Assembly (NCBI RefSeq): GCF_020171315.1
Contig: NZ_JAIUZP010000007.1
Span: 1 to 64,000 of the forward strand
Source: Pseudooceanicola nanhaiensis
GTDB taxonomy: Bacteria; Pseudomonadota; Alphaproteobacteria; Rhodobacterales; Rhodobacteraceae
Length of the DNA stretch: 64,000 nucleotides
Direction of reading: 5' to 3'
The position numbers and the translations under genes were made by a program. The notes beneath the pieces were generated by a model. It saw nothing but the letters and a program-made list of their open reading frames with translations, was not told where the DNA came from and did no database searches. Positions 1 to 64,000 of this stretch are shown here, piece after piece (within the stretch, counting starts at the first letter, position 1; each line of letters begins with the position of its first letter).

Positions 1-150
1 GATCGAAGCGTGGCGCAACGACTACAACCATCACCGCCCCCACACGAGCCTCGACGGGCTTACCCCGTGGGAGTATCACCAACGGTCAATAGAGGACCAA
101 ATCCTGAACAGAGCGAACTCATAAACCCGGACACTACGGGGAGCAGGTCA
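1..150 (+). mobile_element. Right end of an IS3-family insertion sequence (cut by window edge)
   Basis: The transposase 3' end (2-124) is followed after 26 bases by a terminal sequence. On the opposite strand it reads TGACCTGCTCCCCGTAGTGT, the kind of TGA-starting end seen on IS3-family elements. The element should therefore end at about base 150, with a short target duplication starting at 151. The left part lies outside the window, so completeness and activity cannot be judged. Confidence 0.75.
2..124 (+). CDS. IS3-family transposase OrfB, C-terminal 40 residues (partial)
   Basis: The frame is open from base 2 to a TAA at 122-124. It encodes the end of a DDE integrase core: W-R-N-D-Y-N, then R-P-H-T-S-L, then T-P-W-E-Y. 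This is the conserved tail that follows the catalytic glutamate in IS3-family (rve) transposases. The catalytic residues themselves lie upstream of the window. The codon use and the Arg-Pro-His-x-Ser-Leu block make the family call safe; the exact IS name cannot be given. Confidence 0.85.
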   Translation: MEAWRNDYNHHRPHTSLDGLTPWEYHQRSIEDQILNRANS

Positions 151-306
151 GACTCCCTTCAGCGGCACCACTCTTCCACCCCCTCCCGATTATCGTCCTG
201 CACCACCGCTGGCGCTGATCCGCCCTCGGGCGCGGCGCGCCCTGTGCACCACATCACCGGCCTACGCGCAGCCGAGGCGCCTGTCGCGGCCCCGGCTGCG
301 CAGTAA

Positions 307-2085
307 CTACGGCTGCAACGGCCAAAACACGGGTGCCAGCAGAACGGTCACGGCCCCGGCGAGGATGTTCATCGGCAGCCCCAGTCGCAGGAAGTCGGTG
401 AAGCGATAGCCGCCCGCGTTGTAGACCATCGTGTTGGTCTGGTAGCCGATCGGCGTGGCAAAGCTGGCGCTGGCGCCGAACATCACGACCACGACGAAGG
501 CCCTTGGATCGAGGCCCAGGGCCGTGGCCACCCCGACGGCAATCGGGGTCATGATCACGGCGACCGCGTTGTTGGTCACGATCTCGGTCAGGACGGAGGT
601 CACCGCATAGATCAGCGCCAGGGCGAGGATCGGGCTCAGCCGCGACAGCGGGCCAGAGATCGCCTCCACGATCAGGGCCATCGCCCCGCTGCGCTCCATC
701 GCCGTGCCGAGGACCAGCATGCAGACGATCAGCAGCAGCAGGCGGCCGTCGATGGCGCCAAGGCCCTCGTCAGGCTCGACACAGCGGGCCAGCAGGACGA
801 TGGCCGCGCCGACGAGGGCGAGGGGCAGGATCGGCGCAAGGTTCAGCGCCGCGCCCAGAACCACGGCCAGCAGCACGCCAATCGCAATCGGGGCCTTGGC
901 GCGCCGGAAGGCGCGGGCCTCCAGCGGCGCGAGGAGGATCAGGTCCTCGTCCCGGGCGAGCCGCGCGATGTCCTCTGCCGGGCCGTCCAGCAGGACGGTA
1001 TCGCCCGGCATCAGGTGCAGCGTCGCATCCGTCATGTCGCGCGCGCTGCCCTTGCGGTGCACCGCGATCGGATAGACCCCGTGGCTCCGCCGCCAGCCGA
1101 GGCCGGAGAACGGGCCCTTGCGATCCTTCACCAGCGCCTCGATCACCTGGTGCCGCCGCGCGGTCCCCGGTTCGAGCCCGGGCAGGGCCAGCCCGCGCGA
1201 GCCCTCACCCCGGTAGCCCACGAGTTCCGCATCGGAGGTATGCAGCACGACCCGGTCACCGGCCTGCAACTCCTGCGCCTGAAGCGCGCGCCGCAGGGAG
1301 ACGTCGCCGCGGATCAGGTCCACCAGACGGGTGGCGCTGCGGCGGAAATCGGGGATGTCGCTGACCTTGCGGCCGACCAATGGAGAGGTCGCGGGCACGA
1401 AAAGTTCGACCTGCCACGACCGTCCGCTGCGCGGGGCACGCACCTCTGCCAGCGCTGTCCGTTCGGGCAGCAGGCGGGGCGCGGCGACGGCGAGGAAAAG
1501 GCTGCCGACAAGCGCGAGGGCGAGGCCGAGCGGCGCGATCTCGAAGAGCGAGAAGGGCGCGAGGTTGAGGTCCCGGGCGACCCCGTCCACGAGGATGTTG
1601 GTCGAGGTCCCGATAAGCGTGCAGGTCCCGCCCATGATCACCACGAAGCTGAGCGGCATCAGGAAGCGCGACGCGCTGGAGCCGATCTGCCGGGCAAGGC
1701 CGAAGACGACGGGGATCAGGATCATCACCACCGGCGTGTTGTTCATGAAGGCCGAGGCGATCGCGGCGAGGGCAAAGAACAGAACGATGGTCAGTCCGGG
1801 GCGCAGCGCCATGCCACGGCTCAGCCCTTCGGCCACGGCTTCCAGAACACCGGTCCGCACGAGGGCGGCGCTGAGCACGAACATCGCCCCGATGGTGGCC
1901 GGCGCCGAGTTGCTGAGTGCCTTGAGCACATCATCCGTGGTGACGAGCCCGAGCAGCAGCGCCACCGCCACGCCGCCAAACGCGGTGACCTCGGCCGTGA
2001 ACCGCTCGCTCAGGAAAAAGGCAAAGACGACAGCCACCAGAAGAAGGGCGCCCTGAGGCGCATAGGGGCCGAGATCGAGAAACAT
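307..2085 (-). CDS. SLC13/DASS-type permease with two RCK_C (TrkA_C) domains
   Basis: This is a 592-residue membrane transporter of the ArsB/NhaD/SLC13 (divalent anion:Na+ symporter) superfamily. The N-terminal half carries about six hydrophobic segments, including an N-N-T-P-V-V motif in the first inverted repeat. The C-terminal half mirrors it with T-N-N-A-V-A-V. Between them lie two soluble ligand-binding RCK_C domains, each centred on an 'aGD.V.l' block (roughly residues 205-275 and 295-370). This architecture is known from sulfate and organic-anion carriers; the substrate cannot be read from sequence. The start was set at the Met at 2085 because the upstream extension is low-complexity and unlike a transporter. 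A GTG three codons upstream is possible. The gene stands alone, downstream of an oxidoreductase on the same strand. Confidence 0.85.
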   Translation of the reverse strand: MFLDLGPYAPQGALLLVAVVFAFFLSERFTAEVTAFGGVAVALLLGLVTTDDVLKALSNSAPATIGAMFVLSAALVRTGVLEAVAEGLSRGMALRPGLTIVLFFALAAIASAFMNNTPVVMILIPVVFGLARQIGSSASRFLMPLSFVVIMGGTCTLIGTSTNILVDGVARDLNLAPFSLFEIAPLGLALALVGSLFLAVAAPRLLPERTALAEVRAPRSGRSWQVELFVPATSPLVGRKVSDIPDFRRSATRLVDLIRGDVSLRRALQAQELQAGDRVVLHTSDAELVGYRGEGSRGLALPGLEPGTARRHQVIEALVKDRKGPFSGLGWRRSHGVYPIAVHRKGSARDMTDATLHLMPGDTVLLDGPAEDIARLARDEDLILLAPLEARAFRRAKAPIAIGVLLAVVLGAALNLAPILPLALVGAAIVLLARCVEPDEGLGAIDGRLLLLIVCMLVLGTAMERSGAMALIVEAISGPLSRLSPILALALIYAVTSVLTEIVTNNAVAVIMTPIAVGVATALGLDPRAFVVVVMFGASASFATPIGYQTNTMVYNAGGYRFTDFLRLGLPMNILAGAVTVLLAPVFWPLQP

Positions 2086-2347
2086 GGGGGACACCCGATG
2101 ATAGGCCGCGCTGTACAGGCGCCGACGGCAGGGCGCAGGCCGCGCGCGCGGGTCATCCCTCCCGCCGCCTCTCAGTCGCGTGCACCATGGCACCGATCTG
2201 ATCGCACGAGAACAGGAATCCTCGCAGGCTGGCGGCATCCCGCTGCAAGCCATGCCTTGCAGCAATGCGCGCGCCTTCCCGGGCCATTCGGGTGGCTCGG
2301 CAGGGTACAGGGGCCGCCCCGCAATGGCGGCGGGGCGGTCCCGGTCG

Positions 2348-3310
2348 TCAGGCCTTGCCGCGCAGCATTTCCTCGACAAGACGTTGCACGTTCAGCGCCT
2401 CCTGCGGGGTGGCGAGCCGGTGCGGCTTGCCCGCGATGGCCAGCAGCAGGTCGTCAAGTTGGGCCCGCAGGGCCACTGCGCGGCGCTCGCCGGGCTTGGC
2501 GGGGACCGGCACGAACGGCCCCCCGTCCGAAACCGCGGCCTCGGAGAAGTTCGAGACCCTGTGGCTCGCCTTCGTGCCTTTCACGGTGAATTCCTGCCGG
2601 TCCGGCTGTGCGCCGCCGACCGAGGCGAGGATCGAGACCGGCACGCCCTCGGCCGTCTCCAGCCGCGCCAGCAGGGCGGTTTCGCACATGGCCGGATCGG
2701 CGGGGTAGCTGGGATGCGCCACGACCACGGACAGCGGGCCAAGGATACGCTGGGTGAAGAAGAGGAAGTGCGAGAGCACCTCGCGGGTCATGCCGCCTTC
2801 GTCGCGGAACCGCAGCCAGTCTGCCGCGACCTGCCAGTCGCGCGGCCATGCGGCATAGGTGACGACGATGTCGACCCCGGCAAGCGCGCCCATGGCGCCG
2901 GACTGCGCCGCCGCGGAGACATCCGCCAGCGCCTCGCCCGCGGCCTGCGTGAAGTTCACCGCCGCCGGGACGCCCGCGGCGGTCAGACTGGCCACCAGCG
3001 CCTCGCTCTCGGCCAGGTCCACCCCCAGCGGCTTCTCGAGGAAGACGGCCTTACCGGCCTCCGCGGCCGCGAGGGCATAGGCCTTGCGCGGGACCGGCGG
3101 GCAGGCGAGGTAGACGAGGTCCGCCTCGGCGATGGCCTCTTCGGCCGATGCGGTGATCCGGGCGCCGGGCGCCATCTCGGCCGCGGCCGCGCAGGCCTCG
3201 GCGGAGGGGTCCCACATGGCCACGGGCGCATAGCCTTCGTGGCGCAGCATGTGTTCCAGCATCCGCCGTCCCATGATCCCGAGGCCGATAATCGCTGTCC
3301 TGACCGCCAT
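2348..3310 (-). CDS. Gfo/Idh/MocA-family NAD(P)-dependent oxidoreductase
   Basis: This 320-residue cytoplasmic dehydrogenase has an N-terminal Rossmann fold with G-L-G-I-M-G at residues 9-14. The family E-K-P motif (F-L-E-K-P-L-G-V) lies near residue 97. A C-terminal alpha/beta substrate domain follows. Relatives oxidise or epimerise sugars, inositols and sugar-nucleotides; the substrate is unknown here. The start at 3310 follows an AGGAG at a good distance, so longer in-frame starts were rejected. It is separated by about 200 bases from the capA-like gene upstream and by about 260 bases from the permease downstream. Membership in the surface-glycan operon upstream is therefore only possible. 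Confidence 0.85.
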   Translation of the reverse strand: MAVRTAIIGLGIMGRRMLEHMLRHEGYAPVAMWDPSAEACAAAAEMAPGARITASAEEAIAEADLVYLACPPVPRKAYALAAAEAGKAVFLEKPLGVDLAESEALVASLTAAGVPAAVNFTQAAGEALADVSAAAQSGAMGALAGVDIVVTYAAWPRDWQVAADWLRFRDEGGMTREVLSHFLFFTQRILGPLSVVVAHPSYPADPAMCETALLARLETAEGVPVSILASVGGAQPDRQEFTVKGTKASHRVSNFSEAAVSDGGPFVPVPAKPGERRAVALRAQLDDLLLAIAGKPHRLATPQEALNVQRLVEEMLRGKA

Positions 3311-3516
3311 AGTCGCTCCTGTCGCTGTCCTGTTCTGCCGCGTATGGGCACCTGCCCTCTGCATCCGCGATTTTCTCGCGGGGGCCAAGGCCTGTCGCTG
3401 CGGCGCAGGCGCCTTTGCGGACCGCAGGGGCGGGAACCCGACGGCAGCTGCCCCACACGCGGCGCTTGCCGCCTGACCGGCGCGGATTGCGCGGCGCGAC
3501 GACGCTTGGAGGGCGG

Positions 3517-4722
3517 TCACATCGGGTCAGGCAGGTCGCATTGCGGGTTGGGCCCGGCGGTGCGGGCACAGCAGAGCGCGGCGGCCCGCGGGCCCCAGTT
3601 CGCCCCGAAGCAGGCCAGCCCGGTCGGCTGGTTCGCAAGCGGCGACGGGGTGAAGGCCACCGCATCCGCCCCGACTGACAGGGCCGAGAGCCGGTTCAGG
3701 TGGTCGATCGTACGTCGCAGCCGGTCGCCCGTCACCGGCTCGGGGGCGAGGTGGACGCTGCGCATCGGTGCGGCCTCCAGCGCGGTGATGCGCCAGCCCT
3801 CGGCTCCGGTGCGCTGGAAATAGGCCCGTCCCAGCAGGCCATAGTCCTGTCCCAGCGGGGCGCTGTCCTTCTCGGCCCCGCCGATGAAGAGGAGGTTCCC
3901 CATGGAATAGAAGATCGCCTGTCCCTTCTCGGGGGCGGCCTCCACCGCGCGGACCACGTGGGGATGATGCCCGATGACGAGGTTCACGCCCGCCTCCTCG
4001 ATGCCGCGCCGGAAGAGCGCCCTCTGCCCGGCGTTCAGCTGGATCATGTTCTCGGTCCCGTAGTGGAGCGAGAGAATGCGGATATCGGCCCGCGCATCGC
4101 GCAGCCCGCGCAGGACGGCGGCGAAATCCGAAGGCACGGTGAGATATGTCATCCCAACGTCGTCCCCGGACGGGCGGAAGGCGCCGGAGCCGAAGGAGGC
4201 CGAGGCAAAGGCGACGCGGACACCGTTGAAGGTGCCGATGGCGGGGGTGAAGGCCTCCGCCCCGCGCCCGATCCCGGCAAAGAGCAGGGGCCGCAGGCGG
4301 CTGGCCTGTTCATGGCGGAAGAAAGACAGCGTGTCGCGCAGCCCCTGACGGCCGTGGTCGAAAGCATGGTTGTTGGCCAGCGAGAAGCCGTTCACCCCCA
4401 GATCCATCAGGTGGCGGAAGCTTTCGGGATGGCTGCGGAAGACGAAGGCCTTGGTCGGGCTGCTGGCCCCGTCACGATCCGACACCACCGTCTCGACGTT
4501 GATCAGGTTCAGGTCCGAGGTCCAGTACCGGCTGAGCGCCTCGGTCGCCATCTCGATCGGCAGGGCGCCGAACTTGTGGATCTGGTCGGGCAGGGGCCGC
4601 TGCCGGGACCGGGCGAAGTTCACGTCTCCGCCGAAGGAGACCACCAGTTCCTGCGCCGGGGCTGGCACGGCGGTCAGGAGGGTGAGGACGAGGGGCGCGA
4701 GGGCCCTACTGAAGACCGACAT
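3517..4722 (-). CDS. CapA-family exported metallophosphoesterase-like protein
   Basis: The protein has 401 residues, with a signal peptide ending around A-P-A-Q (residues 21-24). It belongs to the PGA_cap (CapA/PgsA) calcineurin-like family. Visible metal-site motifs are G-G-D-V-N-F (31-36), N-N-H-A-F-D (117-122), L-H-Y-G (219-222) and G-H-H-P-H (251-255). CapA relatives are needed for poly-gamma-glutamate capsules, but many are surface phosphoesterases of unknown substrate. No PGA synthetase genes are nearby. The start overlaps the end of the beta-propeller gene by 17 bases, so the two are translationally coupled. The last 40 residues carry four to five cysteines, unusual for the family. It is the last gene of the putative envelope-glycan operon. 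Confidence 0.8.
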   Translation of the reverse strand: MSVFSRALAPLVLTLLTAVPAPAQELVVSFGGDVNFARSRQRPLPDQIHKFGALPIEMATEALSRYWTSDLNLINVETVVSDRDGASSPTKAFVFRSHPESFRHLMDLGVNGFSLANNHAFDHGRQGLRDTLSFFRHEQASRLRPLLFAGIGRGAEAFTPAIGTFNGVRVAFASASFGSGAFRPSGDDVGMTYLTVPSDFAAVLRGLRDARADIRILSLHYGTENMIQLNAGQRALFRRGIEEAGVNLVIGHHPHVVRAVEAAPEKGQAIFYSMGNLLFIGGAEKDSAPLGQDYGLLGRAYFQRTGAEGWRITALEAAPMRSVHLAPEPVTGDRLRRTIDHLNRLSALSVGADAVAFTPSPLANQPTGLACFGANWGPRAAALCCARTAGPNPQCDLPDPM

Positions 4723-6199
4723 CGACCAGCATCGCCTCCGCGCTCTCGCCTATGGCATAGACATAGCCATTGCGGTTACCCACGTAGATCACGCCGTCCC
4801 AGACGGCGGGGGTGCTTTCCCAGCAGCCCGCGCCCGGCGGATGGAAGCGCCAGACCTCCTTCGGGCGGGCCGGATCGGCGAGGCTGTAGGCCACCATGTC
4901 ACCCGAGCAGGTTCCCAGCAGCAGCTGCCCGCCGACCACCACGGCAGAGGACCAGCCATGCGCCGGGGCCGGGCGCCGGTCGGTCACGAGGCCGGTGGCG
5001 GCCTCGACCGTATAGAGCCCCCCGGCATGGGTCGGCACGTAGAGATGGCCCGCATGAAGCGCGGGGGTCGCCCAGACACCGCCGTCGCCGCCGAAGCTGC
5101 CCTCGAAGGTCAGGGACCAGACGAGGGGCGCGTCGGGCCGCGACGGGTCGAGCCGCGCCAGATGGCCGGAAAGGGCCTTGTCCGGGCTCGGCCGGCGTTC
5201 GTCCTCGACGGCGATGTAGACCTCCCCCTCGGGGCCGCCCACCAGCGTGGCATCGATATCGTCGCCCGCGCGCCATTCCATCACCAACGTCTCGTCGCGC
5301 GGCCTGCCCTGCGTCAGGGCGGCGATGTCATGGCCCTGCACGAGGCCCGCCGAATTCGCGAACCAGACGGTGCCGTTCAACGCCATGGTGGAATTCTCGA
5401 TGCTCGCCGCGCGGTCGCCGACAGCGGCGAAGAGCGCGGGCGTGAACCCGGCGATCCGGTTCACCAGCTCCGGTGTCACGGCGATCCGGCCCTGCGCGTC
5501 TCGGTGCCGGTTCAGCCGGATCACGTGGAACCAGCCGTTTTCGCCACCCTGAAACATCCAGTCGCCGAGGATCAGCGGGCTGGCATCCCAGTCATTGTTC
5601 CAGATCCCGTCGGGGGCGTTCCCGTTCAGCCGCCACAGCTCCTCGGCCCGCTCGGGCCCGAGGCGCAGCACGCGCAGGTAATCGTCCCGCGATCCGGTGT
5701 AGAGCAGCGGCAGCCCCTCCGGGTCGAGCGAGACGGACCCCTTGACGATATCGCCGGTGCGGAAGGCCGCCCGCACCGGCATCCCCGTCGCCCCGTCTAG
5801 GAAATGCACCGCGTGGTCATAGGCGCCAAAGATCACCTCGACCCGGCCGTCGGGGCGAGGCCGGATCGCGGGCTGGCCGGTCCAGCCGGTGCCGCACCAC
5901 GTCCGGGTGCCGTGCTGATCGGTCGAGGGGCCGCAGTAGGGCCCCGCCCGCCAGAGCACCCGGGGCGCGCGCGGCAGGCTGCCGGTGGCATGGCCCGCCC
6001 GGTCCGGCCGCCCGCGAAACGTCAGGATGCCCGGCGCCGGCGGGTGGCCTATGGCAAGCGACAGGGGCAGGGCGGGCCGGAACAGCGCCAGCGTCACGTC
6101 CTGCGCCTGTGCGGCGCGGCCCGAAAGCCCCACCGTCAGCCCCGCCACCAGCAGGCAGGCGAGGAGGACACCCCGCCGGACAATCGCCCAAGCCCTCAC
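4706..6199 (-). CDS. Exported PQQ/WD-like beta-propeller protein
   Basis: The protein has 497 residues and an N-terminal signal peptide (hydrophobic run then A-Q-A, about residue 32). At least five repeats follow with the beta-propeller pattern G-x-V-x-v-G/a-x-x-x-G-x-l-Y-A (for example V-I-Y-V-G-N-R-N-G-Y-V-Y-A near the C-terminus), as in PQQ-repeat or BamB-like domains. The quinoprotein dehydrogenase cofactor and metal residues are not obvious, so a structural or binding role in the periplasm is more likely than catalysis. It overlaps the L,D-transpeptidase gene by 4 bases (ATGA type) and the capA-like gene by 17 bases. Its conserved place between two envelope enzymes suggests a scaffold role; this is inference. 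Confidence 0.75.
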   Translation of the reverse strand: MRAWAIVRRGVLLACLLVAGLTVGLSGRAAQAQDVTLALFRPALPLSLAIGHPPAPGILTFRGRPDRAGHATGSLPRAPRVLWRAGPYCGPSTDQHGTRTWCGTGWTGQPAIRPRPDGRVEVIFGAYDHAVHFLDGATGMPVRAAFRTGDIVKGSVSLDPEGLPLLYTGSRDDYLRVLRLGPERAEELWRLNGNAPDGIWNNDWDASPLILGDWMFQGGENGWFHVIRLNRHRDAQGRIAVTPELVNRIAGFTPALFAAVGDRAASIENSTMALNGTVWFANSAGLVQGHDIAALTQGRPRDETLVMEWRAGDDIDATLVGGPEGEVYIAVEDERRPSPDKALSGHLARLDPSRPDAPLVWSLTFEGSFGGDGGVWATPALHAGHLYVPTHAGGLYTVEAATGLVTDRRPAPAHGWSSAVVVGGQLLLGTCSGDMVAYSLADPARPKEVWRFHPPGAGCWESTPAVWDGVIYVGNRNGYVYAIGESAEAMLVDVGLQ

Positions 6200-7035
6200 G
6201 CGGCATCCCAGAAGAAGACGAAGACCATCCGGTATCCCTCCCGCGTGAGCAGGGCGCCCGAGGCGTCGCGCAGCAACGATCCGTCGCGCACGTACCCCCG
6301 GCGGGGCGTCATCCCGGTGCCCACGGCAGAGGTGAAATAACGCGGGATCTCGCCCCAGAGCGGCGAGGCCGCCCCGCGCACCCCGTCGGGGTGGATCAGG
6401 TTCCAGATCAGGTCGGCGTTGCTCTGCCGCATCCGCACGCAGCCATGGCTGTCGACGCGGCCGAGCTTGCGGTACTGCCCGCTGGTCGTACCGTGGATCG
6501 CCACGCCCGAGGCGCGCCCGCTGGAATAATGCAGGTCGATGTAGAGCGCGTTGTACATCCCCGGCGAGCCCCAGCCGGGCCGGTGCCTGCGGTCATCCAC
6601 GTTGAAGATCCCCAGCGGCGTCGGGCCGGAGCGGCTGTCGCCCGGGTACTTGCGCCCGGTGGAGACGGGCCAGCTGTAGCCCGGCCCGCCATCGGGCATC
6701 TCGCGTCCGCTCCAGTGGCTGTCATCGCTGGCCAGCAGGCTCCAGCCGTCGCCCGCCCGCGCGATCACCCACATCTTCTGGGCATGAGGCCCCGAGGTGG
6801 CGGCGTTGACATAGACGGCGTGGCTGTAGGCCGGGTGCAGCGCGGAGGGGGCGAGATAGGGCGTGCCCGTTGCGGGCGTCACCGCCTCGAGGTAGCGCAG
6901 GGCCGGGTCCGTGCCCGTTCCCGTGCCCGTCGCGGAGGCAGAGGCGTGCAGTCGCCCGGCGACGTGGGCAAGGGCGAGGGCGGCCGTGGCGCCGCGCAGG
7001 AAATTCCGTCGTGAATTGGGTCTGTCCAAAGTCAT
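6196..7035 (-). CDS. Tat-exported L,D-transpeptidase (YkuD domain)
   Basis: The protein has 279 residues. A twin-arginine signal (S-R-R-N-F-L-R-G, residues 8-15) is followed by a hydrophobic stretch. The YkuD catalytic motif is intact: H181-G-T-T-S, then S196-H197-G198-C199-V-R-M, with Cys199 as the nucleophile. Such enzymes make 3-3 peptidoglycan crosslinks or attach proteins to peptidoglycan in the periplasm. Tat export is less usual than Sec export for this family. The gene overlaps the propeller gene by 4 bases and lies 59 bases downstream of the small membrane-protein gene. Placement next to MBOAT/SGNH acylation genes suggests action on the same cell-wall polymer. Confidence 0.9.
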   Translation of the reverse strand: MTLDRPNSRRNFLRGATAALALAHVAGRLHASASATGTGTGTDPALRYLEAVTPATGTPYLAPSALHPAYSHAVYVNAATSGPHAQKMWVIARAGDGWSLLASDDSHWSGREMPDGGPGYSWPVSTGRKYPGDSRSGPTPLGIFNVDDRRHRPGWGSPGMYNALYIDLHYSSGRASGVAIHGTTSGQYRKLGRVDSHGCVRMRQSNADLIWNLIHPDGVRGAASPLWGEIPRYFTSAVGTGMTPRRGYVRDGSLLRDASGALLTREGYRMVFVFFWDAA

Positions 7036-7094
7036 GAGCGTTCTCCCTATGTGGTCTGCTGAAATGTCCTTGATCGAAATGGTCAGTGCCCGGC

Positions 7095-7331
7095 CTAGCC
7101 GAGGCCGGTGGTTGCGTGCAGCCAGCTCCTCAACCGGCCGAAGACATCGCCAAGGCCAAGCGCCGCGCGCCGGTCATCGAGCCACGTCAGCAGGTCGAGC
7201 AGGCGGTCGTCCAGCGGGCCGAGGTCCGGCATCTGGTAGGCCCAGTCGAGGAACCGGTCGCCCGAGAGGACCCAGGCCGCAAGCAGCAAGAGCCAGGTCG
7301 TCACGGTGAAGTTTGTCATCTGGCGGCGCAT
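7095..7331 (-). CDS. Small one-helix membrane protein, unknown function
   Basis: This is a 78-residue protein. A short N-terminus (M-R-R-Q-M-T-N-F) is followed by one hydrophobic segment (T-T-W-L-L-L-L-A-A-W-V-L). A soluble tail follows, rich in Leu, Asp and Arg. I do not recognise the family. The start at 7331 is preceded by a very strong purine tract (GGGAGGAGGAG), whereas the internal Met at 7319 has none. The gene begins 12 bases after the MBOAT stop, which makes co-translation likely. Small membrane partners are known beside MBOAT acyltransferases in other systems (for example DltX with DltB), so a partner role is a reasonable guess. Confidence 0.65.
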   Translation of the reverse strand: MRRQMTNFTVTTWLLLLAAWVLSGDRFLDWAYQMPDLGPLDDRLLDLLTWLDDRRAALGLGDVFGRLRSWLHATTGLG

Positions 7332-7343
7332 CTCCTCCTCCCC

Positions 7344-8735
7344 TCAGAACTGGAAATAGATGAAGGGGGATGTCCCTTCCTGTGCGATGGCAAAGGCGAG
7401 GAACACGCCGGTGCCCAGGGTGAGGGCCTGCGCCGGGGCGGGCAGGCGGCCCAGCACCGCGATGGCGCGCCCCCGCAGGGTCAGCGGGGCCCAGTTCAGC
7501 GCAAGCCCGAGCGCCAGCAGGCCCCAGAGCGCGGGCAGGATCGGCGGGGCCTCTGCCGCCGCCTGACCGAAGAGGGCGCCGAGGTAGTCCCGTACGATGA
7601 TCAGGTCCGGCGCGCGGAACGGCAGCCAGAGCAGCAGAACGATGAGACAGGTCAGGCCCCAGCCGGGCAGGGCGGGCAGGCGCAGGCCCCGCGCCTGGCA
7701 CAGCCGTTCGCCCGCGAGGGCGAGGCCATGCAGCAATCCCCAGAGCAGGAAGGACCACGCGGCCCCGTGCCAGAAGCCCGAGAGCGTGAAACAGGCGATC
7801 AGCACCAGCGCCTGCTGCAACAGGCCGCCCCGGTTTCCGCCAAGCGGGATGTAGAGATAATCGCGGATGTAGGTCGACAGCGAGATGTGCCAGCGGCGCC
7901 AGAAGTCCCGCAGCGAGGTCGCCCGGTAAGGCTGATTGAAGTTGCGCCGGAAGCGGTAGCCCAGCAGAAGCGCCACGCCGATGGCAATGTCCGAATAGCC
8001 CGAGAAATCGCAGTATATCTGGATCGCATATCCCAGCAGCGCGGCCCATGCGGTCAGCGTGTCGAGCTGCAGCGGCGTGGCAAAGGCCGGATCGACCAGC
8101 AGCACGCCAAGGTAGTTGGCGATCACCAGCTTCTTCAGCAGCCCCGTCAGGATCAGCAGCACCGCCTCGCCGCGCTCGCCTGCGCTGGGCGGGTGGGGGG
8201 CGTCGATCTGGGGCAGGAAATCCCGCGCCCGCACGATCGGCCCGGCGACCAGTTGCGGAAAGAACGAGATATAGAGCGCCACGTCCGCCGCGTTGCGCCG
8301 CGCGGGCACATCCCCGCGCGCCACGTCGACGACATAGCTGATGGCCTGAAAGACGTAGAAGGAAATGCCCACCGGCAGGACCAGCCCGACCCAGACCATG
8401 TCCCGCTCCAGTCCCATGCGGGCCAGAAGCTGCGACAGGGAGAGGACGAAGAAATCCGCGTATTTGAAAACCCCCAGCGTCCCCAGCAGGGCCGTGATCG
8501 ACAGGATCAGCACGGGGCGTCGCCAGCCGGGGCGCGTGACCAGCAGCCCGGCCAGCCATGCCACCGCGGTGACGCCGCCCATCAGCAGCAGGAACCGTTC
8601 GTCCCAAGCGCCGTAGAAGACATAGGAGGCGGCGATCAGCATCGCCTTGCGCAGCGCCGGGCGCCCGTCCACGGCGAGGTTGAGGATCAGCACGACGCCG
8701 TAGAACAGGATGAACGCGAGCGTCGGGAACAGCAT
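7344..8735 (-). CDS. MBOAT-family membrane O-acyltransferase (AlgI/PatA type)
   Basis: The protein has 463 residues and about ten membrane segments. AlgI-type signatures are clear: D-F-S-G-Y-S-D-I-A-I-G (243-253), F-W-R-R-W-H283-I-S-L-S, Y-I-P-L-G-G-N-R-G-G, and the catalytic histidine in G-F-W-H323-G-A-A-W. The family moves acetyl groups across the inner membrane for transfer to alginate, peptidoglycan, cellulose or teichoic acid by SGNH partners. Here two SGNH genes lie immediately upstream. The start overlaps the preceding stop by one base (TAATG). The acceptor glycan is unknown; no alginate polymerase genes are present. Confidence 0.92.
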   Translation of the reverse strand: MLFPTLAFILFYGVVLILNLAVDGRPALRKAMLIAASYVFYGAWDERFLLLMGGVTAVAWLAGLLVTRPGWRRPVLILSITALLGTLGVFKYADFFVLSLSQLLARMGLERDMVWVGLVLPVGISFYVFQAISYVVDVARGDVPARRNAADVALYISFFPQLVAGPIVRARDFLPQIDAPHPPSAGERGEAVLLILTGLLKKLVIANYLGVLLVDPAFATPLQLDTLTAWAALLGYAIQIYCDFSGYSDIAIGVALLLGYRFRRNFNQPYRATSLRDFWRRWHISLSTYIRDYLYIPLGGNRGGLLQQALVLIACFTLSGFWHGAAWSFLLWGLLHGLALAGERLCQARGLRLPALPGWGLTCLIVLLLWLPFRAPDLIIVRDYLGALFGQAAAEAPPILPALWGLLALGLALNWAPLTLRGRAIAVLGRLPAPAQALTLGTGVFLAFAIAQEGTSPFIYFQF

Positions 8736-9568
8736 TACTGAAGCGCTGCCAGTTCATCCGTGCGCGGCGACAGGTCGGGAAAATAGCGCACGAGGTCGTC
8801 GAGGATCCGGTCCGCCACCAGCCGGTACCCCCGCAGGTTGAAATGGCTCAGGTCGCCGGTGCGGATCGTGACATTGGTTCCGTTAACGGGGATCGCCCGG
8901 ACGAAACTGCCGTCGTCACCGCCGAAATCCTCTGCCAGCGGCAGGTAGAGCGCCCCGCTGGCCTCCATCTCCTCCTTGAAGATCTGCGCGACCCGCTGCA
9001 GGTGCCGCCCGAGGTTCGCATGACCGTCCGGCGCCGGTCCGAGCCAGAGGATCACCGCGTCGTTGGCCAGGGCGGCCTCGATCACGCGCCGGGTCTCGGC
9101 CCGGTAGGCGGGCTCCCAGCTGTCGGTGCCATAGGTGCCGCGGTTGCCGGGGCGGGTGACGCTCTGCATGTCGTTCGCGCCGAAATGGGCCACGACGAGG
9201 TCGGGCTTCTCGCTGGCCGCGAGGCTCTCGAAGGTGGCGGGCCAGTCGTAGAAATCCGCGCGTGCCAGCCCGCTCGAGACCCGGCCCCGTTCGAGCACGC
9301 GCAGGTTCAGACCGCGTTCGGCGGCGCGCTGGCTCAACCCCTGCCCGAAGCCTTGAGAGAGGCTGTCGCCGATGACCATCAGACGTGCGGGCTGTTCGGC
9401 GGTGAAGACCCGCGCGGGGCGGTGCGCCATCTGGCTGCGCTGCGGCTTGGCCGGGTCGGTCAGCCGTTGGCCGAGGTCCTGCGCCGGGGCGACCGCGCAG
9501 CCCGAGACCTGAAGCACGCCCAGAAGCAGCAGCGTCGCTGCGGCCCGTCTACTGAAGGATAAGCTCAT
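8735..9568 (-). CDS. SGNH/GDSL-family lipoprotein (DUF459-like), probable acyl-transfer partner
   Basis: The protein has 277 residues from the Met at 9568; an upstream in-frame extension overlaps the preceding gene and was rejected. The N-terminus is a lipoprotein signal with lipobox V-S-G-C24. Block I is I-G-D-S69-L-S and block III is G-A-N-D. The catalytic pair is G-D239-L-S-H242-F. DUF459/SGNH proteins act in the periplasm as O-acetyl-transferases or esterases on glycans. The 20-base overlap with the upstream SGNH gene and the one-base overlap with the MBOAT gene argue for one complex. Whether it transfers or removes acyl groups cannot be decided from sequence. Confidence 0.85.
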   Translation of the reverse strand: MSLSFSRRAAATLLLLGVLQVSGCAVAPAQDLGQRLTDPAKPQRSQMAHRPARVFTAEQPARLMVIGDSLSQGFGQGLSQRAAERGLNLRVLERGRVSSGLARADFYDWPATFESLAASEKPDLVVAHFGANDMQSVTRPGNRGTYGTDSWEPAYRAETRRVIEAALANDAVILWLGPAPDGHANLGRHLQRVAQIFKEEMEASGALYLPLAEDFGGDDGSFVRAIPVNGTNVTIRTGDLSHFNLRGYRLVADRILDDLVRYFPDLSPRTDELAALQ

Positions 9569-10331
9569 TGAGGTTCGTCTCCAGGTCGCCGGTCTTGAGG
9601 CGCTGTTCCATTTCCTGGCTGAAGACGTCCACAACCATGTCGTAGCCGCGCTCGCTGAAGTGGATGCGATCCGAGGCGCGCAGCTGGGTCAGCGTGTCGC
9701 CGAGCGTGACGCTCTGCACGTAGCCGCCGGTGCCGAACTGCGTTTCCTCGTGCATGTCGACGAAGAGCGTCTGCTTGTCCGAGGCGGCGCGTTCCTGCAC
9801 CACGGCGGCCTGCAGGGCCGACACGCGGCTGTAGGGCCCTTCAAGCTTGTCATCCCCGACGATCGGCAGGCCGAGCCAGATCACGTTGTCGGAAATGCCC
9901 CGGGCGGCGGTCAGCAGCGCCCGCGCCCGGTCGCTGTAGAGCGTATCCCAATCGGGCGTGTCAAAGACGGCGCGGCCGCCATCGGTGCGGATCGCGCGGA
10001 TGTCGTTGGCGCCCACCTGGATCACCACGAGGTCGGTCCGGGCGGCGCCGCCGATGCCGCCGGTCAGCCGGCCGCTCCAGGCGCTCGGATCGGACTTGGC
10101 AAGGCCGTCGCCCACCTCTGTCACGCGGTAGAGATCGAGCGTGTCGCAGCCCAGCCAGCCCCGGAACATGGCGCCCCAAACCCCGTCGGCGAGGCTGTCG
10201 CCCAGAACGGCAACGCGGGTTTCGGTCTGCGGGCAGAAGAGCGTGTCGGCGGAGGCCTGCGTGCCGCTTAGGCCGCAGGTCAGGCCAAGGGCAAGCACGC
10301 CGCCGCGCAGGAATGATGTCAGAGCGGTCAT
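9549..10331 (-). CDS. Exported SGNH/GDSL-family hydrolase or acyltransferase
   Basis: The protein has 260 residues, with a Sec signal peptide ending near T-Q-A-S-A-D (about residue 28). SGNH blocks are L-G-D-S46-L-A, a Gly-containing block II, V-G-A-N-D and S-D-R-I-H-F with the C-terminal Asp/His. Cysteines at 33 and about 77 could form a disulfide. It differs strongly in sequence from the adjacent lipoprotein SGNH, so the two are probably not redundant. It starts six bases after the large CxxC-repeat gene and overlaps the next gene by 20 bases. Confidence 0.85.
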   Translation of the reverse strand: MTALTSFLRGGVLALGLTCGLSGTQASADTLFCPQTETRVAVLGDSLADGVWGAMFRGWLGCDTLDLYRVTEVGDGLAKSDPSAWSGRLTGGIGGAARTDLVVIQVGANDIRAIRTDGGRAVFDTPDWDTLYSDRARALLTAARGISDNVIWLGLPIVGDDKLEGPYSRVSALQAAVVQERAASDKQTLFVDMHEETQFGTGGYVQSVTLGDTLTQLRASDRIHFSERGYDMVVDVFSQEMEQRLKTGDLETNLNELILQ

Positions 10332-10337
10332 CCTGTC

Positions 10338-12620
10338 TTATCCCTGCTGCCGGAAGCTGTCGGCATAGGCGCGGATCGCACCCACGGTGCCGGGGCCGTT
10401 CAGCCCGTCCACCCGGCCGCTGTAGACCCCTTCGTCCTGCAGTTTCTGCTGGATCGCCCGGATCACGAGCGAGGGCCGTTCGCCCAACTGGTCGGTCAGC
10501 CGGGCCACGGCCACGCTGTCGCGCTCCTTCAGGCCGGACAGAAGCAGCTCCGCCGCCTTGTCGGGATCGGCTGAAATCGCATCGCCGCGCTCGTAGATCT
10601 CGGCCAGGAAAGGCTTGGCGCGGACATAGCCCTTGTCGGCGGCCAGTTTCAGCGAGTCATAGGCGCCCTGTTCATCGACCGGCAGCCCGATGCCGTTCAG
10701 CTTGAAGTAGCCCAGGAAGAACTCCCCGACGATATTGCCGTCCTCTGCTGCATCCGCCGCGATCAGCGCGGCCTCGGACTGGTCATGCCCGGCGACGAGG
10801 TTGCGCGAGTAGAGCAGCATCAGGATTTCCTTCGACAGCCAGTCACCCTTCGCGGCACCGCCACGGGCAAGGGCCGCGGCGGCCTCGAAATCGGGGCCCT
10901 GTCCGGCGGGCGGGTTGAAGCGCATATAGGCGCTCAGCCCGTAGGCCTCACTCACATCCGCCCCGACGCCCTCGTCATAGGCGGCCTTGGCGGCCTCCAG
11001 CATCCCATCGGCCTGGTCGATCCGGGCCGCGATCACCTTGAGGCGCGGGTTGGCAGGCAGGGCTGCCACGGCCGCGTCACAGGCCTCGCGCGCCGCGCTG
11101 CGATTGATGTCCGCCAGCTGGCGCGGGCCGCCGAACTGGGGCAGTCCGGCCGCGGCCACGCAGGGGCCGATCAGCGTTTCGGCCTCGATCAGGGCGGCAA
11201 GCTCGGCCTCGGCCTCATCGCGGCGGTCACAGGTGGCGCAGGTCTCCAGCCAGGTCTCCAGCGCGGTGCGGTCGCGGCTTTCCAGCGCGTCCAGAAGCGA
11301 GGCGGTTTCGACACGATAGGCGGCATCGGCCTCGATGGTGGTGATCAGCGTGCGCGCCTCGTCGCGGAAATCGCAGGCGACGCAGCCGGTGGCATAGCCG
11401 CGCAGCCACGTCAGGTCCCGCAACTCGGCAAAGCGCCGGAAATCGGCCGCCTCCGCCGCGCGGGCCGCGTCGCGTGCCGCGATCTCGGCGATGGCGGTTT
11501 CGGCCTCGTCCCGGAATTCGCAAAGTTGGCAGTTGCTCAGGTAGATCTGCAGCCGGTCCGGCATCGCATCCTCGCGGATGCCAGCCCAGATTTCCGCCTC
11601 CAGCTGGCGTTTCATCTCTTCCTGCCGCCGCAGCGCCAGTTCGTCGGTCAACTCGCGCTCGTTGGGGCAGAAGACGCAATCCTCAAGGAAGGCGCCGACC
11701 TTGTCGGTCTCGCCGGAGCCGAGCAGGAACTTGGCCTCGAAGCTCTCGAAATAGACCTGGCTTTCCAGATCGCGGGAGAGCGCACCCGGCACGCTGAGCG
11801 CGACGGTCTTGCCGTCCTCCGCATCCGCCCGCACCACGAGCGCATAGGTGTTGCCGCAGTCCGCGTTGCGCCGCCCCGGACGGGCGAGGGCATCGGTCAG
11901 CCAGCGGGAGGCCTCGGCGGCACTGGTCTGGCCGTCTCCGTCACCGAAGGGCTGACGATCGGCCAGACCGGCGACCAGAGCGGTGGCGGGTTCCACGGCG
12001 GGGCCACAGCCCTCAGCCCGGGCGCCGATTTCGGCGACGACCATTGCAAAGCCGCTGCTGGCCACGGTTTTCTGGAATTCGGTCACATGGGCCGCAAAGA
12101 CATTCGCGGGATCCGACAGCCGGAAGAAGGCGATCTGGCGATATTCCGGCGCGACGGCCTTGATCACGCCGGAGAGCCGATTGCCGAATTCATCGAGCGC
12201 CATTTCCTCGCCGCCAATGTCGATCGCGAGGCCCGATTGCGGGGCAACAGTGCCATCGGCCGGCGCGCTGCCGGGGTCCGAGAGGGAAATGGCTCCGTCG
12301 AGCGTGACGAAGAGCTGATCCGTATTGCCGCCCAACTCGTCCGAATTGGCGACGAAGGTGGAAATCGTGTTCGACCGCAGGATCGTCGAGAGGAACGCGA
12401 CCTTGGCTTGATCCTCCGTCGGCAGTCTCGGCATGATCAATTGGGAAATGCCACCGAGATCTTTACCGATTTCAACCGGTTGCGACCCGAATTGCAGAAC
12501 CCGTGTCGATGGCTCGGCGTTTGCGGTCTGCGCGAGAATGGGACCGGAAAGTGTGGTGAAAGCGCAAAGACCAAGCGAGAACAAAGCACTAATAGAGCGC
12601 ATCGGCATGACTTTTCTCAT
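10338..12620 (-). CDS. Large exported protein with four CxxC repeats, Sel1-like region and C-terminal peptidoglycan-binding-like domain
   Basis: The protein has 760 residues if the ATG at 12620 is used; a TTG at 12641 and ATGs at 12608 and 12602 are alternatives and no start has a clear ribosome site. After a signal peptide (about 1-35, ending near T-A-N-A) comes a poorly recognised domain (40-300). Four tandem units follow with cysteine pairs at 315/318, 364/367, 413/416 and 461/464, spaced 49, 49 and 48 residues. Units two to four share C-x-x-C-x-x-R-D-E-A. Residues 540-700 resemble Sel1/TPR repeats. Residues 715-760 resemble a PG_binding_1 domain (I-Q-x-x-L, G-x-x-D-G, G-x-x-T-x-x-A-I). 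It is the first gene of the eight-gene operon. The N-domain may be a decayed caspase-like fold, but I cannot show this. Confidence 0.75.
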   Translation of the reverse strand: MRKVMPMRSISALFSLGLCAFTTLSGPILAQTANAEPSTRVLQFGSQPVEIGKDLGGISQLIMPRLPTEDQAKVAFLSTILRSNTISTFVANSDELGGNTDQLFVTLDGAISLSDPGSAPADGTVAPQSGLAIDIGGEEMALDEFGNRLSGVIKAVAPEYRQIAFFRLSDPANVFAAHVTEFQKTVASSGFAMVVAEIGARAEGCGPAVEPATALVAGLADRQPFGDGDGQTSAAEASRWLTDALARPGRRNADCGNTYALVVRADAEDGKTVALSVPGALSRDLESQVYFESFEAKFLLGSGETDKVGAFLEDCVFCPNERELTDELALRRQEEMKRQLEAEIWAGIREDAMPDRLQIYLSNCQLCEFRDEAETAIAEIAARDAARAAEAADFRRFAELRDLTWLRGYATGCVACDFRDEARTLITTIEADAAYRVETASLLDALESRDRTALETWLETCATCDRRDEAEAELAALIEAETLIGPCVAAAGLPQFGGPRQLADINRSAAREACDAAVAALPANPRLKVIAARIDQADGMLEAAKAAYDEGVGADVSEAYGLSAYMRFNPPAGQGPDFEAAAALARGGAAKGDWLSKEILMLLYSRNLVAGHDQSEAALIAADAAEDGNIVGEFFLGYFKLNGIGLPVDEQGAYDSLKLAADKGYVRAKPFLAEIYERGDAISADPDKAAELLLSGLKERDSVAVARLTDQLGERPSLVIRAIQQKLQDEGVYSGRVDGLNGPGTVGAIRAYADSFRQQG

Positions 12621-12845
12621 ATTTATCTGTAACTTAAACAATATAAGCTAAATCAAGCCGATCCTGTTTCTGTCAAGCTTTACATTGCGGATTCCCTGAA
12701 TCTAACGGGATTCGCGATAAATCGGCACAGAGTCCAATCTTGAAACGATGCGATCCCGCGGATTGCGTCAGCCTTCCTGACGGAGCGCTGCGCGGCCGAG
12801 CGAAGGCCTGAGTCGTTGAAGACCACGGGCCGCAGGATCCCGCCA

Positions 12846-12865
12846 CGGGCGCCGGAGCGCGCCCG
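12846..12865. terminator. GC-rich stem-loop after the Mo-enzyme gene
   Basis: A 7-bp perfect stem (CGGGCGC/GCGCCCG) with a six-base loop lies 30 bases beyond the Mo-enzyme stop on its strand. There is no T-tract, so it may be a weak or Rho-assisted terminator. The rest of 12621-12894 has no gene. Its end nearest 12620 is AT-rich and presumably holds the promoter of the envelope operon. Confidence 0.35.
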
Positions 12866-12894
12866 CGTGACGATCTGCCCGGGGGGGCGGGGTG

Positions 12895-15153
12895 TCAGGC
12901 GTCCTGCGCCGCCACCTGAACCAGCGCGGTATGGGCGCTGCTGCCCTGTGCGAGGCGCGAGGTGCCCACGTCCTTCGTCAGCACGTTGGGGTTGCCGTGC
13001 GGGTCGATATTGCCGCCGGGATCGCCGAACCATGCGCCGGTGGGCAGGGCCACGACACCGGGGCGGATGTCCTCGCTCACCTGCGCACGGGCGCGCACGG
13101 CGCCGCGGGCGTTGAAGACCCGCAGCAGCATGCCGCTTTCGATCCCGCGCGGGGCGGCATCGGCGGGGTGGATCAGCAGCGTCTCGGGCCGGGCGCCGGG
13201 CCGGTCGGCCAGTGCGGCCTCCAGCTGGCTGTGCAGCTTGTCGCCCGGTTGCGGCGAGACGAGGTGCAGCGGCGTGGCCTCGCAGGCAGTGCCCAGCCAT
13301 TCGCTGGGCGGCAGCCAGACCGGATGGCCCGGGCAATCGTCGTAGCCGAAGCCGTCGATCTTTTCCGAGAAGATTTCGATCCGGCCCGAGGGCGTCTTGA
13401 GCGCTGCCCCCTCCGGATCGGCCCGGAAGCGCGACAGAACCGTCTCCTGATGCCCGGTCAGGAGGATCGGCAGGCGGACCCAGTTCTTTTCCCGCAGGCC
13501 CTCCAGCGTGGGAACGTCGATCCCGTCGGCCTGCGCGCGGTCGTGGTAATCGGCATAGAGCGCCTCGATCCATTCGGTCGAACTCAGGCCCTCGGTGAAC
13601 ACCGCCTCCACATCGCCTTTCATCCGCGCGGCGATCCCGGCGAAGATGTCGTAATCGTCGCGGGCCTCGGCCACGGGCGGGATCATCTGCGGCATGTGGA
13701 AGAGGTATTCATCCATCGAAGACCGCCCGATGTCCTCCCGCTCGTAGGACGTGGTGGCCGGGAAGACGATGTCGGCGCGTTTCGCCGTGGGCGTCCACCA
13801 GATCTCGTTCACGAGGATCGTCTCGGGCCGCTGCCAGGCCGCATGCAGGGCGTTCAGGTCCTGATGGTGGTGGAACGGGTTGCCGCCGGCCCAGTAGATC
13901 AGCCGGATATCGGGGTAGGGGCCGCGCCGCCCGTTGAAGTCATAGTCCTGCCCGGGGTTGCGCAGCATGTCGGCGATCCGCGCCACGGGGATCACGGTGG
14001 AGACCGCGTTGTCGCCCTGCGGCAGGGTCATCCCGCCCATCCGGCGCAGCACCTTGCCCACGCCGCCGATCGCGCCGTAGCCATAGCCGACACCGCCGCC
14101 GGGCAGGCCGATCTGGCCCAGCATCGCCGCCAGAACGGCGGACATCCAGTAGGGTTGCTCCCCATGTTCGCCGCGCTGCAGGGACCATGCCACGGTGATC
14201 AGCGTGCGGCCCGCCGCCATCCGGCGCGCCAGCGTGCGGATCGCCTCGGCATCGCAGCCACAGATCGGGGCGGCCCACTCGGGCGTCTTGGGCGTGCCGT
14301 CGCTCTCGCCCATCAGGTAGGGGCGGAACTGCGCGAAGCCGGTGCTGTAGCGCTCGAGGAAGGCATGATCCGTCAGCCCCTCGTCCTCAAGCACATAGGC
14401 CAGTGCCAGCATCAGCGCCGTGTCCGAGGCGGGCGTCAGGGGCAGCCAGTCGCAGCCCTCGGGGGCGTCCACCCGCTGCGGGCCGACGTTGAGACAATAG
14501 GTGCCCTTGGCCAGCAGTTTGGTAATCCAGCCCGCCGTGCCATGCTCCGTCACGCCGCCCATGGAGACCTGCGAGTTCTTGGGATTGATCCCCCCGAACA
14601 TCACGATGGTATCGGTGTGGTCGTGGATCACCTCCCAGCTGTCCTGATTGTCGTAAATCAGGCTCAGGAAGTTCTCGCCGAAGACATGGGGCATGATCGA
14701 CTGGGCGCAGCCGGTGGAATAGCTGCCGAAGGAGGCGACATAGCCGCCCATGGCGTTCAGGAAGCGGTGGACCTGGCTCTGCGCATGGTGGAACCGCCCG
14801 GCGGAGGACCAGCCGTAGGAGCCGCCAAAGATCGCCTCGTTGCCGTGGGCCTTGCGCACGCGGTCCAGTTCCTGCGCCGCGATCTCCAGCGCCTCGTCCC
14901 AGGGCAGGTCGACGAAATCATCGCTGCCGCGGCCCTCCTTGCGGCGGCCTTCAAGCCAGCCGCGCCGGATCGCGGGGCGCTGGATGCGCGTGGCATGATG
15001 CACGGCGGCGGGGATGACATAGGGCACCGCATGGGGGTTCGGGTCATCGGCGAAGGGCCTGGCGGCCACGATGCGGTCGCCCTCCACGTCCACCTCGAAG
15101 GCGCCCCAGTGGCTGGATGTCACTTTCGTCTGTCGTTGCGATCCATCGGCCAT
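12895..15153 (-). CDS. Cytoplasmic molybdopterin oxidoreductase of the BisC/TorA/DMSO-reductase family
   Basis: The protein has 752 residues. N-terminal motifs are those of S/N-oxide reductases: G-S-Y-G-W-S-S-A-G-R-F-H-H (111-123) and S-Y-S146-T-G-C-A-Q, where the Ser is the expected Mo ligand. There is no N-terminal [4Fe-4S] Cys motif, as usual for DMSO/TMAO/biotin-sulfoxide reductases. No Tat or Sec signal is present, which points to a cytoplasmic BisC-like enzyme reducing biotin- or methionine-sulfoxide-type compounds. The start at 15153 has AGGAG eight bases upstream; a longer frame to 15246 was rejected. It is divergent from the ABC transporter operon, with a shared 220-base control region carrying a 17-bp palindrome. 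Confidence 0.85.
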   Translation of the reverse strand: MADGSQRQTKVTSSHWGAFEVDVEGDRIVAARPFADDPNPHAVPYVIPAAVHHATRIQRPAIRRGWLEGRRKEGRGSDDFVDLPWDEALEIAAQELDRVRKAHGNEAIFGGSYGWSSAGRFHHAQSQVHRFLNAMGGYVASFGSYSTGCAQSIMPHVFGENFLSLIYDNQDSWEVIHDHTDTIVMFGGINPKNSQVSMGGVTEHGTAGWITKLLAKGTYCLNVGPQRVDAPEGCDWLPLTPASDTALMLALAYVLEDEGLTDHAFLERYSTGFAQFRPYLMGESDGTPKTPEWAAPICGCDAEAIRTLARRMAAGRTLITVAWSLQRGEHGEQPYWMSAVLAAMLGQIGLPGGGVGYGYGAIGGVGKVLRRMGGMTLPQGDNAVSTVIPVARIADMLRNPGQDYDFNGRRGPYPDIRLIYWAGGNPFHHHQDLNALHAAWQRPETILVNEIWWTPTAKRADIVFPATTSYEREDIGRSSMDEYLFHMPQMIPPVAEARDDYDIFAGIAARMKGDVEAVFTEGLSSTEWIEALYADYHDRAQADGIDVPTLEGLREKNWVRLPILLTGHQETVLSRFRADPEGAALKTPSGRIEIFSEKIDGFGYDDCPGHPVWLPPSEWLGTACEATPLHLVSPQPGDKLHSQLEAALADRPGARPETLLIHPADAAPRGIESGMLLRVFNARGAVRARAQVSEDIRPGVVALPTGAWFGDPGGNIDPHGNPNVLTKDVGTSRLAQGSSAHTALVQVAAQDA

Positions 15154-15279
15154 CTGTCGTCTCCTGTTGCGCGGCGCGACCCTACTGCCGGGCCCCGCCG
15201 GGGGGAAGCGGGCGCGCTGCAAAGGCCGCCCTGCGCGGGGGGCCATTCCCTTGCGCTGCCCGAAGCCTGTGCGACGACT

Positions 15280-15296
15280 CTTGCATGCGTTGCAAG
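15280..15296. promoter_or_regulatory. Probable LysR-type operator, CTTGC-N7-GCAAG
   Basis: The site reads CTTGCATGCGTTGCAAG, a palindrome with 6-bp arms CTTGCA/TGCAAG around TGCGT. It lies between the divergent Mo-enzyme and ABC-transporter genes. The same 17-bp layout recurs at 22904-22920 in front of the lysR gene of this island. It fits the T-N11-A pattern of LysR-type binding sites. Confidence 0.6.
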
Positions 15297-15373
15297 TAAT
15301 CTTGGGATATTTTCAATTTTAGAAAGGAATCCCCCGCGCTAGGCTTCGCTTACGTTTTGGGAGGAACCTTATC

Positions 15374-16897
15374 ATGAATTTCCGCTTGCGCGCTCTTGGC
15401 GCTGCAAGTGCCATTGCACTTGCCCTGTCCTTCGGACCGGCCCACGCCGGCAAGAACGACGACACGCTTCGCGCCGCCATGGCCGAAGAGATCCTGAACC
15501 TCGATTACAACTACACCACCAAGCGCGAGTATATCATCCTCGCACAGCTGACCGATGCCACGCTCTTCACCATCGACCCGGTGTCGCAGGAGGTGCAGCC
15601 CTCCATCGCGACGGCCTATGACTTCGTCGATGACACCACGCTGGACGTGACCCTGCGCGAGGACGTCAAGTTCCACGACGGCAGCACCCTGACGGCCGAG
15701 GACGTGGCCTACAGCTACAACTGGATCAAATCCCCCGAGAGCGAGTCGAATGCCACCGGCGTCGTCTCCCGCTGGCTGGAGAACGCCGAGGTCGTGGCGC
15801 CGAACAAGGTGCGCTTCCACCTTGCCTCGGTCTATCCGCTGGTGATCCGCGACATGGCGAACCGGATCATGATCCGCAAGGCCGGGACCTATGACGCCAA
15901 CGGCACGATCAACCGCGACGCCATGGCGAGCGACCTGATCGCGACGGGCCCCTACAAGGTCACCTCCTTCGAGCCGGGCACCGAACTGGTGCTGGAACGC
16001 TTCGAGGATTACTTCGGCGACAAGCCCGCGATCCAGAAGATCATCGTGCGCAACATCCCCGACGTGGGCACCCAGCAGGCCGAACTGATGTCGGGCGGCG
16101 TGGACTGGATGTTCAAGGTGCCGCTCGATCTGGCCGAGAGCCTCGGCAAGACACCGATGGCCTCGCATCTCAGCGGCGCGGACCTGCGGGTGGGCTTCAT
16201 CGTGCTCGACGCCCATGGCTACACCGACCCGGAAGGCCCGCTAACCGATGTCCGTGTGCGACAGGCGATCAACCACGCGCTGAACACCGAGGAGATGGCG
16301 AAGTACCTGATCGGCGGCTCTGCCGAGGCGATCCACACCGCCTGCCACCCGGCGCAGTTCGGCTGTGACCAATCCGTCACCGCCTATCCCTACGACCCCG
16401 AGAAGGCAAAGGCCCTGCTGGCCGAGGCAGGCTTTGCCGATGGCTTCCCGCTGGAGCTCTGGGCCTATCGCGACAAGGCCGCGGCCGAAGCGGTGGCAGC
16501 GGACCTGACCGCTGTGGGCATCAAGGTAGACCTGCGCTACGTCAAGCTGGAGAGCCTGAACCAGGCCCGCGCGGCCCGTGACATCCCCGCCTATTTCGGC
16601 ACCTGGGGCTCGGGCGGCACGGCGGATACGGCGGCCATCGCGCGCATCCACTTCTCCGACAGCGACCGCAACATGTCGGGCGACGCCGACCTCGAGGCGC
16701 TGGTCCTCTCGGCCGAACAGACGGCGGATCAGGAGAAGCGCAAGGAGATCTACTCCGAGGCGCTGGGCAAGATCGCGGACGAAGCCTACTGGGCGCCGCT
16801 CTTCACCTATTCGGCGAACTACCTCGTCTCGCCGGACCTCGACTTCCCGCTTGATCCGGACGGGCTGCCCCGCCTGCAGCACGCCAGCTGGAAATGA
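15374..16897 (+). CDS. Solute-binding protein, ABC peptide/nickel-type (SBP_bac_5)
   Basis: The protein has 507 residues with a signal peptide ending at A-H-A (about residue 25). Cluster C (family 5) features are a V-x-F-H-D-G-S-T-L-T-A-E-D-V-x-x-S block near residue 100 and the late D-P-E-K-A-K-A-L-L-A-E-A-G-F block near residue 345. Such proteins deliver peptides, opines, glycosides or other organics to DppBCDF-type importers. A strong GGGAGG site precedes the ATG. It is the first gene of a five-gene transport operon that ends in a lyase, so the substrate may be the lyase's precursor rather than a peptide. Confidence 0.9.
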   Translation: MNFRLRALGAASAIALALSFGPAHAGKNDDTLRAAMAEEILNLDYNYTTKREYIILAQLTDATLFTIDPVSQEVQPSIATAYDFVDDTTLDVTLREDVKFHDGSTLTAEDVAYSYNWIKSPESESNATGVVSRWLENAEVVAPNKVRFHLASVYPLVIRDMANRIMIRKAGTYDANGTINRDAMASDLIATGPYKVTSFEPGTELVLERFEDYFGDKPAIQKIIVRNIPDVGTQQAELMSGGVDWMFKVPLDLAESLGKTPMASHLSGADLRVGFIVLDAHGYTDPEGPLTDVRVRQAINHALNTEEMAKYLIGGSAEAIHTACHPAQFGCDQSVTAYPYDPEKAKALLAEAGFADGFPLELWAYRDKAAAEAVAADLTAVGIKVDLRYVKLESLNQARAARDIPAYFGTWGSGGTADTAAIARIHFSDSDRNMSGDADLEALVLSAEQTADQEKRKEIYSEALGKIADEAYWAPLFTYSANYLVSPDLDFPLDPDGLPRLQHASWK

Positions 16898-16904
16898 CGG
16901 GGGC

Positions 16905-16927
16905 GGCGGGGCCCGCGCGGCCCCGCC
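16905..16927 (+). other. Stem-loop between binding-protein and permease genes
   Basis: A 9-bp perfect stem (GGCGGGGCC/GGCCCCGCC) with a five-base loop starts eight bases after the binding-protein stop. It lacks a T-tract. It probably protects the upstream mRNA or partly reduces read-through, so that binding protein exceeds membrane subunits. Confidence 0.6.
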
Positions 16928-16985
16928 AGACCGACCGATCCCAGCTCGCCTGACCTCGCCCGCCTGATCCCAGCCGGAGACCACA

Positions 16986-17903
16986 ATGCTCAGATACATC
17001 GCGCTCAGGGGGCTCCTCGCCCTGCTCGTGGCCTTTACCGTGTCGCTTGCCGCCTTCTTCCTTCTCAACGTCGCCACCGACCCGGCACAGGCCATCGCCG
17101 GCGAGGATGCCACCCCCGATGTGGTGGAGGCGATCCGCGCCCGATACGGGCTCGACCAGCCGATGCCGGTGCGCTACGCCGAATGGCTCGGCGGGGTGCT
17201 TCAGGGCGATTTCGGGGAAAGCTACTACTGGCACAAGCCGGTGGCGGAACTGGTCGTCGACCGCGCCGATGAGACCCTGACACTGGCGTTTTCGGCTCTT
17301 GCAGTCACCATCCTTATCGCCATTCCGTTGGGTGCGCTCGCCGCGCTGAACCCCAACAGCTGGATTGACCGCTTCGCCCTCGGCGTGGCCGTCTCGGCGC
17401 AGGCGGTGCCGAACTTCTGGCTGGGGCTGATCATGATCATCCTCTTCGGCGTCATGGTCCCGATCTTCCCGGTTTCGGGCGATGACACATGGCGCCACTT
17501 CGTCCTGCCGGCCTTCGTGCTGGGGGCCTCTTCCGTGCCCGCCGTCATGCGGCTGACGCGCACCGGCCTGATCGAGGTCATGGGCGCCGACTACATCCGC
17601 ACTGCACGGGCCAAGGGCTTCCGCGGCTGGCCGCTGCTGCAACGCCATGCGCTGCGCAACGCGCTGCTGCCGGTGATCTCGGTCCTGGCGGTGCAACTGG
17701 GCCAGAAATTCGGCGGCTCCGTCATCACCGAAAGCATCTTTGCCATCAACGGGCTGGGACGGCTGGCACTGGAATCGATCCTCGGCGCGGACATCCCGAC
17801 CGTGCAGATGCTGATCTTCGTCTTTGCCATCGTCTTCGTCGCCATGAACCTGCTCGCCGACATCCTGAATGCGGCGCTTGACCCGAGGATCCGGATCGGA
17901 TGA
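16986..17903 (+). CDS. ABC transporter permease, DppB type
   Basis: This 305-residue inner-membrane protein has six predicted helices. The BPD_transp_1 coupling motif appears as Y-I-R-T-A-R-A-K-G-F, followed by R-H-A-L-R-N-A-L-L-P, about residues 200-225. The N-terminal domain with G-L-D-Q-P-x-P-V-R-Y is typical of DppB/OppB. It overlaps the next permease gene by four bases (ATGA). It is partner of the 17900 permease and the fused ATPase. Confidence 0.92.
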   Translation: MLRYIALRGLLALLVAFTVSLAAFFLLNVATDPAQAIAGEDATPDVVEAIRARYGLDQPMPVRYAEWLGGVLQGDFGESYYWHKPVAELVVDRADETLTLAFSALAVTILIAIPLGALAALNPNSWIDRFALGVAVSAQAVPNFWLGLIMIILFGVMVPIFPVSGDDTWRHFVLPAFVLGASSVPAVMRLTRTGLIEVMGADYIRTARAKGFRGWPLLQRHALRNALLPVISVLAVQLGQKFGGSVITESIFAINGLGRLALESILGADIPTVQMLIFVFAIVFVAMNLLADILNAALDPRIRIG

Positions 17904-18823
17904 CCGACACTGACATGACACTCGCCGCCGTCGACAGCGGCCCGGAGGCCGAGGCCGAGGGGCTGACCCCCGGCCAGATCTTCCGCCAGAGGCTCTTTGG
18001 CCACACCGGTTTCCTGATCGGGGCGGGCCTGCTGCTGCTGATCGCGCTGATCGCCCTGCTGGCGCCCTACATCGCGCCGCACGATCCCTTCCAGCAATCG
18101 CTGGCCAACCGGATGTTGCCCCCGGTCTGGGCCGAGGGCGGCAATCCCGACTACCTGCTGGGCACCGATCAGAACGGGCGCGATTACCTGTCGCGGCTGA
18201 TCTACGGGACCCGCGTCTCGATCACCATCGGGGTTGGCGCGGCCACCATCGGCATGTTGATCGGTGTCACGCTGGGGGTGCTGGCGGGCTACTTCGGCGG
18301 CTGGGTGGACCATGCCATCAGCTTCCTGCTGACCGCGCAACTGGCGCTGCCGGGGCTGCTGCTGGCCATGGCGCTGGTCTTCATCATCGGCCCCTCGATC
18401 TGGGTCGTGATCGGGATCGTCGGCGTGCTGCACTGGACCTATTACCTCGTGGTGACGCGGGCCGCGACGCAGCGCATCCGCAGCCTCGATTTCGTCGCCG
18501 CCGCTGCCGCCTCGGGCGCCACCCCGCGCCAGATCATCTGGCACGAGATCCTGCCCAACCTCGCCTCCTCGATCATCGTGATCTTCACCTTCGAACTGGG
18601 CATCGCGATCCTTGCCGAAAGCTCGCTCAGCTTCCTGGGCGTCGGCATCCAGCCCCCCACGCCGTCCTGGGGCCTGATGATCGCCGAGGGCAAGCAGGCC
18701 ATGTTCTACCGCCCGTGGCTGGTGGTCCTGCCGGGCATCTGCCTCTTCCTGCTGGTCATCGGCGCCAACCTGATGGGCGACGGGCTGCGTGACATCACCT
18801 CGCCGGAGGGCCGTTCGAAATGA
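17900..18823 (+). CDS. ABC transporter permease, DppC type
   Basis: The protein has 307 residues with an N-terminal OppC_N region and the L-G-T-D-Q-N-G-R-D-Y-L-S-R motif typical of DppC. The coupling loop is A-A-A-A-S-G-A-T-P-R-Q-I-I-W-H-E-I-L-P-N. The C-terminus ends with the usual G-D-G-L-R-D block. Four-base overlaps on both sides indicate translational coupling in the operon. Confidence 0.92.
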   Translation: MTDTDMTLAAVDSGPEAEAEGLTPGQIFRQRLFGHTGFLIGAGLLLLIALIALLAPYIAPHDPFQQSLANRMLPPVWAEGGNPDYLLGTDQNGRDYLSRLIYGTRVSITIGVGAATIGMLIGVTLGVLAGYFGGWVDHAISFLLTAQLALPGLLLAMALVFIIGPSIWVVIGIVGVLHWTYYLVVTRAATQRIRSLDFVAAAAASGATPRQIIWHEILPNLASSIIVIFTFELGIAILAESSLSFLGVGIQPPTPSWGLMIAEGKQAMFYRPWLVVLPGICLFLLVIGANLMGDGLRDITSPEGRSK

Positions 18824-20637
18824 CCAGACTTCTCGATATCCAGGGTCTCTCCGTCTCGCTGCCGCTGCCCAACGGCACGCTGCACGCGGTGCGCGATGTC
18901 TCCCTCTCGCTCGATCAGGGCGGCACGCTGGGGATCGTCGGCGAAAGCGGCTCGGGCAAGTCGATGTCGGCACTGGCGCTGATGCGGCTGCTGCCGCGCG
19001 GGGCCGACTGCCGGGCGACGCGCCTTGCCCTCGCCGGGCAGGACCTGCGCGATCTGGACGACCGCAGCTTCACCCGGCAGATCGCCGGCCCCCGGATCGG
19101 CATGATCTTTCAGGAACCGATGACCTCGCTGAACCCGGTCTACACGATCGGCCGCCAGATGACCGAGGGCGCGGTGATGCGCGGCCTGCTGTCGGGCGCA
19201 GAGGCCCGCCGCAAAGCGATCGACCTGCTGGACCGTGTCGGCATCCCCGATCCCGAGGGGCGCATGGGGCAGTATCCGCACCAGATGTCCGGCGGCCAGA
19301 GGCAGCGCGTCATGATCGCCATGACCCTGATGCTGGACCCCGACCTGCTGATCGCGGACGAGCCGACGACGGCACTCGATGTCACGGTGCAGGCGCAGAT
19401 CCTCGACCTGCTGGATGACCTGCGGCGCGAGCGGCAGATGGGCATGATCCTGATCTCCCACGACCTCGCCGTGGTGGCCGAACGCTCGGACCATGTGGCG
19501 GTGATGTACGGCGGCGAGATCATCGAACAGGGCGCCTCGCAGGCGGTGCTGCGGGCCCCCGCGCATCCCTATACACAGTCTCTGTTGCAGGCGATTCCGC
19601 AGTTGGGTGATGCGCCTGCGCGGCTTGGTGCCATCCCCGGCACCGTGCCCTCGCTGATGTCGCAGCCCTTGGGATGCGTCTTCGCGCCCCGCTGCGCCCA
19701 TGCCCGGGCCGAATGCACCGCCGCCCGCCCTCCGGAGCGGCAGCACGGGCCCGATCATTACTGCCTCTGCGTCCTGACAACGCCCCCCACGGGCCGCCGC
19801 ATGGCCGAACCCCTGCGCGCCCATGCCGAACCCGTGGGCGAGGCAGTGATCAGCGCCCGCGCGGTTTCGCAGGTGTTCCACAGCCGCAAGGGTCTCTTTG
19901 GCCCGAAGCGCGAGATTAAGGCTCTAAATAAGGTAGATTTGACCCTGAAGCGCGGCGAGACGCTGGCGCTGATCGGCGAAAGCGGGTCGGGCAAGTCGAC
20001 GCTGGCGCGCATCCTGCTGGGTCTGGCCACGCCGACCTCGGGCGAGGTGACGATGCTGGGCCGCCCGGTGGCGGAGTTGAGCGGCGCGGAACGGGCGGGC
20101 TTCGTCCAGCCGATCTTCCAGGATCCCTATTCCAGCCTGAACCCGCGCCGCCGCCTGTCCGAGATCATCGCCCGTCCCCTCGTCCTGCGGGGCGAGAAGG
20201 AGCGCGCCGATCAGGCCGTGCGCGACGCGATGGACCTCGTGCGCCTGCCGAAACGGCTGCTTCATGCCTATCCCAGCCAGCTCTCCGGCGGGCAGCGACA
20301 GCGGGTGGCCATCGCCCGTGCCCTCGTGACCCGGCCCGAGGCGCTGATCTGTGACGAGCCGACCTCGGCGCTCGATGTCTCGGTACAGGCGCAGATCCTC
20401 AACCTGCTCGACGACCTGCGCGCCGAAATGGGGCTGACCTGCCTGATCATCACCCATGACATGGCCGTGGTGCACCAGATCGCCGACCGCGTCGCCGTCA
20501 TGTACCAGGGTCGCATCGTGGAGGAGGGGGCGACCGCGCAGGTGCTCTCCCATCCCAGCGATGCCTATACGATCAACCTGCTGGCGGCGGCGCCCAGGTT
20601 CGAGACGAAACCAGAGGAAATCGAGGTGGCCGAATGA
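18820..20637 (+). CDS. Fused ABC ATPase (DppD-DppF in one chain)
   Basis: The 605-residue chain carries two complete nucleotide-binding domains. The first has Walker A G-E-S-G-S-G-K-S at 41-48, signature M-S-G-G-Q-R-Q-R and a Walker B ending in A-D-E-P. The second repeats these from about residue 385, with signature L-S-G-G-Q-R-Q-R and C-D-E-P. An oligopeptide_C-type segment with spaced cysteines (C-V-F-A-P-R-C) follows the first domain, the element that can bind a [4Fe-4S] cluster in some DppD/OppD proteins. It drives import through the two upstream permeases and overlaps both neighbours by four bases. Confidence 0.92.
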   Translation: MTRLLDIQGLSVSLPLPNGTLHAVRDVSLSLDQGGTLGIVGESGSGKSMSALALMRLLPRGADCRATRLALAGQDLRDLDDRSFTRQIAGPRIGMIFQEPMTSLNPVYTIGRQMTEGAVMRGLLSGAEARRKAIDLLDRVGIPDPEGRMGQYPHQMSGGQRQRVMIAMTLMLDPDLLIADEPTTALDVTVQAQILDLLDDLRRERQMGMILISHDLAVVAERSDHVAVMYGGEIIEQGASQAVLRAPAHPYTQSLLQAIPQLGDAPARLGAIPGTVPSLMSQPLGCVFAPRCAHARAECTAARPPERQHGPDHYCLCVLTTPPTGRRMAEPLRAHAEPVGEAVISARAVSQVFHSRKGLFGPKREIKALNKVDLTLKRGETLALIGESGSGKSTLARILLGLATPTSGEVTMLGRPVAELSGAERAGFVQPIFQDPYSSLNPRRRLSEIIARPLVLRGEKERADQAVRDAMDLVRLPKRLLHAYPSQLSGGQRQRVAIARALVTRPEALICDEPTSALDVSVQAQILNLLDDLRAEMGLTCLIITHDMAVVHQIADRVAVMYQGRIVEEGATAQVLSHPSDAYTINLLAAAPRFETKPEEIEVAE

Positions 20638-21965
20638 ATTCTCCCGGCAAGGTCCTCACCGCGACGACATTGTTTTCACGTGAAACGCTCTGGCAATCCT
20701 GGCTGGATGTAGAGGCCGCGCTGGCCGAAACGCAGGCCGAGATGGGGATCATCCCCGCCGAGGCCGCCGTGGCAATCCGCAAGGCCGCCACGCTGGAAAC
20801 CCTCGGGGTCGAGGCGCTGGAGGCCGACATCCGCCGCACGCTGGCGCCCGTGCTGTCTCTGACGCGGCTGCTGTCGCAGGCCGCCGGGCCCGCGGGCGAT
20901 TACGTCCACTGGGGCGCGACCACCCAGAACGTGATGCAGACCGGGCGCATCCTGCTGATCCGGCAGGCCGATCAGGCGATCCGGCTGGGGCTTTCCGGGG
21001 TGCTCGACCGGCTGGGCACGCTGGCCGAGGCCGAGGCCGAGACGCTGACCGCCGGGCGCACCAACCGGATGCATGCGCTGCCGATCACCTTCGGCTTCAA
21101 GGTCGCCGGCTGGATCGAAGAGATCTGCCGCGCCGCCGATCGGCTGGAGGACGCGGGCGCCCGGCTCTTCGCGCTGCCCTTCGGCGGGGCCGTGGGGGCG
21201 ATGCAGGCCTTCGGGCCGCAGGGGCAGGAGATCAACCGCCGCCTCGCCGCCCGGCTGGGCCTGCGGGAGCTGCTGGTGCCGGGCCGCACGGGCAATGACC
21301 TCTTCGCGGAATACGTGGTGCAGCTGTCCATGTTGGCGATGACGGTCGAGCGGGTGGCGGGGGAGCTTTACCTGCTCATGACGCAGGAGATCGGCGAGGT
21401 GGCAGAGGTGCTGGACGCTGGCACCGTCGGTTCTTCCACCATGCCGCACAAGGTGAACCCAAAGTTCGTGGTCAAGGTGCTGGCGCAGGCGGCGGAGCTG
21501 CGCGGCCTTGCCGGGCCCGCACTGGAAACCGGGCGGTCGAGTCACGAGGGCGACGCGGCGCCGAACGGGCTTCTCAGCGCGGTGCTGGACCGGGCCGTGC
21601 CGCTGGGATGGACCATGGTCGAGGATTTCCGCCAGCTGCTGGGCCGGATCGCCCTGAACCGCGCCCGGATGGCGGAGAATGCCGCTCTGTCCGGCGGGGG
21701 CATCGCGACGGAGAACCTGATGATGCGGCTGGCCCCGCTGACTGGCCGGGCGCAGGCGCACGACATCGTCCATCACGCGCTGGAACACGGCGCCGGGCGG
21801 CCGCCGCTGGAGGTGCTGACCGCCGCGCCCGAGGTGACGGCCCATCTGAGCGCGGCAGAGATCAAAGCCGCCCTCGATCCTGCAGCCTATACCGGCGACA
21901 GCGCCCGCATCGCGCGGGACGCAGCGGGGATGGCGCGGGCGCGGGCCGGGCAGCTGGCGGGCTAG
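20634..21965 (+). CDS. Fumarase/aspartase-superfamily lyase, resembling 3-carboxy-cis,cis-muconate cycloisomerase
   Basis: The protein has 443 residues. Superfamily motifs are D-Y-V-H-W-G-A-T-T-Q-N (89-99), a G-R-T-N-R-M-H-A-L-P block near 141-150 and the signature G-S-S-T-M-P-H-K-V-N-P at 266-276. The ADSL_C-like C-terminus and the H-W-G-A-T-T-Q block fit PcaB-type cycloisomerases and their adenylosuccinate-lyase-like relatives; the true substrate is not proven. The start overlaps the ATPase stop by four bases, and the stop overlaps the convergent lysR stop. PcaB acts after protocatechuate 3,4-cleavage, which fits the nearby dehydroshikimate dehydratase, but no protocatechuate dioxygenase is in the window. 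Confidence 0.75.
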   Translation: MNSPGKVLTATTLFSRETLWQSWLDVEAALAETQAEMGIIPAEAAVAIRKAATLETLGVEALEADIRRTLAPVLSLTRLLSQAAGPAGDYVHWGATTQNVMQTGRILLIRQADQAIRLGLSGVLDRLGTLAEAEAETLTAGRTNRMHALPITFGFKVAGWIEEICRAADRLEDAGARLFALPFGGAVGAMQAFGPQGQEINRRLAARLGLRELLVPGRTGNDLFAEYVVQLSMLAMTVERVAGELYLLMTQEIGEVAEVLDAGTVGSSTMPHKVNPKFVVKVLAQAAELRGLAGPALETGRSSHEGDAAPNGLLSAVLDRAVPLGWTMVEDFRQLLGRIALNRARMAENAALSGGGIATENLMMRLAPLTGRAQAHDIVHHALEHGAGRPPLEVLTAAPEVTAHLSAAEIKAALDPAAYTGDSARIARDAAGMARARAGQLAG

Positions 21966-22891
21966 ATCAGGTAGACCAGATCGGCGAGCGCTGGGGTATC
22001 CGTCCGGCGCCGCTCGATCACACCCGAGAGCGCGTCGAGGAAGCCCTCGGCAAGGTCGGACTGTGGCCCCTGCGCACGGATCGAGGCATAGGTCAGCCAG
22101 TGATCCCCGGCGAGCGGGCGCATGGTGACCCCGCCAAGGGCCGTGGCAGGCACGCAGACCGGGTCGATCAGCGTCAGGCCGAGGCCATGGCGCACCATTT
22201 CCACGGTTACGAGGGTCGAACCGGTCTGGAACGCCACCTCGGTGCGCAGGCCCGCGTCGCCCATGACCTCCTCCAGCCGGTTGCGCCAGAGCTGCCCGGT
22301 GGTGAGCGAGACCAGAGGCTGCGTGGCGAGGTCCTGCACCGTCACCTCTTCCCGCGTGGCGAGGGGGTGATCCTCGGGCATGAGGATCGAATAGCGCGCG
22401 CGGATCAGCGGCATGATGTCGAGGGCGATGATCTCGTTCTGCACCGGCAGGGAGATGACGCCGAGGTTGTAACCCCGCGCCGCCACCTTGCTCTCGATGC
22501 CGAAGCGGCTCTCGGTCTGGACGTTGCAGTTGAACCCGGCGCCGCCCGCCCGCATGGCGGTGATCGCTGGCACGACGAGGGCATTGGCCAGCGGCGGCGC
22601 GGTCACGACCGACAGGTGCCGCCCACCCTGATCCCGGATGTCGCGGGCGATGGCGGGGATCTCCTCGATCCCGTCCAGAGTATTGCCGATCTGCTGGTAG
22701 AAGCGCGCGCCGTCCTCGGTCAGTTGCAGGTTGCGCCGCGAGCGGGAGAAGAGCGTGAGCTGCACCTGGCTCTCCAACTGCCCCAGCAGACGGCTGGCGG
22801 CAGAGGCAGACAGCCCGATCCGCTCGCCCGCCTCGGTGAGGGAGCCGGTGAGCACGATGTTCCGAAACAATTGCAGGGCCCGCAGGTTCAT
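21962..22891 (-). CDS. LysR-family regulator of the catabolic island
   Basis: The protein has 309 residues. The N-terminal winged helix (residues 1-60) contains S-L-T-E-A-G-E-R-I-G-L-S-A-S-A-A-S-R-L-L. The substrate-binding domain follows from about residue 90. The start at 22891 has a GGGAGGTG site, and a 17-bp palindrome lies 13-29 bases upstream, so autoregulation by steric block is likely. The same palindrome lies in the Mo-enzyme/ABC promoter region at 15280. Its stop overlaps the lyase stop tail-to-tail. Confidence 0.9.
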   Translation of the reverse strand: MNLRALQLFRNIVLTGSLTEAGERIGLSASAASRLLGQLESQVQLTLFSRSRRNLQLTEDGARFYQQIGNTLDGIEEIPAIARDIRDQGGRHLSVVTAPPLANALVVPAITAMRAGGAGFNCNVQTESRFGIESKVAARGYNLGVISLPVQNEIIALDIMPLIRARYSILMPEDHPLATREEVTVQDLATQPLVSLTTGQLWRNRLEEVMGDAGLRTEVAFQTGSTLVTVEMVRHGLGLTLIDPVCVPATALGGVTMRPLAGDHWLTYASIRAQGPQSDLAEGFLDALSGVIERRRTDTPALADLVYLI

Positions 22892-22903
22892 CGCCACACC
22901 TCC

Positions 22904-22920
22904 CTTGCGCGAATTGCAAG
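22904..22920. promoter_or_regulatory. Probable LysR autoregulatory operator, CTTGC-N7-GCAAG
   Basis: The site reads CTTGCGCGAATTGCAAG and matches the 15280-15296 site in both 5-bp arms and the 7-base spacing. It abuts the lysR ribosome-binding site, so bound protein should repress lysR. Confidence 0.6.
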
Positions 22921-23015
22921 GATTGGCGGTGACCGGCGGCTGAAAGTCAAGAGTCCCGCCGGCACGGTGGCGGGCGGGACTCTCGTGAATCATGCCCTAT
23001 CGGGCGGTTTCGACC

Positions 23016-24905
23016 CTATTGGCGCGGCATGTCGGCAGGTCGGGTGACCCGCTTCTGCGCGGCGATGCGGAACGGCGCGTTGGGCGCGCCATAGCCGTCA
23101 TAGGCGCCGCGGCGTTCGAGGATCTCGAAGAACATGCCGCCCGCGAAGGGGCGGGAGTAGATCTGGAAATACTCCCCCTGCGCATCGGCATCGTAGAGGA
23201 TGTTGGCGGCACGCATCGCCTCCAGCACCTCCGGCGCGATGTCGAAGCGCGCGGCGAGGTCGTCGTAATAGTTCGGCGAGATCGGCAGCGCCTCGAAACC
23301 ATTCTCGGCCAGCTTGGCCGCGCAGGCGAAGATATCGTCCGTCTCGAAGGCGACGTGCTGGACCGAGGCGCCGAAACTGTCGGCAAGGAAGCTGCCCGCC
23401 ATGGTGCGGTGTGTCTCGGCGCCGTTGAGGGTGATCCGCAGCGCGCCATTGCCGGCGGCAAGCGCCTGCGAGCGCACCAGCCCGTCCGGGTCCACCACGT
23501 CGAACATCGGCGCCTTCTTCATGTCGAAGAGCGAGGTGTAGAACAGCGACCACGACAGCATCTCGTCATAGGTCATGGTCTGGGCCACGTGGTCGACCCG
23601 GGTCAGCCCGGTGCCGGTGGTATCGGCGGCTTCGTCCACGGTGAATTCCACCTTCCAGACATCGCGCAGCGCGTCGCTGTCATCGAGGAAGTGCAGGATC
23701 GAGCCGCCAAGCCCCCGGATCGCGGGAATGTCGAGCTGCCCGGGCACCAGCGGCTGGCTGAAGGCCTCGGCCCCGAGCGCGGTGGCGCGGGCCACGGTGT
23801 CATGGGCGGAGGAGACGCCGATGCCCACGTCGCAGATCGTCGTGCCGTGGACATTGTAGGCGGTGCCCGCGAAATCGCCGGGCTCGCTGTTCACTACGAT
23901 GCGGATGTCGCCCTGCTGCCAGAGCGTCAACTTCTTCGACATGTGGTGCCCGATGGCCCGGAAGCCGAGCGAGGCAAGCAGCTTGCCCAGGCTCTCGGCC
24001 TCGGCCCCGCGGCTGGCGAATTCGATGAACTCGGTCCCCGTCAGCTCCAGCCTTGCGGGCATGGGGGGCATGTCGACGGTCACGTCAGGCTCGGCCCGGC
24101 GCACGTCGTCCATCAGCGCGATGATCGAGCGGTAGCCGTCCTTGGCGATCGTCCTGGGCGAGCCGCCGCGGAACTGGTCGTTGAAGATCTCGAGGCTGAT
24201 CGGCCCGGTGTAGCCCGCCGCCGTCACGGCCCGCATGAAGGCGGTCACGTCGAGGTCGCCCTCGCCCGGCATGTTGCGGAAGTGGCGCGACCAGTAGAGC
24301 AGATCCATGTCGATCTTGGGCGCATCGGCCAGCTGGACGAAGAAGATCTTGTCGCCGGGAATGCGCCGGATCGTGTCCGGGTCGATCCCGCGCGAGAGGG
24401 TGTGGAAACTGTCGAGGATCAGGCCGATGTTGGCGTGATCGGCGCGGCGCACGATCTCCCATGCGTCGCGGTGGTCGTTCACGTGACGGCCCCAGGCGAG
24501 CGCCTCGTAGCCCACGCGCAGGCCGCGTTTGGCCGCCCGTTCGCCCAGTTCGGCGAAATCGGCGGCGGCACGGTCGATCCCGCCAAGCGCCTCGGGATGG
24601 ACCGAGGAGCAGACGAGGACGAGGTCGGTGCCCAGTTCCTGCATCAGGTCGAACTTGCGCTCGGCCCGGTCGAAGGCCTTGGTGCGCAGGGCGCCGGGCA
24701 GGCCTTCGAAGTCACGGAACGGCTGGAACAGCGGAATGTCGAGACCGTGATCGCGGATCATCCGGCCCACGTCGCGCGGGCTGCCCGCATCGGCGATGAA
24801 ATCCTGTTCGAAGATCTCGATCCCGTCGAAGCCGGCGGCCGCGATGGCCTCCAGCTTCTGGCGCAGGTTGCCCGAGATCGAAACGGTGGCGATCGCGGTC
24901 TTCAT
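23016..24905 (-). CDS. quiC: 3-dehydroshikimate dehydratase (QuiC type): TIM barrel fused to HPPD-like domains
   Basis: The protein has 629 residues. Residues 1-265 form an AP-endonuclease-2/xylose-isomerase-like TIM barrel with a full metal set: E134 (G-Y-E-A-L), D165 (L-I-L-D-S-F-H), Q191 (F-V-Q-L-A-D-A) and E239 (I-S-L-E-I-F). This fits dehydration of 3-dehydroshikimate to protocatechuate. Residues 285-610 are two VOC modules like 4-hydroxyphenylpyruvate dioxygenase, with a possible iron triad H439, H517, E594. The fused form is known from Pseudomonas QuiC; the role of the VOC half is less clear. The start was chosen at 24905, one base after the aroE stop. It is the last gene of the tct-aroE-quiC operon. 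Confidence 0.88.
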   Translation of the reverse strand: MKTAIATVSISGNLRQKLEAIAAAGFDGIEIFEQDFIADAGSPRDVGRMIRDHGLDIPLFQPFRDFEGLPGALRTKAFDRAERKFDLMQELGTDLVLVCSSVHPEALGGIDRAAADFAELGERAAKRGLRVGYEALAWGRHVNDHRDAWEIVRRADHANIGLILDSFHTLSRGIDPDTIRRIPGDKIFFVQLADAPKIDMDLLYWSRHFRNMPGEGDLDVTAFMRAVTAAGYTGPISLEIFNDQFRGGSPRTIAKDGYRSIIALMDDVRRAEPDVTVDMPPMPARLELTGTEFIEFASRGAEAESLGKLLASLGFRAIGHHMSKKLTLWQQGDIRIVVNSEPGDFAGTAYNVHGTTICDVGIGVSSAHDTVARATALGAEAFSQPLVPGQLDIPAIRGLGGSILHFLDDSDALRDVWKVEFTVDEAADTTGTGLTRVDHVAQTMTYDEMLSWSLFYTSLFDMKKAPMFDVVDPDGLVRSQALAAGNGALRITLNGAETHRTMAGSFLADSFGASVQHVAFETDDIFACAAKLAENGFEALPISPNYYDDLAARFDIAPEVLEAMRAANILYDADAQGEYFQIYSRPFAGGMFFEILERRGAYDGYGAPNAPFRIAAQKRVTRPADMPRQ

Positions 24906-24906
24906 A

Positions 24907-25767
24907 TCATTGCTCCGTCGTCGCTGGATCCAAGAGTGCCGCACGCAGGGCCTGCGTGTCGAGGGATTTGCCATCCGAGAAGAGCGTCCAGGCGTGGACG
25001 CCCTGCCAGAAGAAGAGCTCCCACCCCGAGATGATCTGAAGGCCCGCGGCCTCTGCATCCTGCAGGAACTGCGTGTCCGTGGGGGTATAAACGGCGTCAA
25101 AGACCCACTCTGCCCCGGCCATTGCGGGGGCGGGCAGGGGGGTGCCCTCGTAGCCGACCATGCCGACGGGGGTGCAGTTGATCAGCCCCTGTGCGCCCTC
25201 TGCGGCCTCGGCCGCATCGGAATGCACGGTGATCTCGGCGCCCTTGCCGGTGGCGCGCAGCTCTTCTGCCAACGCCTCGGCCTTGGGCAGGTCCCGGTCC
25301 ACGAGGCGCAGCGCCGGGGCGCCGAGGCCCAGCAGCCCGAAGGCCACCGCCCGGCCCACGCCGCCGGTGCCGATCATCAGCACTGCGCCCGGGGGCGTCT
25401 CACCCCGTGCGGCGCGATAGGCGGCCATGAAGCCCGAGAAGTCGGTGTTGTGGCCCTTGGCGCCCTCGGCGTCAAAGAGCACGGTGTTCACCGCGCCAAC
25501 GGAGCGGACCAGCGGGTCCTCGACCGTGACCTTGGCAAAGGCGCGTTCCTTGTAGGGGTAGGTCACGTTGATCCCGCGGTAGCCCGCGCCGGGGCACCAG
25601 GCAAAGAGTTCGTCGAACTCCTTGCCCTGCTCACGCGGGATCAGGCGGTCATAGCGGACGACCATGTCGTTCTGCCGCCCCACCAGCTGGTGCAGGAGGG
25701 GCGAGCGGGATTTGGCGATATTGTCGCCGATCAGGCCCAGAAGAAGGTCAGGCGCTGCCTGGGTCAT
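24907..25767 (-). CDS. aroE: Shikimate/quinate dehydrogenase (AroE family)
   Basis: The protein has 286 residues. The substrate motif is S-R-S-P-L-L-H-Q (20-27), with K in P-Y-K-E-R and N/D in H-N-T-D-F. The nucleotide site is G-T-G-G-V-G-R-A, followed by V-D-R-D-L. The Asp after the second strand suggests NAD rather than NADP preference, common in catabolic quinate/shikimate dehydrogenases. Position between tctA and quiC argues for oxidation of shikimate or quinate to the dehydro-acid used by QuiC, rather than biosynthesis. Confidence 0.88.
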   Translation of the reverse strand: MTQAAPDLLLGLIGDNIAKSRSPLLHQLVGRQNDMVVRYDRLIPREQGKEFDELFAWCPGAGYRGINVTYPYKERAFAKVTVEDPLVRSVGAVNTVLFDAEGAKGHNTDFSGFMAAYRAARGETPPGAVLMIGTGGVGRAVAFGLLGLGAPALRLVDRDLPKAEALAEELRATGKGAEITVHSDAAEAAEGAQGLINCTPVGMVGYEGTPLPAPAMAGAEWVFDAVYTPTDTQFLQDAEAAGLQIISGWELFFWQGVHAWTLFSDGKSLDTQALRAALLDPATTEQ

Positions 25768-25770
25768 GGG

Positions 25771-27282
25771 TCAGTTACTCCCGGTGCGGCCGAAGAGCCG
25801 CGTTTTGGCAACCCGCCAGAGCGGCGTTTGCGAGACGAAGATGAAGATCACGGCGAGCAGCAGAACCGTCGAGAGCGGGCTGCTGAAGATGCCGGAGAAG
25901 AAGCGGCCGAGGTCCTCGCGCTCCGAGATGATCGCGCGGCGCCAGTTGTCGTCCAGCAGGCGCGACAGGATCACGCCGAGGATCACCGGACCCAGCGGGT
26001 AGCCGTAGTGCCGCATGAAGTAGCCGAAGACGCCGAAGCCGAGCATCCAGTAGACATCCGTGACCGAGTTGTTCACGGCGAAGGCGCCCACGATGGAGAG
26101 CAGCAGGATCAGCGGGATCAGCACCGAGCGGGGCATCTCGACGATCTTGGTGAAGATCTTGATGCCGGTCAGGCCGAAGAGCAGGATGAAGAAGTTCGCC
26201 ATCACCAGCGCGCCGACGATGAACCAGAACATGTTCGGGTTGTCGACCATCAGCATGGGGCCGGGGTTCAGCCCGTGGATGAAGAGCGCGCCGATCATGA
26301 TCGCGGTCACCGCGTCGCCGGGGATGCCGAGGGTCATCATCGGGATGAAGGCCCCGCCCACGGCGGCGTTGTTGGCGGTCTCGGGGGCGACGAGGCCCTC
26401 GATCGCACCGTCACCGAAGGGCCGCGAGGGGTTCTTGGTGACGCGCTTGGCATGGTCGTAGGCCATCAGCGCCGCGATGTCGCCGCCGGTGCCGGGCAGG
26501 GCGCCGATGATCACCCCGATGGTCGAGGTCTGCATCGAGAGCGGCAGGTGTTTCTTCACGGTGCCGAGCGAGGGCACGATACGGCTGATCTTCTGCTTCA
26601 CGGCGGTCTTGTCGACGTGGTGCAGTTGCAGCAGCGCCTCGGAGACGCCGAACATCCCGATCATAACGGCGATGAAGGAAATCCCGCCTTCCATGATCTG
26701 CAGGTCAAAGGTGAAGCGTTCGGTGAAGGTCAGCGGGTCGCGGCCCACGGCGCCGATGGCGATGCCGAGGGCGCCGGCAAAGATGCCCTTGACCAGCGAA
26801 CCGGAGGAGAGCGAGCCCACCAGCAGGATGCCGAGGATCGCCAGCAGCATGTAGTCGCGCGGCTGGAACTTCAGCGCGAAGTCCGAGACGAAGGGCGCGG
26901 CAAGGGCGAGGACGGCGATGCCGACGAAGCCGCCAATGAAGGACATGACGGTGCTGACGCCGATGGCGGTGCCCGCCTCTCCCCGCTGGGCCATGGGATA
27001 GCCGTCCATCGCCGTGGCGATGGCCGAGGGCGCGCCAGGGATGTTCAGCAGGATCGCGGTCCGCGAGCCGCCGTAGACGCCGCCCATGTAGATGCCGACC
27101 ATCAGCGCAAGCGCCGGGTAGACCTCCCACGAGAAGGTGAAGGAGATCAGGATCGACACCGCCATGGTGACGGAGAGACCGGGGATCGCGCCGATATAGA
27201 CACCGGCAAAGGTGCCGAGACCCACCAGAAGCAGCAGTTGCGGCTGGGTGATGACGGTCAGGAAGGCGAGGAACATATCCAT
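25771..27282 (-). CDS. tctA: Tripartite tricarboxylate transporter large membrane subunit TctA
   Basis: The protein has 503 residues and about eleven to twelve membrane segments. The TctA signatures G-x-x-x-G-A-I-P-G-L-S and, in the second half, I-G-A-L-P-G-T-G-G-D are intact, as is F-I-P-M-M-T-L-G-I-P-G. The family takes up organic acids with the secondary ion gradient. The start codon overlaps the tctB stop by one base, and aroE follows after three bases. The likely cargo is a hydroaromatic acid such as quinate or shikimate. Confidence 0.93.
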   Translation of the reverse strand: MDMFLAFLTVITQPQLLLLVGLGTFAGVYIGAIPGLSVTMAVSILISFTFSWEVYPALALMVGIYMGGVYGGSRTAILLNIPGAPSAIATAMDGYPMAQRGEAGTAIGVSTVMSFIGGFVGIAVLALAAPFVSDFALKFQPRDYMLLAILGILLVGSLSSGSLVKGIFAGALGIAIGAVGRDPLTFTERFTFDLQIMEGGISFIAVMIGMFGVSEALLQLHHVDKTAVKQKISRIVPSLGTVKKHLPLSMQTSTIGVIIGALPGTGGDIAALMAYDHAKRVTKNPSRPFGDGAIEGLVAPETANNAAVGGAFIPMMTLGIPGDAVTAIMIGALFIHGLNPGPMLMVDNPNMFWFIVGALVMANFFILLFGLTGIKIFTKIVEMPRSVLIPLILLLSIVGAFAVNNSVTDVYWMLGFGVFGYFMRHYGYPLGPVILGVILSRLLDDNWRRAIISEREDLGRFFSGIFSSPLSTVLLLAVIFIFVSQTPLWRVAKTRLFGRTGSN

Positions 27283-27857
27283 CAGGCGGCCCCTCCGGAG
27301 GTGAGGTTACGGAAGAACTGGAGGATTTCCGCCTCGGGCACGATGCCTGCGGGCATGAGCACGGAGAAGACGATGCGGAAGACGATCCAGATGATCAGCA
27401 GGGTGAAGAGCGAGACGCCGATGGCAAAGCCCCAGCCCCGGTCGGAGAGCAGCTTGACCGAGGCGATCAGGAAGAGCGCCGCCGTGGGTAGGAAGCCAAG
27501 CGGGATCAGCAGTGCGCCGAAGGCGGCAAGGAAGACGACGAAGACGATCACCTTCACCGGCAGGATGTCGCGGGAGAGGGTCTCGGTCGTGACCTTGGGC
27601 CGGCGCGCGGTCTTCACGAGGATGACGAGGGCCGAGATCGCCATGGCCGCGGTGGTTGCCATCGGCACGGCGCCGGGGGCCGAGAGGGCGTCGAAGCCCG
27701 AGATGCCATAGGCGCTCCACAGCAGGTAGAGGCTGGCCAGAGCCATGATGACGGCAAAGCCCAGTTCGCCGGGGCGGCGTTCCTTGGTGTAGCCGCCGGG
27801 GGTGGCGTCGGACGTGCCGTCGTGATGATCGGCGTCGCCGCGGTAGTCGGGATCCAT
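27282..27857 (-). CDS. tctB: Tripartite tricarboxylate transporter small membrane subunit TctB
   Basis: The protein has 191 residues. After a hydrophilic 30-residue head rich in Asp, Gly and His, four membrane segments follow, as in the TctB family. The start at 27857 follows GAGGAGGACAGA. Directly before it lies a stem-loop separating it from tctC. It overlaps tctA by one base. Confidence 0.88.
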   Translation of the reverse strand: MDPDYRGDADHHDGTSDATPGGYTKERRPGELGFAVIMALASLYLLWSAYGISGFDALSAPGAVPMATTAAMAISALVILVKTARRPKVTTETLSRDILPVKVIVFVVFLAAFGALLIPLGFLPTAALFLIASVKLLSDRGWGFAIGVSLFTLLIIWIVFRIVFSVLMPAGIVPEAEILQFFRNLTSGGAA

Positions 27858-27917
27858 TCTGTCCTCCTCAGTGTCGCCCGTGGCGGCGGGGGCCGCTGCG
27901 ACCTGGTCCAACGAGAA

Positions 27918-27947
27918 GCGCCGCCCATCGGAGAAGACGGGCGGCGC
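27918..27947 (-). other. Stem-loop between tctC and tctB
   Basis: A 9-bp perfect stem (GCGCCGCCC/GGGCGGCGC) encloses a 12-base loop that can extend by further pairs. There is no T-tract on the transcribed strand. It is placed to favour binding-protein mRNA over membrane-subunit mRNA. Confidence 0.6.
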
Positions 27948-27990
27948 CGAAGTACGAAATCAGATGTTTCGTCTGGCCCGCTTCAGCGGA

Positions 27991-28995
27991 TCATTCGCCG
28001 GGCTTGGCGATGCCGAACTTCTCGGGCGAGGCCTTGGTGAGGCCCGCGTCCTGAAGCAGCCACGCGGTGTTCTGCTGCCAGGTGGTGAGGAAGTCCTGCG
28101 CCTCGGCGCCCGAGATGTTCATGATGGTGTAGCCGCGGCCGTCCATCAGGCTGATGAAGTCGGCGTTCTCTGCACCGGCGGCATAGGCCTCGGTCAGCTT
28201 GGCCACCACGTCATCGGGGGTGCCGTTCTTGACGAAGACGCCAAAGAAGGGGCCCCAGGGCAGCAGGCTGGAGTAGCCGTCGTTGAATTCCGTCACCGGC
28301 TTCACGTCGGGCAGCTTGTCCGAGGCTTCCACGTCCATGATCGCCAGCGGCTTCATCTTGCCGCCGCGGATCGATTCGATGGCCGCGCCGAGAACGGCAG
28401 GCATCACGTCGATGGCGCCACCCTGAAGTGCGGTCAGCGCGGGGCCGTCGCCGTCGTAGGGCACCGAGATCACGTCGAGGTCGCCTTCGACGCTTTCCAT
28501 CATCGCGGTGATGACGGAGGGCAGGCCGCCGGGGCCGGTCGCGCCGAGGCGCAGCTCACCGGGGTTTTCCGCGATGTACTTCATCATGCCCGCGTAATCG
28601 TCGAAGGGGGCATCGACGTTGGCGACCAGAACGGCCGTGCCGCGCGCCAGCAGGTTGATCGGGGTGAACTCGCTGTAGTCCTTGTCGCCCAGGCCCATCA
28701 CCTTGTAGAGCAGCGGGTTTTCCGCACCCATCAGCAGGGTGTAGCCATCGGCCTTGGCGCCGGCGACGTGGTTCAGCGCGATGGCGCCCACGGCCCCGGT
28801 CATGTTCTGAAGGACGACGGTGCCGCCGAGGACGTCCTCGGCATGGGGCGTGACCGAGCGCATCACCGTGTCGGTGGAGCCACCGGCCCCCCACTGGATG
28901 ATGCCCTGGATCTCTTTCGTCGGGTAGTCAGCAGCGGCCGCAGAGGTTGCGCCCAGAACCAGCGCCGACACGGCGCCTACGATAAAGTGCTTCAT
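27991..28995 (-). CDS. tctC: Tripartite tricarboxylate transporter binding protein TctC
   Basis: The protein has 334 residues with a signal peptide ending at A-A-A-A-D (about residue 22). The Bug/TctC fold shows in Y-P-T-K-E-I near the N-terminus, G-A-G-G-S-T-D-T and the N-x-T-G-A-V-G-A-I-A loop near residue 65-75 that binds ligand carboxylate. The start at 28995 is supported by GGGAGGAA. It is the first gene of the tctCBA-aroE-quiC operon. Confidence 0.92.
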   Translation of the reverse strand: MKHFIVGAVSALVLGATSAAAADYPTKEIQGIIQWGAGGSTDTVMRSVTPHAEDVLGGTVVLQNMTGAVGAIALNHVAGAKADGYTLLMGAENPLLYKVMGLGDKDYSEFTPINLLARGTAVLVANVDAPFDDYAGMMKYIAENPGELRLGATGPGGLPSVITAMMESVEGDLDVISVPYDGDGPALTALQGGAIDVMPAVLGAAIESIRGGKMKPLAIMDVEASDKLPDVKPVTEFNDGYSSLLPWGPFFGVFVKNGTPDDVVAKLTEAYAAGAENADFISLMDGRGYTIMNISGAEAQDFLTTWQQNTAWLLQDAGLTKASPEKFGIAKPGE

Positions 28996-29131
28996 GGTTT
29001 CCTCCCAAAAGCTCCTCCGGCGGCTGACCAAGCGCACGATTGTTGCGCATTTCACCGCCGTTGAGACAATTTGCCTCTGTCGCTCCATAACGTCAAATAT
29101 CCTGTCTGCGCAATCATGAACATGATGTTAA

Positions 29132-30064
29132 TCATTCACGGCGCCGTGTGGCGGGCACCTGCCAGTGCTGCGCGGCCTCGGCCAGCTCCTTGCGGAACTG
29201 TTTTATGGCGTATTCCGCGAAGTTGGACAGCACGCGGCCCTTCTTGCGCACCACGTAGATCGAGATCGAGCCCTCTTCCTTCAGGGGGCGCCGTGCGATG
29301 CCGGGCATATAGACCTCCGCGACCGAGAACTCGTCGATCACCGCCACGCCGAGCCCGTGGCGCACGAGGCTGACGACCGTCTGGGCGAATCGGCCCCGGA
29401 CGCTCTGCGTCATCTCGATGCCGGCCTCGCGGAAGGGTTTCGCCACGAAGGCACCATAAGGGTCGGAGGGGTCCACGCCGATCAGGGGCTCCTGCGCCAG
29501 ATCGTGGAGCGAGACCACCTCCTGTGCGCAGAGAGGATGATCCTCGGGCAGGATCGCCACAAGACGGCCGACGGCGATCTCCTCATTCTCGATGCCCGGG
29601 TTGCGGACGGGGGAGGACATGATCACGAACTCCCCCCGCTCCAGCAGCAGGTAGTCGATCGTCTCCTCGATCTTGAGGATGTTCAGGTCGATGAAGAGGT
29701 CGGGGTAGCGCCCGCGCAGCGAGCGGATCGCCCGCGCCGCGATGAACTGCGCCACCGAGGGGGCAGAGGCAAAGGACAGCCGCACGTCGTGGCCCTTGTG
29801 CAGCGAGTCGAGCGCCATCTGCAGGTTCTCGACCCCGTTGTAGACCTCGCGGATCTGGTCGAAGACGGCCCCGGCCTCCACCGCCGGTACGAAAAGCCCG
29901 GCGCGGCGTTCAAAGAGGCGCAGGCCCAGCGATTCCTCTGTATGCTTGATCAAACGGCTGATTCCGGGCGCCGAAACGCCAAGGTGCTCTGCCGCACCGC
30001 TGATCGTCCCGCGCAGCATCACCGCGCGGATCACCTCGATCTGCCGAAGCGTGATCTCTCGCAT
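29132..30064 (-). CDS. LysR-family regulator beside the tct and flavoprotein genes
   Basis: The protein has 310 residues. The N-terminal helix-turn-helix includes G-T-I-S-G-A-A-E-H-L-G-V-S-A-P-G-I-S-R. The effector domain starts near residue 90. The start at 30064 follows GGGAGGAGGAG. It lies upstream of tctC on the same strand and is divergent from the flavoprotein gene. It probably controls one or both of them, with control sequences in 28996-29131 (small repeat ATCAT-GAAC-ATGAT at 29113-29126) and 30065-30179. Confidence 0.9.
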   Translation of the reverse strand: MREITLRQIEVIRAVMLRGTISGAAEHLGVSAPGISRLIKHTEESLGLRLFERRAGLFVPAVEAGAVFDQIREVYNGVENLQMALDSLHKGHDVRLSFASAPSVAQFIAARAIRSLRGRYPDLFIDLNILKIEETIDYLLLERGEFVIMSSPVRNPGIENEEIAVGRLVAILPEDHPLCAQEVVSLHDLAQEPLIGVDPSDPYGAFVAKPFREAGIEMTQSVRGRFAQTVVSLVRHGLGVAVIDEFSVAEVYMPGIARRPLKEEGSISIYVVRKKGRVLSNFAEYAIKQFRKELAEAAQHWQVPATRRRE

Positions 30065-30082
30065 GGGGTCTCCTCCTCCCAT

Positions 30083-30129
30083 CTTAACGCCGTGTTACGA
30101 CGCTGGCGAATTTGATAATTGACGTTAAG
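30083..30129. promoter_or_regulatory. Spaced inverted repeat CTTAACG...CGTTAAG in the lysR/flavoprotein divergent promoter
   Basis: CTTAACG at 30083-30089 and CGTTAAG at 30123-30129 are exact inverted copies whose starts lie 40 bases apart, close to four helix turns. The AT-rich interior (AATTTGATAATTGA) would suit promoters. Such an arrangement fits two LysR half-sites, but this is inference. Confidence 0.4.
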
Positions 30130-30179
30130 GCCGGATGGCAAGACATATCCGGTGTACAAGGTCGGGAGGTGTGTGCGGG

Positions 30180-31853
30180 ATGAAATCGGAAACCGATATC
30201 GTCGTGCTGGGCTCGGGCGCTGCGGGGCTCTGCGCCGCGGTGACGGCGGCCCATTTGGGGGCCCGCGTGGTCCTGCTGGAAAAGGCCGATGTGCTGGGCG
30301 GCACCACCGCCTGGTCCGGTGGCTGGATCTTCGCGCCGCGCAATCCCGTGGCCGTCCGCGCCGGGATCAATGAGCCGGAAGAGGCTCCGCGCGAGTACCT
30401 GAAGGCGGTCCTTGGCAATCATTACGAGCCCGAGCGGGTGGAGGCCTTCCTGAAGGCCGCGCCCGAGATGGTCGGCTTCCTCGAAGAGAACACTGCCGTC
30501 GCCTGGGAAGGCGGGCTGAAGATCCCCGATACCTACAGCCACCAGCCCGGTGCGGGCATGGGCGGGCGCTCTGTCATCGCGGCGCCCTATGATGCGCGCG
30601 GGCTGGGCAAGGCGGTCTCGCTGCTGCGCGAACCGGTGCGGGAGACGACCTTCCACGGCATGACCATTCAGGCCGGGCCGGACCTGCGCGCCTTCATGAC
30701 GATGACGCGCTCTTTCCCGGCCTTCGTCCATGCGACGAAGCGGGTGCTGCGCCACATGAGGGACCTCGCCTTTCATCGGCGGGGGATGGACCTGCGCAAC
30801 GGCACGGCGCTGATCGGGCGTCTTGTGCGCTCGGCGCTGGACAAGGATGTCGAGATCCGAACCGGCGTCGCCGTGCGGGAGTTGCTGGTGGAGGAGGGCC
30901 GCGTGACTGGTGTCCTCTTGCCCGACGGGACCGAATTGCGCGCGACCCGGGGCGTGGTGCTGGCCTGTGGCGGCTTCCCGCAGGACATGGGGCGCCGCGC
31001 GGGCCTGATGCCGCGGAATGACGAACACCGCACGCTGGCGGTGGAGACGGCCACCGGCGACGGGCTGCGGCTGGCCGAGGGCGCGGGCGGTGTCGTGCGC
31101 ACCGATCAGGCGCGCCCCGCGGCCTTCTGCCCGGTCTCGACCGTGCGCTGGCCTGACGGGCGCGTGGCGCAGTTCCCGCATATCATCGACCGGGGCAAGC
31201 CGGGGGTCATCGGCGTGCTGGCCGATGGCAAGCGGTTCTGCAACGAAGGTCTGGGCTACCACGACTATGTCGAGGCCCTGCTGAAGGCGGTGCCGGAGGG
31301 CACGCCCGCGCGGTCGTGGATGGTCTGCGATCACCGCTTCCTGCGGCGCTTCGGCCTTGGCGTCGTGCGGCCCCAGCCGGCGCCGTGGCGCCAGTGGGTT
31401 GGCCGCGGCTACCTTAAGACCGACACCACGATCGAGGGGCTGGCAGCGCAGTGCGGAATAGACCCGAAAGGCCTGTTAGAGACTATTTCCGACTGGAACG
31501 CGGGCGCGGTGAAGGGCGAGGATCCGGCCTTCCACCGGGGCACCACGGCCTACATGCGGCTGCAGGGCGACCCGGATCAGGCGCCGAACCCCAATGTCGC
31601 GCCGATCCTCAAGCCGCCGTTCCACGCGGTCGAGGTCGTGCCCGGCAGCTTCGGCACTTTCTCGGGGATTTCGACCGATGCGAAGGCCCGCGTCTTGCAG
31701 GCCGATGGCACGCCGGTGCCCGGGCTGTACGCCGCCGGGACCGATGCGGCCAGCGTCTTTGGCGGCTTCTATCCGGCGGGGGGCATCGCCATCGGCCCCG
31801 CCCTGACCTTCGGCTATATCGCCGGGCGCGATGCCGCCCAGAAAGAGACCTGA
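30180..31853 (+). CDS. FAD-dependent oxidoreductase of the fumarate reductase/KstD/tricarballylate dehydrogenase family
   Basis: The protein has 557 residues. The dinucleotide motif is G-S-G-A-A-G-L-C-A-A (about 11-20), followed by L-E-K and G-G-T-T-A-W-S-G-G. The C-terminal FAD motif is G-T-D-A-A-S, then Y-P-A-G-G-I-A-I-G-P-A. No signal peptide, heme or membrane segment is seen. Family members dehydrogenate steroids, tricarballylate or cyclic acids. The context (hydroaromatic catabolism) suggests a ring dehydrogenation step, but the substrate is unknown. The start was set at 30180 behind GGGAGGT. The next gene begins one base after its stop. Confidence 0.82.
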   Translation: MKSETDIVVLGSGAAGLCAAVTAAHLGARVVLLEKADVLGGTTAWSGGWIFAPRNPVAVRAGINEPEEAPREYLKAVLGNHYEPERVEAFLKAAPEMVGFLEENTAVAWEGGLKIPDTYSHQPGAGMGGRSVIAAPYDARGLGKAVSLLREPVRETTFHGMTIQAGPDLRAFMTMTRSFPAFVHATKRVLRHMRDLAFHRRGMDLRNGTALIGRLVRSALDKDVEIRTGVAVRELLVEEGRVTGVLLPDGTELRATRGVVLACGGFPQDMGRRAGLMPRNDEHRTLAVETATGDGLRLAEGAGGVVRTDQARPAAFCPVSTVRWPDGRVAQFPHIIDRGKPGVIGVLADGKRFCNEGLGYHDYVEALLKAVPEGTPARSWMVCDHRFLRRFGLGVVRPQPAPWRQWVGRGYLKTDTTIEGLAAQCGIDPKGLLETISDWNAGAVKGEDPAFHRGTTAYMRLQGDPDQAPNPNVAPILKPPFHAVEVVPGSFGTFSGISTDAKARVLQADGTPVPGLYAAGTDAASVFGGFYPAGGIAIGPALTFGYIAGRDAAQKET

Positions 31854-31854
31854 G

Positions 31855-32661
31855 ATGACGAGAGCGCTGACCGTCGCCCATCTGACCGCCATCGACCTGC
31901 CCCCGCCGCAGTTCATCGAGGCCGCCGCCGAGGCGGGCTTCGACGGGGTGGGCCTGCGCCTGATCAAGGTGACCGAGGACAGCCCCGGTTATCCGCTGAT
32001 GGACGACCCGGCCCTGCTGAAACAGACGCAGGCGGCGCTGGCGGCGACCGGGCTGAAGGTGCCGGATATCGAGTTCCTGAAGATCACCCCCGAGACGGAT
32101 GTCGCCACGCTGGAGCCGCTTCTGGACGCAGGCGCCGCGCTGGGCGCGCAGACGCTGATCACCGCGCCCTATGATGACGACCTCGACCGCCTCGCGGATC
32201 GTCTCGCCGCGATTGCCGAGCTGGCCGCGCCGCGTGGCATTCGCCCGGTGCTGGAGTTCTTCCCATGGACGGTGGTCCCCGATCTGGCGACCTGCTGGCA
32301 GGTGGTGCAAAAAGCCGGGCCGCAGGTGGGACTGCTGGCCGACAGCCTGCACATGGACCGCTCCCGCTCCGACCTCGCGCTGCTGAAGGCGATCCCGGCC
32401 GAGCGGATGCCCTTTGCCCATCTCTGCGATGCGATGGTGCAGGGCAGCTATACGACCGAGGAGCTGCTCTTCACTGCCCGCGCCGAACGGCTGGCGCCCG
32501 GCACCGGTGAGATCGACCTGCTGGCCTTCCTCCGTGCCCTGCCGTCCGAGATCCCCTTGGGGCTGGAGGTGCCGATGGCCGCGCTCACCAAGGCCGAGGG
32601 ACCCGAGGCGGTGCTGCGGCATATCGCCAAGGCCACGCGCGCCCTGCTGGCGCAGGTCTGA
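31855..32661 (+). CDS. Sugar-phosphate isomerase/epimerase-like TIM-barrel protein
   Basis: The protein has 268 residues of the AP_endonuc_2 (xylose isomerase-like) family. Likely metal ligands are the Glu in V-L-E-F-F-P, the Asp in L-A-D-S-L-H, the His in F-A-H-L-C-D and the late Glu in L-G-L-E-V-P. The family includes isomerases, epimerases and dehydroshikimate dehydratases. It is distinct from the TIM half of QuiC nearby. Coupling to the flavoprotein gene (one-base gap) suggests consecutive steps. It ends three bases from the convergent HxlR gene. Confidence 0.8.
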   Translation: MTRALTVAHLTAIDLPPPQFIEAAAEAGFDGVGLRLIKVTEDSPGYPLMDDPALLKQTQAALAATGLKVPDIEFLKITPETDVATLEPLLDAGAALGAQTLITAPYDDDLDRLADRLAAIAELAAPRGIRPVLEFFPWTVVPDLATCWQVVQKAGPQVGLLADSLHMDRSRSDLALLKAIPAERMPFAHLCDAMVQGSYTTEELLFTARAERLAPGTGEIDLLAFLRALPSEIPLGLEVPMAALTKAEGPEAVLRHIAKATRALLAQV

Positions 32662-32664
32662 GCC

Positions 32665-33042
32665 TCAGCCCGCCGCGCCGGGGATCCGGTGCAGGTTGGT
32701 CTCGATCCACTGTGAAAGCTCGCTGATCTTCTCGGCGGCTTCCTCCCCCAGCGGGGTGAGGCTGTATTCCACATGCGGCGGCACCACGTCATAGGCCTTG
32801 CGCAGTACGAAGCCGTCGGCCTCCAGCGTTTGCAGGGTCTGCGCCAGCATCCGTTCGCTGATGCCCGCGATCCGGCGCCGCATCTCGCTGAAGCGCAGAA
32901 CCTCGCCGCGCAGGGCGATCAGGATCAGCCCGCCCCAGCGGCTGGTGATATGGGTCAGGATCCGGCGCGAGGGGCAATCCGCCGCCATCACGTCCGGTGC
33001 GAAGCGGCTGTCCTGCCAGCCGAGGGTCGTGCTCTCTGACAT
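32665..33042 (-). CDS. HxlR-family redox-type regulator (YtfH/QorR type)
   Basis: The protein has 125 residues. The winged helix (about 24-110) begins after a conserved Cys in A-D-C-P-S-R-R-I-L, at the place where YodB/QorR-type sensors carry their quinone- or thiol-reactive Cys. It is divergent from qorB, the same arrangement as ytfH-ytfG in enteric bacteria. No ribosome-binding site is visible before the ATG, so it may be leaderless or weakly translated. It is a likely repressor of qorB and itself. Confidence 0.88.
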   Translation of the reverse strand: MSESTTLGWQDSRFAPDVMAADCPSRRILTHITSRWGGLILIALRGEVLRFSEMRRRIAGISERMLAQTLQTLEADGFVLRKAYDVVPPHVEYSLTPLGEEAAEKISELSQWIETNLHRIPGAAG

Positions 33043-33066
33043 TTTTCACACTAACATTTTTGTAGG

Positions 33067-33085
33067 TACTTCCGTTTCGTAAGTA
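33067..33085. promoter_or_regulatory. Probable HxlR operator between hxlR and qorB
   Basis: TACTT-CCGTTTCGT-AAGTA forms a 19-bp interrupted palindrome in the 98-base divergent intergenic region. The 5-bp arms are exact. Size and position fit known HxlR-family sites. Confidence 0.55.
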
Positions 33086-33140
33086 GGTGGTTAGGTTCGC
33101 CCCGTCAACATCCATCCCGTAAAGAGAAACGGAGACCCCC

Positions 33141-33989
33141 ATGACCATCGCCATCACCGGAGCTACCGGCCAACTGGGCCGCCTCGCCATTGCCGCGCTG
33201 AAAGACCGCGTGGCCGCCGAACAGATCGTCGCGCTCGTCCGTGATCCCGCCAAGGCCGCCGACCTCGGCGTTTCCGCCCGCGCCGCCGATTACCACGACA
33301 CCGACCAGCTGGCCGAAGCCGTGAAGGGCATCGACACGCTGGTGCTGATCTCGTCGAGCGACTTCAACGACCGCGCCGGCCAGCACAAGAATGTCATCGC
33401 CGCCGCCAAGGCCGCGGGCGTCAAGCACCTGATCTACACCAGCATCCTCAAGGGCTTCGACAACCCGATGATCCTTGCCGGCGATCACAAGACAACCGAG
33501 ACCGCCATCGCGGAGAGCGGCATCCCCGCCACGATCCTGCGCAACGGCTGGTACACCGAGAACTACACCGGGGCGCTGCCCGCCTCGGTCGAACATGGCG
33601 CGATCATCGGTGCCTCCGGTGATGGCAAGATCGCCAGCGCCGCGCGTAAGGACTACGCCGAGGCGATTGCCGTCGTCGCCACCACCGAAGGCCACGCAGG
33701 CAAGACTTATGAACTGGCGGGTGACGAGGCCTACACCATCGGCGAGATGGCCGAAGAGGTCTCGAAAGTCGTCGGCAAGACCGTGCCCTATCAGGTGCTG
33801 AGCCAGGCCGACTATGCCGCCGCGCTGACCCAGATCGGCCTGCCCGAGCCGGTGGCCCAGATCTTTGCCGACAGTGATGCCCGCGCCGGTGACAGCGCCG
33901 CGCTCTTCGATGACAGCAAGACGCTGAGCGCCCTCATCGGCCGCCCCACGACGCCCATGTCGGAAACAGTTGCCGCAACTTTTGCGTGA
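33141..33989 (+). CDS. qorB: NAD(P)H:quinone oxidoreductase QorB (YtfG type)
   Basis: The protein has 282 residues of the NmrA-like atypical SDR family. The nucleotide motif is G-A-T-G-Q-L-G at residues 7-13. L-I-S-S-S, the R-N-G-W-Y-T-E-N-Y block and D-D-S-K-T-L-S near the end are close to Escherichia coli QorB. It reduces quinones in the cytosol and so protects against quinone stress. It is followed by a strong stem-loop and is probably a single-gene transcript controlled by the divergent HxlR protein. Confidence 0.93.
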   Translation: MTIAITGATGQLGRLAIAALKDRVAAEQIVALVRDPAKAADLGVSARAADYHDTDQLAEAVKGIDTLVLISSSDFNDRAGQHKNVIAAAKAAGVKHLIYTSILKGFDNPMILAGDHKTTETAIAESGIPATILRNGWYTENYTGALPASVEHGAIIGASGDGKIASAARKDYAEAIAVVATTEGHAGKTYELAGDEAYTIGEMAEEVSKVVGKTVPYQVLSQADYAAALTQIGLPEPVAQIFADSDARAGDSAALFDDSKTLSALIGRPTTPMSETVAATFA

Positions 33990-33998
33990 TTGCGCACA

Positions 33999-34029
33999 GG
34001 GTTTGCCCCTTTTGAGGAGGGGCAAACCC
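33999..34029 (+). terminator. Stem-loop terminator after qorB
   Basis: An 11-bp perfect stem (GGGTTTGCCCC/GGGGCAAACCC) with a nine-base loop begins ten bases after the qorB stop. No long T-tract follows, so it may be imperfect. Confidence 0.7.
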
Positions 34030-34085
34030 GCAAATGCTTTCATGTAAATGGAATCTTTGTTGCTCCGAAATTCACATTTGGTCAG

Positions 34086-34105
34086 TCTAAAATTCAACTT
34101 TTAGA
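34086..34105. promoter_or_regulatory. Inverted repeat upstream of the Rrf2 gene
   Basis: TCTAAAA-TTCAAC-TTTTAGA has perfect 7-bp arms and ends 18 bases before the chosen GTG. The surrounding DNA (34030-34110) is unusually AT-rich for this window. A role as autoregulatory Rrf2 operator is likely from position alone. Confidence 0.5.
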
Positions 34106-34123
34106 ATTCCTTTGGGTGGGCCT

Positions 34124-34582
34124 GTGAGACTTTCGAAATTTACCGACTACGCATTGCGGGCGTGCCTCTACCTGGCCGCCCACCAGGGGCGTCTTGTCCC
34201 CATCGCCGAAATTGCGCGGGCGCATGAGCTGTCGCAAAGCAACCTGATGAAGGTCATGCAGCAGCTGGTCGAAGGCGGCTTCGTGCGCAGCACGCGCGGC
34301 CGGTCGGGCGGCGTGCAGCTGGCCAAACCGGCCGAGGAGATCCACGCCGGGGCCGTGGCCCGCTTCATGGAAGGCGACACGCCGCTGGTGGATTGCGCCT
34401 CGTGCATCCTGAACGGCTCTTGCGGGCTGGTGCGGGCGCTGGCCGAGGCCAAGGCCGCCTTCTACAAGGCGCTGGACAAGTATTCGCTGGCCGATGCCAT
34501 CGGTGCGCACCCCCGGACCCTGCCGCTCCTCATGGCCTATTCCCAGAACGAGACCGCCCCCGGCGCTGTCGCCGCCGGCTAA
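34124..34582 (+). CDS. Rrf2-family regulator, NsrR-like, with C-x2-C-x5-C cluster
   Basis: The protein has 152 residues from a GTG start at 34124, chosen because M-R-L-S-K-F-T-D-Y-A-L-R is the standard Rrf2 N-terminus; a TTG four codons upstream is possible. The winged helix spans 1-80. Cys91, Cys94 and Cys100 sit where NsrR/IscR/RirA bind an Fe-S cluster, but the first gap (two residues) is shorter than the usual four to seven. It would sense nitric oxide, iron or redox state. No nitric-oxide or Fe-S gene adjoins it, so the target is unknown. Confidence 0.85.
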   Translation: MRLSKFTDYALRACLYLAAHQGRLVPIAEIARAHELSQSNLMKVMQQLVEGGFVRSTRGRSGGVQLAKPAEEIHAGAVARFMEGDTPLVDCASCILNGSCGLVRALAEAKAAFYKALDKYSLADAIGAHPRTLPLLMAYSQNETAPGAVAAG

Positions 34583-34669
34583 GCTGCTGAAAGCAGTGGC
34601 AGCGCAGGATGCGCCGTGACGTCGGAAGGCGCCGCGCGATAGACCTGCGCGCAGGACGGGCCTAACACC

Positions 34670-34692
34670 GGGGCAGTCCACTGGAGTGCCCC
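34670..34692 (+). promoter_or_regulatory. Stem-loop covering the ribosome-binding site of the amine oxidase gene
   Basis: GGGGCA-g-TCCA-C-TGGA-g-TGCCCC folds back on itself with one G-G mismatch and a very small apical loop. Its 3' arm contains the TGGAG ribosome site and ends two bases before the ATG at 34694. It could lower translation. Confidence 0.4.
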
Positions 34693-34693
34693 G

Positions 34694-35986
34694 ATGATCC
34701 TGACAGACACGGTCGAAACCCGCGCGGCGCAGACGCTGCCCCGATCCCTCTATGCCGAAGAGGACGGCCCCTGGGCCCGCACTGCCCTGACCGGGCGGGC
34801 GGAGGCCGATGTGGCCATCGTCGGCGCGGGGATCCTCGGCCTCTCCACGGCGCTGGCTCTGGCCGAGGCCGGGACCTCCGTCATCGTGCTGGAGGCGAAC
34901 GAGCCCGGCTGGGGGGCGTCCGGGCGCAACGGCGGCCACGCCAACCCGGGCCTCAAGACCCATCCCGACGAGGTGCTCCGCGATTTCGGGCAGGAGACGC
35001 TGACCTGGGCCTATGGTGCGCCCACGACGCTGGCGGCCCTGATCGACCGGCTGGGGATCGACGCCGAGTTCCGGCAGGGCGGCACCTATCGCGCAGCGGT
35101 CAGCGAGGCCGGGCTGCGCGACGTGGAGGCCCTGACCGAAGCGTTGATCCGGCACGGCATCCCGGCCCGTTTCGAGGATGCCGCGGCGATGGAGGCCGCG
35201 ACGGGCTGCACCCGCTATCACGGCGCGATGCTGGACCCGGTCGGGGCACAGGTGAACCCGCTGAAATACACCCGCGGCCTTGCCCGGGCGGCGCAGGCGG
35301 CAGGCGCGGTGATCTGCTGCGACAGCCCGGTGACACGCTATGCCCGCGAAGGCGCGGGCTGGACCGTGGCCACCCCGGGCGGCAGCGTCACGGCCGGGCA
35401 GTTGCTGATCGCCACCAACGGCTATTCCGGCCCGCTTGTGCCGAAGCTTGCGCAGAGCCTGATCCCGGTCTTCAGCGCCATCGCGGCCAGCAATCCGCTG
35501 CCCGAGGCGCTGCGGGGCCAGATCCTCGCAGGCGGCGGCGTCCTCTATGAGACCGGGACGGTGACGATCTACTACCGGGTCGATGCCGCCGGGCGGCTCA
35601 TCTTCGGGGGACGCGGCCAGATGGAAGAGGCCGACGGCCTGCCCTCCGTCGCCGTCCTGCGCCAGCTGGCCGAGCGGACATGGCCCGGCCTTGCCGCCGT
35701 CGGCTGGTGCTACGGCTGGAACGGCCGCGTGGCGATCACGGCGGACCACTACCCGCACCTGCATGCGCTGGAGGACAGCGGCCTCGTCGCCGTCGGGTTC
35801 AACGGGCGCGGCGTGGCGCTGACCACGGCACTCGGCCCGCGGCTGGCAGAGCATCTGCGCGGCACGCCCGGCGCGCTGCCCTTCCCGGTCACGGCGATCC
35901 GCCCGATCCCGTTCCAGAAATTCTGGCCCGTCGGGGTCAACGCCGTGCTGGGGGCCGACAGCCTGCTGCGGCGGCTGCGGGGCTGA
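34694..35986 (+). CDS. FAD-dependent amine/amino-acid oxidoreductase (DadA/PuuB-like)
   Basis: The protein has 430 residues of the DAO family. The FAD motif is V-G-A-G-I-L-G-L-S-T-A-L-A-L-A at about 43-57, followed by L-E-A-N-E and W-G-A-S-G-R-N-G-G-H, a signature of gamma-glutamylputrescine oxidase and sarcosine-oxidase-like enzymes. F-N-G-R-G-V-A-L near residue 377 completes the FAD site. It is cytoplasmic and oxidises a secondary or primary amine; the substrate is not determined. It stands alone between the Rrf2 gene and the mrp operon. Confidence 0.85.
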   Translation: MILTDTVETRAAQTLPRSLYAEEDGPWARTALTGRAEADVAIVGAGILGLSTALALAEAGTSVIVLEANEPGWGASGRNGGHANPGLKTHPDEVLRDFGQETLTWAYGAPTTLAALIDRLGIDAEFRQGGTYRAAVSEAGLRDVEALTEALIRHGIPARFEDAAAMEAATGCTRYHGAMLDPVGAQVNPLKYTRGLARAAQAAGAVICCDSPVTRYAREGAGWTVATPGGSVTAGQLLIATNGYSGPLVPKLAQSLIPVFSAIAASNPLPEALRGQILAGGGVLYETGTVTIYYRVDAAGRLIFGGRGQMEEADGLPSVAVLRQLAERTWPGLAAVGWCYGWNGRVAITADHYPHLHALEDSGLVAVGFNGRGVALTTALGPRLAEHLRGTPGALPFPVTAIRPIPFQKFWPVGVNAVLGADSLLRRLRG

Positions 35987-36205
35987 GCCCCCAGAGGCGG
36001 AAAGCTGACCTCGCGTCAGTGTGACACTTGATCCTATTCACAGCCTGCCCCAAAACAGGGGGGAGGGGCGGCTCGCGCTGTGTTCACAAACGGGTCATAA
36101 AATCCGCGTTATGGCGGTACGATTTGGGTTGTCCTACTCGCGGAAATTTGGAGCTTATTTAAAAGCTTGTGCCCGAAAGGGCCGCCAGTCCCAACGAGGA
36201 GACCC

Positions 36206-39070
36206 ATGTCGTTATTCTTGATCGTCGCCCTGCCATTCCTTGGGGCCCTGTTACCCGGGCTGATGATCGAAGCGGGCCGCCGGGCCTGCGGTCTGACGGC
36301 ATTGTTCGTGTCCCTGGCCGCTTTCGTCGGCCTGATGGTCCATGTGCCCGCCGTCATGTCCGGCGAGGTGATCACCGCCCAGATCAACTGGCTGCCGGAG
36401 TTCGGGCTGAACCTGAACCTCTTCCTCGACGGGCTGGGGCTGTTCTTTGCCATGCTGATCCTCGGGATCGGGATGCTGGTCATCGTCTATGCCCGCTACT
36501 ACCTGTCGCGCGACGACAACATGGGCGAGTTCTACACCTACCTGCTGCTCTTCCAGGGCGCGATGGTGGGGATCGTCCTGTGCGACAACATCCTGCTTCT
36601 GCTGATCTTCTGGGAAATGACCTCGCTGTCGTCCTTCCTGCTGATCGGCTTCTGGAAGCATCTCGCCGAAGGCCGGCAGGGCGCCAAGATGGCGCTGACC
36701 GTCACCGGGATGGGCGGCCTTGCCATGGTTGGCGGCATGCTGATGCTGGGCCAGATCGCGGGCAGCTACGACATTCAGGTGATCCTGCAGAACCGCGAGG
36801 CGATCCAGTCGTCCGAGCTTTACCTGCCGGCGCTGTTGCTGATCCTGCTGGGCTGTTTCACCAAGTCGGCGCAGTTCCCGTTCCACTTCTGGTTGCCGCA
36901 CGCCATGGCCGCGCCGACGCCGGTTTCCGCCTACCTGCATTCGGCCACCATGGTGAAGGCGGGCATCTTCCTGATGGCCCGGCTCTGGCCGGTGCTGTCC
37001 GGGACCGATGCCTGGTTCATGATCGTGACCTCCGCCGGTCTGATCACCATGGTTCTGGGCGCGCTGATCGCGATCTTCAAGAACGACCTGAAGGCGCTGC
37101 TTGCCTTCTCGACGGTGTCGCACCTTGGCCTGATCACCATGCTGCTCGGGGTGGGGACGCCCTATGCCGCCATGGCGGCGGTCTTCCACATCCTGAACCA
37201 CGCCACCTTCAAGGCCGCGCTCTTCATGACGGCGGGCATCATCGACCACGAGACCCACACGCGCCACATCCCGGCGCTTGGCGGTCTGCGCAAGCTGATG
37301 CCGGTGACCTTCACCATCGCCACGCTGGCGGCGCTGTCCATGGCCGGTATCCCGTTGCTGAACGGCTTCCTCTCGAAGGAGATGATGCTGGAGACGGCGG
37401 CGCATCTGACGCTCTTCGACAGCCACCTGCTGGTGCCCGTTGCGGCGACCGTGGGGGCGCTGTTCTCGGCGGCCTATTCCTTCCGCTACATCAGCCATGT
37501 GTTCCTCGGCCCGGTCCGAGACGAGTATCCCGCCCATCCCCATGATCCGCCCCGCGGTCTCTGGGGGCCGCCGGCGCTGCTGGTGGTGCTGGTGGTGGTG
37601 ATCGGTCTCGCGCCCTTCCTGGCCGAGCCGCTGGTGGTGCAGGTCACCGCCGCCGTGCTGGGCAGCGCGGGCGAGGTGCCCGAGGTCCACCTCGCGATCT
37701 GGCATGGCGTCACCCCGGCGCTGAAGATGTCGGGCATCGCGGTGGTGGGCGGCATCCTGCTGCTGCTGGCCTATGCCCCGCTGTCCAAGATCTGGGAGGC
37801 GCTGCCCCGCCCCGAGGCCAAGGCCATCTTCGATGCGATCATCGGGGGCTGCGTGGCGCTTTCGGGCCGCGTGACCCGCGGGCTGCACAACGGCTCCTTC
37901 ACCATGTACGCCGCGATCTTTGCCCTGACGGTGTCCGCGCTTGGGGCGCATGCCTGGTTCACCGGGCAGACCAGCGCCGCCACCCGCGTGCAGCTGCCGC
38001 TGGAGCCGCTGCCGCTGGCGGGCTGGACCCTTCTGGTGCTGGCGACCGGCTTCCTCTGCTTCATGCACCGCGACCGGCTGCTGGCGCTCGTGCTGATGGG
38101 CGTGGTGGGCGTGATCGTCTCGCTGGGCTTCAACTACCTCTCGGCCCCCGACCTGGCGCTGACGCAGCTGTCGGTCGAGGTGGTGACGATCATCCTGCTG
38201 CTGCTGGCCCTGAACTTCCTGCCCAAGCGCACCCCGGCCGAAAGCTCGTCCGGTGGGCGGCTGCGGGACGGTCTGATCGGCGTGGTAGCGGGGCTGTGCA
38301 CCTCGGGGCTGGCCTATGCGATCATGTCCCGGAACTTCGCCTTCGAGTCGATTTCGGACTACCACCTGGAGAATTCCTACAAGGGTGGTGGCGGCACCAA
38401 CGTCGTCAACGTCACGCTGGTGGACTTCCGGGGCTTCGATACCTTCGGCGAGATCATCGTGCTCGGCATCGCCGCGCTGATCATCTACGCCCTGACCGAG
38501 GCCCTGCTGGGCGGTCCCGTCCGGGCCCGGCTGCTGAACCGCAGGCCTGACCGGCCCCGTGCCGGGGATGCGCACCCGCTGATGATGGTCGTGGCGACCC
38601 GCGTCATGCTGCCGGTGGTGCTGATGGTCGGGGTCTACATCTTCCTGCGCGGCCACAACGAACCGGGCGGCGGTTTCATCGCCGGCCTGATCGTCGCGAT
38701 CGCGGTGGTGGTGCAATACATGGCCTCCGGCTTTGCCTGGGCGGATGCGCGCATCCGCTATCCCTATCACGGGATCATCGGGGCGGGCGTTCTGGTGGCC
38801 GGTCTGACCGGCATCGGAGCGTGGTTCTTCGGCAAGCCGTTCCTGACCTCGGCCTTCGGCTACTTCCGCATCCCGCCGATGGAGGAATTCGAACTGGCGA
38901 CCGCCATGGGCTTTGACGTGGGCGTCTTCCTCGCCGTGGTCGGCGCCGTGATGCTGTCGCTGGAAAGCTATGCCCGCCTTGCGCGGCGCTCGAACGAGAT
39001 CGTCAGCGATCACGCGATGGACATCGACCCGTCCCGCGATGATGCGCCGACCGAAGAACAGGAGGGCTGA
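36206..39070 (+). CDS. mrpA: Na+/H+ antiporter subunit A fused to subunit B (MrpA/PhaAB type)
   Basis: The protein has 954 residues. Residues 1-600 are a Nuo-L/ND5-like Proton_antipo_M core with F-W-E-M-T-S-L-S-S-F (Glu near 140) and F-T-K-S-A-Q-F-P-F-H-F-W-L-P-H (Lys near 223). A DUF4040/MrpA C-terminal section follows, and an MnhB domain fills about 790-945 (F-L-R-G-H-N-E-P-G-G-G-F). Fusion of A and B marks group 2 Mrp operons such as rhizobial pha. The start at 36206 follows AGGAG. The upstream 219 bases are AT-rich with a small palindrome (AGCTT-ATTTAA-AAGCT, 36152-36167) that may be promoter-linked. Confidence 0.95.
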   Translation: MSLFLIVALPFLGALLPGLMIEAGRRACGLTALFVSLAAFVGLMVHVPAVMSGEVITAQINWLPEFGLNLNLFLDGLGLFFAMLILGIGMLVIVYARYYLSRDDNMGEFYTYLLLFQGAMVGIVLCDNILLLLIFWEMTSLSSFLLIGFWKHLAEGRQGAKMALTVTGMGGLAMVGGMLMLGQIAGSYDIQVILQNREAIQSSELYLPALLLILLGCFTKSAQFPFHFWLPHAMAAPTPVSAYLHSATMVKAGIFLMARLWPVLSGTDAWFMIVTSAGLITMVLGALIAIFKNDLKALLAFSTVSHLGLITMLLGVGTPYAAMAAVFHILNHATFKAALFMTAGIIDHETHTRHIPALGGLRKLMPVTFTIATLAALSMAGIPLLNGFLSKEMMLETAAHLTLFDSHLLVPVAATVGALFSAAYSFRYISHVFLGPVRDEYPAHPHDPPRGLWGPPALLVVLVVVIGLAPFLAEPLVVQVTAAVLGSAGEVPEVHLAIWHGVTPALKMSGIAVVGGILLLLAYAPLSKIWEALPRPEAKAIFDAIIGGCVALSGRVTRGLHNGSFTMYAAIFALTVSALGAHAWFTGQTSAATRVQLPLEPLPLAGWTLLVLATGFLCFMHRDRLLALVLMGVVGVIVSLGFNYLSAPDLALTQLSVEVVTIILLLLALNFLPKRTPAESSSGGRLRDGLIGVVAGLCTSGLAYAIMSRNFAFESISDYHLENSYKGGGGTNVVNVTLVDFRGFDTFGEIIVLGIAALIIYALTEALLGGPVRARLLNRRPDRPRAGDAHPLMMVVATRVMLPVVLMVGVYIFLRGHNEPGGGFIAGLIVAIAVVVQYMASGFAWADARIRYPYHGIIGAGVLVAGLTGIGAWFFGKPFLTSAFGYFRIPPMEEFELATAMGFDVGVFLAVVGAVMLSLESYARLARRSNEIVSDHAMDIDPSRDDAPTEEQEG

Positions 39071-39074
39071 CGAT

Positions 39075-39479
39075 ATGGAATTGCTTGTCGCCAGCGCCGT
39101 GGGCGTGCTGACTGCCGCCGGAATTTACCTTGTCCTGCGTCTGCGGACCTTCCCGGTGATCATCGGGACCTCGCTGCTGACCTACGCGGTGAACATCTTC
39201 CTCTTCGCCAGCGGCCGGCTGGCGGTGAACCAGGCGCCGATCCTGCGGGACGGGGTCGAGACCTATACCGATCCGCTGCCGCAGGCGCTGGTGCTGACCG
39301 CCATCGTGATCTCCTTCGGGATGACCGCCGTGGTGGTGATGATCGCCCTCGGCGCCTATCTGTCCGCCGACGACGACCATGTGAACCTGCGCGAGGAAGG
39401 CCAGCCCGAGCCGGCCCGCCTCGACGAACCCGACGCGCCCCGCCCCGGTGACGGCGCAACCCGGGAGGCGCTTCAGTGA
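39075..39479 (+). CDS. mrpC: Na+/H+ antiporter subunit C (MrpC/MnhC)
   Basis: The protein has 134 residues and three membrane helices of the NuoK-like family: G-I-Y-L-V-L-R-L-R-T-F, Y-A-V-N-I-F-L-F, then D-P-L-P-Q-A-L-V-L-T-A-I-V-I. The C-terminal 30 residues are hydrophilic and acidic. It starts four bases after the mrpA stop, and its end overlaps mrpD (GTGA). Confidence 0.93.
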   Translation: MELLVASAVGVLTAAGIYLVLRLRTFPVIIGTSLLTYAVNIFLFASGRLAVNQAPILRDGVETYTDPLPQALVLTAIVISFGMTAVVVMIALGAYLSADDDHVNLREEGQPEPARLDEPDAPRPGDGATREALQ

Positions 39480-41146
39480 CACATTGGTTGATCACCCCGA
39501 TCGTCATTCCCGGCGTTCTGGCCGCACTCATCGTGCTGGCCGCGCGGTTCCACCTGCGGCTGCAGCGGGTCTTCTCGCTGGCGGGCTCCCTCGTGGGGCT
39601 GGCGATTGCCGCCGGTCTCTTCTGGCAGACCTCTGACGGCACGATCCTGCTCTATCAACTCGGCGACTGGCAGGCGCCGTTCGGCATCGTGCTGGTGGGC
39701 GACCGCCTGTCGACGCTGATGGTGCTGCTCTCGGCCCTGATCGCGCCGCTGATCCTGCTCTATGCCATCGGCACCGGCTGGGACACGCGCGGGCGGCACT
39801 TCCACGCCCTGTTCCAGTTCCAGATGATGGGGATCATGGGCGCCTTCCTGACCGGCGACGCCTTCAACCTCTTCGTCTTCTTCGAGGTCCTGCTGATCGC
39901 CTCCTATGGCCTGATGCTGCACTCCGGCGGGACCGAGAGGTATCGCGCGGGCCTGCAGTACATGCTCTACAACCTGCTGGGATCGACGCTGTTTCTCTTC
40001 GCGCTCGGCACGCTTTATGCCGAGACCGGGACGCTGAACATGGCCGACCTGGCCGCGCGTCTCGCGACGCCGGGGATCGAGCATACGGCGGGCCTGCGGG
40101 TGGCCTCGGTGCTGCTGCTGCTGGTCTTCGCCGTGAAGGCCGCCGTGCTGCCGCTGCACTTCTGGCTTCCGTCGAGCTATGCCGAGGCCCCCGGTCCGGT
40201 CGCGGCGCTCTTTGCCATCATGACCAAGATCGGTGCCTACGGGATCATCCGGTTCTACACCCTCGTCTTCCCGCCCGACCTGACGGTCACACAGGGCCTC
40301 TTCGACACATGGCTGCTGCCTGCATCGCTCGTGACGCTGGCGGTGGGGATGATCGGCGTGCTGGGCACGCGGCGGCTGGACCGCGCGGTGGCCTTCTCGG
40401 TCGTGGGCTCCATGGGCATGTTGCTGGCCTCCGTCGCCGTCTTCACCCCCGAGGGCCTCGCCGCCGCGCTCTACTACGCGGTGCATTCGACCTTCGCGAC
40501 TGCGGCGCTCTTCCTGATCGTGGATCTGGTGCGCGACCGCCGCGGCGCCCATGGCCCCAAGCTGGAGGCCGCCCCCACCTTCCCCGGCGGGGCGCTGCTG
40601 GCGGGGCTCTTCTTCGTCTCGGCCATCGCCATGACCGGCCTGCCGCCGCTCTCGGGCTTCCTCGGCAAGCTGATGGTCCTTGAGGCCGCCACCGCCGATC
40701 CGTTGGTCTGGTGGGTCTGGGCCGCGGTCCTCGGCTCCTCGCTGATCGCGGTCGTGGGCTTCTCCCGGGCCGGTTCCACCGTGTTCTGGAAATCCCACGA
40801 GGTCAATGCGGCCCATGCCGCCACCGTCGACGAACCGGAGGACGAACAGGGCGCCGACGAACCCCATGATCCCCCCGCGCGGGAACCGGCGCTGCCCATG
40901 GTGGCCATCGGCGGGTTCATCGCGCTGCTCGTGGCGATGACGGTCCTCTCCGGTCCCTTGATGCGCTACATCGAGGACACCACGGCGCAGCTCTTCGATC
41001 CCGCGCCCTACATCTCCACCGTGCTGGAGACCCCGGGCAAGACGATCGAGTATCATGGCGACAGCCATGGGCAGGACGATGCCCACGAGGGCGCCCATGT
41101 CTCTGCCGAGGACGCCGCGACCAAGACGCAGAAGGAGAGCCACTGA
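39476..41146 (+). CDS. mrpD: Na+/H+ antiporter subunit D (MrpD/MnhD)
   Basis: The protein has 556 residues, starting at GTG (39476) overlapping mrpC. The Nuo-M-like antiporter core has F-F-E-V-L-L-I-A-S-Y-G (Glu near 137) and F-A-V-K-A-A-V-L-P-L-H-F-W-L-P (Lys near 219). The C-terminus carries a His/Asp/Glu-rich soluble tail not needed for the fold. It pairs with MrpA in the hetero-oligomeric antiporter. Confidence 0.95.
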   Translation: MTHWLITPIVIPGVLAALIVLAARFHLRLQRVFSLAGSLVGLAIAAGLFWQTSDGTILLYQLGDWQAPFGIVLVGDRLSTLMVLLSALIAPLILLYAIGTGWDTRGRHFHALFQFQMMGIMGAFLTGDAFNLFVFFEVLLIASYGLMLHSGGTERYRAGLQYMLYNLLGSTLFLFALGTLYAETGTLNMADLAARLATPGIEHTAGLRVASVLLLLVFAVKAAVLPLHFWLPSSYAEAPGPVAALFAIMTKIGAYGIIRFYTLVFPPDLTVTQGLFDTWLLPASLVTLAVGMIGVLGTRRLDRAVAFSVVGSMGMLLASVAVFTPEGLAAALYYAVHSTFATAALFLIVDLVRDRRGAHGPKLEAAPTFPGGALLAGLFFVSAIAMTGLPPLSGFLGKLMVLEAATADPLVWWVWAAVLGSSLIAVVGFSRAGSTVFWKSHEVNAAHAATVDEPEDEQGADEPHDPPAREPALPMVAIGGFIALLVAMTVLSGPLMRYIEDTTAQLFDPAPYISTVLETPGKTIEYHGDSHGQDDAHEGAHVSAEDAATKTQKESH

Positions 41147-41649
41147 TGCCCCGCCAGCTTGCCCGCCGCATCCTGCCCCATCCGCTTCTGACCCTGCTGC
41201 TGGTGGCGGCATGGTGCCTGCTGCAGAACCATCTCAGCCTCGGCACCGTCGTCTTCGGCCTGATCCTCGGCCTGCTGATCCCCGGGTTCATCGCCCCCTA
41301 CTGGCCCGACCGGCCGCAGATGAAGAAGCCGCATCTGCTGCCCGGCTACGTGCTGATGGTGATCTGGGACATCATCGTGGCCAATTGCAACGTGGCCTAT
41401 ATCGTGCTGTTCCGCAGCAACGCCTCGATCCAGTCGAACTGGGTGCTCGTCCCCCTCGACGTGAAGACGCCCGAGGCGATCTCGATGCTCGCCGGGACGA
41501 TCACGCTGACGCCGGGCACCGTCTCGGCGGACCTCTCGGACGAGGGCCACGCGCTGCTGGTCCATGCCCTCGACGCCCCCGATCCCGATGCCGTGCGCGA
41601 TCACATCAAGAGCCGATACGAACGCCGCCTGAAGGAGATTTTCGAATGA
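41146..41649 (+). CDS. mrpE: Na+/H+ antiporter subunit E (MrpE)
   Basis: The protein has 167 residues. Two or three N-terminal membrane helices are followed by the MNHE motif block with N-C-N-V-A-Y-I-V-L and the L-T-P-G-T-V-S segment. It overlaps mrpD by one base and mrpF by four. It is needed for assembly or full activity in studied Mrp systems. Confidence 0.93.
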   Translation: MPRQLARRILPHPLLTLLLVAAWCLLQNHLSLGTVVFGLILGLLIPGFIAPYWPDRPQMKKPHLLPGYVLMVIWDIIVANCNVAYIVLFRSNASIQSNWVLVPLDVKTPEAISMLAGTITLTPGTVSADLSDEGHALLVHALDAPDPDAVRDHIKSRYERRLKEIFE

Positions 41650-41924
41650 CCGATCTCATCGACCTCGCCCTTCTCTTCACCTTCGGCTGCATCGGCCTGT
41701 CGCTGCTGCTGACGATGCTGCGCCTGATCGCGGGACCCACGCTGGGCGACCGCGTTCTCGCGCTCGACACGCTGTCGATCAACGCGGTGTCGCTGATCGT
41801 GCTGATCGGCATCGCGGGCCGCACGCAGCTGCTCTTCGAGGCGGCGCTGATCATCGCGATGCTGGGCTTCGTCTCGACCGTGGCCTACTGCCGCTTCGCC
41901 CTGCGGGGGGACATCATCGAATGA
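41646..41924 (+). CDS. mrpF: Na+/H+ antiporter subunit F (MrpF)
   Basis: The protein has 92 residues and three helices. The family segment R-L-I-A-G-P-T-L-G-D-R-V-L-A-L-D-T is at about 26-42. The ATG overlaps the mrpE stop (ATGA), and the stop overlaps mrpG in the same way. A much longer upstream frame is noise. Confidence 0.93.
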   Translation: MTDLIDLALLFTFGCIGLSLLLTMLRLIAGPTLGDRVLALDTLSINAVSLIVLIGIAGRTQLLFEAALIIAMLGFVSTVAYCRFALRGDIIE

Positions 41925-42331
41925 CCATGGACCTGTTCCTCGAAGGGCTCGTGGCCCTGCTGATCGTCATCGGCGGCATCTTCACGCTGGTCGGCTCCGT
42001 CGGCCTGCTGAAGCTGAGCCGCCCGATGCCGCGTCTCCATGCGCCCACCAAGGCCTCGACGCTGGGCGTCGGCGCGATCCTGATGGCCTCCATGGTGTTG
42101 GCGTTCTGGCGCGGCGAAGGCTCGCTGCACGAGCTGCTGATCACCTGCTTCATGTTCGTGACGGCCCCGATCTCGGCGCTGTTCATTGCCAAGGTGCACC
42201 TGCACCGGGGGGAAATGGCGGTGGCCCCGCCGCATCCGCCCAAGGATGATGTCTGGGCGACGCTGGACACGCCGGAAGAGGACCTCGACCTGCGCAAGCC
42301 CGGCGAGACGCCCGTCACCCCGGCCGAATGA
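41921..42331 (+). CDS. mrpG: Na+/H+ antiporter subunit G (MrpG)
   Basis: The protein has 136 residues. Three helices are followed by a hydrophilic tail. The PhaG_MnhG_YufB motif is visible as G-S-V-G-L-L-K-L-S-R-P-M-P-R-L-H-A-P-T-K-A. It is the last subunit of the six-gene antiporter and overlaps the GNAT gene by four bases. Confidence 0.93.
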   Translation: MTMDLFLEGLVALLIVIGGIFTLVGSVGLLKLSRPMPRLHAPTKASTLGVGAILMASMVLAFWRGEGSLHELLITCFMFVTAPISALFIAKVHLHRGEMAVAPPHPPKDDVWATLDTPEEDLDLRKPGETPVTPAE

Positions 42332-42774
42332 CCGCGCTGATCCTGCGCCCTGCCACCGGGGCCGAGGGACCCCTGCTGGCGGACCTGCGGGTGCGGGCGA
42401 TGCGCCCTTCGCTCGAGGCGGTCGGTCGCTTTGATCCCCTGCGCGCCCGCAGCCGTTTCCTCGACGGGTTCGACCCCGCCGTGACACGGGTGATCCTTGT
42501 CGATGGCGCGATCGCGGGCTTCCTCGTGCTGCGCCCACGGGCGGATCATCTCTACCTCGATCACCTCTACCTCGACCCGGAGCTTCAGGGGGCGGGGCTG
42601 GGCCGCGCCGCCGTGGCGCAGGCCAAGGCAGAGGCGAAGGCGGCCGGCCTGCCCCTGCGCCTGATGGCCCTGCGCGACAGCCCGGCCAATGGCTTCTACC
42701 TCGCGCAGGGGTTCCGCAAGACCGGGGAGGAGCCGATGGACATCCTCTATGAATGGACGCCCGGCACCGCCTGA
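42328..42774 (+). CDS. GNAT-family N-acetyltransferase
   Basis: The protein has 148 residues. The acetyl-CoA loop is Q-G-A-G-L-G-R-A at about 89-96, preceded by L-Y-L-D-P-E-L. The G-F-x-x-x-G/x-E-E-P-M end fits RimI/PhnO-like small-molecule or protein acetyltransferases. It is co-transcribed with mrp by overlap; a link to antiporter function is unlikely and the substrate is unknown. Confidence 0.85.
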   Translation: MTALILRPATGAEGPLLADLRVRAMRPSLEAVGRFDPLRARSRFLDGFDPAVTRVILVDGAIAGFLVLRPRADHLYLDHLYLDPELQGAGLGRAAVAQAKAEAKAAGLPLRLMALRDSPANGFYLAQGFRKTGEEPMDILYEWTPGTA

Positions 42775-42807
42775 GGGCCGGGACCACCGTACCGGGAGGC
42801 CATGAAA

Positions 42808-42835
42808 AAAGGGCCGGCGCAGAGGCCGGCCCTTT
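42808..42835. terminator. Bidirectional terminator between the mrp operon and ompA-like gene
   Basis: AAAGGGCCGGC-GCAGAG-GCCGGCCCTTT is a perfect 11-bp stem. A-rich bases precede it and T-rich bases follow, so it can act on both converging transcripts. Confidence 0.85.
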
Positions 42836-42853
42836 GTCCTGATCCGATACCGA

Positions 42854-43504
42854 TCAGCTGTTCGGCAGGATGACGATGTCCACGCGGCGGTTCTGTGCCC
42901 GGCCTTCCGGCGTCAGGTTCGACGCGCGCGGCTGGTCCTCGCCACGGCCGAAGGCGACCACGCGGCTCGAGGACACGCCCGAGGACACGAGGATGTCCGC
43001 GACCGAGTTCGCACGGCGGGCCGAGAGCTGCTGGTTGTAGCTCGCCTCGCCGGTGTTGTCGGTGTGGCCGATCACCTGCACGGTGGTGTCCGGGTACTTG
43101 TTCAGGCTGCGCGCCACGGTGCGCAGGTCGGTCGTCAGGTCCGGGCGCAGGGTCGCGCTGTCGGTGGCAAAGAGGATGTCCTGCGGCATCGTCACGATGA
43201 GACGGTCGCCGGTGTTGGTGATCATCACGTCATCGCCCAGCTGGCCGCGCAGCTCTGCTTCCTGCTTGTCGAGGACCGAGCCATAGATGGCGCCCGCTGC
43301 ACCGCCGGCCACCGCGCCGATGGCGGCACCCTTGGCCTTGTCGTCCGACACGATGGCCCCGAGGGCCGCCCCCAGCAGGGCACCGGTGCCTGCGCCGGTG
43401 CGCGTGTTGCGGTAACCGTCGTCCTGGTTCATCTCGGCGCAGCCTGCGACGAAGAGCATGGATGCGCCGGTGAGCGCGAGGAGGGGTTTAGTCACGATCT
43501 GCAT
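42854..43504 (-). CDS. OmpA-family lipoprotein with glycine-zipper domain (YiaD-like)
   Basis: The protein has 216 residues from the Met at 43504, which has an AGAGGT site; a Met eight codons upstream has none. Lipobox F-V-A-G-C22 marks an outer-membrane lipoprotein. Residues 37-75 form a glycine-zipper hairpin. The OmpA_C peptidoglycan-binding domain (about 100-216) contains I-G-H-T-D-N-T-G, Y-N-Q-Q-L-S-x-x-R-A and N-R-R-V-D-I. It tethers the outer membrane to the wall. Confidence 0.93.
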   Translation of the reverse strand: MQIVTKPLLALTGASMLFVAGCAEMNQDDGYRNTRTGAGTGALLGAALGAIVSDDKAKGAAIGAVAGGAAGAIYGSVLDKQEAELRGQLGDDVMITNTGDRLIVTMPQDILFATDSATLRPDLTTDLRTVARSLNKYPDTTVQVIGHTDNTGEASYNQQLSARRANSVADILVSSGVSSSRVVAFGRGEDQPRASNLTPEGRAQNRRVDIVILPNS

Positions 43505-43652
43505 GGGGACCTCTTTTTGGTTAGTCATGCGAAAACTGCTCAGCCACAGCTATAGCAGAGCCATTGAAAGGCTAACGCACGAGGCCGTGAGTGTCGGCGA
43601 GTTCCCGCCGATGTGATCGGCCGCCTCCGGCGCTTTTCAGACTAACCCATTG

Positions 43653-44504
43653 TCAGGCCTCCCGTCTGGCCGCTTCCCATGCCAGCATCGCGCGTTTCCG
43701 CTCCAGACCCCAATGATAGCCCGCGAGGGCCCCGCTCTTGCGCAGCGCCCGGTGACAGGGGATCAGGAAGGAGACCGGGTTGCGCCCCACGGCGCTGCCC
43801 ACGGCGCGCACGGCCCGGGGTGATCCGATGACCCGGGCGATCTCGGAATAGGTGGTGACCTGTCCCGAGGGCACCTGCAACAGCGCCTCCCAGACCTTGA
43901 TCTGGAATGGCGCGCCGATCAGGTGCAGCCGCGCCTCGCCACTCTGCCCGAAGGCCGCGGCGACCCAGCCCTCCAGCGCGGCGGGGGCCTCGACATAGGC
44001 AGCCTCGGGCCAGCGCCCCGTCAGGTCGGCCATGGCCGCGTCGAAACCGCCGGCCCCCTCCTCGACGAAGCCCAGCCCGCAAAGCCCGCGGTCCGTCCCC
44101 ATGGCCAGCACCTCGCCGAACGGACTGTCGAAAAGCCCCCAGCGGATCGTCAGCCCGGCGCCCCGGCGGGCATAGTCGCCCGGCGCCATGGCCTCCCACC
44201 GCAGGAAGAGGTCATGCAACCGCCCGGTGCCCGAGAGCCCCGTGGCCAGCGCCGCCTCCAGCGTGGTGAACCGTGCCTCCAGCAGGGCCTTGGCCTGCCC
44301 GAGGGCAAGGTATTGCTGGTACCGCTTGGGCGAGACCCCGACCCAGGCCGAGAAGAGGCGCTGGAAATGCGCCGCCGACATGCCCATGCGGCCCGCGAGC
44401 GCCTCCAGCGACAGCGGCTCTTCCGCCGCGTCGATCTCGGCAATGGCGCGCTGCATCACGCCGTAGGCATAGCGCCCTTCCACACCGTCTACCGATCCGT
44501 CCAT
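43653..44504 (-). CDS. AraC-type HTH fused to O6-methylguanine-DNA methyltransferase
   Basis: The protein has 283 residues. Residues 15-112 form an AraC helix-turn-helix pair (M-S-A-A-H-F-Q-R-L-F at 42-51). The methyltransferase domain follows, with V-P-S-G-Q-V-T-T-Y-S and the active site I-P-C250-H-R. The N-terminal zinc/phosphotriester domain of full Ada is absent, so the protein can repair alkylguanine but lacks the classical activating Cys. The start at 44504 follows GAGGT; the upstream frame runs into a repeat element. Confidence 0.9.
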   Translation of the reverse strand: MDGSVDGVEGRYAYGVMQRAIAEIDAAEEPLSLEALAGRMGMSAAHFQRLFSAWVGVSPKRYQQYLALGQAKALLEARFTTLEAALATGLSGTGRLHDLFLRWEAMAPGDYARRGAGLTIRWGLFDSPFGEVLAMGTDRGLCGLGFVEEGAGGFDAAMADLTGRWPEAAYVEAPAALEGWVAAAFGQSGEARLHLIGAPFQIKVWEALLQVPSGQVTTYSEIARVIGSPRAVRAVGSAVGRNPVSFLIPCHRALRKSGALAGYHWGLERKRAMLAWEAARREA

Positions 44505-44594
44505 GTCGCACCTCGCAGTCCTTGCGCTTTCACCCCCGATCCTACGCCTGCCCCCGGCCTCCATCGACCCGTTTCCTGCGCATTTTCGTTTCAC

Positions 44595-44645
44595 AAATAT
44601 CCTCGGGGGGCGGCGCGGCACGCGCCGGGGGGCAGACAGCCCCCC
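44595..44645 (+). repeat. Dispersed intergenic repeat, copy A
   Basis: The copy begins AAATATCCTCGGGGGG. It then forms hairpin 1 (GGCGCG-GCA-CGCGCC, 44612-44626) and hairpin 2 (GGGGGGC-AGACA-GCCCCCC, 44627-44645). It is closely similar to the reverse strand of 63642-63705. It sits between the divergent MGMT and fbp genes. Confidence 0.75.
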
Positions 44646-44743
44646 TCCCTCCGCCGAAGCCAGCGGTGCAGGTCGAAAAGCCATTGGGGACCCCGCCCAG
44701 ATATGGAATAACGCCGGTAACCCATTTCAGCACGGAGCGTATC

Positions 44744-45685
44744 ATGCCCGCCATCGACCCCAAGCACCTGCCGTCCGACCTCGCCCCGGTGATCGAGGCG
44801 CTCTGCGCCACCGGTATCGACCTTGCCGCCGTCATCGCGCGCGGCCCGCTCGGCCAGAGCCTCGGCGCGGGCGTTGGCGAGAACTCGGACGGGGACCAGC
44901 AGAAGGCGCTGGACGTGCTGGCGGACGAAATGTTCGAGGCGGCCCTGAAACCGGCCGGCGTGAAGTACTACGCCTCGGAAGAGCAGGAGACGGTGCTCAC
45001 GCTCGACGAAGGCGGCCGCTACGCCCTGGCCATCGACCCGCTCGACGGCTCCTCCAACATCGACGTGAACGTCTCCATCGGCACGATCTTCTCGATCTTC
45101 GAGGCCGCCGAGGGCGCGAACGAGAGCTTCCTGCGCCCGGCGTCGGAACAGATTGCCGCGGGCTACATCGTCTACGGCCCCCAGACCGGCCTGATGATCA
45201 CCTTCGGCGCGGGCACGCTGATGTTCGTCCTCGACCCGGCGACGGGCGAATTCACCCTCGTCTCCGACAAGATGACCATCCCGGCGTCGGCCAAGGAATT
45301 CTCGATCAACGCCTCCAACCGCCGCCACTGGTTCGCGCCGGTGAAGACCTACATCGAGACCTGCGAAGCCGGTGAGACCGGCCCGCGCGGCAAGAACTTC
45401 AACATGCGCTGGGTCGGTTCGCTGGTGGCGGAAACCCACCGCATCCTGTCGCGCGGCGGCGTGTTCCTCTACCCCGGCGACGCGCGCCCGAAATACGACA
45501 TGGGCCGCCTGCGGATGGTCTACGAGGTCGCGCCCATGGCCTTCCTGATCGAACAGGCCGGCGGCAAGGCCACCGATGGCGCAGCGCCGATCCTCTCGCT
45601 TCAGGCCGGTGAACTGCACGAGCGCCGCCCGCTGGTCTTCGGATCGGCCGAGGAAGTCGACGAGATCGCCCGCCTGCACGGTTGA
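44744..45685 (+). CDS. fbp: Fructose-1,6-bisphosphatase, class I
   Basis: The protein has 313 residues. The metal and substrate site D-P-L-D-G-S-S-N-I-D is at about 103-112, preceded by Y-A-S-E-E-Q-E. The G-R-L-R-M-V-Y-E block near the C-terminus is family-typical. It releases phosphate from fructose-1,6-bisphosphate in gluconeogenesis and pentose cycling. The start at 44744 follows GGAG. It pairs with rpe downstream. Confidence 0.95.
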   Translation: MPAIDPKHLPSDLAPVIEALCATGIDLAAVIARGPLGQSLGAGVGENSDGDQQKALDVLADEMFEAALKPAGVKYYASEEQETVLTLDEGGRYALAIDPLDGSSNIDVNVSIGTIFSIFEAAEGANESFLRPASEQIAAGYIVYGPQTGLMITFGAGTLMFVLDPATGEFTLVSDKMTIPASAKEFSINASNRRHWFAPVKTYIETCEAGETGPRGKNFNMRWVGSLVAETHRILSRGGVFLYPGDARPKYDMGRLRMVYEVAPMAFLIEQAGGKATDGAAPILSLQAGELHERRPLVFGSAEEVDEIARLHG

Positions 45686-45780
45686 TCCGACGCACAGGTC
45701 CGAGATTGGCCCTTCGCATATGGCGGAGGGCCTCTTATATGAGGCGCAACGCTAGCCTCATATGGTCACGGAGGGTTCAG

Positions 45781-46470
45781 ATGACCTTTTCCCGCACGCT
45801 CAAGATCGCCCCGTCGATCCTGTCCGCCGACTTTGCCAACTTCGGTCAGGAGATCGAGGCCGTCGAGGCGCAGGGCGCCGACTGGATCCATGTCGATGTG
45901 ATGGACGGGCACTTCGTCCCCAACCTCACCTTCGGCCCGCCGCTGGTGAAGGCGATCCGGCCGCACATCAAGACCGTCATGGACGTGCACCTGATGATCG
46001 CGCCGGTCGATCCCTATATCGACGCCTTCGTCGATGCAGGTGCCGACGTGATCACCGCCCATGTGGAGGCCGGCCCCCACATCCACCGCACGCTGCAGGC
46101 GATCCGGGCCGCGGGCTGCAAGGCCGGTGTCGCGCTGAACCCGGGCACGCCCGCCGAGACGGTGGATTACCTCCTCGACATGGTGGACCTGATCTGCGTG
46201 ATGACGGTGAACCCCGGCTTCGGCGGGCAGAAGTTCATCGAAAGCCAGGTCGAGAAGGTGCGCCGCCTGCGCGCCATGATCGGTGACCGTCCGATCCATA
46301 TCGAGATTGACGGCGGCATCACGCCCCAGACCGCCCCGCTGATGCGGGCCGCGGGGGCCGATGTGCTGGTGGCGGGCTCTGCCGTCTTCAAGGGCGGCAG
46401 CGTTGCCAACCCTGCGCCCTACGGCGAGAACATCCGCGCGATCCGCACCGCCTGCGATACGCTGGTCTGA
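45781..46470 (+). CDS. rpe: Ribulose-phosphate 3-epimerase
   Basis: The protein has 229 residues. P-S-I-L-S-A-D-F is at 11-18, H-V-D-V-M-D-G-H-F-V-P-N at 37-48, M-T-V-N-P-G-F-G-G-Q near 140 and D-G-G-I-T near 177. All metal and catalytic residues of the family are visible. The enzyme interconverts ribulose- and xylulose-5-phosphate. The start follows GGAGGG. The 95 bases after fbp contain two CATATGG copies and a CCTC-TTATAT-GAGG palindrome, perhaps promoter elements. Confidence 0.96.
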   Translation: MTFSRTLKIAPSILSADFANFGQEIEAVEAQGADWIHVDVMDGHFVPNLTFGPPLVKAIRPHIKTVMDVHLMIAPVDPYIDAFVDAGADVITAHVEAGPHIHRTLQAIRAAGCKAGVALNPGTPAETVDYLLDMVDLICVMTVNPGFGGQKFIESQVEKVRRLRAMIGDRPIHIEIDGGITPQTAPLMRAAGADVLVAGSAVFKGGSVANPAPYGENIRAIRTACDTLV

Positions 46471-46490
46471 GCTTGCGCCGAGAGGATTTG

Positions 46491-46516
46491 AAAGGCCGCC
46501 TTACTGGGCGGCCTTT
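46491..46516. terminator. Bidirectional terminator between rpe and the histidine-kinase gene
   Basis: AAAGGCCGCC-TTACTG-GGCGGCCTTT is a perfect 10-bp stem ending in T-tracts on both strands. It overlaps the last codons of the convergent kinase gene. Confidence 0.85.
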
Positions 46517-47613
46517 TGCATGGGCTCGTCACTGACCGGGAAGACCACGCTGACGCGGGTGCCCGTCGGGCCGGTCTCGAGCACCGGGTCACCGCCCAGT
46601 TGCTGCGCCGAGGCGCGCAGCACCTTCAGCCCCAGACCGTGGCCATCGTCGGCCCCGTCGGGCATCCCCACCCCATTGTCGGAACAAAGCAGCTGCGCCA
46701 TGCCGTCACCGAGGGAGCGCAGCTCGAAGCTGACCACGCCGGGGCGGTCGTCCGGGAAGGCGTGCTTGATGGCGTTGGTGCCGAACTCGTTAAGAATTGT
46801 CCCGATCGAGGCCGCCTTGCGGGATCCCGCCCATAGCGGATCGCAGCTGGCGCGAATCGTCACCGTCTCGGGGGCGGAGCGGCCCAGCAGGATACAGACA
46901 TTCTCGGCAAAGCGGGCCACGTCGATGCGCGCGCCGGCCTCCGTGAGGTAGAGCTGTTCGTGCAGCGCCGCCACCGTCTCGATCCGGATGCGGGCTGTAT
47001 CGAGCGCCTCACGCACGGCCTCTTCGAGGGAATGACGCGACTGCATCCGCATGATCGCCGTCACCGACTGGAGCGAGTTCTTGACCCGGTGATCGACCTC
47101 GCGCCGCAGCACGTCCGCCGTGTTGAGCGCCCGCCGCAGGTTGAGCTGCGCCATCACCTGATCGGCCATCACCCGCATGGTGCGCCGTTGCAGATCGGTC
47201 AGGACGCGGGGCTGGCGGTCGAGGATGCAGAGCGTGCCAATGGGCAGGCCCTCGTCGCTCTTCAACACGGCGCCCGCGTAGAAGCGCATGGAATCTTCCT
47301 TGATACACAGGGGGTTGTCCGCCGTGCGCAGGTCGGACAGCGTATCGTGGATTTCAAGGAAATCACCGTCGAGGATGGCATGGGCGCAGATCGAGCGTTC
47401 CATGTCTGTCTCGCTGGCGTTCATGCCGACGCGGGCCTTGAACCACTGGCGGTGCTCTTCCACGAGAGAGATCAGCACGACGGGGCAGTCACAGATCTCG
47501 GCCACGAGGGTGACGACCTCGTCGAAGGCGCCTTCGGGCGGCGTGTCGAGGATCCCGTAGGACTGCAACACACGCAGGCGTGCGGCTTGTTGCGGATGCG
47601 GTTGCGCTTTCAT
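46501..47613 (-). CDS. Soluble GAF-domain histidine kinase, HWE/HisKA_2 type
   Basis: The protein has 370 residues. The GAF domain spans about 20-155. The phosphoacceptor is in E-V-D-H175-R-V-K-N-S-L-Q, typical of the HisKA_2/HWE group. ATP-binding boxes are N-E-F-G-T-N-A-I-K-H-A-F (275-286), D-N-G-V-G-M-P (312-318) and G-H-G-L-G-L (324-329). No membrane segment is seen. Close relatives feed alphaproteobacterial general-stress or light/redox responses. No response regulator is adjacent except the PAS-LuxR gene upstream, which lacks a receiver domain. The start at 47613 is uncertain (a Met at 47649 is possible). Confidence 0.88.
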   Translation of the reverse strand: MKAQPHPQQAARLRVLQSYGILDTPPEGAFDEVVTLVAEICDCPVVLISLVEEHRQWFKARVGMNASETDMERSICAHAILDGDFLEIHDTLSDLRTADNPLCIKEDSMRFYAGAVLKSDEGLPIGTLCILDRQPRVLTDLQRRTMRVMADQVMAQLNLRRALNTADVLRREVDHRVKNSLQSVTAIMRMQSRHSLEEAVREALDTARIRIETVAALHEQLYLTEAGARIDVARFAENVCILLGRSAPETVTIRASCDPLWAGSRKAASIGTILNEFGTNAIKHAFPDDRPGVVSFELRSLGDGMAQLLCSDNGVGMPDGADDGHGLGLKVLRASAQQLGGDPVLETGPTGTRVSVVFPVSDEPMQKAAQ

Positions 47614-47788
47614 CCCGGGACTTTCGAGCGGAGAGGGGCCATTGGCCATGGTGGGGAACCGGGGCGCCGGACCGGCGAGCGGCGGGCCAATAAGAGCACT
47701 GACAAGAATACAGAGTGTATAGCTATCAGTTAACACCTCCCCTGACCACAGTTGCAAGCGCCGGTGGCTGACCCGGCGCGCAAAAGGG

Positions 47789-48337
47789 TTAACCGGGGCC
47801 CGTCAGCCGGGCCAGCAATTCGGCGGCATTGCGCACCTTGAACTTGCGCAGCAGGCGCGCGCGCACGTCCTCCACCGTGCGGGGTGACAGGCCGAGGTCG
47901 CGGGCGATCTGCTTCGATGTGCTGCCCCGGCTGAGGCCCGAGATCACGTCGCGTTCGCGCGGCGTCAGCTCCGGCCCCGGGCGGGCATCGCCAAGGGGCG
48001 CATAGGTCATCACGATGCGCGACAGCGGATCGCCGGGGGCCAGTGTCCGGGCGCGGAAACGGCACCAGAAGCGGCTGCCGTCGGTGCGGCGCAGGATCCG
48101 CTGATCGGTGTAGGACCCCCCGCCGCGCAGCGCCGCAAGCCCCACGTCGCGCAGCCGGGCGAATTCGGCGTCATCCTCGTAGAGCACCCGGAAGCTGCGC
48201 CCCAGAAGCGCCGTCCGGTCCACGCCGATCATCGTGGCGAAGGTCAGGTTGCAGGCCCGGATGATCCGGTGCTGGGCCAGAACGATGCCCACCGGCGCCA
48301 TGTCGAAGGCGGTCTCGGCGAAATCTTCAGGGGTCAT
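47789..48337 (-). CDS. PAS-domain LuxR-family transcriptional regulator
   Basis: The protein has 182 residues. The PAS fold spans about 8-115 (M-A-P-V-G-I-V-L-A, R-T-D-G-S-R-F-W-C-R-F). The LuxR/FixJ helix-turn-helix is at 123-180, with L-T-P-R-E-R-D-V-I-S-G-L and T-V-E-D-V-R-A-R-L-L-R-K-F. It resembles blue-light/redox PAS regulators but lacks the LOV N-C-R-F-L-Q cysteine motif. It is divergent from the ABC-ALDH-SDR operon, with a 20-bp palindrome 40 bases before its start, so it probably regulates itself and that operon. Confidence 0.88.
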   Translation of the reverse strand: MTPEDFAETAFDMAPVGIVLAQHRIIRACNLTFATMIGVDRTALLGRSFRVLYEDDAEFARLRDVGLAALRGGGSYTDQRILRRTDGSRFWCRFRARTLAPGDPLSRIVMTYAPLGDARPGPELTPRERDVISGLSRGSTSKQIARDLGLSPRTVEDVRARLLRKFKVRNAAELLARLTGPG

Positions 48338-48747
48338 CTGGCCTCTGCTCTGCTTTGCGTGATCTGTACCGTGAAACTACGGTATTGATACCGTAGCTTG
48401 CGCTCAGCATCCTGCGCCAGACCGAAAACACCGTCCGAGGGCGGCCGGGCGCAACGAAGCGCCCATGACGAAGCCGGAGGCGGCAGAAGGAGGATGCCGC
48501 TTCCCCGGGCAGCAGCGCCGCGCAGGCTCGCGCAGGCGACCGGTGCAGGAGACTGGCGGGAGAGGTTCGGGCGGACGGCCCTTCAGGGGTGCTGGATCTG
48601 TGCCGCGAACCGGGGAAAGATGTCGGCATCGACGACAGGATGGAATCTGCGCGGGCGGGAGAAAAGGACCCTCTTCCCCACGCGCGCGGCGACAACGCGT
48701 GACGGCCCGTCGACAAGGGTCGCATGGAGATAACTGGGAGTAACCCG
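48338..48747. other. 410-base divergent control region between PAS-LuxR and ABC operon
   Basis: No convincing gene is present; open frames here are shadows on GC-rich DNA. The only clear structure is the palindrome near the luxR end. A GGGAG at 48736-48740 serves the first ABC gene. Confidence 0.6.
48367..48396. promoter_or_regulatory. Probable LuxR-type operator: perfect 20-bp palindrome plus extra half-site
   Basis: CTACGGTAT-TG-ATACCGTAG (48377-48396) is a 20-bp inverted repeat, the usual length of a LuxR-type box. A further TACCGT at 48367-48372 pairs with the central ACGGTA, giving three alternating half-sites. Confidence 0.6.
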
Positions 48748-50232
48748 ATGATGTTCAAACCTTTCCGCACCGGTCTGGTGAGCGCGCTGGCCTTGGCCGG
48801 TGCCGTGACCGCGGCGCAGGCCGATGGCAGCCTGACCGTCGCGATGCAGCTGGAACCGCCGCACCTCGACCCGACGAGCGCGGCCGCCGCCGCCATCGAC
48901 AGCGTGCTCTACTCCAACGTCTACGAGGGGCTGACCCGCTTTGCCTCCGATGGCTCCATCGTGCCGGGCCTCGCGCGGTCGTGGGACATCTCGGAGGACG
49001 GGCTGACCTATACCTTCCACCTCGCCGAGGGGGTGACCTTCCATGACGGTTCCGCCTTCGATGCGGAGGACGTGAAGTTCAGCCTCGACCGCGCCCGTGC
49101 CGATGACAGCACCAACGCGCAGAAGGGCCTCTTTGCCGCCATCGACACGGTCGAGGTCACCGATCCGCTGACCGTGGTGGTGACGCTCTCCAAGCCGACC
49201 GGCAACTTCCTCTTCAACATGGCCTGGGGCGATGCGGTGATCGTGGCGCCGGAAAGCGCCGATACGCTGCAGACCACGCCCAACGGCACCGGCGCCTTCA
49301 AGTTCGCGGACTGGGTGCAGGGCGACCGGATCGAACTGGTGAAGAACCCTGAGTATTGGGGCACCCCGGCAGAGCTGGACGAGGCGACCTTCAAGTTCAT
49401 CTCGGACCCGACCGCCGCCTTTGCCGCCGTCATGGCCGAGGACGTGGATGTCTTCTATTCCTTCCCCGCGCCCGAGAACCTGCCGCAGTTCGACATGGAC
49501 CCGCGGTTCAAGGTCCTCGCCGGCTCGACCGAGGGCGAGACGATCCTCGCCATGAACAACAAGCTGGCACCGCTGGATGACGTCCGCGTCCGCGAGGCCG
49601 TGGCCCATGCCATCAACCGGCAGGAAATCATCGACGGCGCCATGTTCGGCTATGGCACCCCGATCGGCAGCTTCTTCCCGCCGCACAACCCCGATTACGT
49701 CGATCTGACCGGCCTCTCCGACTACGATCCCGAGAAGTCCAAGGCGCTGCTGGAAGAGGCAGGCGTCGCCCTGCCGCTCCGTCTCAAGATGACCCTGCCG
49801 CCGCCGTCCTATGCCCGGCGCGGGGGCGAGATCATCGCGGCGCAGCTGCGGCAGGTCGGCATCGAGGCCCAGATCGAGAACGTCGAATGGGCGCAGTGGC
49901 TGGAAACCACCTTCCGCGGCAAGGACTACGGCCTGACCATCGTCAGCCACGTCGAGCCGATGGACATCGGCAGCCTCGCCAACCCCGAGTATTACACCCA
50001 GTACGACAACCCCGACTTCCGGGCCGTGATCGAGGAGCTGTCCGTCACCGCTGATCAGGCTGCGCGGTCCGAGCTTTTCAAGCAGGCGCAGACCACGCTG
50101 GCCGAGGATTACGTCGCGGGCTTCCTGTTCCAGATGGCCCTGCTGACCGTCGCCAAGGCCGAGGTCGAGGGGCTCTGGGTAAACATGCCCACCCCGGCGG
50201 TGGACCTGACGTCCGTGCATTGGGCCAAGTGA
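48748..50232 (+). CDS. Solute-binding protein, ABC peptide/nickel-type (SBP_bac_5)
   Basis: The protein has 494 residues. A signal peptide ends at A-A-Q-A-D (about residue 26). Family-5 blocks are V-T-F-H-D-G-S-A-F-D-A-E-D-V-K-F-S (about 94-110) and D-P-E-K-S-K-A-L-L-E-E-A-G-V near 332. Two ATGs are adjacent (48748 and 48751). It heads an operon with two permeases, a fused ATPase and two dehydrogenases. The ligand therefore may be an alcohol, aldehyde or amine precursor rather than a peptide. Confidence 0.9.
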   Translation: MMFKPFRTGLVSALALAGAVTAAQADGSLTVAMQLEPPHLDPTSAAAAAIDSVLYSNVYEGLTRFASDGSIVPGLARSWDISEDGLTYTFHLAEGVTFHDGSAFDAEDVKFSLDRARADDSTNAQKGLFAAIDTVEVTDPLTVVVTLSKPTGNFLFNMAWGDAVIVAPESADTLQTTPNGTGAFKFADWVQGDRIELVKNPEYWGTPAELDEATFKFISDPTAAFAAVMAEDVDVFYSFPAPENLPQFDMDPRFKVLAGSTEGETILAMNNKLAPLDDVRVREAVAHAINRQEIIDGAMFGYGTPIGSFFPPHNPDYVDLTGLSDYDPEKSKALLEEAGVALPLRLKMTLPPPSYARRGGEIIAAQLRQVGIEAQIENVEWAQWLETTFRGKDYGLTIVSHVEPMDIGSLANPEYYTQYDNPDFRAVIEELSVTADQAARSELFKQAQTTLAEDYVAGFLFQMALLTVAKAEVEGLWVNMPTPAVDLTSVHWAK

Positions 50233-50297
50233 TGGCTGCGGCCCCCCGGGGCCACGACACGGCTGCGGGCCATCCGGGCCGCGCCTGACCTCTGACC

Positions 50298-50331
50298 GAT
50301 CCGCCGCGCGGGCCCCCTGCCGCGGCGGATC
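50298..50331 (+). other. Stem-loop between binding-protein and permease genes
   Basis: GATCCGCCGCG/CGCGGCGGATC pairs perfectly over 11 bp around a 12-base loop, 65 bases after the binding-protein stop. There is no T-tract. It is placed like the stem-loop at 16905-16927 in the other ABC operon. Confidence 0.6.
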
Positions 50332-50397
50332 CCCCTGATCCCCGGAGGCGCCCCGCCTCTCAAGTCCCCGCCTCTCAAGAAGACCTGTCCGACCTGA

Positions 50398-51341
<944 letters not shown>

Positions 51342-51345
<4 letters not shown>

Positions 51346-52199
51346 GCACCGCCGTCACGGAACGCAGCCTCGGCGCGCAGATGCTGCGCAACCGCAACCT
51401 GCTGATCGGCGGCGCGCTGACCTTCGTCTTTGCCGCCGCCGCGCTGATCTCCTTCGTCTGGGTGCCCTATGCCGTGGACGGCGTGGACATCGCCAACAAG
51501 ATCAAGCCGCCCTCGGCCGCGCATCCCTTGGGCACCGATCACTTTGGCCGGGACATCCTGTCGATGATCATGGTCGGCGCGCGCACCTCCATCGCCGTGG
51601 CCATCGTTGCGGTGGGGATCGGGATGCTCTTCGGCGTGCCGCTCGGCCTCTGGGCGGCGGCGCGCAAGGGCACCCTGCTGGACGAGGTGATCATGCGCGG
51701 CAATGACCTCGTCTTCGCCTTCCCCTCGCTGCTGATCGCGATCATGATTACCGCGATCTTCGGCCCCTCCGCCGTCAATGCGATCATCGCCATCGGGATC
51801 TTCAATATCCCCGTTTTCGCCCGCCTGACGCGCTCGGGCGCGCTGGCCCTGTGGCAGCGGGATTTCATCCTTGCGGCGCGGGTCGCGGGCAAGGGATCGG
51901 CACGGATCTCGTTCGAGCATATCCTGCCCAACGTGGCGAACCTGCTGATCGTGCAGGGCACGATCCAGTTCTCGCTGGGCATCCTCGCAGAGGCGGGCCT
52001 GTCCTACGTGGGTCTTGGGGCACAGCCGCCGATCCCGTCATGGGGCCGGATGCTGGCCGAGAGCCAGACGATGATTTCCTTCGCCCCGCACATGGCGCTC
52101 TTCCCGGGTCTCGCGATCCTGCTGACAGTACTGGGCCTGAACCTGATGGGTGACGGTCTGCGCGATATATTCGACCCTAAACTGCGGCGGGGACGCTGA
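51342..52199 (+). CDS. ABC transporter permease, DppC type
   Basis: The protein has 285 residues with the N-terminal L-G-T-D-H-F-G-R-D-I-L-S-M motif and the coupling loop A-A-R-V-A-G-K-G-S-A-R-I-S-F-E-H-I-L-P-N. The end is L-M-G-D-G-L-R-D. One-base overlap with the ATPase start (TGATG). Confidence 0.92.
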
Positions 52200-53785
52200 T
52201 GAGCCTGCTGGAGATCTCCAACCTCGACCTCGACATTCACGGCGCGCCGATCCTGCGCGACGTGTCGCTATCCGTAGCACCCGGCCAGATCGTTGGCGTG
52301 ATCGGGGAAAGCGGCTCGGGCAAGTCGATGACCGCCTTCACCGTGCTGCAACTGCTGCCCGAAGGGGCGCAGGCGCGCGGACAGGTCACGCTCAACGGCC
52401 ACGACATGCTGAGCCTGAGCGAGGCACAGCTCTGCCGCCTGCGGGGCAACGAGGTGGGCATGGTGTTCCAGGAGCCGATGACGGCGCTGAACCCCATCCG
52501 CACCATCGGCGAGCAGGTCGCCGAGACGATCCTGATCCACGAGCAGGTGTCGAAGTCCGAGGCGATGGCCCGGGCACGCGAGGCCCTGAACCGGGTCGAA
52601 CTGCCCGCCGACCGCTTCCCGCTCAGCCGCTACCCCTACGAGCTGTCGGGCGGGCAGCGGCAGCGGGTGGTGATCGCCATGGCCATCGCCCTGCGGCCCA
52701 AGCTGCTGATCGCGGATGAGCCGACGACGGCGCTGGACGTGACGACGCAGGCGCAGATCCTTGCCCTGCTGACGCGGCTGGTGCGCGAGGATGGCATGGG
52801 GATGCTGATGATCACCCATGACCTCGCCGTGATGGCGGACATGGCCGATGATATCGTCATCATGCAAAAGGGCCGCGTGGTGGAAACCGGGCCCGCCGCG
52901 ACGCTGTTCGAGACGATGCAGCATCCCTATTCCAAGGCGCTGCTGGCCGCCTCGACCCATGCGCCCGACCGCGAGGACGGCACGACGGAGCAGCCTCTGC
53001 TGACCGTGCGCAACGTGGTCCGCGCCTATGCGCTGCCGCGCAAGACGCTCTTTGGCGCGCCGGGGCAGGTGCAGGCGGTCAAGGGGGTCTCCTTCGATCT
53101 GAAACGGGGCGAGAGCCTGGGCCTCGTGGGCGAGTCCGGCTGCGGGAAATCGACCCTGACACGGGCCATTCTGGGTCTGGAGCAGGTGCAGGGCGGCGAG
53201 ATCCTGTTCGACGGTCAGCCGGTCTTTACCGGGCATGCCGCCAACCGCGCGGTGCGCCGCCGGATGCAGGTCGTGTTTCAGGACCCCTATGGCAGTTTCA
53301 ACCCGCGCCACAAGGTTGCGCGCCTCGTGACCGAACCCTTCCACCTGCTCGACGCGCCCCCCACCGGGGCGGCGCGCGATGCGGCGATTGCGGAGGCGCT
53401 GACCTCCGTCGGGCTGGCGCCCGAGGATCAGCACAAGTACATCCACGAATTTTCCGGCGGGCAGCGCCAGCGGATCGCCATCGCACGGGCGCTGATCATC
53501 AAGCCCGACCTGATCATTCTCGACGAGGCGGTTTCGGCTCTGGATGTGCAGGTGCGGGCGCAGATCCTCGACCTGCTGGCGGACCTCTCCAAGCGGTTCG
53601 GCCTGACCTATCTCTTCATCTCCCACGACCTCAGCGTCGTACGGGCCATCACCGACCGGGTGCTGGTCATGAAATCCGGTGAATTCGTCGAACGCGGCCC
53701 CACGGCGCAGGTCTTCGACGCCCCGCAACACGCCTATACGAAAGCCTTGATCGCCGCGGCCCCCCGGCTGCCGGAAGAGGCCTGA
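52199..53785 (+). CDS. Fused ABC ATPase (DppD-DppF in one chain)
   Basis: The 528-residue chain has two nucleotide-binding domains. Walker A motifs are G-E-S-G-S-G-K-S (about 37-44) and G-E-S-G-C-G-K-S (about 310-317). Signatures are L-S-G-G-Q-R-Q-R and F-S-G-G-Q-R-Q-R, with Walker B ends A-D-E-P and L-D-E-A. Unlike the other fused ATPase here, the Cys-containing oligopeptide_C segment is almost absent. It powers the adjacent permeases. Confidence 0.92.
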
Positions 53786-53804
53786 TCACTTCAAGGAAGA
53801 CCCC

Positions 53805-55250
53805 ATGAAAGAGCTTTGGTTCGACACCGCGAAATGCCTGATCGGTGGTGAGTGGACGGCCCCCGCCGGTGGCGGCACGCTGCCGCTTTACGATCCCTCC
53901 ACCGGGGCGGAGATCGGCGCGATTGCCCGCGGCACCGCGCAGGACATCGACGCCGCCGTGGCAGCGGCCGAGGCCGCCTATCGCGGGGCATGGGGCCAGA
54001 CGCCCGCCTTCGAGCGCGGTCGCCTGCTGATGAAGCTGGGCCAGATGGTGCTGGAGAAGGCCGACGTGCTGGCCGCCATCGAGGCCGCGGACGTGGGCAA
54101 ACCCCTGAAGCAGGCCCGCGCCGATGCGGTTGCGCTGGCGCGCTACCTCGAATTCTACGGTGGGGCGGCGGACAAGCTGCATGGCCAGACGATCCCCTTC
54201 CTCGACGGCTACACTGTCTACACCCTGCGCGAACCGCACGGGGTGACCGGGCATATCGTGCCTTGGAACTACCCGATGCAGATCATCGGGCGCTCCATCG
54301 GGGCGGCGCTGGCCACCGGCAATGCCTGCGTCCTGAAACCGGCCGAGGATGCCTGCCTGACGGCGCTGGCCTTCGCCGATCTGGCCTTGCAGGCCGGGTT
54401 GCCGGCGGGGGCGCTGAACGTGGTGCCGGGACTGGGCGCCGAGGCAGGCGCGGCGCTGACCGGCCATCCGGGCATCCACCACATCTCCTTCACCGGCTCG
54501 GTCGGCACCGGCATCGCGGTGCAGAAGGCCGCCGCCGACAATGTCATCCCGGTGACGCTGGAACTGGGCGGCAAGTCCCCGCAGGTGGTCTTTGCCGATG
54601 CGGACCTCGACGCGGCGCTGCCCTTCCTCGTGAACGCCGGCATCCAGAACTGCGGGCAGACCTGCTCTGCCTCCTCGCGCATCCTCGTGGAACGGTCGCG
54701 CTATGACGAGGTCGTGGCGCGGATGGCCGAACGCTATGACGCGCTGCGCGTGGGCCGGGCGGTGGATGACCTCGACGTGGGGCCGCTGATCTCGGCCCGG
54801 CAGAAGGGCATCGTTGCGGGCTTCATGGACCACGGCACGGATCTGGAGGTCGCCGGTCAGGCGACACTGGGCGATCTGCCCGATGGCGGCTACTACGTCG
54901 CGCCGACGCTCTTTGCGGGCGCCACCGGGGCGCACAAGCTGGCGCAGGAGGAGATCTTCGGCCCCGTGCAGGTCGTCATCCCCTTCGAGGGCGAGGAGGA
55001 GGCCGTGGCGATTGCCAATGGCACCGACTATGGCCTCGTCGCCTCGGTCTGGACGGACAGCGGGGCGCGGCAGATGCGGCTGGCCAAGGCGATCCGCGCG
55101 GGGCAGGTTTTCATCAACAACTACGGCGCTGCGGGGGGCGTGGAACTGCCCTTCGGCGGCACCGGCAAATCGGGCCACGGCCGCGAGAAGGGGTTCGAGG
55201 CGCTCTATGCCTTCACCACGCTCAAGACCGTTGCGGCCTATCACGGCTGA
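53805..55250 (+). CDS. NAD(P)-dependent aldehyde dehydrogenase
   Basis: The protein has 481 residues. Active-site motifs are L-E-L-G-G-K-S-P (Glu near 249) and N-C-G-Q-T-C-S-A (Cys near 284). P-W-N-Y-P is at about 152-156 and F-T-G-S-V-G-T-G near 227. It resembles betaine/gamma-aminobutyraldehyde dehydrogenases, but substrate cannot be fixed. It starts 19 bases after the ATPase stop, so it likely oxidises an aldehyde derived from the imported compound. Confidence 0.9.
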
Positions 55251-55262
55251 GGAGGAGTGATC

Positions 55263-56003
55263 ATGAGACTTGAGGGCAAGACGGCCATCGTCACCGGCGC
55301 GGGTTCGGGTTTTGGGGCGGGCATCGCCAAGCGGTTCGCCGAGGAGGGCGCCAAGGTGCTGGTCGCCGACCTGAACGGCGATGCGGCCGAGGCCGTGGCC
55401 AAGGAGATCGGCGGCATCTACTGCGAGGCGGACGTCTCGGACGCGGAGGCCGTGGCGATCATGGTGGGCATGGCGGAGCGCAACTGCGGCCCGGTCGATA
55501 TCCTCGTGAACAACGCGGGCACGACTCATCTGCCGAAACCGATGGAAGAGGTGACGGAGCAGGACTTCGACCGCGTGTTCAACGTGAACTGCCGGTCGGT
55601 CTACCTGCTGGCCAAGGTGCTGGTGCCCAAGATGAAGGCACGCGGCACGGGGTCGATCGTCAACATCGCCTCGACCGGCGGGGTCAGCCCTCGGCCCAAC
55701 CTGACGTGGTACAATTCCACCAAGGGCTGGATGAACACCGCGACCCGCGCCATGGCGGTAGAGCTGGCGCCCTTCGGCATCCGGGTGAACGCGGTGAACC
55801 CCGTGGCAGGCGAAACGCCCCTGCTGAAGAGCTTCATGGGGCAGGACACGCCGGAAGTGCGGGCCAAGTTCCTCTCGACCATACCGATCGGGCGGTTCTC
55901 GACCCCGCAGGACATCGCCAACGCGGCGCTCTACCTTGCCTCGGACGAGGCCTCGATGGTGACGGGCGTCTGCATGGAGGTGGACGGCGGGCGCTGCATC
56001 TGA
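55263..56003 (+). CDS. Short-chain dehydrogenase/reductase
   Basis: The protein has 246 residues of the classical SDR type. The cofactor motif [11 protein letters not shown] is at 11-21, N-N-A-G at about 86-89 and the catalytic Y-N-S-T-K near 152-156, with a Ser upstream in I-A-S-T-G-G. Asp in V-A-D-L-N suggests NAD. The ATG at 55263 follows GGAGGAG. It closes the ABC-ALDH operon and is followed by a terminator. It probably makes the aldehyde or ketone used by the neighbouring dehydrogenase. Confidence 0.9.
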
Positions 56004-56038
56004 CCCCGTTTCAGACGCATACATCCGAGTATCCGATC

Positions 56039-56065
56039 AACCGCCGGGCGATTGCCCGGCGGTTT
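56039..56065 (+). terminator. Rho-independent terminator after the ABC-ALDH-SDR operon
   Basis: AACCGCCGGGC-GATT-GCCCGGCGGTT is a perfect 11-bp stem followed by T-rich DNA (TCCGTTT). Confidence 0.85.
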
Positions 56066-56209
56066 CCGTTTCGGGGCGGATGACGTCGGGAAAGATTCTT
56101 TCGCAGTCGAAAAATGCCGTGTTGACAGGGCTATCAGCGCCCATCACCATTCAGGGCAGACGGAAGAGCGCCGCGGGAGGGCGGCTGTTTCACGTTCGGG
56201 AGGACATCC

Positions 56210-57382
56210 ATGAAGACTACCATAGCGGTCGGCGCCCTGATGGCGCTCGGCCTGGCGACGGCCGGCCATTCCGAGATTACCATCGCGCATATCTACGGCA
56301 AGACAGGCCCGCTGGAGGCCTATGCCACGCAGTCCCACAACGGGCTGATGATGGGGCTGGAATATGCCACGGACGGGACGATGGAGATCGACGGCGAAAA
56401 GATCGTCGTGATCGAGAAAGACACCCAGATGAAGCCGGAGAACGGCAAGGCCCTGCTGGAAGAGGCCTTCGGCGACGATGACGCCGACATCGCGGTGGGC
56501 CCGGTGTCGTCCGGCGTGGCGCTGGCCATGCTGCCGGTGGCCGAGGAATACGAGAAGATCCTCGTGGTGGAGCCTGCGGTGGCGGATTCCATCACTGGCA
56601 GCGACTGGAACCGCTACATCTTCCGCACCGGGCGCAACTCCTCGCAGGACGCCGTGGCAAATGCCATCGCACTGGCGGGCGAGGGCGTGAAGATCGCCAC
56701 GCTGGCGCAGGACTATGCCTTTGGCCGCGACGGGATCTCGGCCTTCAAGGAGGCGCTGGAAGGCACCGGCACCGAGATCGTGCACGAGGAATACGTGCCC
56801 ACCGACACCACCGATTTCACGGCAGCGGCGGAGCGGATCTTCAACGCGATGAAGGACCTCGACGGGGAGAAGAAGCTCTTCGTGATCTGGGCGGGGGCGA
56901 ACAACCCGATGTCCAAGGTCAACGCGATGGACCCGTCGCGCTTTGGCATCGAGATCGCGACCGGGGGCAACATCCTCGCCGCGCTTTCGGCCTACAAGGA
57001 ATTCCCCGGCATGGAGGGGGCGACCTACTACTACTACGACAGCCCCAAGAACCCGGTGAATGACTGGCTGGTGAAGGAACACGAGGCGCGCTTCGGCTCG
57101 CCGCCCGACTTCTTCACCGCCGGTGGCATGGCGGCCGGTCTCGCCGTGGTGGAGGCGATCCGCAAGGCGGGCTCGACCGATACCGAAGACCTGATCGCGG
57201 CCATGGAAGGCATGGAGTGGGAGACGCCCAAGGGCAAGATGATGTTCCGCCCGGAAGACCACCAGGCGCTGCAGTCCATGTATCACTTCAAGATCAAGGT
57301 CGAGGACGGCGTTGACTGGGCCATCCCCGAGCTTGTGCGCGAGTTGACGATCGACGACCTGCCGATCCCCGTTCGCAACTAG
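56210..57382 (+). CDS. Branched-chain amino-acid/amide-type ABC binding protein (LivJ family)
   Basis: The protein has 390 residues. The signal peptide is short (about 1-20, before S-E-I-T-I-A). The type I periplasmic fold (Peripla_BP_6) shows in G-K-T-G-P-L-E, V-G-P-V-S-S-G-V-A and Y-A-F-G-R-D-G near residue 168. Binding preferences of this family range from Leu/Ile/Val to amides and aromatic acids. A GGGAGGA site precedes the ATG. It heads the liv-type operon. Confidence 0.9.
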   Translation: MKTTIAVGALMALGLATAGHSEITIAHIYGKTGPLEAYATQSHNGLMMGLEYATDGTMEIDGEKIVVIEKDTQMKPENGKALLEEAFGDDDADIAVGPVSSGVALAMLPVAEEYEKILVVEPAVADSITGSDWNRYIFRTGRNSSQDAVANAIALAGEGVKIATLAQDYAFGRDGISAFKEALEGTGTEIVHEEYVPTDTTDFTAAAERIFNAMKDLDGEKKLFVIWAGANNPMSKVNAMDPSRFGIEIATGGNILAALSAYKEFPGMEGATYYYYDSPKNPVNDWLVKEHEARFGSPPDFFTAGGMAAGLAVVEAIRKAGSTDTEDLIAAMEGMEWETPKGKMMFRPEDHQALQSMYHFKIKVEDGVDWAIPELVRELTIDDLPIPVRN

Positions 57383-57399
57383 TGGTGTAACGAGTGCTG

Positions 57400-57440
57400 C
57401 GGGCGCCGGTGCTGCTTCCGGCGCCCGTTTTCTGTGTTTT
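57400..57440 (+). terminator. Attenuator-like terminator between livJ-type gene and livG
   Basis: CGGGCGCCGG-TGCTGCTT-CCGGCGCCCG is a perfect 10-bp stem followed by TTTTCTGTGTTTT. It is strong enough to end most transcripts after the binding-protein gene, leaving less read-through to the membrane and ATPase genes. Confidence 0.75.
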
Positions 57441-57460
57441 CTCCTTGCGGCGGTCCCCTC

Positions 57461-58231
57461 ATGACGCACGAGATCCTCTCGACCCACGACCTGACGGTCC
57501 GGTTCGGCGGCCACGTCGCCGTGGACCATGTAACCTGTGCCTTCCGCACCGGCGAGCTGACGGCCATCGTCGGGCCGAACGGGGCGGGCAAGACGACCTA
57601 TTTCAACCTGATCTCGGGGCAGATCCCGGCCTCCGAGGGGCGGGTGGTTCTGGCCGGGCGGGATGTGACCCGCGCCTCTGTCTCGGCCCGCTGTCACGCA
57701 GGGGTCGGGCGGGCGTTCCAGCTGACGAACCTCTTTCCCGATCTCACGGTGCTGGAGAATGTCCGCCTCGTGATCCAGTCGAAGGCGCGGCGCGGCTTCT
57801 CGATCCTCTCCACCGCCGCCTCGCAGGTCGCCCTGACCGAGCGGGCCGAGGCGGTGCTGGACCGGGTGCGGCTGACCGCGCAGGCGGGCCAGAAGGTGAG
57901 CGCGCTCTCCCACGGCAACCAGCGCAAGCTGGAGGTGGCGTTGCTGATCGCCCTCGATCCGCTGGTCTACATGTTCGATGAGCCCACCGCGGGCATGTCC
58001 GTGGACGAGGCCCCCGTGGTGCTGGACTTGATCGCCGAGTTGAAGGCGCAGAAGGACCGGACGATCCTGCTGGTCGAGCACAAGATGGATGTGATCCGCA
58101 CGCTGGCCGACCGGATCATCGTGCTGCACAACGGGGCACTGGCCGCCGACGGGGCGCCTGCGGAGGTCATGGCTTCGGACGTGGTGCAGGAGGCCTACAT
58201 GGGCCGCGATCTGGCGGAGCTGACCGCATGA
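57461..58231 (+). CDS. livG: ABC ATPase, LivG type
   Basis: The protein has 256 residues. Walker A is G-P-N-G-A-G-K-T (about 39-46), the signature is L-S-H-G-N-Q-R-K-L-E and Walker B ends F-D-E-P-T-A-G. The BCA_ABC_TP_C-type tail is present. H-G in the signature replaces the usual G-G, common in LivG relatives. No clear ribosome site; an in-frame TTG at 57434 is less likely. It overlaps livF by four bases. Confidence 0.92.
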   Translation: MTHEILSTHDLTVRFGGHVAVDHVTCAFRTGELTAIVGPNGAGKTTYFNLISGQIPASEGRVVLAGRDVTRASVSARCHAGVGRAFQLTNLFPDLTVLENVRLVIQSKARRGFSILSTAASQVALTERAEAVLDRVRLTAQAGQKVSALSHGNQRKLEVALLIALDPLVYMFDEPTAGMSVDEAPVVLDLIAELKAQKDRTILLVEHKMDVIRTLADRIIVLHNGALAADGAPAEVMASDVVQEAYMGRDLAELTA

Positions 58232-58953
58232 GCGATCCGATTCTACGTCTCGAGGGCGTGCAGACCGATATCGCCCAGTATCACATCCTGCAGGGTGTCG
58301 ACCTCGACGTGCCGCGCGGCAAGGTGACCATGCTCTTGGGGCGCAACGGCGTGGGCAAGACCACGACGCTGCGCACGATCATGGGCCACTGGCGGGCCAA
58401 GGCCGGGCGGATCACCTTTGACGGCGCGGACATCACCGCGCGGCCCACCCCGGCCATCGCGCGATCCGGCATCGGCTTCGTGCCCGAGAACATGGGCATC
58501 TTCGGCGACCTGACGGTGGAGGAGAACATGGTGCTCGCCGCTGTTTCGGGCCGGATCGACCCGGCCCGGCGCGACTGGATCTTCGAGGCCTTCCCGCCGC
58601 TGCGCACCTTCTGGAAGGGGCCTGCGGGGACACTGTCGGGCGGGCAGAAGCAGATGCTCTCCATCGCGCGGGCGATGATCGAGGAGCGCAAGCTCTACCT
58701 GATCGACGAGCCCACCAAGGGGCTGGCCCCGGCGATCGTGACCACCATGGCCCGTGCCCTGCGGGAGCTGAAGGAGGCCGGTGCCTCGATCCTGTTGGTG
58801 GAGCAGAACTTTGCCGTGGCCCGCGCGCTGGGCGATCTGGTGGCGGTGATGGACGACGGGCGGGTGATCTGGACCGGCGAAATGGCGGAACTGGCCGGGG
58901 ATGCCGGGTTGCAGGAACGGCTGATGGGGCTGTCGATGGAGGGCGGACATTGA
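58228..58953 (+). CDS. livF: ABC ATPase, LivF type
   Basis: The protein has 241 residues. Walker A is G-R-N-G-V-G-K-T (about 37-44), the signature is L-S-G-G-Q-K-Q-M and Walker B ends I-D-E-P-T-K-G-L-A-P, which is diagnostic for LivF. It pairs with LivG to power the importer. A 91-base gap containing a repeat element separates it from livH. Confidence 0.93.
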   Translation: MSDPILRLEGVQTDIAQYHILQGVDLDVPRGKVTMLLGRNGVGKTTTLRTIMGHWRAKAGRITFDGADITARPTPAIARSGIGFVPENMGIFGDLTVEENMVLAAVSGRIDPARRDWIFEAFPPLRTFWKGPAGTLSGGQKQMLSIARAMIEERKLYLIDEPTKGLAPAIVTTMARALRELKEAGASILLVEQNFAVARALGDLVAVMDDGRVIWTGEMAELAGDAGLQERLMGLSMEGGH

Positions 58954-58963
58954 AGATTTCATG

Positions 58964-59000
58964 CCTCCGGCGGGGATATTTGGGAACAGTGGATGAGAGG
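58964..59000 (-). repeat. Dispersed intergenic repeat, copy C (tail only)
   Basis: After CCTCCGGCGG, the copy shares the unbroken block GGATATTTGGGAACAGTGGA and two further bases with 63685-63706. The hairpin half seen in copies A and B is missing here. It lies inside the liv operon, between livF and livH. Confidence 0.65.
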
Positions 59001-59044
59001 GGCTGCGCGTCGCTGCGCGGCCTTGCCACGGGGGAGGGCGCCGC

Positions 59045-60076
59045 ATGAGCCTTGCACCGGATCACGCGCCGACCATGGCGCGGAAAGGTCTGGCCGAGCG
59101 GCTGGCCCCATGGGCGCCGGTGCTGCTGGTGCCGGTGATGGTCCTGCTGGGCTACCTCGCGATCCCGGCGACCTCGTCGTGGTTGACCCTGACGGTGAGC
59201 GGGCTGGCGATGGGGATGATGATCTTCATCATGGCCTCGGGGATGACGCTGGTCTTCGGCCTGATGGACGTGATCAACTTCGGCCACGGGGCCTTTGTCT
59301 CCATCGGGGCCTTCGTGGGCGTTTCGGTGCTGATCTGGCTGGGCGGCATGGCCGGCGCCCCGTCGCTGGTGCTGAACCTGCTGGCCATGGGGGCGGCGGC
59401 CATCGCCGCGATGGTCGTGACCGGCGGTGTCGGCTGGGCCTTCGAGAAGGTCATCGTGAAGCCGGTCTATGGTGCGCATCTCAAGCAGATCCTCGTCACC
59501 ATGGGCGGGCTGATCGTGATCGAGCAGCTGATCGTCGTGATCTGGGGGCCGGAGGAGATCTTCATCCGCCGCCCCGAGACGCTGCAGGGCGGGCTGACCT
59601 TTGCTGGCGCGGCCATCGAGAAATACCGCCTGCTGGCCGTGGGCGTGGGGCTGGTGCTGTTCCTCGCCATGCGCTTCGTACTGCGCCGGACCAAGATCGG
59701 GCTGATCGTGCGCGCGGGCGTCGAGAACGGCGAGATGGTCGAGGCGCTGGGTTACCGGCTGCGGCTGGTCTTCGTGGGCGTCTTCATCGCGGGCTCGGCT
59801 CTGGCCGGTCTGGGTGGCGTCATGTGGGGCATGTACCAGGAGCTGATCACCGCCCACATGGGGCAGGAGGTGATGATCCTGATCTTCATCGTAGTGATCA
59901 TCGGCGGGCTCGGCTCGGTCGAGGGGTGCTTTATCGGGGCGCTGCTGGTCGGGCTCTTGCAGAACTACATCGCGTTTCTCGAGCCCAAGGTGGCGCTGAT
60001 CTCCAACATCGGGCTGATGGTGGCGATCCTCATGTGGCGCCCGATGGGCATGATCCCGGTGGTGAAGGCAAAATGA
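59045..60076 (+). CDS. livH: ABC permease, LivH type
   Basis: The protein has 343 residues and about eight helices. LivH motifs are G-L-M-D-V-I-N-F-G-H-G-A-F (about 74-86) and, near the end, I-I-G-G-L-G-S-V-E-G-C-F-I-G-A. The N-terminal 20 residues are an extra hydrophilic head. GGGGGAGG precedes the ATG. It overlaps livM by four bases. Confidence 0.93.
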   Translation: MSLAPDHAPTMARKGLAERLAPWAPVLLVPVMVLLGYLAIPATSSWLTLTVSGLAMGMMIFIMASGMTLVFGLMDVINFGHGAFVSIGAFVGVSVLIWLGGMAGAPSLVLNLLAMGAAAIAAMVVTGGVGWAFEKVIVKPVYGAHLKQILVTMGGLIVIEQLIVVIWGPEEIFIRRPETLQGGLTFAGAAIEKYRLLAVGVGLVLFLAMRFVLRRTKIGLIVRAGVENGEMVEALGYRLRLVFVGVFIAGSALAGLGGVMWGMYQELITAHMGQEVMILIFIVVIIGGLGSVEGCFIGALLVGLLQNYIAFLEPKVALISNIGLMVAILMWRPMGMIPVVKAK

Positions 60077-61131
60077 TCGCGACGCTTCTTTCGGGCGATG
60101 CGCCCCGGTCCCGCGTGCTCTCGGTGCTGCTGCTGGTGGTGCTGGTCTGCCTTGCGCTGGCGCCCTTCCTCTTCCCCGGTACGCGGTCGCTGGATACGGC
60201 GGCGCGGATCTGTGTCTTCATCCTGCTGGTGGCCTCCTATGACCTGCTGCTGGGCTACGGCGGGATCGTCAGCTTTGCACATACGATGTTCTTCGGCATG
60301 GGGGCCTATGGCGTGGCGCTGTCCTGCGAATTCCTCGGACGCAGCTGGGGGGCGCTGGCCTTCGGCATCGGCGCAGGAATCGTGGCGGCCATCGCCACGG
60401 CCTTCCTGATCGGGCTTTTCTCGCTGCGCGTGAGGGCGATCTTCTTTGCCATGATCACGCTGGCCGTCGCCTCTGCCGTGGCGGTGCTGGTGAGCCAGCT
60501 GTCGCAGATCACCGGCGGCGAGGACGGGCTGAACTACCAGATCCCGCGCGCTCTGACGCCTGCGTTCAAGTTCATGGAGGAGCCGGTCTTCGGCGTGCGG
60601 ATGAACGGCAAGCTGCTGAACTACTACGTGGTTTTCGTAGGGGCGCTGGTGGGCGTGCTCTTCCTGCTGCGCGTCGTGAATTCGCCCTTCGGCCGGGTGT
60701 TGCAGGCGATCCGCGAGAATGACTTCCGCGCCGAGGCGATCGGCTATCGCGTGGTGCAGTACCGCGTCGCCGCCACCTGCCTGAGCGCCGCCATCGCGGC
60801 CTTTGCCGGGGCGCTCTACGCGATCTGGCTGCGCTATGTCGGGCCCTCCACCGTGCTCTCGATGGAGATCATGCTGGATATCCTGCTGATGGTCGTCATC
60901 GGGGGCATGGGCACGATCTATGGCGCCGTGCTGGGGGCCACGCTTTTCGTCGTGGCGCAGAACTACCTGCAGGAGCTGATGGGGCTGGCTGAAGGCGCCT
61001 TCGAGGGGCTGCCGCTCTTGCCCGCGCTCCTCTCGCCCGACCGCTGGCTGCTCTGGCTCGGGCTGCTCTTCATCCTCTCGGTCTATTTCTTTCCGACCGG
61101 AATCGTGGGAAGGCTGCGCGACGGGAGATAG
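60073..61131 (+). CDS. livM: ABC permease, LivM type
   Basis: The protein has 352 residues. LivM motifs are L-L-G-Y-G-G-I-V-S-F-A-H-T-M-F-F-G (about 58-74), R-A-I-R-E-N-D-F-R-A-E-A-I-G-Y and V-I-G-G-M-G-T-I-Y-G. The ATG overlaps the livH stop (ATGA). It completes a J-G-F-H-M importer. Confidence 0.93.
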   Translation: MIATLLSGDAPRSRVLSVLLLVVLVCLALAPFLFPGTRSLDTAARICVFILLVASYDLLLGYGGIVSFAHTMFFGMGAYGVALSCEFLGRSWGALAFGIGAGIVAAIATAFLIGLFSLRVRAIFFAMITLAVASAVAVLVSQLSQITGGEDGLNYQIPRALTPAFKFMEEPVFGVRMNGKLLNYYVVFVGALVGVLFLLRVVNSPFGRVLQAIRENDFRAEAIGYRVVQYRVAATCLSAAIAAFAGALYAIWLRYVGPSTVLSMEIMLDILLMVVIGGMGTIYGAVLGATLFVVAQNYLQELMGLAEGAFEGLPLLPALLSPDRWLLWLGLLFILSVYFFPTGIVGRLRDGR

Positions 61132-61179
61132 AGGAGGAACGCGCGCACCGGCCAGCCGGGGCGTCGCGGGAGGAAGATC

Positions 61180-62349
61180 ATGCGTATCGGATTGGCCCTG
61201 CTGTGCTTCGCCTATGTGCTGAGCCAGTTCTACCGCACGTTCCTTGCGGTGCTGACAGGCCCGCTGGCCGAGGACATCGGCGCGGGGCCCGAGGATCTGG
61301 CCCTGGCCTCAGGGCTCTGGTTCCTCGTCTTCGCGGCGATGCAGGTGCCTGTGGGCTCCGCGCTGGACCGGGTCGGGCCGCGGCGCACGGCCGCGGTCCT
61401 GCTGCTGGTGGGCGGCGCGGGCGGGGCGCTGGTCTTTGCCGTGGCGCAGGCGCCCTGGCATGTCTCGCTTGCCATGGCGCTGCTGGGGGTTGGCTGCGCG
61501 CCGGTGCTGATGGCGGCCTATTACATCTTCGCCCGGGTCTATCCGCCCGCGCTCTTCGCCTCGCTGGCGGCGGCGGTGCTGGGGATCGGGACGCTGGGCA
61601 ACCTCTTTGCCGCCATGCCGGTGACCGCTGCTGCCGAGACGATCGGCTGGCGCGCGACCATGTGGGTGCTGGCCGGCATCAGCGCGCTTACGGCGCTCGG
61701 CATCGGGGTGCTGGTGACGGATCCGCCGCCCGCGGAGCAGGGCGCCGGGGGCTCCTTCCTCGATCTCTTCCGGATCCCCGCGCTTTGGCTGGTGTTTCCC
61801 ATCGCCATTGCGAATTACGCGCCCGCCGCCGGGGTCCGGGGCCTCTGGATCGGGCCCTACCTGCGCGAGGTCTATGGCGCCGCACCTGCCACCGTGGGCT
61901 GGGCCGCCACGGCCATGGGGCTGGCGATGATCGCGGGCAGCTTCGCCTACGGGCCGGCGGACCGCTGGTTCGGCACCCGGAAGTGGGTGATCTTCACCGG
62001 CAATGCGGGCGCGCTGCTGGCGCTCGTGGCGCTGATCCTGCTGCCGCCCATGGGCACATGGAGCACCACGGCGCTCTTTGCCTTGCTGGGCTTCTGCGCC
62101 GCCTCCTACCCGCTGGTCATGGCCCATGGCCGCGCCTTCGTACCCGATCACCTGGCCGGGCGCGGCGTGGCGCTGCTGAACCTCCTGGCCATCGGCACCG
62201 TGGGGCTCACGCAGGTCGCCAGCGGGCGGCTCTACAGCCCCGGGATGACCCCGCCCGAGGCGGCCTTCCAGCCGGTGTTGCTGCTCTACGCGGGGCTGCT
62301 GGCCCTGGCGCTGGCGATCTATCTGCTGGCGCGCGACCGGACCGACTGA
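61180..62349 (+). CDS. MFS transporter
   Basis: The protein has 389 residues and about twelve helices. The loop 2-3 motif appears as G-S-A-L-D-R-V-G-P-R-R-T, about residues 60-71. It fits the MFS_1 group of small-organic-anion or drug carriers; the substrate is unknown. GGGAGGAAG precedes the ATG. It lies 48 bases after livM and may be read from the same promoter. Confidence 0.88.
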   Translation: MRIGLALLCFAYVLSQFYRTFLAVLTGPLAEDIGAGPEDLALASGLWFLVFAAMQVPVGSALDRVGPRRTAAVLLLVGGAGGALVFAVAQAPWHVSLAMALLGVGCAPVLMAAYYIFARVYPPALFASLAAAVLGIGTLGNLFAAMPVTAAAETIGWRATMWVLAGISALTALGIGVLVTDPPPAEQGAGGSFLDLFRIPALWLVFPIAIANYAPAAGVRGLWIGPYLREVYGAAPATVGWAATAMGLAMIAGSFAYGPADRWFGTRKWVIFTGNAGALLALVALILLPPMGTWSTTALFALLGFCAASYPLVMAHGRAFVPDHLAGRGVALLNLLAIGTVGLTQVASGRLYSPGMTPPEAAFQPVLLLYAGLLALALAIYLLARDRTD

Positions 62350-62407
62350 GCGGCGGAGCAGGGCCCCCGATTTGACTTCCCGCCCCTCCGGCCCATTTTC
62401 TTGCCTC

Positions 62408-62443
62408 AAATATCCCGGGGGGTGCGGGGGGCTGGCCCCCCGC
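62408..62443 (+). repeat. Dispersed intergenic repeat, copy D
   Basis: AAATATCCCGGGGGG is followed by hairpin GCGGGGGGC-TG-GCCCCCCGC (62424-62443). Hairpin 1 of copies A and B is missing. The upstream flank CATTTTCTTGCCTCAAATAT resembles that of copy A (CATTTTCGTTTCACAAATAT). It may end the MFS transcript. Confidence 0.65.
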
Positions 62444-62540
62444 GCTCTCCTCAACATGCGTGGGTCCTGCGATGCGCCCTTCCTTCACTGGCGCCTTCGC
62501 GGTATAGACCCGCGTCCCAATGCGAAAGGAGTCTATCCAG

Positions 62541-63563
62541 ATGGGCTACAAAGTCGTCGTCGCAGGTGCCACGGGTAACGTGGGCCGCGAAATGCTGAAC
62601 ATCCTCGCCGAGCGGGAATTCCCCGTCGACGAAATCGCAGCACTTGCCTCGCGCAGGTCGCTTGGCACCGAAGTCAGCTTTGGCGAGAAGACACTGAAGA
62701 CCCAGGATCTGGATACCTTCGACTTCACCGGCTGGGACATCGCGCTCTTCGCCGTGGGCTCGGGCCCGACCAAGGAATACGCGCCGAAGGCCGCCGCCGC
62801 GGGCTGCGTGGTGATCGACAACTCGTCGCTCTACCGCTACGACCCCGATGTGCCGCTGGTGGTTCCGGAAGTGAACCCCGAGGCCGTGGACGGCTACGCG
62901 AAGAAGAACATCATCGCGAACCCGAACTGCTCGACCGCGCAGATGGTCGTGGCGCTGAAGCCGCTGCATGACCGCGCGAAGATCAAGCGCGTCGTGGTCT
63001 CGACCTACCAGTCGGTGTCCGGCTCGGGCAAGGAAGGCATCGACGAACTCTGGGATCAGACCAAGTCGATCTACAACCCGACCCAGGACTACGAGCCCAA
63101 GAAGTTCACCAAGCAGATCGCCTTCAACGTGATTCCGCACATCGACGTCTTCATGGAAGACGGCTCGACCAAGGAAGAATGGAAGATGGTCGCCGAGACC
63201 AAGAAGATCGTGGACCCGTCCATCAAGGTCACCGCGACCTGCGTGCGCGTGCCGGTCTTCGTCGGTCACTCGGAATCGATCAACATCGAGACCGAGGAGT
63301 TCCTCGACGAGGACGAGGCTCGCGACATCCTGCGCGAGGCCCCCGGCATCATGGTGATCGACAAGCGCGAAGACGGTGGCTACGTCACCCCGATCGAATG
63401 CGTGGGCGATTACGCGACCTTCATCAGCCGCATCCGTCAGGACAGCACCATCGACAATGGTCTGAACTTCTGGTGCGTCTCGGACAACCTGCGCAAGGGC
63501 GCGGCGCTGAACGCGGTTCAGATCGCCGAGACGCTGGGCAAGCGGGTGCTGAAGAAGGGCTGA
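62541..63563 (+). CDS. asd: Aspartate-semialdehyde dehydrogenase
   Basis: The protein has 340 residues. The nucleotide motif G-A-T-G-N-V-G-R is at 9-16. The active site is N-P-N-C133-S-T, and the substrate segment lies around H-S-E-S-I-N-I-E near 250. It reduces aspartyl phosphate for Lys, Thr, Met and diaminopimelate synthesis in the cytosol. The Met at 62541 follows AAGGAG; the seven-codon longer frame was rejected. Many codons are C/G-ending and regular, as in highly expressed genes. Confidence 0.96.
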   Translation: MGYKVVVAGATGNVGREMLNILAEREFPVDEIAALASRRSLGTEVSFGEKTLKTQDLDTFDFTGWDIALFAVGSGPTKEYAPKAAAAGCVVIDNSSLYRYDPDVPLVVPEVNPEAVDGYAKKNIIANPNCSTAQMVVALKPLHDRAKIKRVVVSTYQSVSGSGKEGIDELWDQTKSIYNPTQDYEPKKFTKQIAFNVIPHIDVFMEDGSTKEEWKMVAETKKIVDPSIKVTATCVRVPVFVGHSESINIETEEFLDEDEARDILREAPGIMVIDKREDGGYVTPIECVGDYATFISRIRQDSTIDNGLNFWCVSDNLRKGAALNAVQIAETLGKRVLKKG

Positions 63564-63595
63564 TCCGCGGGATCGGTTCTCTGAAAGGTTTCAGG

Positions 63596-63623
63596 AAAGG
63601 GCGGCGCCTTGCGCCGCCCTTTT
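63596..63623 (+). terminator. Rho-independent terminator of asd
   Basis: AAAGGGCGGCGC-CTT-GCGCCGCCCTTTT is a 12-bp stem including the A/T ends, with a three-base loop, 33 bases after the stop. Confidence 0.88.
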
Positions 63624-63641
63624 CGCGTGCCGCGGCGGGCA

Positions 63642-63705
63642 GGGGGGCTGTCTGCCCCCCGTCGCGTGCCGCGACTCCCCCCGAGGATATTTGGGAACAG
63701 TGGAT
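63642..63705 (-). repeat. Dispersed intergenic repeat, copy B
   Basis: Read on the minus strand it matches copy A: ATCCTCGGGGGG, hairpin 1 GTCGCG-GCA-CGCGAC (63661-63675) and hairpin 2 GGGGGGC-AGACA-GCCCCCC (63642-63660). Compared with copy A, hairpin 1 differs at both partners of one base pair. The tail ATATTTGGGAACAGTGGATG equals copy C. Confidence 0.75.
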
Positions 63706-63847
63706 GGGGTGGGTGGTTTCCTGCCGGATGACGCCGGGGCTGCGGTACCGCTGTTGACCGGGGCGCGGGGGGCTCCCACAAAAAGGTCATTTGATTGTGA
63801 TGCGGTGGCGGCGGAAGGCTGGCCGTTACCCTGATGGAGAGGTCTTC

Positions 63848-64000
63848 ATGCGTTCTTTTCTGATTTTGCCCCTGATTTTACCCCTGCCCCTGCTGTTTCC
63901 CCTCGCCGCGCTGGCAGAGGATTTTTCCGTCTCCGGCACCATCGACGGTGTGACGGTCTATCCGGACGGGGCCAGTATCACCCGCGCCATTCCCTATTCC
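63848..64000 (+). CDS. MuiA-like (DUF4139/DUF4140) exported protein, N-terminal 51 residues
   Basis: This is an ATG behind GGAGAGG. The signal peptide is rich in Leu and Pro and ends around L-A-A-L-A-E (about residue 23). The mature start I-D-G-V-T-V-Y-P-D-G-A-S-I-T-R is the typical opening of the DUF4140 domain in mucoidy-inhibitor MuiA-like proteins. The gene runs off the window, so domains and length cannot be checked. Confidence 0.7.
   Translation, partial: MRSFLILPLILPLPLLFPLAALAEDFSVSGTIDGVTVYPDGASITRAIPYS

What the first reader, a model, noticed from the sequence alone, without database searches (positions are those of the whole stretch)
3517..12620. Eight-gene envelope-glycan O-acylation/remodelling operon of unusual composition
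Seen: eight co-directional genes with overlaps or short gaps. In order they encode a CxxC-repeat exported protein, SGNH, SGNH lipoprotein, MBOAT, a 78-aa membrane protein, a Tat L,D-transpeptidase, a beta-propeller and a CapA-like phosphoesterase. Known: MBOAT plus SGNH pairs O-acetylate alginate, peptidoglycan, cellulose or teichoic acids. I know of no described system that joins these to an L,D-transpeptidase, a propeller and a CapA protein. Inference: a complex that modifies and anchors a surface polymer, with the repeat protein as scaffold. No polymer synthase is present, so the acceptor may be peptidoglycan itself.
Basis: partly seen in the sequence, partly recalled or inferred. Interest (0 to 1): 0.7.

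Follow-up and report, generated by a model that had tools for sequence, protein, structure and literature searches.

The report
Split cell-wall acylation operon with scaffold
A bacterium carries an operon that most likely attaches acetyl-like groups to its cell wall with a known pair of enzymes, but with the membrane anchor of one enzyme split off as a tiny separate protein and a probable wall-binding scaffold added, which would make an open question about when the wall is modified testable.

Summary
The eight-gene, tightly packed operon is real (minus strand, 12620→3517). B-C-D-E form an MBOAT–SGNH acyltransferase of the PatA/PatB kind: D keeps the MBOAT histidine and ends in the acyl-shuttle hexapeptide FIYFQF, C is a PatB-like DUF459 lipoprotein, B a second DUF459 SGNH. 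The 78-aa protein E is the surprise: its module lies downstream of the MBOAT in 23 of 27 members of one MBOAT clade and 0 of 99 others, and in two of the 23 it is fused to a PatB-like SGNH. E looks like a PatB-type membrane module split off as a microprotein. A is a caspase-fold domain without the catalytic dyad, four invariant CxxC repeats, a Sel1 solenoid and a borderline peptidoglycan-binding motif: a likely scaffold. LDT and CapA travel as an add-on: the same 6 of 198 family genomes have both, all with A; 4 of 21 genus-mates have A–E with no F–H beside it; the propeller is in 3 of 198. Most likely function: O-acetylation of peptidoglycan, in some lineages linked to cross-link remodelling. 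The acceptor is inferred, not shown. New variant of a known kind.

The parts
10338..12620 (-). Gene A: exported probable scaffold. Caspase-fold N-domain without the catalytic dyad, four CxxC helical repeats, Sel1 solenoid, C-terminal PG_binding_1-like motif
   Evidence: possible start ATGs at 12620, 12608 and 12602
9549..10331 (-). Gene B: exported DUF459 SGNH enzyme (GDSL, GAND, D..H intact)
8735..9568 (-). Gene C: PatB-like DUF459 SGNH lipoprotein, probable acyl-Ser transferase
   Evidence: lipobox pattern in 8 of 8 homologues tested
7344..8735 (-). Gene D: MBOAT with WHG histidine and C-terminal FIYFQF acyl-shuttle hexapeptide; only PF03062 match of the genome
7095..7331 (-). Gene E: 78-aa single-TM microprotein, stand-alone version of a PatB-type N-terminal membrane module
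6196..7035 (-). Gene F: Tat-type exported L,D-transpeptidase (YkuD, SHGC motif intact)
4706..6199 (-). Gene G: exported PQQ/BamB-type beta-propeller, lineage-restricted accessory
3517..4722 (-). Gene H: exported CapA/PGA_cap protein with conserved GD, NxE, NNHxxDHG, HxGTE and GHHPH motifs; only PGA_cap match of the genome
12621..12894 (-). Intergenic stretch upstream of A, presumed promoter region (no sigma-70-like match found)

Best explanation
An envelope O-acyltransferase of the PatA/PatB kind whose acceptor is most likely peptidoglycan. D takes an acetyl (or other acyl) group from a cytoplasmic donor with its WHG histidine and loads it on the tyrosine of its periplasmic C-terminal FIYFQF. 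The acyl-Tyr passes it to the active serine of the PatB-like lipoprotein C, which puts it on the glycan. B, a second DUF459 SGNH, is either a relay (as is thought for AlgJ and AlgX; recalled) or the removing esterase (as Ape1 is for PatB). E docks on D as the N-terminal helices of PatB are modelled to do, so the tethering module is a separate subunit and the transferase is free to reach the wall. A binds peptidoglycan by its C-terminus and holds the SGNH enzymes by its Sel1 solenoid, as AlgK holds AlgX. F (3-3 cross-linking or stem-peptide exchange), H, CapA2 and G are an optional wall-remodelling module. Shown by sequence: families, motifs, the E module, gene orders. Inferred: acyl group, acceptor, all protein contacts, roles of B, G and H.
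Against: No acceptor or acyl group is shown. PatB equivalog scores are far under the cut-off (76 and 44 vs 580 bits). E shows no detectable similarity to the N-terminus of the one bona fide PatB tested (2%); without the TM part E vs fused N-termini gives only 5.6%, though still above all 60 shuffles; as single sequences only 3 of 28 module members score above the best of 50 long ORFs downstream of MBOATs. PatB's hydrophobic-wall residue before the catalytic His is Ser in C and in 9 of 11 other rows (the two others, L032 and L116, may be B-type), and PatB's block-II Ser is Gly in the window's B although Ser in its 8 close relatives, so the roles of B and C are open. PG_binding_1 in A is just under its cut-off. 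One A homologue (L221, 33% identity) stands alone near a gene that looks Wzc-like by eye. F-H are not beside four A-E clusters.
Confidence: 0.58

Rival explanations
1. The acceptor is a secreted or outer-membrane polysaccharide, not peptidoglycan. The operon works like AlgI-AlgJ-AlgX-AlgK, with A as the AlgK-like solenoid, B and C as the two SGNH steps, and the polymer made elsewhere in the genome.
For: One MBOAT with two SGNH proteins and a Sel1 solenoid is the alginate layout (recalled; AlgKX complex from the abstract of PMC9734138); AlgK/AlgKX are among the fold matches of A; an A homologue lies near a gene that looks Wzc-like by eye in L221; the genome has 17 GT2 matches elsewhere.
Against: I recognised no polymer synthase by eye in the flanks listed (12 loci; the flanking ORFs were not run against family libraries); DUF459 is the PatB family in the SGNH review (passages of PMC9487903); A carries a PG_binding-type C-terminus; six clusters carry an L,D-transpeptidase.
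Confidence: 0.25
2. Two functionally separate units share one transcript: an A-E acyltransferase, and an F-(CapA2)-G-H envelope module with its own job. Co-location reflects co-regulation or joint horizontal transfer only.
For: A-E with no F-H beside it in 4 of 21 genus-mates; G187 keeps A, F and H, with B and C not found and D at most a fragment; G213 has B-C-D-E-CapA2 only; the largest gap of the operon, 59 nt, is at the E-F joint.
Against: F and H orthologues do not occur without A in the 198 genomes searched; in L214 E and F overlap (11126-11129) and in L215 they lie 17 nt apart.
Confidence: 0.35
3. B is the esterase and C the transferase of a deposit-and-remove cycle (PatA-PatB-Ape1 logic) rather than two relay steps.
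For: C is closer to PatB (74 vs 30 bits); the window's B has the ordinary block-II Gly of hydrolases; a PatA-PatB-Ape1 three-gene operon is described (passage of PMC12148441).
Against: The 8 close relatives of B have the transferase-type Ser there, and B, not C, keeps PatB's hydrophobic wall residue; the SGNH review appears to class Ape1 in another family (passage of PMC9487903, cut off at that point).
Confidence: 0.4

Closest known systems
PatA-PatB-Ape1 peptidoglycan O-acetylation (Neisseria, Campylobacter; PMC12148441, abstract and passages seen)
   Same: MBOAT with C-terminal FXYXXF and His; DUF459 SGNH partner; no polymer synthase alongside; second SGNH in the cluster
   Different: A PatB-type membrane module is a separate 78-aa protein, the SGNH is a lipoprotein encoded upstream of the MBOAT, a Sel1/PG-binding-type protein is added, and F-H are added in some lineages; equivalog score not met
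DltB-DltX-DltD teichoic acid D-alanylation
   Same: MBOAT plus single-TM microprotein plus separate transferase
   Different: In Dlt the shuttle tyrosine sits on DltX; here it sits on the MBOAT and E has no FXYXXF. PMC12148441 says the other MBOAT/SGNH pathways lack a DltX-like microprotein
AlgI-AlgJ-AlgX-AlgK alginate acetylation (PMC9734138: part of the abstract and one passage seen; layout otherwise recalled)
   Same: One MBOAT, two SGNH proteins, Sel1/TPR solenoid
   Different: No synthase recognised alongside, DUF459 SGNH, PG_binding-type C-terminus on the solenoid
Alphaproteobacterial caspase (Peptidase_C14)-Sel1-PG_binding proteins
   Same: Same domain order as A; A matches them over its C-terminal part
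   Different: A lacks the GHG His and D-A-C-R Cys motifs and has CxxC repeats; the N-domain and the CxxC region alone give no profile match (0.15% and 4%)

Membership tests
MBOAT-SGNH acyltransferase with fused acyl shuttle (PatA type) | MBOAT family with catalytic His | tested here: met
   124 bits PF03062; WHG present in D and in 126 of 126 full-length MBOATs
MBOAT-SGNH acyltransferase with fused acyl shuttle (PatA type) | C-terminal FXYXXF | tested here: met
   FIYFQF; 126 of 126, so not diagnostic of PatA
PatB (DUF459) peptidoglycan O-acetyltransferase | DUF459 SGNH with Ser-Asp-His and block III Asn | tested here: met
   C 170 bits, B 119 bits; motifs
PatB (DUF459) peptidoglycan O-acetyltransferase | NCBIfam NF045704 equivalog cut-off (580 bits) | tested here: not met
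   C 76, B 44 bits
PatB (DUF459) peptidoglycan O-acetyltransferase | Block II Gly replaced by Ser/Asn | tested here: met
   met by C (Ser); not by the window's B (Gly), whose 8 close relatives have Ser
PatB (DUF459) peptidoglycan O-acetyltransferase | Hydrophobic wall (Ile/Val before His; Leu250) | tested here: inconclusive
   Leu aligned in both; residue before His is Ser in C, Ile in B
PatB (DUF459) peptidoglycan O-acetyltransferase | Covalent N-terminal TM module | tested here: not met
   C has a lipobox instead; a related module is the separate protein E
PatB (DUF459) peptidoglycan O-acetyltransferase | Transfers acetyl to MurNAc C-6 | not testable with these tools
   needs wall chemistry
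DltX microprotein | C-terminal FXYXXF on the microprotein | tested here: not met
   E ends TTGLG; no stand-alone E homologue shown ends in the motif
Active caspase (Peptidase_C14) | His-Cys dyad motifs | tested here: not met
   No D[AS]CR in the first 320 residues of 18 rows; a GHG string in 1 of 18 (P0015), first 300 residues
Caspase fold | Fold of the N-domain | tested here: met
AlgK-like Sel1 scaffold | Sel1 solenoid that binds an SGNH acetyltransferase | tested here: inconclusive
   Sel1 fold found, AlgK not among the best rows; binding not testable
YkuD L,D-transpeptidase | HGT...SHGC[IV]RM | tested here: met
   6 of 6 rows
PGA_cap (CapA) | Pfam cut-off and metal-site motifs | tested here: met
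   155 bits; motifs conserved in the 6 H rows (that these bind metal is recalled); poly-gamma-glutamate synthase partners not searched

The most novel reading that the evidence does not exclude
An architecture of MBOAT-SGNH wall acylation that I found nowhere described: PatB is split into a dedicated MBOAT-docking microprotein (E) and a free lipoprotein transferase (C), and a dead caspase/CxxC/Sel1/PG-binding scaffold (A) recruits the transferase to mature, cross-linked peptidoglycan, where in some lineages a dedicated Tat-type L,D-transpeptidase and CapA-type proteins remodel the same strands. Acylation and 3-3 cross-linking would then be one coupled process.
Probability: 0.28. Interest if true: 0.75.

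Novelty: new variant of a known kind. Interest (0 to 1): 0.57.

Why it matters
PMC12148441 (passages seen) leaves open whether PatAB modifies new or mature, cross-linked peptidoglycan, and notes that PatB has no canonical carbohydrate-binding domain to target it to the wall. It also states that non-Dlt MBOAT/SGNH pathways lack a DltX-like microprotein. This operon appears to supply both missing parts as separate genes, so each can be deleted without touching the catalysts. It also gives a genetic link between wall acylation and L,D-transpeptidation, and a natural fused-versus-split comparison for what the PatB membrane region does.

Tried and rejected
Rejected: a fixed eight-gene machine (modular in relatives). 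Rejected: E as DltX (no FXYXXF; the shuttle is on D). Rejected: block II as a clean test that B is an esterase; the window's Gly looked diagnostic until relatives showed Ser. Rejected: A as an active protease. Tried without result: E against the PatB N-terminus of L255 (2%); A's N-domain against real caspase domains by profile (0.15%) and A's CxxC region against their repeat region (4%), so the caspase link rests on the fold and on the shared C-terminal part; sigma-70 scan (0 promoters; 5 terminator-like hits against 3.9 expected, none at the operon's end); F against PDB sequences (0 matches); literature listings for PatB in Alphaproteobacteria (0 papers), MBOAT with transpeptidase or PGA cap (nothing relevant in the 12 of 58 listed), MBOAT with DltX or microprotein, O-acetylated peptidoglycan, Rhodobacter and MBOAT (8 of 16 listed), PgsA/CapA (8 of 36 listed). 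The statement that I found this combination nowhere described rests, mostly on listings, in an open-access library only.

Caveats on counts. The A search scored at most 3 candidates per genome. The 198- and 295-genome sets are draws from a larger family; of the window's genus their listings show only G006 besides the window's own, so F-H were not searched genome-wide in the four genus-mates with A-E. The 27-member MBOAT clade was defined as the smallest clade holding the labelled members (support 0.56; 0.97 with one more member, L105), and 21 of its 23 hits come from loci that fed the profile; the independent part of the test is 2 held-out hits inside and 0 of 99 outside. The 50 control ORFs include the fused L040 and some spurious frames. 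Tree rows under 420 aa, with X or identical were dropped; among the dropped, L071 and the gapped L119 do not show FXYXXF at the end of the frame read, L119 having it in the next frame.
Full report
OBSERVATION. The eight genes lie on the minus strand between 12620 and 3517 with junctions of +6, −20, −1, +12, +59, −4 and −17 nt. Pfam gives DUF459/SGNH for B and C, MBOAT for D, YkuD for F, a PQQ/BamB-like propeller (sub-threshold) for G and PGA_cap for H; A has only sub-threshold Sel1 and PG_binding_1, E nothing. D is the only MBOAT (PF03062) and H the only PGA_cap match of the genome; F is one of eight YkuD matches. None of the 17 GT2 matches of the genome is on this contig.

GENE ORDER IN RELATIVES. 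In G101 (L214) and G125 (L216 + L217, two contigs) the order is A-B-C-D-E-F-CapA2-G-H; in G111 (L215) A-B-C-D-E-F-CapA2-H; in G194 (L219 + L220, two contigs) A-B-C-D-E-F and CapA2-H. CapA2 is a second PGA_cap protein (178 bits in L215) that the window lacks. In G187 (L218) A, F and H remain, E is a weak match, B and C are not found, D is at most a doubtful fragment, and a 258-aa ORF without a clear family lies before H; this genome has another, more distant MBOAT elsewhere (42%). G213 (L254) has B-C-D-E-CapA2. Four of 21 genus-mates (G003, G009, G017, G021) have A-B-C-D-E, followed by an opposed gene. G215 (L221) has A without the others beside it. Orthologues of F (54% identity or more) and of H (58% or more) occur in the same 6 of 198 family genomes, the window's own included, and all six have A. 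G has strong matches in 3 of 198 and marginal ones in 2 more. Close D (60% or more) is in 6 of 295, any MBOAT match in 62 of 295. The window's A and D are closer to those of another genus (A 48%, D 63%, G101) than to its genus-mates (A about 37%, D 59–60%), and the flanks listed differ, which suggests horizontal movement (inference).

ACYLTRANSFERASE CORE. D keeps the MBOAT His and ends FIYFQF. In PatA the Tyr of this FXYXXF motif is auto-acetylated from acetyl-CoA, and PatB can take acetyl from the acetylated peptide (PMC12148441; abstract and passages seen). All 126 full-length MBOATs that I aligned end this way and contain WHG, so the motif gives the mechanism, not the family. C is the better PatB match (7trr/7tjb at 74 bits) and has a lipobox pattern in 8 of 8 homologues tested. 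B matches the same structures at 30 bits. Two PatB features were tested. Block II: C has the transferase-type Ser; B has Gly in the window but Ser in its 8 close relatives. Wall residue before the catalytic His: Ile/Val in B and its 8 close relatives, Ser in C and in 9 of 11 other rows. So both could be transferases, and which one touches the polymer is open; I favour C at about 0.6 on overall similarity.

THE MICROPROTEIN E. E reads as one TM helix followed by a conserved tail; two short helices in the tail are my reading of the sequence, no model was made. The ORF straight after the MBOAT in Sphingomonas, a Caulobacteraceae MAG, Parvibaculum and others is a 93–157-aa protein of the same layout, and in L040 and L077 it is a 348–362-aa protein with this layout fused to DUF459 (more such proteins). 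Profile comparison: E versus small ORFs 83.9%, E versus fused N-termini 68.8%, small ORFs versus fused 96.6%. With the tail columns of E shuffled and the TM kept, 0 of 60 reach either score; maxima 1.3% and 5.0%. With the TM part removed, E versus small ORFs is 75% and E versus fused only 5.6%, each above all 60 shuffles. Single sequences are weak: 3 of 28 (L032, L042, P0040) exceed the best of 50 long ORFs downstream of MBOATs. A profile of all three groups finds the module within 700 nt of the MBOAT in 23 of 27 clade members, two of them not in the profile, and in 0 of 99 MBOATs outside the clade; L033, L036, L039 and L058 lack it. PatB's N-terminus is described as a TM helix plus two amphipathic helices, modelled to contact PatA and dispensable for catalysis in vitro (PMC12148441). 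E fits that description, but no sequence similarity to the one neisserial-type PatB tested was detected. The paper says that non-Dlt MBOAT/SGNH pathways lack a microprotein; this clade would be an exception in architecture.

THE F–H MODULE. F has the complete SHGC motif and a conserved twin-arginine start in 6 of 6 rows; H keeps the family motifs in 6 of 6 rows. The solved structures that H matches are called poly-gamma-glutamate synthesis protein (39 bits). A role on gamma-D-Glu-containing stem peptides is conceivable but only inference. G has no assigned activity.

VERDICT. A PatAB-like envelope acyltransferase in a split, scaffolded variant, with an optional wall-remodelling module. Mechanism of acyl transfer: about 0.85. 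Peptidoglycan as acceptor: about 0.6. Functional coupling to F–H: about 0.4.

Noticed in passing
L223:9831-17460: A caspase-like-Sel1-type gene (same protein as L140) sits directly after a gene pair that, by eye, reads like two-partner secretion (large exported adhesin-like protein and its transporter).
   Followed up: no
L218:8219-13098: Decayed copy of the cluster in G187: B and C not found, D at most a fragment, E weak, A, F and H open, a 258-aa ORF of no clear family where relatives have CapA2; NRPS-like ORFs (by eye) upstream.
   Followed up: partly
L221:7348-9498: A homologue of A (33% identity) without the other cluster genes beside it, in a region with a gene that looks Wzc-like by eye (16290-17999).
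   Followed up: partly
L034:1768-5726 and L116:9224-13318: Other alphaproteobacterial MBOAT clusters carry a DUF459-like SGNH, then a 450-480-aa protein with a GDSL-like motif, then the MBOAT and the small TM module: a wider set of unexplored acylation clusters.
   Followed up: partly
window 2348-3310 and 12895-15246: Neighbours on the same strand: Gfo/Idh/MocA oxidoreductase downstream and a molybdopterin oxidoreductase-like ORF (by eye) upstream; not seen beside the cluster in the relatives listed.
   Followed up: no
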